Assembly: GCA_020848895.1 (NCBI GenBank)
Contig: JADLHI010000057.1
Location: forward strand, 1 to 33,324
Length of the DNA: 33,324 bases
Direction: 5' to 3'
Origin: Hyphomonadaceae bacterium
Lineage (GTDB): Bacteria > Pseudomonadota > Alphaproteobacteria > Caulobacterales > Aquidulcibacteraceae
In this document: positions 1-33,324 of the stretch, piece by piece
Position numbering within the stretch: position 1 is the stretch's first letter
Layout: every line of letters starts with the position of its first letter
The notes under the pieces: model-generated
Databases searched by the model: none
What the model saw: only the letters and a program-made list of their open reading frames with translations
What the model was told of the DNA's origin: nothing
Translations under genes and position numbers: made by a program

Positions 1-1221
1 GCATGGCTGTTGTTGACCGTTGTCGGCTTCGCGCCGACTGCATTCGCACAATCTCTTACATTCTCGGAAGCACTGACACGCTCCGAGGAAAGTCCCGTCG
101 TCGCAGCCCGCGCCGATGCTCTGGAGGCTGCTCAACGCAGCATCGGACCAGCGGGCGCGTTGCCCGATCCGGAATTAGTCCTCGGCTTGGAAAACGTACC
201 GTCCACTGGCCCAGACCGGTTTCGGCTGGATCGCGACGAAATGACGATGCAACGCATCGGCATCATGCAGGAGATGCCGAGCTTTGCTGAGCTTGGCGCG
301 CGGCGTGCGATGGCTCGTGCTGAAGCGGAACGTGCCGGTGCAGGTGTTGAGTTGGGTCGGCTTGAAGCACGCCTGGGTACAGCCCAAGCTTGGATCGGCC
401 TCTACTACGCGGAGCGTCGTGTTGCGCTCTTGGCCAGCCTTGAACGGGAAGCGCGTTCGTTGGCGGAAGCCGCACGCGGGAGGTTGGCTGCCGGCGGCTC
501 AGGTGTTGACGCCGCCATTGCAGCAGAGGTTGAAGCGGCGAGACTTGAGGATCGAAGCGCTGAGGCTGTAGCTTCAGTCGTCGCCATGCGGGCCGAGCTT
601 CGGCGTTGGATCGGAGATGCTGCGGACGAGCCGATCTCTGACGACATGCCGAGCTTCGCCTTCGATCCCGATATGTTGCGGAACCATCTGCGGCGACATC
701 CAGCTTTGGTCGCTTACGATGCTGAGGTGTCCGCCGCGCAAGCTGGATTGCAGATGGCTCAGGCTCAGAGATGGCCGGACTGGTCATGGGAGGTTTCTTA
801 CGGTCGTCGCGATCCGGTGCTTGAAGACATGGCGTCCATAGAAGTGCGCGTCGGGTTGCCGCTTTTTCAACCGTGGCGCCAAGGACCCTTGATCGCCGCG
901 CGTCGTGCTGACCTAGATCGTGTCGGCGCCGAACGTGAAGCGACGTTGCGCGAACAGACAGCGATACTCGAAACGCTGTTGGCCCGGCATCAGGCTCTCG
1001 TCGCGAGTGTTGCGAGAGCGAGAGACATAAGACTGCCGCTGGCCCGTCGCCGCGCCGAAGCCGCCACAGGCGCCTTCGAGGCAGGCAGTATCAGTTCGAG
1101 CGCCGTGATCGCCGCTCGGCGTGACGCGCTCGAAGCGGAACTCGATCTCATCGATCTGGAAGAGCGCCTTGCATTGGTCAGCGCGGGACTGACGTTGCAG
1201 TACGCGGAGGCCATACCATGA
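1..1221 (+). CDS. cusC: CusC/CzcC-type outer-membrane efflux protein (TolC family), 5' end cut by window
   Basis: This is the outer-membrane channel of a tripartite RND metal exporter. The frame is open to the window edge: codons at 1-9 read Ala-Trp-Leu and lead into a hydrophobic signal peptide ending near AFAQS, so the true start lies upstream and about 403 residues are visible. The rest is long amphipathic alpha-helix rich in Ala, Glu and Arg, with the two-fold TolC-type pattern (region around LPDPELVLGLENVP near the N-terminus, then a second half starting near the LRRHPALVAYDAEV stretch). The stop overlaps the start of the adaptor gene by four bases, so the genes are translationally coupled. 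Family assignment rests on this pattern and on the downstream cusB and cusA. It is shorter than E. coli CusC, nearer to CzcC-like proteins. Confidence 0.85.
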   Translation, partial: AWLLLTVVGFAPTAFAQSLTFSEALTRSEESPVVAARADALEAAQRSIGPAGALPDPELVLGLENVPSTGPDRFRLDRDEMTMQRIGIMQEMPSFAELGARRAMARAEAERAGAGVELGRLEARLGTAQAWIGLYYAERRVALLASLEREARSLAEAARGRLAAGGSGVDAAIAAEVEAARLEDRSAEAVASVVAMRAELRRWIGDAADEPISDDMPSFAFDPDMLRNHLRRHPALVAYDAEVSAAQAGLQMAQAQRWPDWSWEVSYGRRDPVLEDMASIEVRVGLPLFQPWRQGPLIAARRADLDRVGAEREATLREQTAILETLLARHQALVASVARARDIRLPLARRRAEAATGAFEAGSISSSAVIAARRDALEAELDLIDLEERLALVSAGLTLQYAEAIP

Positions 1222-2696
1222 CCAGTTTCCCAAAATGGCGCGTACCGAAATTCGCTCCGATTATTGTTGCTGGCGCCGTCGCTCTCGGCGTGGTTGGCGC
1301 CGGTGGTTATTGGTTGGGCGCAAACCGGTCGAATGGCGCGGCGCCGGAAGGGCAACGTCAAGTTCTCTACTGGTACGACCCCATGCGGCCCGAAGTGCAC
1401 TTCGATCGACCGGGCCGTTCGCCGTTCATGGCGATGGACCTCGTTCCTCGTTACGCTGATGAGACGCAAGGCGAGGCGGGCGTGCGTATTGACCCGGGAG
1501 TCGCGCAGAACCTCGGCGTCCGGCTTGCCACCGTCGAGCGTTCTACGATCGCACGCTCTGTCCTGGCTGCGGGCGTCATCGCCTTCAACGAACGCAACGT
1601 CGCAATCGTGCAAGCTCGTGCTGGAGGCTTCGTCGAACGCATGCACGGTCGTGCAGTTGGTGATGTGGTTGCCGCCGGTGCGCCAATCGTGGACATTCGA
1701 GTGCCGGAGTGGGCGGCGGCTCAAGCGGAGTATCTTGCGCTCCGTAGTGCAGGGGGAGACCTTGCTCAGGCCGCTCGACGACGACTTGCGATGCTAGGAA
1801 TGCCGACTTCACTCATCGAGCGAGTGGAACGCGAGGGCACGCCTAGACCGGTGTTCACCGTTGTGGCGCCCATCTCGGGTGCAATCACCGCACTCGACAT
1901 TCGCCAAGGCATGATGGTCACTCCGGGCGCACCAATCGCCACGATCAACGGACTCTCACCGGTGTGGCTCGTCGCCTCGCTCCCTCAGGCGGATGCCGCT
2001 CTAGCGCGGCACGGAGCTTCCGTAGTCGCCACGCTGCCCGCCTACGCTGGCGAAACCTTTTCCGGTCGCATCGAAAGCGTGCTGCCTGCGGCGGACGCCG
2101 CCACTCGCTCGATCGAAGTTCGAATTGCGCTCGCCAATCCCCAAGGTCGATTGCGGCCCGGCATGACAGCGGAGGTGCGTTTGAACGAGCGGGCGCAACC
2201 GGCCCTGGTCGTTCCTTCCGAGGCGGTGATCCGAACGGGAACGCGCTCGATCGTTATCGTCGTGCGGGATGATGGCGGTTACGCGCCAGTGGAAGTAGGG
2301 TTGGGCCGTCAGCAAGCCAATCAAGTGGAGATCAGCACCGGATTGACCGAGGGCCAACGTGTGGTCGCGTCGGGACAGTTCCTGATCGACTCGGAGGCGA
2401 GCCTTTCTGGCGTCGTCGCACGGCTGAATGCGTCGCGTGGTGGCGACCAAGCGGCGACCGTTGGCGGCCTGCATGAAACGACAGGACGCATAACGGCGAT
2501 CGATGGCGAAGTCCTCACGATCGCGCATGGTCCGGTCGCCAGCCTGAACTGGCCTTCGATGACCATGAATTTCCGATTGGCGCGACCAGAGCTTGGTCGT
2601 GCCTTGGCATTAGGAAATTCTGTCGCGTTTCGTTTCCGCGAAAGCGACGGTGCATACGTCATCGAAGACATTCGCCCGGCGGGACCAACGCCATGA
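1218..2696 (+). CDS. cusB: CusB-type periplasmic adaptor with fused C-terminal CusF-like domain
   Basis: This is the membrane-fusion adaptor linking the inner-membrane RND pump to the outer-membrane channel and handing Cu(I)/Ag(I) to the pump. The N-terminus has one membrane anchor (residues about 12-32). Residues about 50-80 carry the CusB-type metal-binding segment [16 protein letters not shown] followed by [15 protein letters not shown], whose methionines are the known metal ligands of CusB. A barrel-sandwich/lipoyl and beta-barrel core follows. Residues about 420-490 form a second domain with NWPSMTMNF, the W..M.M copper motif of CusF, so a chaperone-like domain is fused to the adaptor. 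The start overlaps the cusC stop (ATGA) and the stop overlaps the cusA start. Length is 492 residues, longer than E. coli CusB because of the fusion. Confidence 0.93.
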
Positions 2697-5600
2697 TCGG
2701 GGCTGTCATCCGATGGTCGGTCGCCAACCGCATCGTTGTCGTGTTGGCGGCGCTCGTGCTCGCTATCGCTGGCGCCATAGCCGTGCGAACAACTCCGGTA
2801 GATGCGCTGCCCGATCTGTCTGACGTCCAAGTCGTCATCCGCACAACATACCCAGGTCAGGCGCCACAGATCGTCGAGGATCAGATCACGTATCCGTTGA
2901 CGACGACGATGCTCTCTGTTCCAGGCGCACGCACCGTGCGCGGTTACTCGTTCTTCGGCGACAGTTTCGTCTACGTGATCTTCGAGGACGGGACCGATCT
3001 TTACTGGGCGCGATCACGCGTGCTCGAATACCTGAACCAAGTGCAGAGTCGATTGCCGCCGAGTGCCCGTGCCTCTCTGGGGCCGGATGCGACTGGTGTC
3101 GGTTGGGTGTTTCAGTACGCGCTGGTCGATCGCACGGGTCAACATGATCTCAGCCAACTCCGTAGCTTGCAGGACTGGCTGCTGCGGTTTGAACTGAAGA
3201 GTGTGTCCGGCGTAGCCGAGGTCGCCTCGATCGGCGGCATGGTGCGACAGTATCAGATCGTCCTCGATCCCGAACGGATGGTTGCCTACGGCGTTAGCCA
3301 GGAGCGAGTGGCCGAGGCCGTACGCTCAGCCAACAGCGAAACTGGTGGCGCTGTCGTCGAGATGGCCGAAGCCGAACACATGGTGCGGGCCTCCGGCTAT
3401 CTCCGCACGCTTGAGGATTTCAACAACATACCGCTTGGGGTAGGGGCGAGCGGCGTTCCGGTGCGCCTAGGCGACGTAGCTTGGGTGCAGATCGGTCCCG
3501 AAATGCGCCGAGGCATTGCGGAGTTGAACGGCGAAGGTGAAGTCGCGGGGGGCGTCGTCGTCATTCGTGCAGGTGCAAACGCACGTCAGGTGATTGGCGC
3601 CGTGCGTGCACGCCTGACTGATCTGGAGCGCAGTCTTCCACCCGGCGTGGAGGTCGTCACGACCTATGACCGGTCGTCGCTGATCGGTCGCGCTATCGAA
3701 AACCTGTCAAGCAAACTCCTGGAAGAGTTCATCGTTGTTGCGCTCGTGTGCGCTCTCTTCTTGTTTCACATCCGCTCAGCATTAGTGGCTATCGTTACAC
3801 TGCCGCTCGGTGTTGCCACCGCCTTCCTGGTGATGCGGCTGCAAGGTGTGGACGCCAACATCATGTCCCTCTCGGGCATCGCCATCGCGGTTGGCGCCAT
3901 GGTGGATGCCGCCATCGTGATGGTCGAGAACGCACACAAACGGCTCGAACGGTGGCGGGATGAGCACGGTGGGGAGATGCCTCGGGGCGTTGATCATTGG
4001 CGCGTTATCACCGAGGCGGCGATCGAAGTTGGCCCGGCGCTCTTCTTCAGCCTGTTGATCATCACGCTCTCGTTCCTGCCGGTGTTCACGTTGCAAGCAC
4101 AGGAGGGCCGGCTGTTTGCTCCGCTCGCGTTCACCAAGACCTACGCGATGGCGGCATCTGCCGCACTGGCGGTGACGTTGACGCCTGTGTTGATGGGATA
4201 TTGGATCAGAGGGCGTATTCCCCACGAGAATGACAACCCGACTAATCGTGTGCTCGCTGCGGCCTACCAGCCAGCGATCGACTTCACGTTGGCCAACCCA
4301 CGGCTGATCCTCGTTGTGGCGCTGCTCGCTCTCGCCACAACGGTATGGCCGCTTTCCCGAGTTGGCGGCGAGTTCATGCCGATGATGGACGAGGGCGATC
4401 TTCTCTACATGCCAACCGCGTTGCCTGGGCTTTCAGCGTCGGAGGCCTCGGAATTGTTGCAGCAAACCGATCGCCTCATTCGCACGGTGCCCGAAGTTGA
4501 AAGTGTGTTTGGGAAAGCGGGTCGAGCGGAGACGGCCACCGATCCTGCGCCGCTGGAGATGTTCGAAACCACAATTCAACTCCGACCACGCGCCGAATGG
4601 CGCCCCGGCATGACGCCTGAGCGGCTGATCGAGGAACTAGATCGCGTCGTTCAGGTTCCTGGCCTCACCAACGTCTGGGTGCCTCCCATTCGAAATCGCA
4701 TCGACATGCTTGCGACCGGCGTGAAGAGTCCGATCGGTATCAAGGTCAGTGGTCCTGATTTGACATCCATCGACCTAGCCGCACGTGCGATCGAGACGGC
4801 ATCACGTGATGTGCAGGGTGTTTCCTCTGCTGTGGCGGAACGCATCAGTGGTGGCCGCTATGTCAATGTTGACATCGACCGTTTCGCTGCTGCTCGATAC
4901 GGGTTGAACGTCGATGACGTGCAGGCGGTCGTGTCTGGTGCGATCGGTGGGGAGAACATAGGCGAAGTTGTCGATGGGCGTGCCCGTTATCCGATCAATC
5001 TGAGATACCCACGCGAAACGCGCGACACTTTGGATCGTCTGATCGCTCTGCCCATCGTGACAGAAGCCGGCCTTCGGCTCACGCTGGGCGAGATGGCGCG
5101 GGTCGAGATTGCTGACGGCCCTTCCATGATCCGGAGCGAGAATGGCCGGTTGTCGGCGTTCGTCTACATCGATGTGCGCGGTCGCGATCTCGCTTCAGTC
5201 GTGCGTGATCTCCAACGACGTGTGTCGCAGCAACGATTGCCACCGGGCGTCAGCGTTTCCTATTCGGGGCAGTTCGAATACTTGCATCGCGCAACGGAGC
5301 GTCTAACCCTTGTCGCGCCGGCGACGCTCGCGATCATCTTCCTGTTGCTGTACGCCACCTTCCGGCGCTTTGACGAAGCGGCAATCGTGATGGCGAGTGT
5401 GCCGTTCGCTCTGACGGGCGGAATCTGGCTTGTCTACTTGCTGGGGTATAACCTCTCCGTGGCCGTCGCGGTCGGCTTCATCGCACTCGCCGGACTTGCG
5501 GCTGAGTTCGGCGTCGTGATGCTGGTTTATCTCAAGCATGCTCTGCAAGAGCGCATCGATCGCGGCGTGGAGATCACGGCAAGCGTCATCGCCGAAGCTG

Positions 5601-5869
5601 TACGTGAGGGTGCGTTGCAGCGCCTGCGACCGAAGGCGATGACCGTCGCTGTCATCCTTGCAGGCCTGTTCCCAATCCTCTGGACGGGCGGTGCAGGTGC
5701 GGAAGTGATGCGCCGCATCGCGGCGCCGTTGGTCGGCGGCATGCTTACCGCTCCGCTGCTGTCTCTGTTCGTCATTCCTGCGGCCTATCTCATGATCCGG
5801 CGCCGTGGCATCGAGCGCGTGGCGCTCACACCTTCCCAAGACCGGATCGCCACACAGAAGGGAAATTGA
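2693..5869 (+). CDS. cusA: CusA heavy-metal RND efflux pump
   Basis: This is the inner-membrane, proton-driven RND transporter (1058 residues) that exports Cu(I)/Ag(I) from periplasm or cytoplasm. Twelve membrane segments are expected: one at the N-terminus, blocks near residues 340-540 and a C-terminal block near 870-1040, separated by two large periplasmic loops. The three methionines of the E. coli CusA copper site are present at the same numbers: M573 (YMPTALPG), M623 (PLEMFETT) and M672 ([12 protein letters not shown]). This argues for monovalent copper/silver rather than Zn/Co/Cd. The TM4 segment has [13 protein letters not shown], typical of the HME-RND group. The gene overlaps cusB by four bases and is followed at once by cusF. 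Confidence 0.96.
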
Positions 5870-5871
5870 TC

Positions 5872-6219
5872 ATGCTCAAGATGCTCATCGTTCCGATCGC
5901 TTTGCTCGCCGCCGCGTGTTCACCGCCAGCAGCAGAAGATGCGTCAAAGTCGGGTGACGCAATGAACATGGAGACCAGCACGCCCGCCGTCGCTGGACCG
6001 ATCACGAGCATGGGCACCGTCACCCAGGTTGATGCCGCCGCAGGCACCATCACGATCAACCACGAGCCCATTGCCGCCGTCAGTTGGCCCGCCATGACGA
6101 TGCAGTTTACCGCCGAGAACCCAGCTATTCTCCAGGGAATTGCGGTGGGTGATCAGGTGTCGTTTGAGTTGAAGAGCGCAAGCGAGACATCGACAGTGAC
6201 GGCGGTTCAACAACATTGA
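5872..6219 (+). CDS. cusF: CusF-like periplasmic copper chaperone, lipoprotein-like
   Basis: A small copper-binding protein (about 115 residues) with signal LIVPIALLAAACSPP, whose AAAC lipobox suggests membrane anchoring. The core has INHEPIAAVSWPAMTMQF, containing the His, Trp and two Met residues that bind Cu(I)/Ag(I) in CusF by thioether and cation-pi contacts. The ATG at 5872 is preferred over an in-frame TTG at 5866 because the purine-rich AAGGGA lies about eight bases upstream. It starts two bases after the cusA stop, so it is the last gene of the cus operon. The operon carries two CusF modules: this free one and the one fused to CusB. Confidence 0.92.
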   Translation: MLKMLIVPIALLAAACSPPAAEDASKSGDAMNMETSTPAVAGPITSMGTVTQVDAAAGTITINHEPIAAVSWPAMTMQFTAENPAILQGIAVGDQVSFELKSASETSTVTAVQQH

Positions 6220-6281
6220 TCGGAACGGCGCGCGCGGCGGTCCAAAGCCGCCCCAGCGCTGCTGGCGCCCGTCCGTTCCGA
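6220..6281. repeat. Nested inverted repeat after the cus operon
   Basis: A 9-bp perfect outer stem pairs TCGGAACGG (6220-6228) with CCGTTCCGA (6273-6281). Inside are two further hairpins: GGCGG (6236-6240) with CCGCC (6248-6252), and CCAGC (6253-6257) with GCTGG (6261-6265). Together they would form a three-way junction beginning one base after the cusF stop. There is no T-run, so it is not a classic intrinsic terminator. A 3'-end stabilising or Rho-linked structure is an inference. Confidence 0.55.
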
Positions 6282-6566
6282 CCGAGCGCCAGAAACAACA
6301 GGGGCCTGGAGCCGTTCGTGTTTCGAGCCAATCGGTCGGCGGTGAAGGGCCGTCATTCCACTTGCGCCAGCGCGCCGTTCAAGACCGCATCATCATTCGC
6401 TTATCGGCGTTCACGCCGGAGCAGGCGACGGGTGGCGGGAAGGACGAACAACGTTGGCAGTGTCGCCGGCTCGCTCGTGTTCTAATCAACGCACTCTGTG
6501 TAGCGTAGGCCCGCAGCGCCGCCGCCCTAACCTTGAGGCATGCAAAATTCCGACGACACGTTCTAA
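6282..6566. other. Intergenic stretch between cusF and the ABC permease gene
   Basis: About 285 bases between convergent transcription units (cus rightward, ABC exporter leftward). Reading frames here lack ribosome-binding sites and recognisable domains. I see no gene, repeat or clear terminator in it. Confidence 0.5.
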
Positions 6567-7295
6567 CTAGTCGAATCGTTCCTGACGGCCGAGATGGAAG
6601 ACCATCGCTACCGCTGCGACAACGCCGCCGACTGCGCCAAACCATATCGCGATCTGACTCGATGGTTGTTGTAGGGTTAGGACATACGTAGGAATGAACC
6701 ACGGCAACAAAACACCGCGAACCGACGATGCCAGCGCAAGCGCGGCAAAGGTGCCGACGATGCCCATAACGAGGGGAATCGCGAACCCGCGAAACCGAAG
6801 CGCCGCCCACAACTGCACCACGATCATCAGGCCGGCGCCGGCAGCCATAAGTGCAAACGCGAGCGCCAATTCGTCAAATTGAGCGTCACCGACGAGTTGA
6901 ACACCCGGCTTCACAAATTCGCCAAGCCAAAGGGCCGCATAGATCAACGCGTAACCAATTACACTCATCACGCCGGTAAGACCGAATGCCACGACGACCT
7001 TAGCGGCAAAGATCGTTGACCGTGGCGCGGGCAGAGACAGCAAATGTGTCCACATTTTTGGAGCGTGTTCGATCTGGGCGAGAAGGATGGTCAGCGCCGT
7101 TATGGACATCGGCAACAAGAAGAATGCCCAGGTTGCGGCGCCTTCCCCCAGGAGGTTGAGCCATTGCTCGCCGCCGCGCAGCCTGAGCACGAACAGCAGC
7201 GTGAAAGTTGCCGCGCAGAGGGGCGCCGCGATGCACACCAACGGCACGAGCGTGCGCTTCAGTTTGGCGAATTCACTACCGATGAGAGCGAACAT
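6567..7295 (-). CDS. ABC-2-type exporter permease
   Basis: A 242-residue inner-membrane protein with about six hydrophobic segments (around residues 18-38, 56-74, 98-122, 145-165, 172-192 and 218-235) and a charged N-terminus beginning MFALIGSEFAKLKRT. This layout, and the EFAKLKRT opening, are typical of bacitracin/lantibiotic-type ABC-2 permeases. It lies 12 bases downstream of the ATPase gene and would be co-transcribed with it. The ribosome-binding site is weak (AAAGGC), consistent with coupled translation. The substrate cannot be told from the sequence; peptide or drug export is the usual role. Confidence 0.8.
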   Translation of the reverse strand: MFALIGSEFAKLKRTLVPLVCIAAPLCAATFTLLFVLRLRGGEQWLNLLGEGAATWAFFLLPMSITALTILLAQIEHAPKMWTHLLSLPAPRSTIFAAKVVVAFGLTGVMSVIGYALIYAALWLGEFVKPGVQLVGDAQFDELALAFALMAAGAGLMIVVQLWAALRFRGFAIPLVMGIVGTFAALALASSVRGVLLPWFIPTYVLTLQQPSSQIAIWFGAVGGVVAAVAMVFHLGRQERFD

Positions 7296-7307
7296 GACAA
7301 CTGCCTT

Positions 7308-8222
7308 TCAAGCGACGTCGGTGGTGAGTTTCATGAACACGTCCTCTAGGGTCGCCGGACGCGACGTGATCTCGTAAACGACAAGACCGGCGCCCACTAA
7401 GCGTGCGTTGATCGTAGCGGCGTCTGGCGTGCGTTTGGGATGGGGCGTCACGCTCAATCGTTCGGCATCGACAAGTGTTATACCGTCGCTGAATTCGCTG
7501 AGTACTTGGCGTGCCTTCTGCGCGCTACGGACCCCGATCTCGATTCGACCGCCGGCGAGCGCGAGAAAATCGGTAAGCGCCGATTGAGCGAGCAGTTTGC
7601 CCTGAAACATCAGCCCGACATGTGATGCCGTCTGCTCGACTTCTGCGAGAAGATGACTTGAAATCATGATGCTGGTGGCGTCGCGCGAGGGTAGGTCGCG
7701 GATGAGCTGGCGCATGTCGCGGATGCCCGCTGGATCGAGTCCGTTTGTCGGCTCGTCCAAGATCAAAAGCTCGGGACGCCCAAGCAGAGCACGCGCGATG
7801 CCGAGCCGCTGACGCATGCCGAGCGAAAAACCGCCGACGCGTCTGCGGCTGTCGCCGGTCAAATCGACGATGCTCAACACGCGTTCTATCTCTGAGGTCG
7901 GCAATCCACGCACGCGGCGCGGCTGATCCAGGTTTTCCCGCGCCGTCAGATGATCATAGAGCGACGGGGTTTCGACCATCGCGCCGACGCAGCGTGCGAT
8001 GGCCAAACGCTGTCGAGGCATGGCCCGGCCAAGCACTTGAATGGAGCCAGAACTCGGCCTGATCAACCCGAGCAGCATGCGGATGGTCGTGGTCTTGCCG
8101 GCGCCATTCGGTCCCAAGAAGCCATAGACGCCACCCCGGGGGACCGAAAGGGAGACGCCATCGACGACGGTTCGGTCGCCGAACCGGCGCGTCAAACCCT
8201 CCGTGGAAATCGCCCAGTTCAT
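7308..8222 (-). CDS. ABC exporter ATP-binding protein (BcrA/CcmA-like)
   Basis: A 304-residue cytoplasmic ATPase that powers the neighbouring permease. Walker A is GPNGAGKT at residues 37-44; the signature is FSLGMRQRLG near 132-141; Walker B is LLILDEPTNGLDP near 152-164; and the switch His is in ISSHLLAEVE. A C-terminal regulatory extension of about 90 residues follows, ending with PATLEDVFMKLT, typical of ATPases paired with ABC-2 permeases. The ATG has AAGG six bases upstream. It is the first gene of a leftward pair divergent from the DUF2975/XRE pair. The substrate is not identifiable. Confidence 0.92.
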   Translation of the reverse strand: MNWAISTEGLTRRFGDRTVVDGVSLSVPRGGVYGFLGPNGAGKTTTIRMLLGLIRPSSGSIQVLGRAMPRQRLAIARCVGAMVETPSLYDHLTARENLDQPRRVRGLPTSEIERVLSIVDLTGDSRRRVGGFSLGMRQRLGIARALLGRPELLILDEPTNGLDPAGIRDMRQLIRDLPSRDATSIMISSHLLAEVEQTASHVGLMFQGKLLAQSALTDFLALAGGRIEIGVRSAQKARQVLSEFSDGITLVDAERLSVTPHPKRTPDAATINARLVGAGLVVYEITSRPATLEDVFMKLTTDVA

Positions 8223-8251
8223 ATCAAGCCTTGCAGAAATTGATGTTTCAG

Positions 8252-8292
8252 TTAAATTTCATGGCGGGTAATTTAAGTCAAGATTAAATTTT
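8252..8292. promoter_or_regulatory. AT-rich repeated motif in a divergent promoter
   Basis: TTAAATT at 8252-8258 and AATTTAA at 8270-8276 form a 7-bp perfect inverted repeat. A third copy, TTAAATT, lies at 8284-8290. The repeats sit between the ABC ATPase start (8222, leftward) and the DUF2975 gene start (8303, rightward) in otherwise GC-rich DNA. They may be an operator for the nearby XRE regulator or promoter elements; binding is inferred. Confidence 0.45.
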
Positions 8293-8302
8293 CGGATGTT
8301 CG

Positions 8303-8794
8303 ATGAGCCGCGCAGAACTCTTGAAATCTCGCAGCCGCAGGCTGGCCAACCTTTCGGTCGTCGCCTGTGTGGTGCTTGCCGCTTTCTTGCTCCTGGAAAC
8401 GTTCGGTGCCCTGACGGTCGCTAGCCTCCACGGCGAACCGGTCGCTCCGCAGTTGTTTTGGAGCGGTGCGGTCAGCGCGGCGCCGGCGTGCTTCTACCTC
8501 TGGGGTCTTTGGCAGGTGCGTTCTGCTCTCGCAGCAATCGGGGTCGGTGAGATGTTCGCTCCGGTCGCCGCCAGCGCCATTGAGCGCGTTGGTTGGGCGC
8601 TGATGATTGGCGGGATAGTAAGCGTCGCCGTTGTACCGACCCTCAGGAGGATTGTTGGCGACGATCCCGGCTACGTCCTCGCGTTCGATGTCGCCGGTGT
8701 TGTCCTCAGCGTCGTAGGCTTGGTGCTGGTCCTGTTTGCGGACCTGTTTCGCCGTGCGGCGAAACTGCAAGCAGAGATGCGCGAGATCATCTGA
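8303..8794 (+). CDS. DUF2975-like integral membrane protein
   Basis: A 163-residue protein with four hydrophobic segments (roughly residues 16-36, 50-70, 95-115 and 125-147) and a basic N-terminus, ending in a cytoplasmic FRRAAKLQAEMREII tail. The fold pattern and the tail fit DUF2975 proteins, which are commonly followed by a small YozG-type helix-turn-helix protein, as here. Its stop TGA shares a base with the next start, so the two are translated together. The function of the family is unknown; membrane signalling to the partner regulator is a guess. The start at 8303 has only a weak upstream GGA. Confidence 0.65.
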   Translation: MSRAELLKSRSRRLANLSVVACVVLAAFLLLETFGALTVASLHGEPVAPQLFWSGAVSAAPACFYLWGLWQVRSALAAIGVGEMFAPVAASAIERVGWALMIGGIVSVAVVPTLRRIVGDDPGYVLAFDVAGVVLSVVGLVLVLFADLFRRAAKLQAEMREII

Positions 8795-9036
8795 TGCCGA
8801 TCCGTACAACACTCGACGAAGTGCTGGCGCGACAGGGTGTGAAAGGAAAGGACCTCGCCGCGAGCATCGGGATCAGCGAGACGCAACTCTCACTGTTTAG
8901 ATCGGGCAAGGTGCGTGGCATTCGATTCTCGACGCTCGCCCGACTCTGCGCCGCGCTGCGATGTAGTCCAGGAGAATTGCTCGGCTATGATTTCTCCGAG
9001 GACGACCTACGTCCGCAGCCAGACAACGATGAGTAG
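8794..9036 (+). CDS. XRE/YozG-type helix-turn-helix regulator
   Basis: An 80-residue DNA-binding protein made almost entirely of a Cro/CI helix-turn-helix: LDEVLARQGVKGKDLAASIG then ISETQLSLFRSGKVRGIRFS and LARLCAALRCSPGELLGYD. The RFSTLARLCAALRCSPGELL stretch matches the YozG group that accompanies DUF2975 proteins. The ATG overlaps the preceding stop (TGATG), which decides the start. An acidic tail follows. It may regulate its own operon and the divergent ABC exporter through the AT-rich repeats at 8252-8292; this is inference. Confidence 0.85.
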   Translation: MPIRTTLDEVLARQGVKGKDLAASIGISETQLSLFRSGKVRGIRFSTLARLCAALRCSPGELLGYDFSEDDLRPQPDNDE

Positions 9037-9139
9037 CACCCAGCCCCACGCCGAATGTCAGATTTTTTATCTGGATGTCGGCTTCGACGCTCCCGAACCG
9101 TCCTCTGAGTGTCACAAGGCCCAAGATTGAGAGTTGAAC

Positions 9140-9550
9140 ATGAAGGTTACCGTCGAAAAGCTTGTCGCAGCGCCGATCGCCACAGTGTGGAGCGCTTACA
9201 CTACACCCGCCGATATTGAGCAGTGGAACGCGGCGTCTGATGATTGGCACACGACCAAGTCTGTCGTTGATCTGCGCGTCGGCGGCCAATTCTCGTCACG
9301 TATGGAGGCGAAGGACGGAAGCTTCGGCTTCGACTTCGCTGGGACATACACAAAGGTCGAGCCTGAAAAGGTGGTTGAGTACACCTTTGGCGATCGCGCT
9401 GCCGTGGTTGAGTTCTTGCCGACGGCGGACGGCGTCAACGTTCGTGTCACCTTTGACGCCGAAGCACAGAACCCAGTCGATATGCAACGTAGCGGCTGGC
9501 AGGCGATCCTGGATAACTTCGCAAAATATGTCGAGCGGGCCGGCTTGTGA
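9140..9550 (+). CDS. SRPBCC/AHSA1-family protein
   Basis: A 136-residue START-like domain (Activator of Hsp90 ATPase homologue 1-like). It opens MKVTVEKLVAAPIATVWSAY, continues with the PADIEQWNAASDDW segment and GGQFSSRMEAKDGSFGFDF, and ends with the helix SGWQAILDNFAKYVE. These are the usual landmarks of the hydrophobic-cavity SRPBCC fold, which binds small hydrophobic ligands. The ATG at 9140 is chosen over an in-frame TTG six bases upstream because the family begins at this Met. It lies about 100 bases after the XRE gene with no clear terminator between. The ligand is unknown. Confidence 0.87.
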   Translation: MKVTVEKLVAAPIATVWSAYTTPADIEQWNAASDDWHTTKSVVDLRVGGQFSSRMEAKDGSFGFDFAGTYTKVEPEKVVEYTFGDRAAVVEFLPTADGVNVRVTFDAEAQNPVDMQRSGWQAILDNFAKYVERAGL

Positions 9551-9632
9551 TTGGCCCAAGACTTCTTCGCGACCCGAGTTCGTTGAGGTGCGGCGGAGTT
9601 GTCTGACCTTGGCTTCCGGCTTTGGCCACCCA

Positions 9633-9803
9633 TTACCTGCGCTGAGATTGCGCTGAAACCTCCGATGGGCGCGGAGCGTGCTCTTCGCCGTCCGAGCGAC
9701 CCTGCAGGTAGCTGCGCGCCATCAAGCCGACAACGACTACGATCAGGACGATAATGGCGCCGATTATCCGGGTGCGAGACTTGGAGGTGGGTGTGTCAGC
9801 CAT
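9633..9803 (-). CDS. Small single-pass membrane protein, unknown
   Basis: A 56-residue protein starting MADTPTSKSRTR, with one very hydrophobic helix (IIGAIIVLIVVVVGLMA, about residues 13-29) and a polar C-terminal tail rich in Ser, Glu and Arg. The ATG at 9803 has GGAG six bases upstream, which favours it over a start four codons earlier. I do not recognise a family. It is probably an inner-membrane protein with a cytoplasmic N-terminus. It is divergent from the SnoaL-like gene across a 240-bp gap in which I see no clear motif. Confidence 0.6.
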   Translation of the reverse strand: MADTPTSKSRTRIIGAIIVLIVVVVGLMARSYLQGRSDGEEHAPRPSEVSAQSQRR

Positions 9804-10042
9804 CCGGAACTCCACAATTGCGTGCCAAACTTAACGTTGCGGCGGTCGTGGCGGCAAGCGGCCGAGCGCTGAGCGCAGCGGGCGCTTGTACCGTGTCCGA
9901 CATCCTCGCCGCCTCTAATAGATCTGGCACACGGTTGAGACACGCGAAAATCATTGATGACTGGACGGATTGAGCGTCGCCTCGGCTCGTTTCATAGTTC
10001 TACATCATGCGCACAGCCTGCGCCGCGAATGGAGAAGACTTC

Positions 10043-10411
10043 ATGCAATCGAACGAAACCATCGTGCGCGCCTTCATCGCCGCTTGGTCGCGCCTCGATG
10101 TCGAAGAACTCTTGTCCTATTTCGCGGCCGATGGCGTCTATCACAACATGCCAATCGGGCCGATCGCTGGCCATGAGCGGCTGCGTCCTTTCATCCAGAA
10201 CTTTCTCAAAGGATGGACGGCGACGACCTGGGACATCCGCGCCATTCTCGCGAGTGGCGACCTCGTCATGGTTGAGCGCCTCGACCGCACGCGTGTCGGC
10301 AACAAGCCCGTTGACCTCCCGTGCTGCGGTGTCTTCGAAATGAAGGACGGCAAAATCCAGGTCTGGCGCGACTACTTCGATATGGCGACCTACACGCGGG
10401 CGCTCAGCTAG
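10043..10411 (+). CDS. Limonene-1,2-epoxide-hydrolase-like (SnoaL-fold) protein
   Basis: A 122-residue alpha+beta-barrel protein of the NTF2/SnoaL superfamily. The order of segments (NETIVRAFIAAWSRLDVEEL, YHNMPIGPIAGHERL, VMVERLDRTRV, WRDYFDMATY) matches limonene-1,2-epoxide hydrolase. The catalytic Arg-x-Asp is visible as R79 and D81 and the second Asp in WRDYFD (D110 or D113), so an epoxide hydrolase activity is plausible. The ATG at 10043 has GGAGAAG at a good distance and is preferred over the upstream in-frame ATG at 10007. Its end overlaps the convergent redoxin gene by four bases. The substrate is unknown. Confidence 0.78.
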   Translation: MQSNETIVRAFIAAWSRLDVEELLSYFAADGVYHNMPIGPIAGHERLRPFIQNFLKGWTATTWDIRAILASGDLVMVERLDRTRVGNKPVDLPCCGVFEMKDGKIQVWRDYFDMATYTRALS

Positions 10412-10932
10412 TCGCAGCCGCCGGGCGTGCAGGCGCTGCCGTCGCTTTGCCTTGCTGATGGCGCTGGCGCCTCCCCGAGGAGCGCCATCAGTTCCGCGCC
10501 GAGTTGTAGATCGGGCAGGTGACCAAAGGCGTGGCGGCGCAGCCGGCCCGCCCGGTCAATCAGCAAGGTTGTCGGCGTACCGCGCATATCATAGGCGCGC
10601 ATGGTTTGAGGGATGCCCACGCCATCGGGCGCATCGACGCCTACGGGGAATTTTATCTTGTATTCGTGCAGGAACGCTTCGAGTGATTTCGGTCCCATGG
10701 CGTCGTGATGCTCGAAAACCGTATGCAGACCGACGACCTGCACATCTTCCAAACGGAAAGTTTCGGCGACACGCTGGGCCTGCGGCAGACCTTGGCTCAC
10801 GCAGCCCGGACACAGCATCTGGAAGGCAGAGACCATCACGACCCGCCCGCGCAACGTCTCAAGCGAGAGCGGCGTCGCGGTATTGAACCATTGAGTCGTG
10901 CGCCATTCAGGGGCAAGTCTAAGCTCGGCCAT
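10408..10932 (-). CDS. Redoxin/TlpA-like thioredoxin-fold protein with CPGC motif
   Basis: A 174-residue thioredoxin-fold protein without an obvious signal peptide. It contains LRGRVVMVSAFQMLCPGCVS with CPGC at residues 41-44, a central VVGLHTVFEHHDAM segment, and the cis-Pro loop MRGTPTTLLIDRAGRL, as in AhpC/TSA-like redoxins. A Cys-containing tail (SACTPGGCD) is unusual and could be a second redox or metal pair. AGGAG lies five bases before the ATG at 10932. It is the last gene of the leftward operon with superoxide dismutase, fitting a thiol-redox role under oxidative or nitrosative stress; the partner is unknown. Confidence 0.8.
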   Translation of the reverse strand: MAELRLAPEWRTTQWFNTATPLSLETLRGRVVMVSAFQMLCPGCVSQGLPQAQRVAETFRLEDVQVVGLHTVFEHHDAMGPKSLEAFLHEYKIKFPVGVDAPDGVGIPQTMRAYDMRGTPTTLLIDRAGRLRRHAFGHLPDLQLGAELMALLGEAPAPSARQSDGSACTPGGCD

Positions 10933-10944
10933 TTGCACTCCTGG

Positions 10945-11238
10945 TCATGCGCCGTCGCGCGTTGCGATAAAGGCGTCGGTCGCCGCGAGCCGGTGGCGCT
11001 CCGCCATCTCCGTGAGCGCACGATGCAAGCTGTCATCGCGGAGGCGCGGGCAAAGCGCCTCGATCTTGCGCACGAGCCACGCCTGGCCGCGATTCGTGAT
11101 GGCGACTTGCGTGCCGGCGCGCTCGGCTTCAAGCAGAATATTGAGCGCCGCTACGATCTCAGCGGCGTCCGCATAGCCCATATAAGCCGCATCCCCTTCG
11201 GCGGCGTAGCAAACCGGCGAGGCGGGTTCATCCGTCAT
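10945..11238 (-). CDS. Small uncharacterised protein (DUF6306-like)
   Basis: A 97-residue soluble, helix-rich protein. The opening SPVCYAAEGDAAYMGYADAAEIVAALN and the following EAERAGTQVAI resemble a proteobacterial family I recall as DUF6306, whose function is unknown; this name is a recollection, not a search result. The start at 11238 (ATG, GAG upstream) lies five bases after the superoxide dismutase stop, so the two are in one operon. The LLEAERAG helix recalls ferritin-like or helical-bundle proteins, but no metal motif is clear. Confidence 0.6.
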   Translation of the reverse strand: MTDEPASPVCYAAEGDAAYMGYADAAEIVAALNILLEAERAGTQVAITNRGQAWLVRKIEALCPRLRDDSLHRALTEMAERHRLAATDAFIATRDGA

Positions 11239-11242
11239 GCTC

Positions 11243-11857
11243 TCAGTCACCAACAATGGTGGAACGCGTCAGGCGTGCGGCGGCTTCCTCCCAGTCGAGC
11301 AGCTGATCGACATAGGCTTTGAGGAAGTTGCCGCGCCCGTTGCGATAATCGATGTAATAGGCGTGCTCCCACACGTCGCAACCAACGAGCGCACGGGCGC
11401 CGCTGGTCAGCGGCGTGTCGGCATTGGATGATGTGACGATGGCGAGCGCGCCGTTCTTCTCCGTCAGCCACACCCAGCCGCTGCCGAATTGGCCGAGGCC
11501 GGCCGTCACGAATTGCTCCTTGAACGCCGCGACGCTGCCGAAGCTAACGTCCAGTAGGTTCTTGAGCGCGGGTGGCACGGCAGCGCTGGGCCTTGGCGTC
11601 ATGCCTTGCCAGAACTGCCAATGGTTCCAGTGCTGCGCCGCGTTGTTGTAGATCGCGCGCGCCTCCGGTGCGCCATGCGCCCGCATGATGAGCTGGCTCA
11701 GCGGCAGATGCTCCCACGGGTGATCTTTGAGCAGCTCGTTGAGCTTGGTCACATAGGCGGCGTGGTGTTTGCCGTGGTGAAAGGCGAAGGATTCCGGCGT
11801 GAGGTGCGGCGCGAGTGCGTCGGCAGCATAGGGCAAGTCAGGCAACGTGTGCGGCAT
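11243..11857 (-). CDS. sodB: Iron superoxide dismutase
   Basis: A cytoplasmic Fe/Mn-family superoxide dismutase of 204 residues converting superoxide to O2 and H2O2. Landmarks: LPYAADALAPHLTPE near the start; FHHGKHHAAYV with first ligand His27; NNAAQHWNHWQFW with the second His (H79) and the Gln typical of the Fe type (Q75); GSGWVWL; and DVWEHAYYIDYRNGR with D161 and H165. Start at 11857 is chosen because GGGAG lies eight bases upstream and the family begins MxHTLPDLPY; an upstream GTG-type extension is unlikely. It overlaps the upstream membrane-protein gene by 20 bases and is followed closely by two more genes. Confidence 0.96.
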   Translation of the reverse strand: MPHTLPDLPYAADALAPHLTPESFAFHHGKHHAAYVTKLNELLKDHPWEHLPLSQLIMRAHGAPEARAIYNNAAQHWNHWQFWQGMTPRPSAAVPPALKNLLDVSFGSVAAFKEQFVTAGLGQFGSGWVWLTEKNGALAIVTSSNADTPLTSGARALVGCDVWEHAYYIDYRNGRGNFLKAYVDQLLDWEEAAARLTRSTIVGD

Positions 11858-12293
11858 GGTCGGTGCTCCCGGAATGACGTTGACGGCGTAAGGCAAGAAA
11901 CGCGAGCACGGCCAGCATCAATGCCTTGGCCGCTTCGAGACCAGCGTAGATCGCGTGATGCGCGGAGGGCGGCGGCGTCTCGCCCGCGACGATCGCCGTG
12001 ACACGGCCGTCAAGCGCCGGCAGCAGCCACCTCGCTTGCGCGATGACGCTGATTGCGAGGAAGAGTGCGAGCGCCAGCACGAGAGGCCGCGTGCGCCAGC
12101 CTAAGCCGGACGCCGCAACGAGCGCCGCCGCCAGGCCCCATTCCACTTTCGTGAAGAGACCGAACGTGGCCTGGCCGACTTGAAGCGCGGCTGCGAGCGA
12201 CAGGTCTTGCACCACGAATTTCACCGGCGTCGCCAAGAAGGAAACACCGACCAGCATGCCAAACCAGACCAACGCGACAATCGCCGGAACCAC
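11838..12293 (-). CDS. Four-helix membrane protein, first gene of the sod operon
   Basis: A 151-residue integral membrane protein with four hydrophobic helices (about residues 3-22, 48-66, 70-88 and 118-137). It starts with GTG at 12293, with GGGAG six bases upstream. Segments such as WFGMLVGVSFLATPVKF and LFTKVEWGLAAALVAASG resemble DUF4149-like small membrane proteins, but I cannot name the family. It is directly downstream of the predicted NsrR-type operator and overlaps sodB, so it is part of the same leftward stress operon. The conserved P-x-KF in helix 1 and the charged residues beside helix 2 are the main distinctive points. Confidence 0.65.
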   Translation of the reverse strand: MVPAIVALVWFGMLVGVSFLATPVKFVVQDLSLAAALQVGQATFGLFTKVEWGLAAALVAASGLGWRTRPLVLALALFLAISVIAQARWLLPALDGRVTAIVAGETPPPSAHHAIYAGLEAAKALMLAVLAFLALRRQRHSGSTDHAAHVA

Positions 12294-12316
12294 GATATTC
12301 TCCCTATTCAGGACTA

Positions 12317-12339
12317 AAATAGTATCTGATATACTGAAT
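12317..12339. promoter_or_regulatory. Predicted NsrR-type operator in the nsrR/sod divergent promoter
   Basis: AGTAT (12321-12325) and ATACT (12331-12335) form an inverted repeat around CTGAT. The 23-bp frame centred at 12328 matches the NsrR consensus half-sites (AAGATGYATTT and its complement) at 13 of 22 positions by hand count. TATACT at 12330-12335 is a good -10 for rightward nsrR, with a weak -35 TTCAGG 17 bases upstream. The leftward sod operon also starts from this 96-bp gap. NsrR binding and autoregulation are inferred. Confidence 0.55.
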
Positions 12340-12389
12340 TAGACGAGGGGCGATTTGCCGCTCGCATTTGTTTCGGAAGGGCGACGCTC

Positions 12390-12830
12390 GTGCGGCTCAC
12401 GCTTCATACAGACTACGCGCTGCGCCTGTTGATGTTGCTCGCCTTGGAGCCTGACGAGCCACACACCGTTGAGAGCGTCTCGCGCCGTTACGACATCTCG
12501 CGCAATCACCTCAATAAGGTGGCGCAGACACTGGTTCAGGCGGGCTTCATAGACAGCCAGCGCGGCCGGGGTGGGGGCGTGCGGCTCGCGAGACCCGCCG
12601 AAGCGCTCAATCTCGGCCGCATTGTCCGGGCAACCGAGGACAATTTCCATATCGTCGAATGTTTCTGCCGCGAGACGAACACCTGTGTCGTGGCGCCAGC
12701 CTGCGGGCTCCGCGACCCACTCGATGAAGCATTGGCCGCGTTTCTGGCAGTGCTGGATCGTTACAGTTTGAGCGATCTTATCAAGAATCCAGCCACCTCG
12801 CGCCGTATGCGGCGCCTCCTCGCCGTTTAG
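12390..12830 (+). CDS. nsrR: NsrR-type Rrf2 nitric-oxide-sensing repressor
   Basis: A 146-residue winged-helix repressor of the Rrf2 family. It begins MRLTLHTDYALRLLMLLAL with Asp8, has the recognition helix ISRNHLNKVAQTLVQAGF and the wing RGRGGGVRLARP. It ends with cysteines at 93, 99 and 105 (spacing C-x5-C-x5-C, plus Cys91). Asp8 and the three cysteines match the [4Fe-4S] ligand set known for Streptomyces NsrR, whose cluster reacts with NO to release DNA. GTG start at 12390 has GGAAGGG upstream. Its neighbours (haemoglobin, Ric, sodB) are classic NO-stress genes. It is probably autoregulated through the site at 12317-12339. Confidence 0.92.
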   Translation: MRLTLHTDYALRLLMLLALEPDEPHTVESVSRRYDISRNHLNKVAQTLVQAGFIDSQRGRGGGVRLARPAEALNLGRIVRATEDNFHIVECFCRETNTCVVAPACGLRDPLDEALAAFLAVLDRYSLSDLIKNPATSRRMRRLLAV

Positions 12831-12832
12831 AC

Positions 12833-12850
12833 GGGCGCGGCCCCATTTTT
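12833..12850 (+). terminator. Weak intrinsic terminator after nsrR
   Basis: GGGC (12833-12836), loop GCG, GCCC (12840-12843), then CA and five T residues (12846-12850), directly after the nsrR stop. The 4-bp stem is short, so it may be only a partial terminator before the haemoglobin promoter. Confidence 0.35.
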
Positions 12851-12851
12851 C

Positions 12852-12887
12852 TTGCGCCTCTTAAAAGAGGTATGTAATATACCATAT
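12852..12887 (+). promoter_or_regulatory. Promoter and predicted NsrR operator of the haemoglobin-ric operon
   Basis: -35 TTGCGC (12852-12857), 17-bp spacer, -10 TAATAT (12875-12880). An inverted repeat GGTAT (12869-12873) and ATACC (12879-12883) covers the -10. The 23-bp frame 12865-12887 matches the NsrR consensus at 15 of 22 positions by hand. The block 12859-12883 is identical at 20 of 25 positions to 14726-14750 before ccoN. A repressor here would block RNA polymerase. Confidence 0.65.
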
Positions 12888-13367
12888 ATGACGCCGCGCC
12901 CCATGCCTACCGGAGCAGACTACGTCGCCGACGCTGTCGCGCTCGGCGTCGATGAGGTCATGATCGATCGTCTGGTTCGGCATTTCTACGCAGAGGTGCG
13001 GCTGGATGCGGAATTGGGTCCGATCTTTGACGCGCGTATCGCCGATTGGGAACCGCACCTTCGCCGCATGGTCGATTTCTGGTCCTCGGTGATGTTGCGC
13101 ACCGGCCGCTATCATGGCCAGCCCATGCCGCTCCATGCGCGTCTACCCGTAAGTGGCGTGGATTTCGATCGCTGGCTCGAACTCTTCGGCGCAACAGCCG
13201 AGAAAGTATGCGGCCCTGCAGCGCCTCTCTTCATCGACCGCGCAAGCCGGATCGCCCAGAGCCTCGAACTCGGTATCGCTGGAACGCGTGGTCTCATGCT
13301 GCAGACGAACGAGCGGCTTCCGCCGCTCGTCGCACCTCAAGGAGCGCCCGATGAACAAGACGTCTGA
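12888..13367 (+). CDS. Group III truncated haemoglobin
   Basis: A 159-residue haem protein of the TrHb3 (P) class. The segments VMIDRLVRHFYAEVRLDAEL, FDARIADWEPHLRRMVDFW, LRTGRYHGQPMPLHARLP and FDRWLELFGATAEKV follow the class order. Tyr34 fits the distal B10 position, His83 in PLHARLP is the likely proximal ligand, and Trp96 is conserved. Such globins act on NO or related species, or in micro-oxic respiration. The ATG at 12888 adjoins the operator and has no ribosome-binding site; the next ATG at 12903 also lacks one, so the message may be nearly leaderless. The gene overlaps ric by 17 bases. Confidence 0.93.
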   Translation: MTPRPMPTGADYVADAVALGVDEVMIDRLVRHFYAEVRLDAELGPIFDARIADWEPHLRRMVDFWSSVMLRTGRYHGQPMPLHARLPVSGVDFDRWLELFGATAEKVCGPAAPLFIDRASRIAQSLELGIAGTRGLMLQTNERLPPLVAPQGAPDEQDV

Positions 13368-14082
13368 GAACACACCAGACCTTGCGGCCATGACGCTCGG
13401 CGAGATCGCTGTGCGACTCCCCGGCGCGACCGCTATCTTCCGGCGCTATGGTCTCGATTTCTGCTGCGGCGGCGGTGCGCGCCTTCACGACGCTGTCCGC
13501 GCGCCAGGCATTGCCCTGGAGCAGATCATGCGCGAACTCCAGCTACTCGATGCAAACGCCGCGCGCGACTATCCCGCAACCGCGCCCGCACTCATCGACC
13601 ATATTCTGCAGCGCTACCATGAGACGCATCGGCGCGAGCTGCCCGAACTCATCCTTCTCGCCAAGAAAGTGGAGCGCGTGCATGCGGCGCACCCCATGGC
13701 GCCGCTCGGTCTCAGCGATGCGCTCCGCGCCATGGCGCAGGAGCTGGAAGCGCATATGATGAAAGAGGAGATTGTGCTGTTTCCGATGATGCGCCTTGGC
13801 GCGCATCCAGGCATTGCCCATCCGATTGCGCGGATGCGTCATGAGCATGACGATCACGGCGAGCGCCTGCGTGAGGTCGAGGGGCTGTATCGGGGCGGCG
13901 TGCTGCCCGATGACGCCTGCGGCAGTTGGCGTGCGCTCTATGCCGGCGTCCGAAAGTTGGCCGATGATCTCATGCAGCATATCCACTTGGAGAATAACGT
14001 GCTGTTTCCGCAATTCGCGACCGAGCTGCCGACAACACCGCTCTGTCCAGGCATGCTCACGCCAAACGAGCGCGCTGGTTGA
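13351..14082 (+). CDS. ric: Ric/ScdA/YtfE iron-sulfur cluster repair di-iron protein
   Basis: A 243-residue cytoplasmic protein that restores Fe-S clusters damaged by NO or oxidants. Residues 14-43 are the ScdA_N domain with GATAIFRRYGLDFCCGGG (Cys38-Cys39). Residues about 80-225 are a hemerythrin-like four-helix bundle whose iron ligands fall among H84 or H90, H135 with E139/E140, H166/H169, and H210/H212 with E214. ATG at 13351 has AAGGAG eight bases upstream, inside the end of the haemoglobin gene, so the two are coupled. The position behind an NsrR-like operator is the expected regulation of ytfE/dnrN genes. Confidence 0.95.
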   Translation: MNKTSENTPDLAAMTLGEIAVRLPGATAIFRRYGLDFCCGGGARLHDAVRAPGIALEQIMRELQLLDANAARDYPATAPALIDHILQRYHETHRRELPELILLAKKVERVHAAHPMAPLGLSDALRAMAQELEAHMMKEEIVLFPMMRLGAHPGIAHPIARMRHEHDDHGERLREVEGLYRGGVLPDDACGSWRALYAGVRKLADDLMQHIHLENNVLFPQFATELPTTPLCPGMLTPNERAG

Positions 14083-14171
14083 CTTATCGAGCAGAGGCGC
14101 CGACATTAGCTCCATCATGATGACGAACGCCGCCAATTCGCGTCTTCGCCTTCCGCGTGCACTCGTACGCG

Positions 14172-14279
14172 GATAACCCCTAGTGCTGCCTTGTTCCCGG
14201 CAGTTCTAGGGGGCTTATCATCACCTAAACTCAAACATCGAAACACGTGCAGCGCGTCGCCTTGGGCGGCGTGCGCTGC
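14172..14279 (+). promoter_or_regulatory. Structured leader upstream of Rnk/GreA-like gene (copy 1)
   Basis: Hairpin 1: GATAA-CCCCTAG (14172-14183) pairs with CTAGGGG (14206-14212) and, after a two-base bulge, TTATC (14215-14219). An inner stem CTGCC/GGCAG lies within. Hairpin 2: GCAGCGC (14249-14255) pairs with GCGCTGC (14273-14279), with inner GCC/GGC. GGAG and the ATG of the next gene follow at once. There is no T-run, which argues against a simple terminator for ric. The same two-part layout precedes the paralogue at 23515. The RNA function is inferred. Confidence 0.65.
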
Positions 14280-14294
14280 GCATTGGAGCTTACT

Positions 14295-14675
14295 ATGACC
14301 ACCGTACAATCACGCCCTCCGCTCTATGTCACGCAGGAGGAGCATGACCGCTTGTTCGACCTCGCCTACGCCGCGCTCGGCCGCGAGCCCGGCGCTAACA
14401 CAGTCATCGAAGAACTCACCCGCGCGCAGGTCGGGATCGACGCGCCACCCGAAGTCGTGCGCATGCAGGACAGCGTCACCTTTACCTATGATGGCTCGTC
14501 CTACCGCGATTTCGCGTTGGTGTTCCCCAGCGAGGCAGACATCAGCGCGCATCGTATCTCAGTGCTGACCCAAGTCGGCGCCATGCTGCTCGGGCTTCGC
14601 CCCGGCCAGAGCATTGCCTGGAACGGTCCCGATGGTCCGGGCCACGGTCTGATGATCGAGAGCGTCAGCCGTTAA
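14295..14675 (+). CDS. Rnk/GreA-GreB C-terminal-type elongation factor-like protein (paralogue 1)
   Basis: A 126-residue protein similar to Rnk (regulator of nucleoside diphosphate kinase), that is, the FKBP-like C-terminal domain of GreA/GreB with a short N-terminal helix instead of the coiled coil. Landmarks are YVTQEEHDRLFDLAYAAL, VRMQDSVTFTYDGSSYRDF, the segment ADISAHRISVLTQVGAMLLG, and LRPGQSIAWNGPDG. Such proteins bind RNA polymerase. ATG at 14295 has GGAG seven bases upstream; an earlier in-frame start at 14247 would run through leader hairpin 2 and is rejected. A second paralogue lies at 23515-23922. Placement between ric and ccoN suggests a stress or low-oxygen role. Confidence 0.82.
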   Translation: MTTVQSRPPLYVTQEEHDRLFDLAYAALGREPGANTVIEELTRAQVGIDAPPEVVRMQDSVTFTYDGSSYRDFALVFPSEADISAHRISVLTQVGAMLLGLRPGQSIAWNGPDGPGHGLMIESVSR

Positions 14676-14717
14676 AGTCGTTCCGTTTCCCGTCAATCGG
14701 CGCGATAACGCAATGCG

Positions 14718-14754
14718 TTGACCGTTCTTAAAAGCGGCATGTAAGATGCTACTT
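14718..14754 (+). promoter_or_regulatory. Promoter and predicted NsrR operator of the cco operon
   Basis: -35 TTGACC (14718-14723), 18-bp spacer, -10 TAAGAT (14742-14747). Inverted repeat GCAT (14737-14740) and ATGC (14746-14749) overlaps the -10. The 23-bp frame 14732-14754 matches the NsrR consensus at 16 of 22 positions by hand. No FNR/FixK box (TTGAT-N4-ATCAA) is seen between 14676 and 14787, which is unusual for a cbb3 operon. Confidence 0.6.
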
Positions 14755-14787
14755 TATGGGTATGGGCCGGAAGAGAGGCGAGGGGGC

Positions 14788-16440
14788 ATGATCCGTGAAC
14801 TAACGACCGGCCAGCGCCAAGCGGCGCTGGCCTTCCTCGCATTCTTTGCGCTCGGCGGACTCTTTCTCGCCGCCTTCGGTCGCGCCGATCCGATCGCGGG
14901 GCACGGCTGGCTTGTGCTCGCGGTTGCGCTCATCAGTCTTTTTGCGGTGTTGACGCGCTATTACGATCCTGAACCGGCCGCTGATCGCTCCGCCGAATAT
15001 TACGACGCGCCTGTCAAAACCGGCATCATCATCGCAATGGTCTGGGCGGTCGTCGGCATGTTCGTCGGCGATTGGGTGGCGTGGCTCCTGGTCAACCCGA
15101 ACCTCACCTTCGTTGACCAAGCCTGGGCGAGTTTCGGGCGCCTGCGCCCCGTGCATACGACCGCCGTCATCTTTGGTTTCGGCGGCAACGCTCTGATCGC
15201 AACCAGCTTCTATGTTGTGCAGCGCACGTGCCGCACGCGCCTCGCGGGGCATCTCTCGCCGCTCTTCGTCCTCTGGGGCTACAATCTCTTCTGCCTGCTC
15301 GCCGTCACCGGCTATCTCTGGGGCATCAACCAGTCGAAAGAATACGCCGAGCCCGAATGGTATGCCGATATCTGGCTGGTGATCGTCTGGGTCGCGTATT
15401 TCGTGCTCTTCCTGCGCACGCTCGCGCGCCGCAAAGAACCGCACATCTACGTCGCCAACTGGTACTATCTTGCCTTCATCTTGGTCGTCGCCGTGCTCCA
15501 CATCGTCAACGGCCTGGCGCTGCCGCTCTCCTGGACGCAAGCCAAAAGCTACTCGCTCTTCGCCGGCGTACAGGATGCGATGACGCAGTGGTGGTACGGC
15601 CACAACGCCGTCGCCTTCTTCCTCACCGCCGGCTTCCTCGGCATGCTTTATTATTACCTGCCGCGCCGCGCCGAACGTCCGATCTTCTCCTACCGCCTCT
15701 CGATCATCAGCTTCTGGGGCATCACCTTCTTCTATATGTGGGCGGGCTCGCACCATCTGCATTACACCGCGCTGCCGCACTGGGTGCAGACGCTCGGCAT
15801 GACCTTCTCCGTGATGCTGCTCGTGCCCTCTTGGGCTTCGGCCGGCAACGCGCTCATGACCTTGAACGGCGCCTGGCACCGCGTCCGCGACGACGCGACC
15901 CTGCGCTTCATGTTTGTCGCCGCCGTCTTCTACGGGCTCTCGACCTTTGAAGGCTCCTTCATGGCGATCCGCTCAGTGAACGCGCTCTCGCACTACACCG
16001 ATTGGACGGTCGGCCACGTCCATGCCGGCGCGCTCGGCTGGGTCGCCATGATTACGTTCGGCGCGATCTACGCCTCCGTGCCATGGCTCTGGAAGCAAAA
16101 GACCATGTGGTCGCCGCGCCTCGTTGAAGTCCATTTCTGGCTCGCGCTCGCCGGCACGCTTATTTACGTCTTCGCGATGTGGAATTCGGGCATCATCCAG
16201 GGGCTGATGTGGCGCACCTATAACGAAAGCGGGACGCTGGCCTATTCCTTCATTCAGTCCGTCGAGGCGATGCATCCGTATTATATTGCGCGCGCTGTCG
16301 GCGGCCTCTTCTTCCTGATCGGCGCGCTCGTCGGTTGCTACAATATCTGGATGACGATCCGCGCCGCGCAGGCGGATCACGTGCTTGAGGGCGACACGCC
16401 AGAGTCGGCGCCGCGTGCCGCGCTCGAAGCGGGGAGGTGA
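14788..16440 (+). CDS. ccoN: cbb3-type cytochrome c oxidase subunit I
   Basis: The catalytic subunit (550 residues) of the high-affinity terminal oxidase, which reduces O2 to water and pumps protons; it carries haem b and the haem b3-CuB site. About 14 membrane helices are visible. Landmarks are RPVHTTAVIFGFGGNALIA (low-spin haem His), the CuB region TQWWYGHNAVAFFLTAGFLG, SYRLSIISFWG, the GSHHLHYTALPHWVQ loop, and TVGHVHAGALGWVAM with the late haem ligands. ATG at 14788 follows GAGGGGG; an in-frame ATG at 14746 lies within the promoter and is rejected. It is followed by ccoO with stop/start almost touching. Confidence 0.97.
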   Translation: MIRELTTGQRQAALAFLAFFALGGLFLAAFGRADPIAGHGWLVLAVALISLFAVLTRYYDPEPAADRSAEYYDAPVKTGIIIAMVWAVVGMFVGDWVAWLLVNPNLTFVDQAWASFGRLRPVHTTAVIFGFGGNALIATSFYVVQRTCRTRLAGHLSPLFVLWGYNLFCLLAVTGYLWGINQSKEYAEPEWYADIWLVIVWVAYFVLFLRTLARRKEPHIYVANWYYLAFILVVAVLHIVNGLALPLSWTQAKSYSLFAGVQDAMTQWWYGHNAVAFFLTAGFLGMLYYYLPRRAERPIFSYRLSIISFWGITFFYMWAGSHHLHYTALPHWVQTLGMTFSVMLLVPSWASAGNALMTLNGAWHRVRDDATLRFMFVAAVFYGLSTFEGSFMAIRSVNALSHYTDWTVGHVHAGALGWVAMITFGAIYASVPWLWKQKTMWSPRLVEVHFWLALAGTLIYVFAMWNSGIIQGLMWRTYNESGTLAYSFIQSVEAMHPYYIARAVGGLFFLIGALVGCYNIWMTIRAAQADHVLEGDTPESAPRAALEAGR

Positions 16441-16445
16441 GGCGT

Positions 16446-17177
16446 ATGTTCGGACTGCACTACAAACTCGAAAAGAAGGCCATCGCGCTCGTGCTCGCGA
16501 TCATCGGCGTCTCCAGCATCGGTGGCCTTGTCGAGATCGCGCCGCTCTTCACCATCGACCAGACCGTCGAGGAAGCGCCGGATATGCGCGTCCTCACGCC
16601 ACTCGAACTCGCGGGCCGCAACATCTACATCCGCGAAGGCTGCAATGCCTGCCATTCGCAGATGATCCGTACACTCCGCGACGAGGTTGAGCGCTATGGG
16701 CCTTATTCGCGCGCGGCCGAGTCGCAATACGACCACCCGATGCTCTGGGGTTCGAAGCGCACCGGCCCCGACCTCGCCCGCGTCGGCGACAAATACTCAG
16801 ATGCTTGGCATGCCGCGCACCTCAACAATCCACGCGATCTCGTGCCGCAATCCGTGATGCCAGCCTATCCATGGCTCGCCCGCACGCCCGCGCGCATCGA
16901 CGACCTCGGGCAGCACCTCCGGCGCCTACGTCAGCTCGGCGTGCCGTACACAGACGCCATGATCCAGAACGCGGTCGCCGATGCCGCCGGACAGGTTGCG
17001 CCGAACACCGATCGCGGCTGGGGCGTCGCCGAACGCTACGGCGAGGCGACCAACCTCCGCGACTTTGACGGCCAACCCGGCGCGCCCACCGAAATGGACG
17101 CGCTCGTCGCCTATCTGCAAATGCTCGGCCGGCAAACGAACATCGCACGCACACCAGCATCCGAAGGAGCGGAGTGA
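16446..17177 (+). CDS. ccoO: cbb3-type cytochrome c oxidase subunit II (mono-haem)
   Basis: A membrane-anchored mono-haem cytochrome c (243 residues) that carries electrons to CcoN. An N-terminal membrane helix (about residues 11-30) is followed by the haem motif EGCNACHSQMIRTL and a later Met-rich stretch (VPQSVMPAYPWL) giving the axial Met. The segment YGPYSRAAESQYDHPMLWGS is typical of FixO/CcoO. ATG at 16446 has GGGGAGG seven bases upstream; a GTG at 16437 overlapping the ccoN stop is a less likely start. The gene overlaps ccoQ by one base. Confidence 0.96.
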   Translation: MFGLHYKLEKKAIALVLAIIGVSSIGGLVEIAPLFTIDQTVEEAPDMRVLTPLELAGRNIYIREGCNACHSQMIRTLRDEVERYGPYSRAAESQYDHPMLWGSKRTGPDLARVGDKYSDAWHAAHLNNPRDLVPQSVMPAYPWLARTPARIDDLGQHLRRLRQLGVPYTDAMIQNAVADAAGQVAPNTDRGWGVAERYGEATNLRDFDGQPGAPTEMDALVAYLQMLGRQTNIARTPASEGAE

Positions 17178-17347
17178 TGACGCTCGAACACGACTTCCTG
17201 GTGCTGCTCTCCAAAACCTTCGGTCTCTTCTACCTGATCGCGCTGTCGGTTGGCGTGCTCATCTACGCCTATTGGCCTCGCAACAAGGCGCGCTTCGACG
17301 CCGCTGCGCGCGCCATCCTAAACGGTGAGGACCGCCCATGTCCGTAG
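17177..17347 (+). CDS. ccoQ: cbb3-type oxidase small subunit
   Basis: A 56-residue protein that would be missed by a 60-codon cutoff. It reads MTLEHDFLVLLSKTFGLFYL, then a hydrophobic run ending in VLIYAYWPRNKARFDAAARA and ILNGEDRPCP. It has one membrane helix and the WPRNKxRFDxAAxxIL signature typical of CcoQ/FixQ, which stabilises the oxidase. Start ATG shares a base with the ccoO stop (TGATG), with GGAG upstream. It overlaps the ccoP start by ten bases. Confidence 0.93.
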   Translation: MTLEHDFLVLLSKTFGLFYLIALSVGVLIYAYWPRNKARFDAAARAILNGEDRPCP

Positions 17348-18213
17348 ATGAGCGCGATCCCCATAGTGGCTATAAGACCACCGGCCACGAATGGAACGGC
17401 ATCAAGGAATTGAACACGCCGGTGCCGCGCCCGGTCTATTTCTTCCTGATCGTGACCTTTCTTTTTTCGATCGGCTATTGGGTGCTGATGCCCGCCTGGC
17501 CGACCGGGCTCTCGTACACCAAAGGTCTTCTTGGCCTTGACCAGCGCGCCAGCGTTGAGCGTGAGGTGGCGCAGGCCGCCGCCGCGCGGGCGCCCTGGAT
17601 GAATGCGCTCGTCCGAACACCCTACGAACAGGCGCTCGCCGATCCCGCCCTGATGGCGCGCGTTCGCGATACCGGTGCGACGCTCTTTGGCGACAATTGC
17701 GCGGCCTGCCACGGCGCAAACGGCGCGGGCGCTCCCGGCTTTCCAAACTTGCGCGACGATATCTGGCTCTGGGGCGGCGCGCCCGACACGATCGCTGAAA
17801 CCATTCGGGTCGGCGTCAACTCAGGCCATGCCGATGCGCGCGTCTCGCAAATGATGGCCTTTGGCCGCGACCAGATGCTGCCGCAGGAGGATGTGCGCGC
17901 GGTCATCGCCTATGTGCGCTCATTGTCCGCCGCACGCGCGCCTGCGCCAAGCGCAACGCTCACGCGTGGCGCTGTGGTGTTCGCGAATACCTGCGCCTCC
18001 TGCCATGGCGCGCGCGGCGAAGGCATACAGCAAATGGGCGCGCCAAGCCTCATTGACAGTGACTGGCTCTATGGCGGCGACCAAGAAACCATCTTCCAAA
18101 CGGTTTGGCACGGCCGGCAGGGCCAGATGCCAGCCTGGGAAGGACGTCTTTCTGCTTCCGAGCGCCGTCTGTTGACGCTCTATCTGCTTGACCAGCAGCG
18201 GAGGCGACAATGA
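17338..18213 (+). CDS. ccoP: cbb3-type cytochrome c oxidase subunit III (di-haem)
   Basis: A 291-residue membrane-anchored di-haem cytochrome c, the electron entry point of the oxidase. The N-terminus has HEWNGIKELNTPVPRPV and the membrane helix YFFLIVTFLFSIGYWVLMP, as in CcoP. Two haem motifs follow, CAACHGANGAGAPGFPNL and CASCHGARGEGIQQMGAPSL, with axial Met residues in the later MAFG/QMPAW segments. It lies between ccoQ and a small membrane-protein gene and overlaps both. Confidence 0.96.
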   Translation: MSVDERDPHSGYKTTGHEWNGIKELNTPVPRPVYFFLIVTFLFSIGYWVLMPAWPTGLSYTKGLLGLDQRASVEREVAQAAAARAPWMNALVRTPYEQALADPALMARVRDTGATLFGDNCAACHGANGAGAPGFPNLRDDIWLWGGAPDTIAETIRVGVNSGHADARVSQMMAFGRDQMLPQEDVRAVIAYVRSLSAARAPAPSATLTRGAVVFANTCASCHGARGEGIQQMGAPSLIDSDWLYGGDQETIFQTVWHGRQGQMPAWEGRLSASERRLLTLYLLDQQRRRQ

Positions 18214-18398
18214 AGACGCCGGCGCTGTCTGATCGTTCCAAGGTGATCGTATGGCTCGCGGTTGCGGCTGGCGTTCTGCTTGTCGCGGGCGCCAATATGC
18301 ATCTTGTCTATGTCGCGAGCACGACCCAGCCCGCCTGCGTGGAGCACGCGCGCGACGGGGCCGGCGCCGCCGCCAAATCCGCGTGCCGGACAGAATAG
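18210..18398 (+). CDS. Small membrane protein in the cco operon, unknown
   Basis: A 62-residue protein with a single membrane helix (VIVWLAVAAGVLLVAGANMH, about residues 12-31) and a short tail with two cysteines (QPACVEH and KSACRTE). ATG overlaps the ccoP stop (ATGA). The tail pattern, MHLVYVA followed by a Pro-Ala-Cys and a final Ser-Ala-Cys, looks like small proteins I have seen next to alphaproteobacterial ccoP, but I know no function. The cysteine pair and its place in a copper/haem enzyme operon make an assembly or copper role possible. Confidence 0.7.
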   Translation: MKTPALSDRSKVIVWLAVAAGVLLVAGANMHLVYVASTTQPACVEHARDGAGAAAKSACRTE

Positions 18399-18407
18399 GA
18401 GGTGCCG

Positions 18408-19193
18408 ATGTCAACACTCCCCGCCGTCGAGCCTCGCCATCCGCCCGCCTATGATTTCAACCGCCATGTGCCGGCGTCTGCTGCCTTCGGTTGGCTGGCC
18501 GCTGGCTGGCGCGACTTCTGGAAGAACCCGCTCGCAAGCCTTCTCTACGGTCTCCTGGTCGCAGCGATCTCGGCCGGCATCGTCTGGGGGCTATTTGCGC
18601 TCCAACTGGACTACATTCTCTTTCCAGCGCTCTCGGCCTTCCTCGTTGTCGGACCCGTTCTCGCGATCGGCCTCTACGAAAAAAGCCGACGCATCGCCGC
18701 CGGCGAGAAGGCGCGTTTTGCGCGCATGATCTTCGTGCGCGCCCAATCAGGCTATCAGGTGATCTTCGCGGGCGTGCTCTTGAGCCTTCTCGCACTCCTC
18801 TGGATGCGCGCGGCCGTCATCGTCTATGCGCTCTTCTTCGGCGTGCGGGCGTTTCCTGGCATTGATCACATCGCCGAAATGCTGCTGACGACGCCGACCG
18901 GTTGGGGGATGCTGTTTGTTGGTACAGCTGTCGGCGGGCTCTTTGCAGCCTTCGCCTTCGCGATCAGTGTGCTGGCGTTCCCGATGCTGCTCGCCCAGCG
19001 CACGGATGCGTTGACCGCCATGGGACTCTCCATGGCGCGCGTCTGGGCGAACCGACCGGTGATGATCACCTGGGGCGCGATCGTCTGCGTGCTCTCAGCG
19101 CTTTCGATCGCGACGGGGTTTATCGGGCTTATCATCGTCTTCCCGGTGCTTGGCCATGGTGTCTGGCATGCTTACCGCGCGCTCACCGCTTGA
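18408..19193 (+). CDS. DUF2189 integral membrane protein
   Basis: A 261-residue membrane protein with about six helices. N-terminal YDFNRHVPASAAFGWLAAGW, the DFWKNPLASLLYGLLV segment, and central PVLAIGLYEKSRRIAAGEKARF are the DUF2189 landmarks; the family often accompanies cbb3 oxidase genes in alphaproteobacteria. AGGAGG six to seven bases before the ATG at 18408 fixes the start over an in-frame GTG two codons earlier. It overlaps the copper ATPase gene by about 38 bases. The biochemical role is unknown. It sits where ccoG/ccoH are normally found. Confidence 0.88.
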   Translation: MSTLPAVEPRHPPAYDFNRHVPASAAFGWLAAGWRDFWKNPLASLLYGLLVAAISAGIVWGLFALQLDYILFPALSAFLVVGPVLAIGLYEKSRRIAAGEKARFARMIFVRAQSGYQVIFAGVLLSLLALLWMRAAVIVYALFFGVRAFPGIDHIAEMLLTTPTGWGMLFVGTAVGGLFAAFAFAISVLAFPMLLAQRTDALTAMGLSMARVWANRPVMITWGAIVCVLSALSIATGFIGLIIVFPVLGHGVWHAYRALTA

Positions 19194-21336
19194 TCTGAAA
19201 GCCGCCGAACTTGATCTGGCGAGCGCCGCCGTCGGCGCCGGTGAGCGCCAGATCGAACTCGTCGTCCCCGAAATCCACTGCGCCGGATGCATCGCGCGCA
19301 TCGAACGCGCCCTCACAACACTGCCGGACGTAACCGAGGCGCGTGTCAACCTCTCGACGCGGCGCGTGCGCGTGCGCTGGCGCTCGGCAACACCGCCGCC
19401 GGTGCTGGAGACGCTCGCCGGACTCGGGTTTAGCGCACATGCGGCCGACGTGGATCGCCTCGCGGCCGACCCAGCGCGAAGTGAACTCCTGCGTGCGCTC
19501 GCGGTCGCGGGCTTTGCCGCCATCAACATCATGCTGCTCTCGGTCTCTGTCTGGTCAGGAGCGGACGTTGAGACACGACAGATATTCCACTGGCTCTCCG
19601 CGCTCATCGCGTTGCCGACGCTGGTTTACTCCGGGCGCGTGTTCTTCCGTTCCGCCTGGCAAGCGCTCCGGCGCGGGCGAACCAATATGGACGTGCCGAT
19701 CTCGATCGGCGTCATCACCGCCTTCGCGCTCAGTCTCTACGAGACCATCACCCACGGCCCGCATGCGTATTTTGACGCCGCCGTGACGCTGCTCTTCTTC
19801 TTGCTCATCGGGCGCACGCTCGATCAGCTGATGCGGGAGCGCGCACGCTCGGCGGTGCAGGGACTCGCGCGCCTCGCCGCACGCGGCGCTACCATCATTA
19901 CCGCCGATGGCGAACACATCTATCGCCCGATTGCGGCCATTCGGCCCGGCATGAGACTGCTCATCGCCGCAGGCGAACGCGCGCCCGTCAATGCGCATGT
20001 GCTCTCGGGCGCGTCGGACGCGGATGTCTCGCTCCTCACGGGCGAGAGCGCATCTATCAAAATTGGACCGGGCGATGATCTCTTCGCCGGTGCGCTCAAT
20101 CTCTCAGGACCACTGACGGTCGAAGCCACCTCCAGCGCAGAGGATTCCTTTCTTGCGGAGATGATGCGCATGATGGAGGCGGCCGAGGCGGGCCCCTCAC
20201 TCTATCGCTGCATCGCCGACCGGGCCGCACTCCTCTATGCGCCGGTCGTGCATCTGACCGCGCTCGCAACCTTGATCGGGTGGTGGAGTCTTGGCGGCGA
20301 TTTTCATCATGCGGTTACGGTCGCGGTCGCCGTGCTCATCATTACTTGTCCCTGTGCGCTTGGTCTCGCTGTGCCGATGGTGCACGTCGCCGCCGCACGG
20401 CGTCTCTTTGCGCAGGGGATCATGGTCAAGGATGGCGCCGCGCTCGAACGCCTCGCCGAGATCGATACGATCCTGTTCGATAAGACCGGCACGCTCACGC
20501 TGCCGGAGCCCGTGCTCGTATCGCGCCACGTGAGCGACGCCAAAGCGTCGCAGATTGCAGCCGCGCTCGCAGCGCATTCGATCCATCCTTATGCGCGCGC
20601 CATCGCACGCACAGAGCCGCGTGTGGCCCTGCCTTTCGAGACGATAAAGGAGCAGGCGGGCGCGGGCGTCCAAGCGCGTCTCGACGGCGCCCTCTATCGG
20701 CTTGGCCGCAGCGCCTGGGCTTCCGGCGCAGCGGACGGCGATGAAGACGCCGTGGTGCTCACGCGCGACGGCGCGGTGATCGCGCGCTTTGCGTTCAACG
20801 CCGCGTTGCGCCCGGACGCGGGCGCCGCCATTCAACAGTTGAAATTCGACGGCTACACGGTCGAGATCATCTCAGGCGATCACGTAGCGCCCGTCGAAAA
20901 CCTCGCGCGCACCCTCGACCTTGCCGCGCAGGCGCGCGTCACGCCCGGTGACAAGGCCGACTACATCGCCCGCCGCACAGCCAGCGGCGGCAAAGTCCTC
21001 ATGGTTGGCGACGGGCTCAATGACGGGCCGGCGCTCATGGCGGCCCATGTCTCCATGGCGCCGGCAAGCGCCGCCGATGTCGGTCGCAACGCTGCTGATT
21101 TTGTGTTCTTGCGGGAAGGGCTCATGGCGGTGCCCGAGGCCATTCACACGGCGCGCCGCGCCGCTCAACTCGTGCACCAGAACATGGGCCTTGCGATCCT
21201 CTACAACATCATCGCGGTGCCGATTGCGATCGCGGGCTATGTGACGCCGCTCATCGCCGCGATCGCCATGTCCGGATCTTCCATCCTGGTGGTCGCCAAT
21301 GCGCTGCGCATCGGCGGCGGGAAGGGGGCCGCGTGA
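19156..21336 (+). CDS. ccoI: CcoI/FixI-type copper P1B-ATPase for cbb3 assembly
   Basis: A membrane copper-transporting P-type ATPase (about 726 residues) that supplies Cu for the CuB site of CcoN. In order: an HMA domain with EIHCAGCIARIERAL; membrane helices; the actuator LLTGES; the copper channel motif CPC in ITCPCALGLAVPMV; the phosphorylation site DKTGTLT; HP in SIHPYARAI; and the hinge GDGLNDGPAL. CPC marks a Cu(I) ATPase, and the slow-export FixI type fits its place in the operon. The start is uncertain: ATGs at 19156 and 19168 both lie inside the end of the DUF2189 gene, and neither has a strong ribosome-binding site. Confidence 0.94.
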   Translation: MVSGMLTARSPLDLKAAELDLASAAVGAGERQIELVVPEIHCAGCIARIERALTTLPDVTEARVNLSTRRVRVRWRSATPPPVLETLAGLGFSAHAADVDRLAADPARSELLRALAVAGFAAINIMLLSVSVWSGADVETRQIFHWLSALIALPTLVYSGRVFFRSAWQALRRGRTNMDVPISIGVITAFALSLYETITHGPHAYFDAAVTLLFFLLIGRTLDQLMRERARSAVQGLARLAARGATIITADGEHIYRPIAAIRPGMRLLIAAGERAPVNAHVLSGASDADVSLLTGESASIKIGPGDDLFAGALNLSGPLTVEATSSAEDSFLAEMMRMMEAAEAGPSLYRCIADRAALLYAPVVHLTALATLIGWWSLGGDFHHAVTVAVAVLIITCPCALGLAVPMVHVAAARRLFAQGIMVKDGAALERLAEIDTILFDKTGTLTLPEPVLVSRHVSDAKASQIAAALAAHSIHPYARAIARTEPRVALPFETIKEQAGAGVQARLDGALYRLGRSAWASGAADGDEDAVVLTRDGAVIARFAFNAALRPDAGAAIQQLKFDGYTVEIISGDHVAPVENLARTLDLAAQARVTPGDKADYIARRTASGGKVLMVGDGLNDGPALMAAHVSMAPASAADVGRNAADFVFLREGLMAVPEAIHTARRAAQLVHQNMGLAILYNIIAVPIAIAGYVTPLIAAIAMSGSSILVVANALRIGGGKGAA

Positions 21337-21515
21337 GCTTTTTCTTCCTGATCCCGATCGCGCTCCTGATGGGCCTCGCGGGGCTCGTTGCCTTCCTATG
21401 GGCGCTCAAGAGCGGTCAGTACGAAGACCTTGATGGCGCCGCCGTGCGCATCTTGATTGAAGACGAGACGCCGACGCGAGACGAGCCAGCGCCGCCCGGG
21501 AACACTCGGTCATGA
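21333..21515 (+). CDS. ccoS: cbb3-type oxidase assembly protein CcoS
   Basis: A 60-residue single-helix membrane protein (FFFLIPIALLMGLAGLVAFL). It is followed by the CcoS signature WALKSGQYEDLDGAAVRIL and an acidic tail. CcoS is required for haem and copper insertion into the oxidase. GTG start at 21333 overlaps the ccoI stop (GTGA). It is the last gene of the operon; the next gene runs the other way. Confidence 0.95.
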   Translation: MSFFFLIPIALLMGLAGLVAFLWALKSGQYEDLDGAAVRILIEDETPTRDEPAPPGNTRS

Positions 21516-21546
21516 CGCGCGACGCCGTCGCGCCGCGCGGGCTGAT

Positions 21547-21960
21547 TCAGCGCGCTGTGATCGTCGTGCCGGTGGTTGTTGTAAGCACGAGTGCGCCTGA
21601 AGCATCCACACGATACCTCTGCACATTGTTCAGCACGTCTATGAACTGACATTCCTGATCCATGAGCGCTGGGGGACACATCATCATTGTCAGTCCAGCA
21701 TCGCCGATGTTCAAATTGGAGCCGTTCACCGTATAGACGCCCAGCAGGCGATTGCAGCTCGCTTGTCCCGAAAGACGTCCGTCCGCCCCGAAAGTCAGGG
21801 TGACGCGCGTGTCGTCGATGATGCCCCGCCCAGCGATGTCTTCGACGACCCATTCCCTGCCTGTTAGCGGTGATCCCGCATCCGGCATGCCGCTGCCGGT
21901 CGCACAGGCGACAATCAAGACGCTCATCATTGTTGCCGCGAGCTGACGTAGGATTTGCAT
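21547..21960 (-). CDS. META-domain lipoprotein (HslJ-like)
   Basis: A 137-residue envelope lipoprotein: signal MQILRQLAATMMSVLIVAC with the acylated Cys at 19, then a META/HslJ domain. The landmarks are LTGREWVVEDIAGRG, the strand VTLTFGADGRLSGQASCNRL, LGVYTVNGSNLNI, GLTMMMCPPALMDQE and RYRVDASGALVLTT. The paired cysteines in SCN and MCP are family features. GGAGGT lies six bases before the ATG. META proteins are linked to envelope stress or novobiocin resistance in E. coli (HslJ). It is convergent with ccoS, 31 bases away. Confidence 0.9.
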   Translation of the reverse strand: MQILRQLAATMMSVLIVACATGSGMPDAGSPLTGREWVVEDIAGRGIIDDTRVTLTFGADGRLSGQASCNRLLGVYTVNGSNLNIGDAGLTMMMCPPALMDQECQFIDVLNNVQRYRVDASGALVLTTTTGTTITAR

Positions 21961-22039
21961 GAGGCGACCTCCAGAAAGAAACAGCGTTGCACGTGATCGC
22001 TTTGTTGCAAAGGGATCAGCTACGTCATGGAGTGCGCAC

Positions 22040-22636
22040 TCACCAAGCGTCGCGCGTCATTTCCCAATAGAGTGATCGCCGGATTGAGCCATCCGGTCGT
22101 ACGCCGTCGCGTTCGCCCATCGCAACAAAGCCGGCTGCTTCAATGACACGCGCCGAACGGACGTTATCGATGGCGGCTGTCACGCAGACCAAGCGCACGC
22201 CCAGAGTTTCGAACATCCAGTTGAAACTGCGCGCGGCGCCCGCTTTTCCAAGTCCGGCGTTCTGATGATCGGCGCGATGCGCGCCAGCGATCTCCGCCGC
22301 CGATCGATCCGGCCAAACGGAAAACCACGAATAGAGCCAAATGCGTCCATCCTGATCCGCTGCAACAACGAGAAGCGCCTCGCCCGCTTGACGCAAGCGT
22401 TCAGCATCCTCCAGCCACGCAGCAACATTTTCATACGTCAGCGGACGCGGCAAATCGTAGATCGGATCAGAGACCGCCGGATCACTGAGGAAATCCACGA
22501 GCCCCGCGACATGCTCCGGCCCAGCTAACGTATAGCCTTCGCCGAGCCGCGAGAGATCGGCGCGGCGCACGGCCTCGCGGATCGCCTCCGCTTCCTCCGG
22601 CGACACGTCCAGGATCGTTTTTGGCGGCGCGCTCAT
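22040..22636 (-). CDS. GNAT-family N-acetyltransferase
   Basis: A 198-residue protein of the acetyl-CoA-dependent GNAT superfamily, RimJ/RimL-like. The C-terminal half has AEIAGAHRADHQNAGLGKAG (the region where the acetyl-CoA binding loop is expected), FNWMFETLGVRLVCVTAAID, then NVRSARVIEAAGFVAMGERD and the final RSLYWEMTRD. The acceptor is unknown. The ATG at 22636 lacks a clear ribosome-binding site. The gene is transcribed leftward away from the hipA remnant. Confidence 0.78.
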   Translation of the reverse strand: MSAPPKTILDVSPEEAEAIREAVRRADLSRLGEGYTLAGPEHVAGLVDFLSDPAVSDPIYDLPRPLTYENVAAWLEDAERLRQAGEALLVVAADQDGRIWLYSWFSVWPDRSAAEIAGAHRADHQNAGLGKAGAARSFNWMFETLGVRLVCVTAAIDNVRSARVIEAAGFVAMGERDGVRPDGSIRRSLYWEMTRDAW

Positions 22637-22666
22637 GAAAATACATGCTCCACTAAAACTCAGCCG

Positions 22667-23173
22667 TTATGATTGGCCCGCGACCACGTCAGCCGAAATG
22701 CCTTCGAAGGCATACGGGTTGAGAAACTGACGGCCCCAAAGAAGAGCTCGATCTGTCGGTGAGAGGTCGGCTTCATCGCACAACTCGCCCATCGTGTCTT
22801 GATGATCGCGACCTGTTTCGCGATGAGGCGCATTGCCTCCTCTGTGCTCATGAGGAATTGACCGGCGACGGCGACGCAATGGATGAGCTGACTGCGCCGC
22901 TCATCGCCTTTGATCAGCATGGCTTGCGAGGCAAGCTGGTCGGAACGGCTCTGCGGGCAACAGGGGTCAGACGCAGCTGCTTGCCGTTCCAGAAGCCGCG
23001 AGATTGCGGGCGTGATCGTCGGTGTTGCCGCAGAGGATGTTAAATCCGAGAGGGCCGAATAGCTCCCTGAGCGTTGCCGTTGGCTCGGCGAATCGGTGAC
23101 GAATGATCTCGTCATAACTCGCATGGCGCGCCATAAGTTCGTCCAGCTCAAAAAGGGTGAGGGCGGAGACCAT
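22667..23173 (-). pseudogene. hipA-like toxin kinase remnant, frameshifted
   Basis: Three consecutive leftward frames carry adjacent pieces of a HipA-type Ser/Thr kinase. Piece 1 (about 22967-23173) has SALTLFELDELMARHASYD and FNILCGNTDDHARNLAA, with the catalytic-loop Asp. Piece 2 (about 22885-22965) has LASQAMLIKGDERRSQL followed by STEEAMRLIAKQVAI. Piece 3 (22667-22879) has LCDEADLSPTDRALLWGRQF and LNPYAFEG, the usual HipA C-terminus. At least two frameshifts separate them, the N-terminal half is not recognisable upstream, and no hipB-like antitoxin gene is present. So it is a decayed toxin gene. Confidence 0.85.
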
Positions 23174-23409
23174 CGCCTTGCGGGTCCACGAAACCGGCAG
23201 CAGGCCACCACGACAATATTTGGGCCTTCACGAGGTGGAGATCGGGCCGCCAGACGCTAAGCCTAAGAGCGTGCGACCTTCCACCGCGCAATCGCTGCCT
23301 CGCGGCTCGGGCCACGCGCTTGACACTGTGACGCGACGTTCCAATATCGCTCTCATGGCCCTGCGCACTCCTTCCTCCGAACGACGCATCGTTCGCAATC
23401 TCTCGCGCA

Positions 23410-23498
23410 GATAACCCCTAGCCGGCGCTGTCTCGGCTAGGGGCGGCTTGCATTCAACCCGATCCAGATCTCAACGCACGCCGCAGCTTTTGGCTGCG
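23410..23498 (+). promoter_or_regulatory. Structured leader upstream of Rnk/GreA-like gene (copy 2)
   Basis: Hairpin 1: CCCCTAGCCG (23415-23424) pairs perfectly with CGGCTAGGGG (23434-23443) and is preceded by GATAA, as in copy 1. Hairpin 2: CGCAGC (23482-23487), loop TTTTG, GCTGCG (23493-23498). GGGAG follows at 23502-23506 and the ATG at 23515. The nearest upstream gene remnant runs leftward, so hairpin 1 is not its terminator. A -35-like TTGACA at 23320-23325 with a poor -10 near 23344 could start the transcript; this is weak. Confidence 0.65.
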
Positions 23499-23514
23499 CG
23501 CGGGAGCACGACCC

Positions 23515-23922
23515 ATGTCGAAGCAAGAGTATCAGCGTCCCCCGATCGTTGTCGCCGAGGATGAACACGAACGATTGGTCAGCCTGGCGCTATCGGCGTT
23601 GGATCGCACGCCCGGAGCGGTTGACCTGTTCACCGAACTGGCGCGCGCCAAGACGGTGGCGAATTTGCCCGAGCACGTCGTCGGCGTCGGCAGTGTGGCC
23701 ACGTTCGAGTATGATGGTTCGACCTATCGCGACTACGAACTCGTCGATCCGCATCGGGCCGACATCGCAGAGGGCCGCATCTCGGTGCTGACGCCGGTTG
23801 GCGCAATGCTGCTTGGATTGTCGGAAGGGCAAAGCATCGAATGGGTAGGACCCGACAAGCGCCGCCACAAGGTCTCTGTTGAGAAGGTGCGCGCTTCGGC
23901 GGCGCCGTCCTCCGCCACCTAG
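23515..23922 (+). CDS. Rnk/GreA-GreB C-terminal-type elongation factor-like protein (paralogue 2)
   Basis: A 135-residue paralogue of the protein at 14295-14675. It shares the same layout: IVVAEDEHERLVSLALSAL, VGVGSVATFEYDGSTYRDYE, ADIAEGRISVLTPVGAMLLG, then LSEGQSIEWVGPDKRRHKV. The N-terminal helix replaces the Gre coiled coil, so it should lack transcript-cleavage activity and instead bind RNA polymerase as Rnk does; that is inference from the family. GGGAG lies eight bases before the ATG. It is preceded by the same two-hairpin leader as the first paralogue. Confidence 0.84.
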   Translation: MSKQEYQRPPIVVAEDEHERLVSLALSALDRTPGAVDLFTELARAKTVANLPEHVVGVGSVATFEYDGSTYRDYELVDPHRADIAEGRISVLTPVGAMLLGLSEGQSIEWVGPDKRRHKVSVEKVRASAAPSSAT

Positions 23923-24034
23923 CTTTCGGGGGCCGTAATCGCGTTGCGCTAAGAGCTTGTCCGCGCCCGATGCCGCCGGTGGAGTATGCTAGCCAAGGCC
24001 TCGCGTCCAACAACATTCACTCGGAAGGTTGAAA

Positions 24035-24268
24035 ATGCGGTACCTCTATCTTGCGCTCATCATCCTGATCACACTCGCCGTGGTGACGTTCACGCTCCAG
24101 AACATCCACGCGGTGACCGTGTCGTTTCTCACCTTGTCGGTGATCCTGCCGTTGTCGCTCTTGATCCTCGGCGTCTACCTTCTGGGCATGCTAACCGGCA
24201 GCATGGTCGTTTCCGCGGTTCGCTCATGGGTTCACGGCGCGACGAAGCCGCCGCCCGTCAAACAATAG
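24035..24268 (+). CDS. LapA-domain (DUF1049) inner-membrane protein
   Basis: A 77-residue membrane protein with two helices: YLYLALIILITLAVVTFTLQ and then LPLSLLILGVYLLGMLTGSM. Between them lies the NIHAVTVSFLTLSVIL segment, with the QNxxxVxVxFL spacing of LapA/DUF1049 proteins (lipopolysaccharide assembly protein A-like). A short basic tail follows. GGAAGG six bases before the ATG at 24035 favours it over an in-frame TTG two codons earlier. It lies 112 bases after paralogue 2 and could be in the same transcript. LapA in E. coli works with LapB in LpxC control; no lapB is seen here. Confidence 0.85.
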   Translation: MRYLYLALIILITLAVVTFTLQNIHAVTVSFLTLSVILPLSLLILGVYLLGMLTGSMVVSAVRSWVHGATKPPPVKQ

Positions 24269-24379
24269 CACCACCCCTTGCAATCGTCCGCCGGTTCGCG
24301 CCGAATTTGGCTTGTCGCAGGCAAGCACGACAGCGGCTGCGCTCGGGAACGTTGTCAGCTGACCAAAAGCTGCGTCGCG

Positions 24380-24745
24380 CTACGCAAGGGTCCGCCACAG
24401 CATATAAGCCGCGACCATGAAGACCACGCCGGCGAAAATGCGCTGCAGCGCGCCGCGTTGCTTTGCCAAGCGATCCGCTAGCCCGGCGCCGAAGGCGCCG
24501 GCAACAACGCCGCCGCCCACGAAGAGAAGGGCGATGCGCCAATCGATCAGGCCGTCGACGGCGTAGCCTGCGGCGGTCGTGGCGCCAAAGCTGCCGACGC
24601 TGAAGAGCGATGAGCCGATCGCCTGAATCATGGTCATACCGGTCGCGCCGATAAGGCCCGATTAGGAAGCTGCCGCCAAGGCTGGTCATTTTCGGCGCGT
24701 TGCGGAAGCCGAGCACGACGCGGAGACATTGCTGGCCGAAAGCTG
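24380..24745 (-). pseudogene. TauE/SafE-family permease remnant
   Basis: The C-terminal quarter of a TSUP (sulfite/anion exporter TauE/SafE) permease is readable. After GATG, 24380-24637 gives MTMIQAIGSSLFSVGSFGAT, then DWRIALLFVGGGVVAGAFGA and a final FAGVVFMVAAYMLWR. Just upstream, in another frame, NAPKMTSLGGSFLI matches the preceding GGGFLIVP-type repeat, with an in-frame TAA between. So a frameshift or small deletion separates the two parts. The N-terminal half is absent. It looks like a decayed gene abutting another remnant. Confidence 0.75.
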
Positions 24746-24771
24746 TGCCAATTGAACCGGGCCAAGCGTCA

Positions 24772-25080
24772 CTAACGCGGACAGCTTACGTGCAAATGCA
24801 TTCTTTCCGGAAGGCGACTTGCCAAATCAATGGCGTTCTTGAGCGCATCCGGAACGGAGCGGTTGCACTCGCGTGTAACGAACAAAATGGCCTGCGCGTC
24901 CGTGATCGATTTTTTGAACGCATGCGCGAGCGGCGGATAGGCCGCGTTGGGACTATGGAGAGACAGATCCTTGAAGAATATTTCGGACATTGTGATCTGT
25001 GGCAGCGCCAGGTTGATCAGCACGCAGGCGAGCTTGCGGTTGATCGAGGCGCTGGAGAGACTGCCGATTAATTGAACACG
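24772..25080 (-). pseudogene. NADPH-dependent FMN reductase N-terminal remnant
   Basis: Leftward codons from about 25080 read QLIGSLSSASINRKLACVLI, then LALPQITMSEIFFKDLSLHS and ITDAQAILFVTRECNRSVPD followed by ALKNAIDLASR. This is the N-terminal part of an SsuE/ChrR-like flavodoxin-fold reductase (the GSLRxxSxNRxLA and PEYNxSxPGxLKNAID motifs). No ATG/GTG start lies in frame before QLIGS, an upstream TAG closes the frame, and the C-terminal third is missing after LASR. It is therefore broken at both ends. Confidence 0.72.
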
Positions 25081-25261
25081 GTCGTGATGCGGCTCCTACA
25101 GGGCGCGCCCATCGTTGCCTGTTTGCTTGGTTTTGCCTATGGCGCCCCGATTACACGCTTGGAATTTCGCCCTGGGAGACCTCACGGAAGTCTCCTGCCC
25201 TTTACGCCGAAGAAGGGTAGGTCGTCCCTTCGGAGGGCATGCACATGACATGATGCGCATA

Positions 25262-25690
25262 CTAGCTGCGTTCGCGCACGCCGACGCCGCGTCCGTAGAC
25301 CAGTTCGCCGCCGCACCAGGCGCCGGCGATCATCACCAGGAAAGCCGCGCCGCTCGCCGCTATCGCCCACCACGGGGCAGGCGATAACGCAACATAGGCC
25401 TGATCGACGCGTCCCAAGAGGCCGATGACTGCGAGCACCCACGCTGCGCCCATAAAACTTGCGTGGACCAGAGCGAGCCGCGCGGCTTTGGCTTGCGCGT
25501 GTGGCAGATCCATCGCGCCAGCGGTCGCCGCAAGCGCGCCGCCAACAGCGCCAAACGCGGCGATGAGGGCGCCGGCCTGCCAGAAGACGTTCTGTCCCAG
25601 TCCGATGGCGAGCGCATCGCAGAGCGGCGTCATGGTCCAGCAGGCGACCGGCAGATGCACCAGCATGGGGTGAACGGGATGCAGCGCCAT
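25262..25690 (-). CDS. DUF2231 membrane protein
   Basis: A 142-residue four-helix membrane protein with the DUF2231 signature near the start (LHPVHPMLVHLPVACW). The GALIAAFGAVGGALAATAGA segment follows, then AARLALVHASFMGAAWVLAV and a last helix near residues 108-128. DUF2231 proteins have conserved His residues that may bind haem or metal; the function is not settled. ATG at 25690 lies just four bases after the stop of the gene upstream of it, so the two form a leftward pair. Confidence 0.85.
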   Translation of the reverse strand: MALHPVHPMLVHLPVACWTMTPLCDALAIGLGQNVFWQAGALIAAFGAVGGALAATAGAMDLPHAQAKAARLALVHASFMGAAWVLAVIGLLGRVDQAYVALSPAPWWAIAASGAAFLVMIAGAWCGGELVYGRGVGVRERS

Positions 25691-25694
25691 GATG

Positions 25695-26048
25695 TTAGGC
25701 TGGGAGCAGCACGGCCGCAGCGAGACAGAGAAAACCGCTCACCGCGACAAAGGCGTGAATGCCAGCGAGCGCTCGCGGCGGCGTTTGTTTGCGCAGATGA
25801 AAACTGATCAGTGCAAATCCGCCCAGTGCCGCGATCAGCAGGAGGCCGGCTGCGACAGTCACCAGCATCGGCGCCGGCGCGCCGGACGCGAACGCCGTGT
25901 AGAGCAGCAGCACAAGGCCCGTGGCGGCGACGAGCCCATGCAGGATGGCGGCGGGCCAAGGCGGAAGCGCGCCGCCGAAGACGCGCACAATCATATAGAC
26001 GCCGAACAGTGCGGCGACGGCGAATAGCGCGAGCGAAACGATCAGCAT
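25695..26048 (-). CDS. Small four-helix membrane protein paired with DUF2231
   Basis: A 117-residue protein with four hydrophobic segments (about residues 2-21, 34-52, 61-82 and 94-115) and few charged residues. Segments such as GALPPWPAAILHGLVAATGL and the central FHLRKQTPPRALAGIHAFVA resemble small membrane proteins found beside DUF2231 genes; I know no function. It is the first gene of the leftward pair, transcribed into the DUF2231 gene. The conserved His in ILHG and IHAF could be haem ligands, but this is a guess. Confidence 0.65.
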   Translation of the reverse strand: MLIVSLALFAVAALFGVYMIVRVFGGALPPWPAAILHGLVAATGLVLLLYTAFASGAPAPMLVTVAAGLLLIAALGGFALISFHLRKQTPPRALAGIHAFVAVSGFLCLAAAVLLPA

Positions 26049-26184
26049 TGAGCTCCTCCACGTTGTCCATGCATTGGATGCGGCCGGCGCTCAAAGGTTC
26101 CCGCTTTGCGCGCTTGGGGCAGAGCGCACAAAGGTCGGCGGGCGAAGACAAGCGCCAGTGCGCGCTCCGCCCCGCCAGGCGGCT

Positions 26185-26871
26185 CTATTGCGCGAACCGT
26201 TCGGGGAAGGCGGCGATCAGCCCGGCGCTCAGAGCGTCGGCCAGCATCATCATGTGCGCCTCGGCCCTGCCGTATTCGGCGATGCCTTCGGCGTAGCGCC
26301 CTTGTAGGAGCGAGGTTGCATAGACAAGCGTGGTGTCGATGTGTCCGCGCAGCATGCCGCGCACGGTGTCTTGCGGCCAGTTGGAATTGGCGGCCGCGAG
26401 GAAATCGGCGATTTCCTGAGCATTGGCGTAGGCCGCAGCGATCGCCCTTGTCTTGGCGGGCTCGGCGCCGGCCTTAGCGGCGCGCACCACTTCGACGGCG
26501 GCGGCGATGTGCGCCTGTAGCAGGCGTGTCACCGCATCGCCCGCGGCATCGCCGTAGAAGGGTTTGATGGCGTTGCCGATGTCGGCTTGGTTTTGCATCA
26601 GCCGCGCTGCCGTCGCGTCGAAGGCTGACGGCGCCATGGCGAAAGCGAACACCGCCGCATAGGTCCACTCCATGTGCTGCGCCCAAAGCATTTGCATGGC
26701 CGCGTAGAGCGCACTCATGCTGGGCGTGCGGCAGGCAGGTGTTGCGGCTTGTTCGTGCAGCCCTGGATGAGCGCAAGCCGAAACTGGAGCGAGCAAGGCC
26801 AAAGCAGCCGCGGGCGCGCCAAGAGCAAGGCGCCTGCTGATGAGCGAGTGAGAAACCTCGGAAAGCGACAT
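26185..26871 (-). CDS. Secreted helical protein, unknown family
   Basis: A 228-residue protein with an export signal ([23 protein letters not shown], twin-Arg-like RR). A nearly all-helical mature part follows. Conserved-looking stretches are [57 protein letters not shown], the [20 protein letters not shown] segment, and [20 protein letters not shown] recall similar hypothetical proteins in other bacteria but no function. Several His and Glu/Asp residues on the helices would suit a metal-binding bundle; this is speculative. It lies 136 bases before the DUF2231 pair on the same strand. Confidence 0.7.
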
Positions 26872-26941
26872 GACGAACTCCGTTGTCTGTCAAAATGTTG
26901 GATGGATCATCGTGTGCGAGCAAACGCCGGTGACCCGCATA

Positions 26942-26965
26942 CGCTCCATCACCTTGGATGGAGCG
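26942..26965. repeat. Perfect 9-bp inverted repeat
   Basis: CGCTCCATC (26942-26950), loop ACCTTG, GATGGAGCG (26957-26965). It lies 71 bases upstream of the leftward secreted-protein gene and downstream of the sterol desaturase remnant. No T-run follows on either strand, so an operator or stalled-transcript hairpin is as likely as a terminator. Confidence 0.5.
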
Positions 26966-27016
26966 ATCGCCCGTTAGGTTCCCAGATTTCGTTTGGCCGC
27001 GCTCACTGTGACGCGG

Positions 27017-27484
27017 CTAGCGCCTCGGTGGAGCGAGCATGAGCGCAAGTTTACCGGCAGGCCCCCGGGCGGCGGCGGCGCGCGTCAGCAGCGCCCGCCA
27101 TGGATCGATCATCGTGCGCCATGCGCCTGGACCGGTCGGATGGACGAGGCCGTAGCGGCGCACGCCGCCTTCGGGTTCGGCGCTGAAGGTGCCGAACAGG
27201 CGGTCCCAGATGATAAGCACGCCGCCGAAATTGCGGTCGATGCAGTCGGTGCTCACGCCATGATGGACACGGTGATGCGAAGGCGTGTTGAACACAAGCT
27301 CGATCCAACGAGGCAGGGGGCGCACATATTCGCTGTGGATGAGGAAATGATGCACGCCGCGCACGCCTGCACTTGCCGCGACAAGCACTGGCGGGACGCC
27401 GAACGACCGCAACGCGAGCGGGGCGACCGCGTCCACGTACAGGAGAAAGCTGGTGCGGATTTTGTCGCGTATTTGACGCGGCGC
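27017..27484 (-). pseudogene. Sterol desaturase/fatty acid hydroxylase C-terminal remnant
   Basis: A leftward frame of about 155 codons carries the C-terminal half of a fatty-acid hydroxylase/sterol desaturase. It has PLALRSFGVPPVLVAASAGV, then FLIHSEYVRPLPRWIELVFN and the di-iron motif TPSHHRVHHG, followed by DRNFGGVLIIWDRLFGTF. The N-terminal membrane helices and the first two His boxes are missing. A stop (27485-27487) closes the frame, and the other two frames upstream show no convincing match. An internal GTG at 27436 could start a short product, but it would lack most iron ligands. Confidence 0.75.
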
Positions 27485-27843
27485 TCATAGCTGCGCACGT
27501 GCTTCCAGCGCGAGCACGACCGCAAGGGCGAATATGCGGCGACACCAAGCATCTCACGACCGCGACAGTCGTACCAACGGCCGAGATCGGAAACGCGCAT
27601 GCCTGCTTAGTAGTGCGCCTGATCTGAAGGTCCACTCTTGCGTGACGGCGATCGTCGAGGCCGAGCGCGCCTGCACGTCGTCGCGCGGCGCGGGTAAGCA
27701 TGCCGCAAAGCTGGCCGCACGAACGTCACCGCCGCGCCGTCGCGGGACGAAGTGCTGAACTTGTTGCGGCAGGCCGATGGCTGAGCGGCCAGGAACCTTG
27801 CTGCGGCTGGCGCATCAGATAGGGTGGAGACCAGGAGAGAGCC
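27485..27843. other. Stretch without a recognisable gene before the sigma factor
   Basis: About 359 bases. Leftward frames through it are GC-driven and Arg-rich with no domain I can name; they may include the decayed front of the sterol desaturase. The only clear element is AGGAGAG at about 27832-27838, the ribosome-binding site of the sigma factor. Confidence 0.45.
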
Positions 27844-28557
27844 ATGTCCGCCCAAGACGTCGCACGCCCCGACTTTGCAATAATGGCGGAAGCGGATCTG
27901 GTGCGCCGGGCGCGTGGAGGCGAACACGGCGCTTTTCGCGCCATCATGCAGCGGGGCAACCAGCGGCTGTTCAGGGTCGCACGCGGCATAGTGCGCGACG
28001 AGGCCGAAGCCGAGGACGTGTTGCAGGAAGCCTATGTTCGCGCCTTCACTGGCTTGGCGCACTTTCGCGGCGACGCGAGCATATTCACGTGGTTGACGCG
28101 CATCGTCGTCAACGAAGCCAATGGCCGCTTACGCAAGCGGCGCAACGAGGTCGCCGTCGAAGAGGTCGAGGCGGTTCAGAGTATGGGAGCGCACGTCATT
28201 ATGTTCCCTAACGCGGATGCCTCCGCCAATCCCGAAGAAGATGTCGCGCGCATGCAGGTCCGGCGCGTCATCGAGAGAGCCGTGGACGAGCTACCCCATG
28301 ACTTTCGCACCGTGTTCATCCTGCGCGACATTGAGGATTGCAGCGTGGCCGAGACGGCGGCGATGCTGGATATACGCGAAGAGACCGTGAAAACCCGGCT
28401 GCATCGGGCGCGTCGCCAGTTGCGCGCGACGCTCAACACATCGTTCGCCACGACGCTTGGCGACGCCTTCCCATTCCTCGGTCGGCGCTGTGAACGTATC
28501 ACCGAAGTGGTGCTGGCGCGGCTTGCGAAGCCGCCCGGCGACCCCCTCGTCAAGTGA
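27844..28557 (+). CDS. ECF (sigma-70 family) RNA polymerase sigma factor
   Basis: A 237-residue extracytoplasmic-function sigma factor. Region 2 (about residues 18-90) has RLFRVARGIVRDEAEAEDVL and then QEAYVRAFTGLAHFRGDASI followed by FTWLTRIVVNEANGRLRKRR. Region 4 (about 145-200) has VDELPHDFRTVFILRDIEDC and SVAETAAMLDIREETVKTRL with HRARRQLR. A C-terminal tail of about 35 residues (FPFLGRRCERITEVVLARL) continues beyond the core. No anti-sigma gene is adjacent, which is unusual. ATG at 27844 has AGGAGAG upstream. Confidence 0.93.
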   Translation: MSAQDVARPDFAIMAEADLVRRARGGEHGAFRAIMQRGNQRLFRVARGIVRDEAEAEDVLQEAYVRAFTGLAHFRGDASIFTWLTRIVVNEANGRLRKRRNEVAVEEVEAVQSMGAHVIMFPNADASANPEEDVARMQVRRVIERAVDELPHDFRTVFILRDIEDCSVAETAAMLDIREETVKTRLHRARRQLRATLNTSFATTLGDAFPFLGRRCERITEVVLARLAKPPGDPLVK

Positions 28558-28672
28558 CAAAACATGAAAAGGCGGGGAGCGCACCTAGCCCAAGTCCAGC
28601 CTTGCGCACCCCACCTTGCCTCGCGGCCTCGCTGCGTTAGGCTGTCGTTCTCGCCATATCAAGGTTTGGTCC

Positions 28673-29017
28673 GTGCGCTCGCTTTTAGTATTTTTCGCTC
28701 CGGAGCTAGGCGCCTGGCGCGGACAGATGGCGCTATGGAAAGTCTATTGGGGGTATGGGGTTCTCACCAGCTTCGTGCTGGCATTGTTGTTGCTTAACGC
28801 GCTCAGCGAACGGTGGCTCTGGATGGAGCAGGCGCTGCTTGTCGCGCTCATGTTCTACACCGCCTGGGTCCTTACGGCGGTCTGGCGTTGCGCTGAGCGC
28901 GCGAAATCGCACTGGCGTTTCTTTGCACGCCTCTCGACCGTCGTATGGGCTGGCAACGCCGTCATGGTGCTCGGCTTTCTGGAGCTTGATCTTCTACCGC
29001 AACTCTTCAGGTCTTGA
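28673..29017 (+). CDS. Small membrane protein, unknown
   Basis: A 114-residue protein with three or four hydrophobic segments (LALLLLNALSERW region, ALLVALMFYTAWVLTAVW, and TVVWAGNAVMVLGFLELDLL). The opening LLVFFAPELGAWRGQMALWK, followed by VYWGYGV, resembles small proteobacterial membrane proteins I have seen but cannot name. The GTG at 28673 has AAGG at a workable distance; an alternative ATG lies at 28727. It follows the sigma factor gene by about 115 bases on the same strand, and its 3' end overlaps the convergent carrier gene by 11 bases. Confidence 0.6.
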   Translation: MRSLLVFFAPELGAWRGQMALWKVYWGYGVLTSFVLALLLLNALSERWLWMEQALLVALMFYTAWVLTAVWRCAERAKSHWRFFARLSTVVWAGNAVMVLGFLELDLLPQLFRS

Positions 29018-30077
29018 GGCCCTCGACGCTGCGCATGTCGCGCCACACGGAAACTATGAGCCCTGCGGCGGTCAGTGCCCACGCGCCTAGCGCCACCCAT
29101 ACCATCGCGCCAGAAATGAGCCGCAACGGCGCGAAATCAGCAGCTAGGGCAAGGCGTAGGCTCGCCAACGCGTACATGCCGAGCGGAAACACGAGACTCC
29201 AAAGCATTGGCGTGTAAGTGATGGGCGCGCGGCGGACCCCATGCTTCCAGAAACCGAATAGCATAAGCAGTGGAATCCACCAAGTCGCCCAAGCCCACAT
29301 GATGAGCGTCACCCCGTCTATGAACGGTCGCATAGATTCAAGAAATGCGATGCCGGTATCGGTCAAGATGAGCACAGATCCGGCATTGGTACTGATTGCC
29401 GCCGCGCCCATCACCACCCAAATGAGCGGGCTCACGTCGTCCGGCTCGATGTCAAAGAAAAAGATGCGATAGGCGAACAAGGTGACGAATATACCGTAGA
29501 GGGCAAGGCCGATGCCCCAGAACATGTGAATGAGCACAAGCACGCTCTGCTGGTATGCGCCGAAATTGGGGGCGATGGCCGCGCCCAGAATCACTAGCGA
29601 TTCGGTGCCGACGATGGCGATCAGCCATCCCCCATGGACGACATTCGCCCCGTGCGCCGTATTGAGAAAGGTGAGAACGCCAAACGAAAAATAGATGAGC
29701 CCCACCCAGAGAATGAGCGCAAAAGTCCACATCGCCGTCGCCGCATCGCTCCAGCCTCGCAGGTTCATGCCCACGCCCAAAACGTCAGTGGCGGCAACCG
29801 CGGTAAAGAAGGCAAAGACGAGCTTGGGACTTGTTATGTCGGCCCAAATTGCCATGCGCGCGACCAGAATGCGCAAACCGGTCAAGAGCCAAAGCAGCAA
29901 ATAGGCGACAATGTTGAGAATAAACAGGATCTCCGAGAGAAATCGTTGATGCTCAAGAAAAAGGGCATTGGAGATGATGCCGGTCGCCATAACGAAGGCG
30001 AAATAGCCCGGATAGAGGCCCGCAACGCTGCCGTATGCCTTCCCCCGCAGTATATGTGATCGGTTCAGTGCAGGCAT
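29007..30077 (-). CDS. TehA/SLAC1-like (TDT family) membrane transporter
   Basis: A 356-residue carrier with ten membrane helices, of the tellurite-resistance/dicarboxylate transporter family that includes TehA, Mae1 and plant SLAC1. Landmarks are LYPGYFAFVMATGIISNALF near the N-terminus (the family opening), then WLIAIVGTESLVILGAAIAP, MFWGIGLALYGIFVTLFAYR and the late PMLWSLVFPLGMYALASLRL. Substrates in the family are small anions or C4-dicarboxylates; which one cannot be told here. GGAG lies seven bases before the ATG at 30077. Confidence 0.85.
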   Translation of the reverse strand: MPALNRSHILRGKAYGSVAGLYPGYFAFVMATGIISNALFLEHQRFLSEILFILNIVAYLLLWLLTGLRILVARMAIWADITSPKLVFAFFTAVAATDVLGVGMNLRGWSDAATAMWTFALILWVGLIYFSFGVLTFLNTAHGANVVHGGWLIAIVGTESLVILGAAIAPNFGAYQQSVLVLIHMFWGIGLALYGIFVTLFAYRIFFFDIEPDDVSPLIWVVMGAAAISTNAGSVLILTDTGIAFLESMRPFIDGVTLIMWAWATWWIPLLMLFGFWKHGVRRAPITYTPMLWSLVFPLGMYALASLRLALAADFAPLRLISGAMVWVALGAWALTAAGLIVSVWRDMRSVEGLKT

Positions 30078-30524
30078 CCCGGTCCTCCGGCGGGCTTTCC
30101 CAGCGTCCTATCAAGCTCGCTAGTTTGAAGCGGAAACGGGACCGTGCCCGGTGATCAATGATGCAAATCAAGTATGGCTTTGATAACGGCCAGAGCTGCA
30201 AGCGACGCTGAATGCGTCGCGGCGAAACCAGGTCGCGCCGGGAACAAGGAGAAAGATCAGGGCGTAGGACGCGACACGCGCCAAGCTTCTTCGATCTTGC
30301 GAGGATGAGGAATGTTGAGATGGCGGCGCAGTTGGCGCCCGATCTTCCGAGACAAGGGCGAAAATGGACATGCCGGCGTGATCAAGTTGATTGACCATGG
30401 GCCGATCTCGTCGTGGCGGCCGCGGTCAGCATTGGCAAGGCGCCTTGATCGTGTCGAGCAACGTCGTAGAACAGAAGGCTCACGCTATCGACGTGGTCAA
30501 TGAGTCGTCGCCACCTAGAAACCA
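30078..30524. other. Stretch without a recognisable gene
   Basis: About 447 bases between the start of the leftward carrier gene and the end of the leftward RND remnant. Short frames exist on both strands but none has a ribosome-binding site with a recognisable domain. Given the flanking remnants, it may be decayed coding DNA. The first 60 bases should hold the carrier promoter, but I see no convincing -35/-10. Confidence 0.45.
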
Positions 30525-31265
30525 TCATCGGCGAGCGAACAGCGTCGAGCGTGAATGCGTCGCGTGAGCGCCACATGTTCTGGGTGAGGAGCTTCGATCC
30601 GCAGTCCGGCTACGTCTATTGTGGTGGTAGCCATTGGCGGTGTCTCTATTCTCCTCGCATCCTTGGGTACTCCCTCTGCGTCTGGTTGCAGCGGGAGCGG
30701 AGGCGGGAGGATTATTCGGCCTGCGCCTGGGTTGCGCCCGGTGAGCGGGTGATGGCATCTCGCCTTCGCGTAACTGATGGCCGCTCTTCAGCATCAACCG
30801 GCAGATCGCAGGAAGCACAAAGAGCGTCAGCAGCGTAGCCGTGATGAGCCCGCCGATGACGACCGTAGCGAGCGGCTTTTGCACCTCTGCGCCGGTGCCA
30901 TGGGCGATCGCCACCGGGACGAAACCGATCGCAGGCACGATGCCGGTCATCAAGACAGCGCGGAACTTCTCGATCATGCCGACGCGGATCGCCTCGTCGA
31001 TTGGCATGCCGAGATCGAGACGTCTGTTGATGCTCGTCATGACAACAAGACCGTTCAGCACCGCCACACCCGCCAAGCAGATGAAGCCGGCGGCGGCTGA
31101 GATCGAAAACGGCATGCCTCTCAGGAAGAGGGTGTAGACCCCGCCCGCGAGCGCCAGCGGCACCGCGGCGAAAACCGCGCCGGCGGCGCGGAATGTGCCC
31201 AACGCCATGTAGAGAATGCCGAAGATGATCTCCTCGGCCGTCCAGTCGGGCATGTTCGCTTCCAA
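30525..31265 (-). pseudogene. CzcA-type RND efflux pump C-terminal remnant
   Basis: About 150 residues (nt 31241 down to about 30789) match the C-terminal membrane domain of an HME-RND pump. The pieces are LYMALGTFRAAGAVFAAVPL, FSISAAAGFICLAGVAVLNG, LVVMTSINRRLDLGMPIDEA, AVLMTGIVPAIGFVPVAIAH then GTGAEVQKPLATVVIGGLI. The other 850 or so residues are missing. Beyond residue 159 the frame runs on into Arg/Ser-rich sequence with no homology, as expected after loss of the stop. It is of the CzcA/CusA-like type but differs clearly from the intact CusA at 2693-5869, so it is not a duplicate of it. Confidence 0.85.
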
Positions 31266-31299
31266 GTGAGACCTTAGAGGAAACGTTGGCGGGTTGATG

Positions 31300-31411
31300 A
31301 CGAATGTCCGCTGTCGGCGAGGGCAAGCCGACGAATAGGGCGGGGCATCAACGGCAAGATTGAATCGGCCACGCCGTTCGCTGAAACTGTTGCTACGCTG
31401 CTGGTTGGCCC
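31300..31411. repeat. Dispersed 112-bp repeat, copy A
   Basis: Begins ACGAATGTCCGCTGTCGGCG and ends TTGGCCC. Ungapped alignment with copy C (33071-33182) gives 78 of 112 identical bases by hand count. The start (AATGTCCGCT) and the sequence just past the end (GAGGCGG) are loosely inverted to each other. Confidence 0.65.
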
Positions 31412-31460
31412 GAGGCGGTCACTCTTGTGGTAGGGATGAGATTCGGACCGGATCAGTCCT

Positions 31461-32267
31461 ATGTCAAAGCCGCTTACCCTGAAGCAGGCCATCGATGATC
31501 TCGGTTGGTTCTGGGGCGTGTTCACTTCGCTCGTAAACGCGCCGTCTATCCTTGTCTTGCTCCAGATGGTGTTCGAGCATCGCTACATCGATGCGCTGCA
31601 GTGGATCGTGGACGGCTACAATGACATCGCGAACCAGATTGGCGCCGCGCTAGAACCAGTGCTTGGACCGCTGATTGCGCAGTTGAACGGACTATTTGGA
31701 TGGACCATCGAGCTGCAGCCGCATTGGCGCCCACTTCTATTGCTCGCGCTGATTCCTGCGACGAGCATCGCTCGACAAGTTTGGCGACCGAAGTCCGGCG
31801 GCGATATCATCGAGCCGCTCGCGGTCGGGCTGGGTGCTGTTGTGGGGGTGGTGGTGGCGGGCGTTATACCTTTAGATGATCGATGGTGGGATCAGGGGCT
31901 GGTCGCAGCGCTACCGATAGGCGTCATACTGCTTTTCAGTGAGGCGGCGGTTCACCTGGGAAATCTATTTGAGAAGCCGATCAATCGTGAGCCTTTCGGC
32001 CCCTTCTACATCATGCCCTATGTTCTACTTTTCTGCAGCGTTGCGCTTCTCCTGGGCGCCGGACTTTCCTTCGTGGCGCCACTGCACGACGGTTCGGGCC
32101 TGTTGGCGCTTGGCGCCATGATCATGGTGCTCGGTTCGCTGTCGTTGCTCTCAGGGCTCAGCGAAGGAGAACCCACGACCGCCCGGATGGGTCTGACAAT
32201 GCTGGGGGCTTTCGTTGTGGCGGGCGCCATTCTGGCCGCTGACGCCATACTCAAGATCTTGAATTGA
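31461..32267 (+). CDS. Hypothetical integral membrane protein
   Basis: A 268-residue protein with about six hydrophobic segments (near residues 25-45, 88-108, 116-136, 146-164, 180-206 and 215-265). The N-terminus is amphipathic (MSKPLTLKQAIDDLGWFWGV). A polar loop contains WRPKSGGDI and a second one has EKPINREPFGPFYIMPY. I do not recognise a family. The ATG at 31461 lacks a strong ribosome-binding site, but codon use and hydrophobic pattern support it as real. It sits between two copies of the dispersed repeat. Confidence 0.65.
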   Translation: MSKPLTLKQAIDDLGWFWGVFTSLVNAPSILVLLQMVFEHRYIDALQWIVDGYNDIANQIGAALEPVLGPLIAQLNGLFGWTIELQPHWRPLLLLALIPATSIARQVWRPKSGGDIIEPLAVGLGAVVGVVVAGVIPLDDRWWDQGLVAALPIGVILLFSEAAVHLGNLFEKPINREPFGPFYIMPYVLLFCSVALLLGAGLSFVAPLHDGSGLLALGAMIMVLGSLSLLSGLSEGEPTTARMGLTMLGAFVVAGAILAADAILKILN

Positions 32268-32397
32268 AGCGTCCGTCTTGGGCGTGCCCTTCCCAACGTC
32301 GGCTTCTGAAATGCTGTGGCGCAACGTGCGCTACGTTCCTGTGGGCACGCGCCTTCTGGCTCCGAAATGCATCGCAAAGCCAACATGCACTGGTGAC

Positions 32398-32509
32398 GGT
32401 TGTAGACCGCAACCGGCGAGACCCGTCAGTTTCTCTCAGTCTTTTCCTCCGGCAGCTTTGGATCTCGCCGGCCGCCCCGTGAAATCGGCGCGGCGACGCG
32501 GCTTGGCCC
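32398..32509. repeat. Dispersed repeat, copy B (diverged)
   Basis: The right half (about 32459-32509) matches copy C closely: GGATC, GGCCGC, TGAAATCGGCGC, GCGACGCG and CTTGGCCC occur in the same order. The left half is diverged, sharing TGACGG and CGGCGAG with small insertions. It ends in TTGGCCC like the other copies. Confidence 0.5.
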
Positions 32510-32574
32510 GAAGCGGATCGTGTTTCAAACGGCGCCGAGAAAGACTAGGGTCCGCGCAGGAGAGGAGAACCATC

Positions 32575-33036
32575 ATGCGCGCACTCTTGTTGTCTTTCAT
32601 CGCCGTTACGCTCGCCGCCTGTTCGCCGCCGGCCTCCACCACTGCCGAGGGGCCTGGGCAGGAAACATCGGCCTCGGCAGCAGCCTCGTCCCCCGGATCG
32701 CAGATGCGGCTTGGGCGGTGGCGCAAAGTTATGACCGTGATGGGCGATCAGACGACGGAGGTGGACTGCATAACGACGACAGACCTAAACCAAATGGCCA
32801 GTGAACCGAATTCTCAATGCACTTCGGCGAATGGCTTCCAGCGCACTGCCGAGGGCTTGGTCTATGAAGCCGACTGCACCGGCGAAGACGGTGGCGGCCA
32901 CATCCGTACCGTCCTGAACGGCGACCTGCGAAACAACTACGTTGCAGACGTGGCGATGACGGGTGCGGGTATGTCCGGCGGGATGCAGATCCATATCGAA
33001 GGAACGTACGAAGGCGCCTGCCGCGGCGACGAATAG
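32575..33036 (+). CDS. DUF3617-like lipoprotein
   Basis: A 153-residue envelope lipoprotein: signal MRALLLSFIAVTLAACS with the lipobox LAAC (Cys16), a low-complexity Ser/Ala/Glu linker, then a DUF3617-type domain. That domain has LGRWRKVMTVMGDQTTEVDC, TTTDLNQMASEPNSQC, the FQRTAEGLVYEADCTGEDGG segment and LNGDLRNNYVADVAMTG. The cysteines (DC, QC, DC, AC) would pair as in the family. Start ATG at 32575 has GGAGAGGAG upstream; a longer in-frame extension from 32278 is rejected because it would bury the signal peptide. Function unknown. Confidence 0.85.
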   Translation: MRALLLSFIAVTLAACSPPASTTAEGPGQETSASAAASSPGSQMRLGRWRKVMTVMGDQTTEVDCITTTDLNQMASEPNSQCTSANGFQRTAEGLVYEADCTGEDGGGHIRTVLNGDLRNNYVADVAMTGAGMSGGMQIHIEGTYEGACRGDE

Positions 33037-33070
33037 TCTGCTCGTCGCGTACGACGAACAATGACTTCTC

Positions 33071-33182
33071 ACGAATGACGGCTATCGGCGACGGCGAGCC
33101 GCTGCACGGGGCAGGGGGCCAACGGCGTGATCGGATCGACCTGGCCGCTCGATGAAATCGGCGCCGCGACGCGACTTGGCCC
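33071..33182. repeat. Dispersed 112-bp repeat, copy C
   Basis: Begins ACGAATGACGGCTATCGGCG and ends TTGGCCC. It is the same length as copy A, with 78 of 112 identities, and its right half matches copy B. It lies between the DUF3617 gene and the cytochrome fragment. Confidence 0.65.
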
Positions 33183-33193
33183 ATTCAGATCAT

Positions 33194-33324
33194 TCAGGGG
33201 GGGGCGTCCGCAGAAGTTGTCGTGCGCAGATAGTCGACGATCTGAGGCGCCATCGCCCACGAGATTCCCGGTGATGGCATCGTCGTGCCGGGCATCTGAT
33301 GAGTTGGGTCAGTGATGAAGGCGC
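33194..33324 (-). CDS. c-type cytochrome, C-terminal end (cut by window)
   Basis: The leftward frame entering from the right edge reads FITDPTHQMPGTTMPSPGIS, then WAMAPQIVDYLRTTTSADAP and a TGA at 33194-33196. The DPTHxMPGTTMP segment is the axial-Met loop and IVDYLRT the final helix of class I cytochromes c. The CxxCH motif would lie outside the window. Only 43 codons are visible, so the subfamily cannot be named. A run of eight G (8 C on this strand) lies at the last codons. Confidence 0.6.
   Translation of the reverse strand, partial: AFITDPTHQMPGTTMPSPGISWAMAPQIVDYLRTTTSADAPP

Follow-up and report, generated by a model that had tools for sequence, protein, structure and literature searches.

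In the present study, we found that each of the two rnk genes in the window (the whole 33,324-nt stretch of DNA analysed) is preceded by a short upstream open reading frame (uORF) that ends directly at the foot of a hairpin, P1. On comparative sequence evidence, we see a slightly better than even chance (probability of approximately 0.55) that these genes are under leader-peptide control, in which a ribosome finishing the uORF would keep P1 open and thereby gate rnk. The features of the two copies are as follows.

14079..14084, + strand: copy 1 predicted -35 box TTGACT, 38 nt 5' of the first uORF ATG
14102-14107, + strand: copy 1 weak -10-like element GACATT
14117..14176, + strand: copy 1 uORF, translated as MMTNAANSRLRLPRALVRG and a stop codon; passes the automatic uORF-stem test
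14177..14212, + strand: copy 1 hairpin P1, CCCCTAG...CTAGGGG (fold; covariation in 15 genus leaders)
14247..14281, + strand: copy 1 hairpin P2, 5' of the rnk ribosome-binding site (fold, z -3.1)
14295..14675, + strand: copy 1 GreA/Rnk-family protein, 126 aa (Pfam PF01272, 41.1 bits)
23320..23325, + strand: copy 2 predicted -35 box TTGACA, 35 nt 5' of the uORF ATG
23342-23347, + strand: copy 2 weak -10-like element CAATAT
23355..23414, + strand: copy 2 uORF, translated as MALRTPSSERRIVRNLSRR and a stop codon; passes the automatic uORF-stem test
23415..23443, + strand: copy 2 hairpin P1, CCCCTAG...CTAGGGG (fold; covariation)
23479..23502, + strand: copy 2 hairpin P2, GCAGC...GCTGC (fold, z -1.5 only)
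23515..23922, + strand: copy 2 Rnk protein, 135 aa (PF01272, 52.4 bits; PF14760 Rnk_N, 31 bits)

The original prediction described two GreA/Rnk-like genes that share leader hairpins, and this description was borne out. GreA_GreB (PF01272) matched both proteins, and Rnk_N also matched that of copy 2. GATAACCCCTAG begins at 14172 and 23410, and P1 is present in both copies. The inner P1 stems differ in sequence yet pair (CTGCC/GGCAG in copy 1 and CCG/CGG in copy 2), the spacer between P1 and P2 is approximately 35 nt, and folding placed a GC hairpin 5' of the ribosome-binding site in both copies. The original prediction missed that GATAA, which both copies share at the 5' side, closes a reading frame: the TAA within GATAACCCCTAG is the uORF stop codon in both copies, and P1 begins at the next base. 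Since the uORF stop adjoins P1, the likely mechanism moves from an RNA that masks the ribosome-binding site to leader-peptide control. The copy 1 uORF has a second ATG at 14120, and a GATAA/TTATC extension of P1 is possible in copy 1 only. A generic sigma-70 scan called no promoter at either copy. Read-through fusions of the uORF to rnk were rejected by eye because the copy 1 frame ends within P1, while the uORF and rnk of copy 2 are in different frames.

The proposal that P1 is a selected RNA structure was supported by covariation. Among 15 leaders of the source genus, the covariation score was 0.236 versus 0.106 for shuffled alignments (0 of 500 shuffles), and the fold z scores against dinucleotide shuffles were -6.4 for copy 1 (14172-14220) and -2.6 for copy 2. 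Class-wide, pair 5 was GC in 11, CG in 4, UA in 4, and AU in 3 among 26 hand-picked stems; in the class-wide alignment (A4), the 3' arms are out of register. CTAGGGG occurs four times in the window, always within the two P1 stems (shuffle mean, 0.96). In the source genome (83% complete), GATAACCCCTAG was found at two exact and two one-mismatch places, and a dispersed repeat was rejected because the exact sequence occurs only twice.

A search for further examples showed that P1 recurs 5' of rnk genes. Model R1 necessarily recovers the 15 sequences on which it was trained, and it misses the sixteenth genus leader. In 30 genomes of the genus, it gave 16 sites in the sense direction, 15 of which are at rnk genes, and it gave none in the 20 genomes without rnk (150 candidates scored per genome). 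The exact P1 pattern was present at 19 places in 101 genomes; it directly followed a stop codon in 13 of 13 cases at rnk genes and in 1 of 5 away from such leaders.

The junction of the uORF with P1 was assessed using an automatic test, which called for an ATG ORF of 15-25 codons with a stop 0-1 nt 5' of a strong stem. All 16 rnk loci of the source genus passed, as did 45 of 87 alphaproteobacterial rnk loci; the corresponding controls were approximately 2 of 87 (sum of shuffle means), 0 of 87 (reversed sequence), and 9 of 87 (reverse complement). L038-L041, which by length are the same contigs as genus loci, were not counted. Leaders of this type occur in alphaproteobacterial genomes and on plasmids of Agrobacterium, Rhizobium, Mesorhizobium, Shinella, and Ciceribacter as well as Neorhizobium, Roseibium, Sphingobium, and Novosphingobium. 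In class II leaders, the uORF stop is inside the P1 stem-loop. We curated 44 leaders by hand, consisting of 41 of the 45 automatic matches plus L074, L075, and L096; L083, L084, L086, and L091 were left out, and L047 and L080 are class I by eye, yet lie outside this set. The stop codon was TAG in 27, TAA in 11, and TGA in 6 of the curated leaders (6, 6, and 4, respectively, in the 16 from the genus).

The uORF message is probably leaderless, as judged from two features of the 44 curated sequences: TTGA starts 34-38 nt 5' of the best in-frame uORF ATG in all of them (exactly 35 nt in 27), and none scores a Shine-Dalgarno sequence before this ATG. Such a sequence was scored at 7.1% (18-nt window) and 8.8% of 2090 control ATGs. 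AGGAGG touches the uORF ATG in L045. The -10 elements are poor, with A2 and T6 in 22 of the 44 leaders (control, 15%). When the spacing was applied as a rule to the other 43 rnk loci, 19 had a uORF with TTGA 33-39 nt upstream; the antisense control gave 24 of 870, such that approximately 1 of the 19 matches is expected by chance. Among 23 rnk loci retrieved once the rule had been fixed, which take in near kin of earlier ones (e.g. L134, L145, and L153), 14 passed. Neither a curated nor a spacing-rule uORF was found at 24 of the 87 rnk loci, including those of S. meliloti, in which rnk lies 17 nt 3' of a PTS gene, and S. fredii. The region upstream of E. coli rnk also has no uORF by this rule.

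We propose a mechanism in five steps, the first two of which rest on comparative sequence evidence, while we infer the other three. The transcript would start on the ATG of the approximately 20-codon uORF or no more than a few bases from it, and the uORF would be read as a leaderless message. The uORF stop adjoins the 5' arm of P1 or, in the second class, the uORF crosses this arm and stops in the loop, and a ribosome on the last uORF codons and a folded P1 would be mutually exclusive. If translation of the uORF keeps pace with RNA polymerase, the ribosome may hold P1 open; if the uORF is untranslated or the ribosome has gone, P1 may fold. Folded P1 would then reduce the output of rnk message, most likely through a pause or end of transcription before rnk, with Rho perhaps acting on the spacer, which is G-poor as measured against whole loci that are mostly coding. 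The C terminus of the uORF peptide may slow termination, and hence tune the sensitivity of the response.

The original view that these leaders are not simple terminators was upheld. No T-run is present at either copy and a terminator scan returned 0 at both; an intrinsic terminator was rejected on these grounds. The longest T-run in the 12 nt after P1 was ≤3 in the 16 genus leaders, and a run of 4 was found in 2 of the 28 leaders outside the genus, with shorter runs in the remainder (this set of 44 differs from the curated set by one leader, with L080 in and L043 out). Since neither a U-tract nor an intrinsic terminator was found, termination at P1 is an assumption of the mechanism. Regarding P2, the original prediction stands insofar as a GC hairpin is present in both copies, but the hairpin is weak: in addition to the modest z scores of the two copies, the entire stretch between P1 and the rnk start had a mean z of -1.0 across the 16 genus loci.

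Transcriptional rather than translational control of rnk is the reading that we favour. If control were translational, ribosomes finishing the uORF would reach rnk either by reinitiating or by removing structure, with P1 and P2 acting as barriers to ribosomes, not RNA polymerase. This would be in keeping with one predicted transcript carrying both the uORF and rnk, on which P1 and the rnk start lie 62-106 nt apart in the genus, and with the GC-rich local hairpin seen by eye within this spacer at most of the 16 genus loci. However, in most of the 44 leaders the rnk start is served by a Shine-Dalgarno sequence of its own (by eye; the script preferred such starts). Furthermore, when the 5' arm of P1 was masked in folding calculations, the mean accessibility of the rnk start across the 44 leaders was essentially unchanged (0.44 to 0.43), with an increase of more than 0.1 in 3 and a decrease in 6. 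We consider translational control to be rather unlikely. The same calculations led us to reject masking of the ribosome-binding site by P1, which the original prediction had offered as one possible function.

The uORF may instead encode a small working peptide that is co-transcribed with rnk, with P1 only separating the cistrons or stabilising the message. Purifying selection in the two largest uORF clusters (pN/pS 0.49 in each; shifted frames, 1.1-1.5) and a C-terminal motif, [LP][ILV][ATE][GE]x-stop, in 24 of the 28 curated leaders outside the genus are consistent with such a peptide. In contrast, uORF peptides within the genus vary widely, and 1 of 16 has the motif, whereas the distance from the stop to P1 is constant. 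Moreover, the clusters that include the window's own uORFs had pN/pS values close to 1 or higher: 0.86 in the four-member cluster with the copy 2 uORF, and 1.88 for the copy 1 uORF versus its one close relative, which leaves coding selection unsupported for this copy alone. In pair D, pN/pS was lower in a shifted frame (0.36) than in the true frame (0.54), and the pooled value was 0.65 versus 0.90, with 18 of 500 column shuffles equally low. Seven uORF peptides compared with NCBIfam and Pfam matched no known family. Selection on the uORFs at the peptide level is moderate, with the window's own two giving no support for it, and we regard a working peptide as the sole role of the frame as improbable. 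Even less probable, in our opinion, is that the frame is untranslated and P1, as DNA or RNA, serves as the site of a protein or processing enzyme (an operator, RNase site, or stability stem). The outer six P1 pairs (CCCCTA/TAGGGG) are invariant in the 15 genus leaders, which points to a constraint beyond pairing alone and would suit such a site. However, these pairs do vary outside the genus, three different stop codons occupy one position, and the promoter box keeps its position with respect to the uORF ATG in all 44 curated leaders. Control by the ribosome that finishes the uORF remains our preferred explanation.

In pyrBI-type coupling attenuators and TnaC-type stop-codon arrest leaders, a ribosome near the end of a leader ORF decides between hairpin formation and continuation by the polymerase. 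The logic proposed here is similar in that a leader ribosome near the ORF end would control a hairpin; however, the rnk leader lacks a U-tract terminator and any known arrest motif. In ermC-type translational attenuators, a uORF is followed by stems and then by the main gene. The present leader shares this order, but opening P1 leaves the rnk start unexposed in folding calculations. The original prediction suggested a comparison with the Rfam rnk leader, and membership in the enterobacterial family RF01771 was not found: none of 41 sources (the window and 40 related loci) matched Rfam, in which the E. coli rnk control scored 124.9 bits against RF01771, and a loose threshold yielded four matches, all far under their gathering scores. 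Naville and Gautheret (2010; PMC2965389) predicted attenuation of greA/rnk genes in other bacteria and ranked this family seventh among those often regulated by attenuation. Their leaders were detected by way of intrinsic terminators accompanied by antiterminators, and the word alphaproteobacteria is absent from the main text. The leader in the present study resembles RF01771 and their examples as a cis-regulatory leader of a greA/rnk-family gene, but differs from the latter in having a uORF and no U-tract. In Sinorhizobium meliloti, the transcript of the rnTrpL attenuator opens directly with the short leaderless ORF trpL (PMC10117765). The rnk uORF is likewise a short ORF in an alphaproteobacterial 5' leader, with a predicted start at its ATG. 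Unlike this tryptophan attenuator, the uORFs have by eye no run of codons for a single amino acid, and no U-tract follows the hairpin.

A literature search that covered few subscription papers retrieved no such rnk leader in alphaproteobacteria. The addition made here is an unannotated ORF of approximately 20 codons, the translation of which apparently begins with the first base of its message. The recurrence of the uORF-P1 layout before many rnk genes suggests that alphaproteobacteria set the level of Rnk by watching the translation of the uORF. E. coli Rnk binds RNA polymerase, and the leader may link translation to a factor acting on this enzyme. We tentatively extend this to a broader and more doubtful proposal, namely, that across Alphaproteobacteria a leaderless leader peptide with a recurring C terminus responds to how tightly ribosome and RNA polymerase are coupled and, by means of a U-tract-less hairpin abutting its stop, sets the level of Rnk, itself a polymerase-binding protein, as feedback on transcription-translation coupling. 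The leader offers a compact, testable case, in which a hairpin sits exactly where a ribosome ending the leader ORF would open it. If our interpretation is correct, the leader would tie the level of an RNA polymerase-binding protein to translation, and would thus be a sensor of transcription-translation coupling.

Both downstream genes in the window are of the GreA/Rnk family, and the stems placed upstream of them in the original prediction are present there; the first of each pair folds better than shuffled sequences. A feature overlooked in that prediction is a short upstream ORF (uORF), which is closed by the TAA of GATAA directly before the CCCCTAG...CTAGGGG hairpin (P1).

14117-14176, + strand: uORF of copy 1, translation MMTNAANSRLRLPRALVRG, stop TAA of GATAA
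14177-14212, + strand: hairpin P1 of copy 1, fold z -6.4 against shuffles
23355-23414, + strand: uORF of copy 2, translation MALRTPSSERRIVRNLSRR, stop TAA of GATAA
23415-23443, + strand: hairpin P1 of copy 2, fold z -2.6 against shuffles

The sequence GATAACCCCTAG occurs exactly twice in the organism's own genome (3.57 Mb searched, 83% complete), both times inside the window. The predicted second hairpin, nearer the rnk start, was also found in both copies; its folding against shuffles (z -3.1 in copy 1 and -1.5 in copy 2) was not strong beyond composition. The spacer from P1 to the start codon in the Terricaulis-like genus gave a mean z of -1.0.

The exact P1 pattern was detected at 19 places in 101 related genomes. 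A stop codon (TAA, TAG or TGA on the rnk strand) immediately precedes P1 at all 13 places before an rnk gene. Since all three codons are used, a stop codon rather than a conserved RNA letter motif is indicated. Of the remaining six places, one is a tandem leader in genome G029, and one of the five others follows a stop on either strand. Seven uORF peptides matched no family in NCBIfam or Pfam, and the uORF was absent as a gene from 10 annotated plasmid records with the leader, in which the gene table is incomplete.

We applied an automatic test (ATG ORF of 15-25 codons that ends 0-1 nt before a stem with 6 or more pairs) to 87 rnk loci, comprising 16 from the genus, 29 from the class, 10 from plasmids, and 28 and 4 from two orders. 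The numbers passing were 16, 10, 4, 15 and 0, respectively; this total of 45 compares with about 2 for the summed shuffle means, 0 for reversed sequence and 9 for the reverse complement. The layout is found before many other alphaproteobacterial rnk genes, the further examples that the original prediction called for. Of 289 genomes drawn from the class, 32 carried the gene itself (E <= 1e-20), and an overlapping draw gave 39 of 385. In two single orders it was present in 33 of 41 and 5 of 24 genomes (E <= 1e-18), and 197 plasmid records had an rnk match.

In the genus, shuffles passed the test at an average of 0.33 of 16 loci. The CCCCTAG stem, variants included (one CCCCTAA...TTAGGGG, one with a G-U pair), occurs at 15 of the 16 loci; the sixteenth, L037, carries CCCCCGGG in its place, and its uORF ends in HPITGF. 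In the 15 leaders, 96.3% of P1 cells pair, falling to 45-61% when the partner is slid by one base. Four pairs are changed on both sides, which was reached in 20 of 500 shuffles. The P1 covariation score was 0.236 versus 0.106 for shuffles, and none of 500 was as high, a count that is not a probability because the sequences are related. The covariation supports the selected RNA structure originally proposed from two copies for P1. Among 26 hand-picked class stems, all four Watson-Crick forms occur at pair 5.

A covariance model of these 15 leaders (150 candidates scored per genome) returned 16 sense sites in 30 genus genomes, namely, the training leaders and the tandem copy, as well as three weak antisense matches on the same P1 stems. 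It missed the L037 leader and gave no site in the 20 genus genomes without rnk. The tandem leader (G029:C5:275138-275182; L019, L128; uORF MKHVNIEANSFERRIVRDLSRH) lies just 3' of an rnk gene and is the sole sense match in the genus without rnk behind it; the ORF that it precedes starts with GTG, has 62 codons and includes a hydrophobic segment. The gene is patchy, with 16 copies in 10 of 30 genus genomes, up to three per genome, and none in 30 other genomes of the family (E <= 1e-8). This distribution suggests that rnk and its leader may move as one.

The C-termini of the uORFs are alike across lineages (RNHPIAEA, LRAGRLVAGV, SKRLIAGF, GGQLLAGI, VFLIAGT, CREYPVEGY, FRVCPIAGI, FPIAGI and FPLAGY). 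The motif [LP][ILV][ATE][GE]x-stop, defined post hoc from the peptides themselves, is present in 24 of 28 curated leaders outside the genus (18 distinct last-six sequences) and in 1 of 16 within it. In a second class, the ORF crosses the P1 5' arm and stops within the loop, with endings such as RAGSLLTGHAAPGPVA and LRSGRLHAGTIAPEPDA; other examples read RAGRLQTG and RAGSLLTGxxAPGPxA-stop.

L051, L054, L057, L062, L065, L067 and L109-L111: class II leaders, P1 5' arm within the coding sequence

L056, in which SRLHAGR-stop lies directly 5' of GCCCCGG, seems intermediate between the classes. L067 has a six-T run a few bases 3' of its stem, which may be a true terminator.

Values of pN/pS were 0.49 in each of two clusters, type 3 of the genus (6 loci) and order G154 (11 loci), with 1.1-1.5 in shifted frames. 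Three pairs gave 0.54, 0.32 and 0.49, and one shifted frame of the first was lower (0.36). The pooled value was 0.65; column shuffles gave 0.90, and 18 of 500 were equally low. These results indicate moderate peptide-level selection across clusters. They did not support purifying selection on the window's two uORFs alone (0.86 for the cluster holding copy 2 and 1.88 for the pair holding copy 1). Judged from sequence, the placement of the uORF is stronger evidence than peptide selection.

In all 44 curated leaders, a TTGA box begins 34-38 nt 5' of the best in-frame uORF ATG (exactly 35 in 27). No Shine-Dalgarno motif was found 4-15 nt 5' of that ATG in any of the 44, versus 7.1% (18-nt window) and 8.8% at 2,090 control ATGs of the same loci. 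In L045, AGGAGG adjoins the ATG. A -10-like hexamer (A2, T6) follows TTGA by 16-18 nt in 22 of 44 leaders and at 113 of 731 control TTGA sites. A generic sigma-70 scan called no promoter at either window copy. Since a -35 box at this distance would set the transcript start on the ATG, the uORF is probably leaderless. A uORF of 14-40 codons preceded by TTGA at 33-39 nt was present at 19 of the other 43 rnk loci; the antisense control gave 24 of 870. The spacing rule held at 14 of 23 loci fetched afterwards, several of them near kin of earlier loci, and inspection by eye shows a related stem or peptide at five of the nine misses (L140, L142, L144, L146 and L152).

In the region 13153-21336, copy 1 is flanked on one side by a ScdA/hemerythrin gene, the stop codon of which overlaps the predicted -35 box, and on the other by a cbb3-type oxidase cluster (COX1 subunit, FixO, FixP, DUF2189 and P-type ATPase), a setting that gene content marks as microaerobic. 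Upstream of copy 2 and pointing away from it (22900-23240, - strand), a frame containing FNILCGNTDDHARNLA is reminiscent of HipA kinases; the 183-aa ORF there had no Pfam match and may thus be a broken gene. At 1218-5869, a gene for a CusB-like membrane-fusion protein carrying a CusF domain precedes one for an AcrB-type pump, an arrangement that looks like a heavy-metal efflux operon. On rhizobial plasmids, a gene annotated as nucleoside-diphosphate kinase is directly 3' of rnk at L149, L152, L154 and L155, four of nine plasmid loci in a second batch, three of which lack a usable gene table.

Regarding the mechanism, the usual terminator test ruled out P1 as an ordinary terminator, consistent with the original view that these are not simple terminators. 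The masking of the ribosome-binding site, also proposed there, did not fit predicted folding, in which P1 appears to have no control over access to the rnk start. We favor leader-peptide control because a ribosome on the last uORF codons would open P1, an arrangement that recurs. The ribosome footprint extends approximately 12-15 nt downstream. A ribosome on a class I stop would cover the P1 5' arm, and in class II it would read through this arm; uORF translation would keep P1 open, and P1 may act on RNA polymerase, directly or via Rho. Rho sites are often G-poor, and the 40 nt 3' of P1 resemble them, with 18% G in the genus and 23% outside it versus 31% and 33%, respectively, in the loci, which are mostly coding DNA; C is unchanged. 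We infer the direction and signal of this control. In the uORFs seen, no single amino acid is repeated in a run, which favors a general signal from translation or coupling over an amino acid.

Naville and Gautheret (2010; PMC2965389) report frequent attenuation in the greA/rnk family; the rnk leaders described there occur in Pseudomonas, Enterobacteria and Yersinia, and those of greA in Enterobacteria and bacilli. The suggested comparison with the Rfam rnk leader did not connect the two; RF01771 matched E. coli rnk and had no match in the window or 40 related loci. A leaderless leader ORF is already known in S. meliloti trpL (PMC10117765), and the main text of that source does not mention rnk. 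No alphaproteobacterial rnk leader or rnk uORF was found in the mainly open-access literature searched. The window leader is best interpreted as the Terricaulis-like version of a leader recurring in Alphaproteobacteria, a probably leaderless uORF with its stop abutting a conserved hairpin upstream of rnk. This leader would represent a new form of leader-peptide regulation, with a putative regulatory step.
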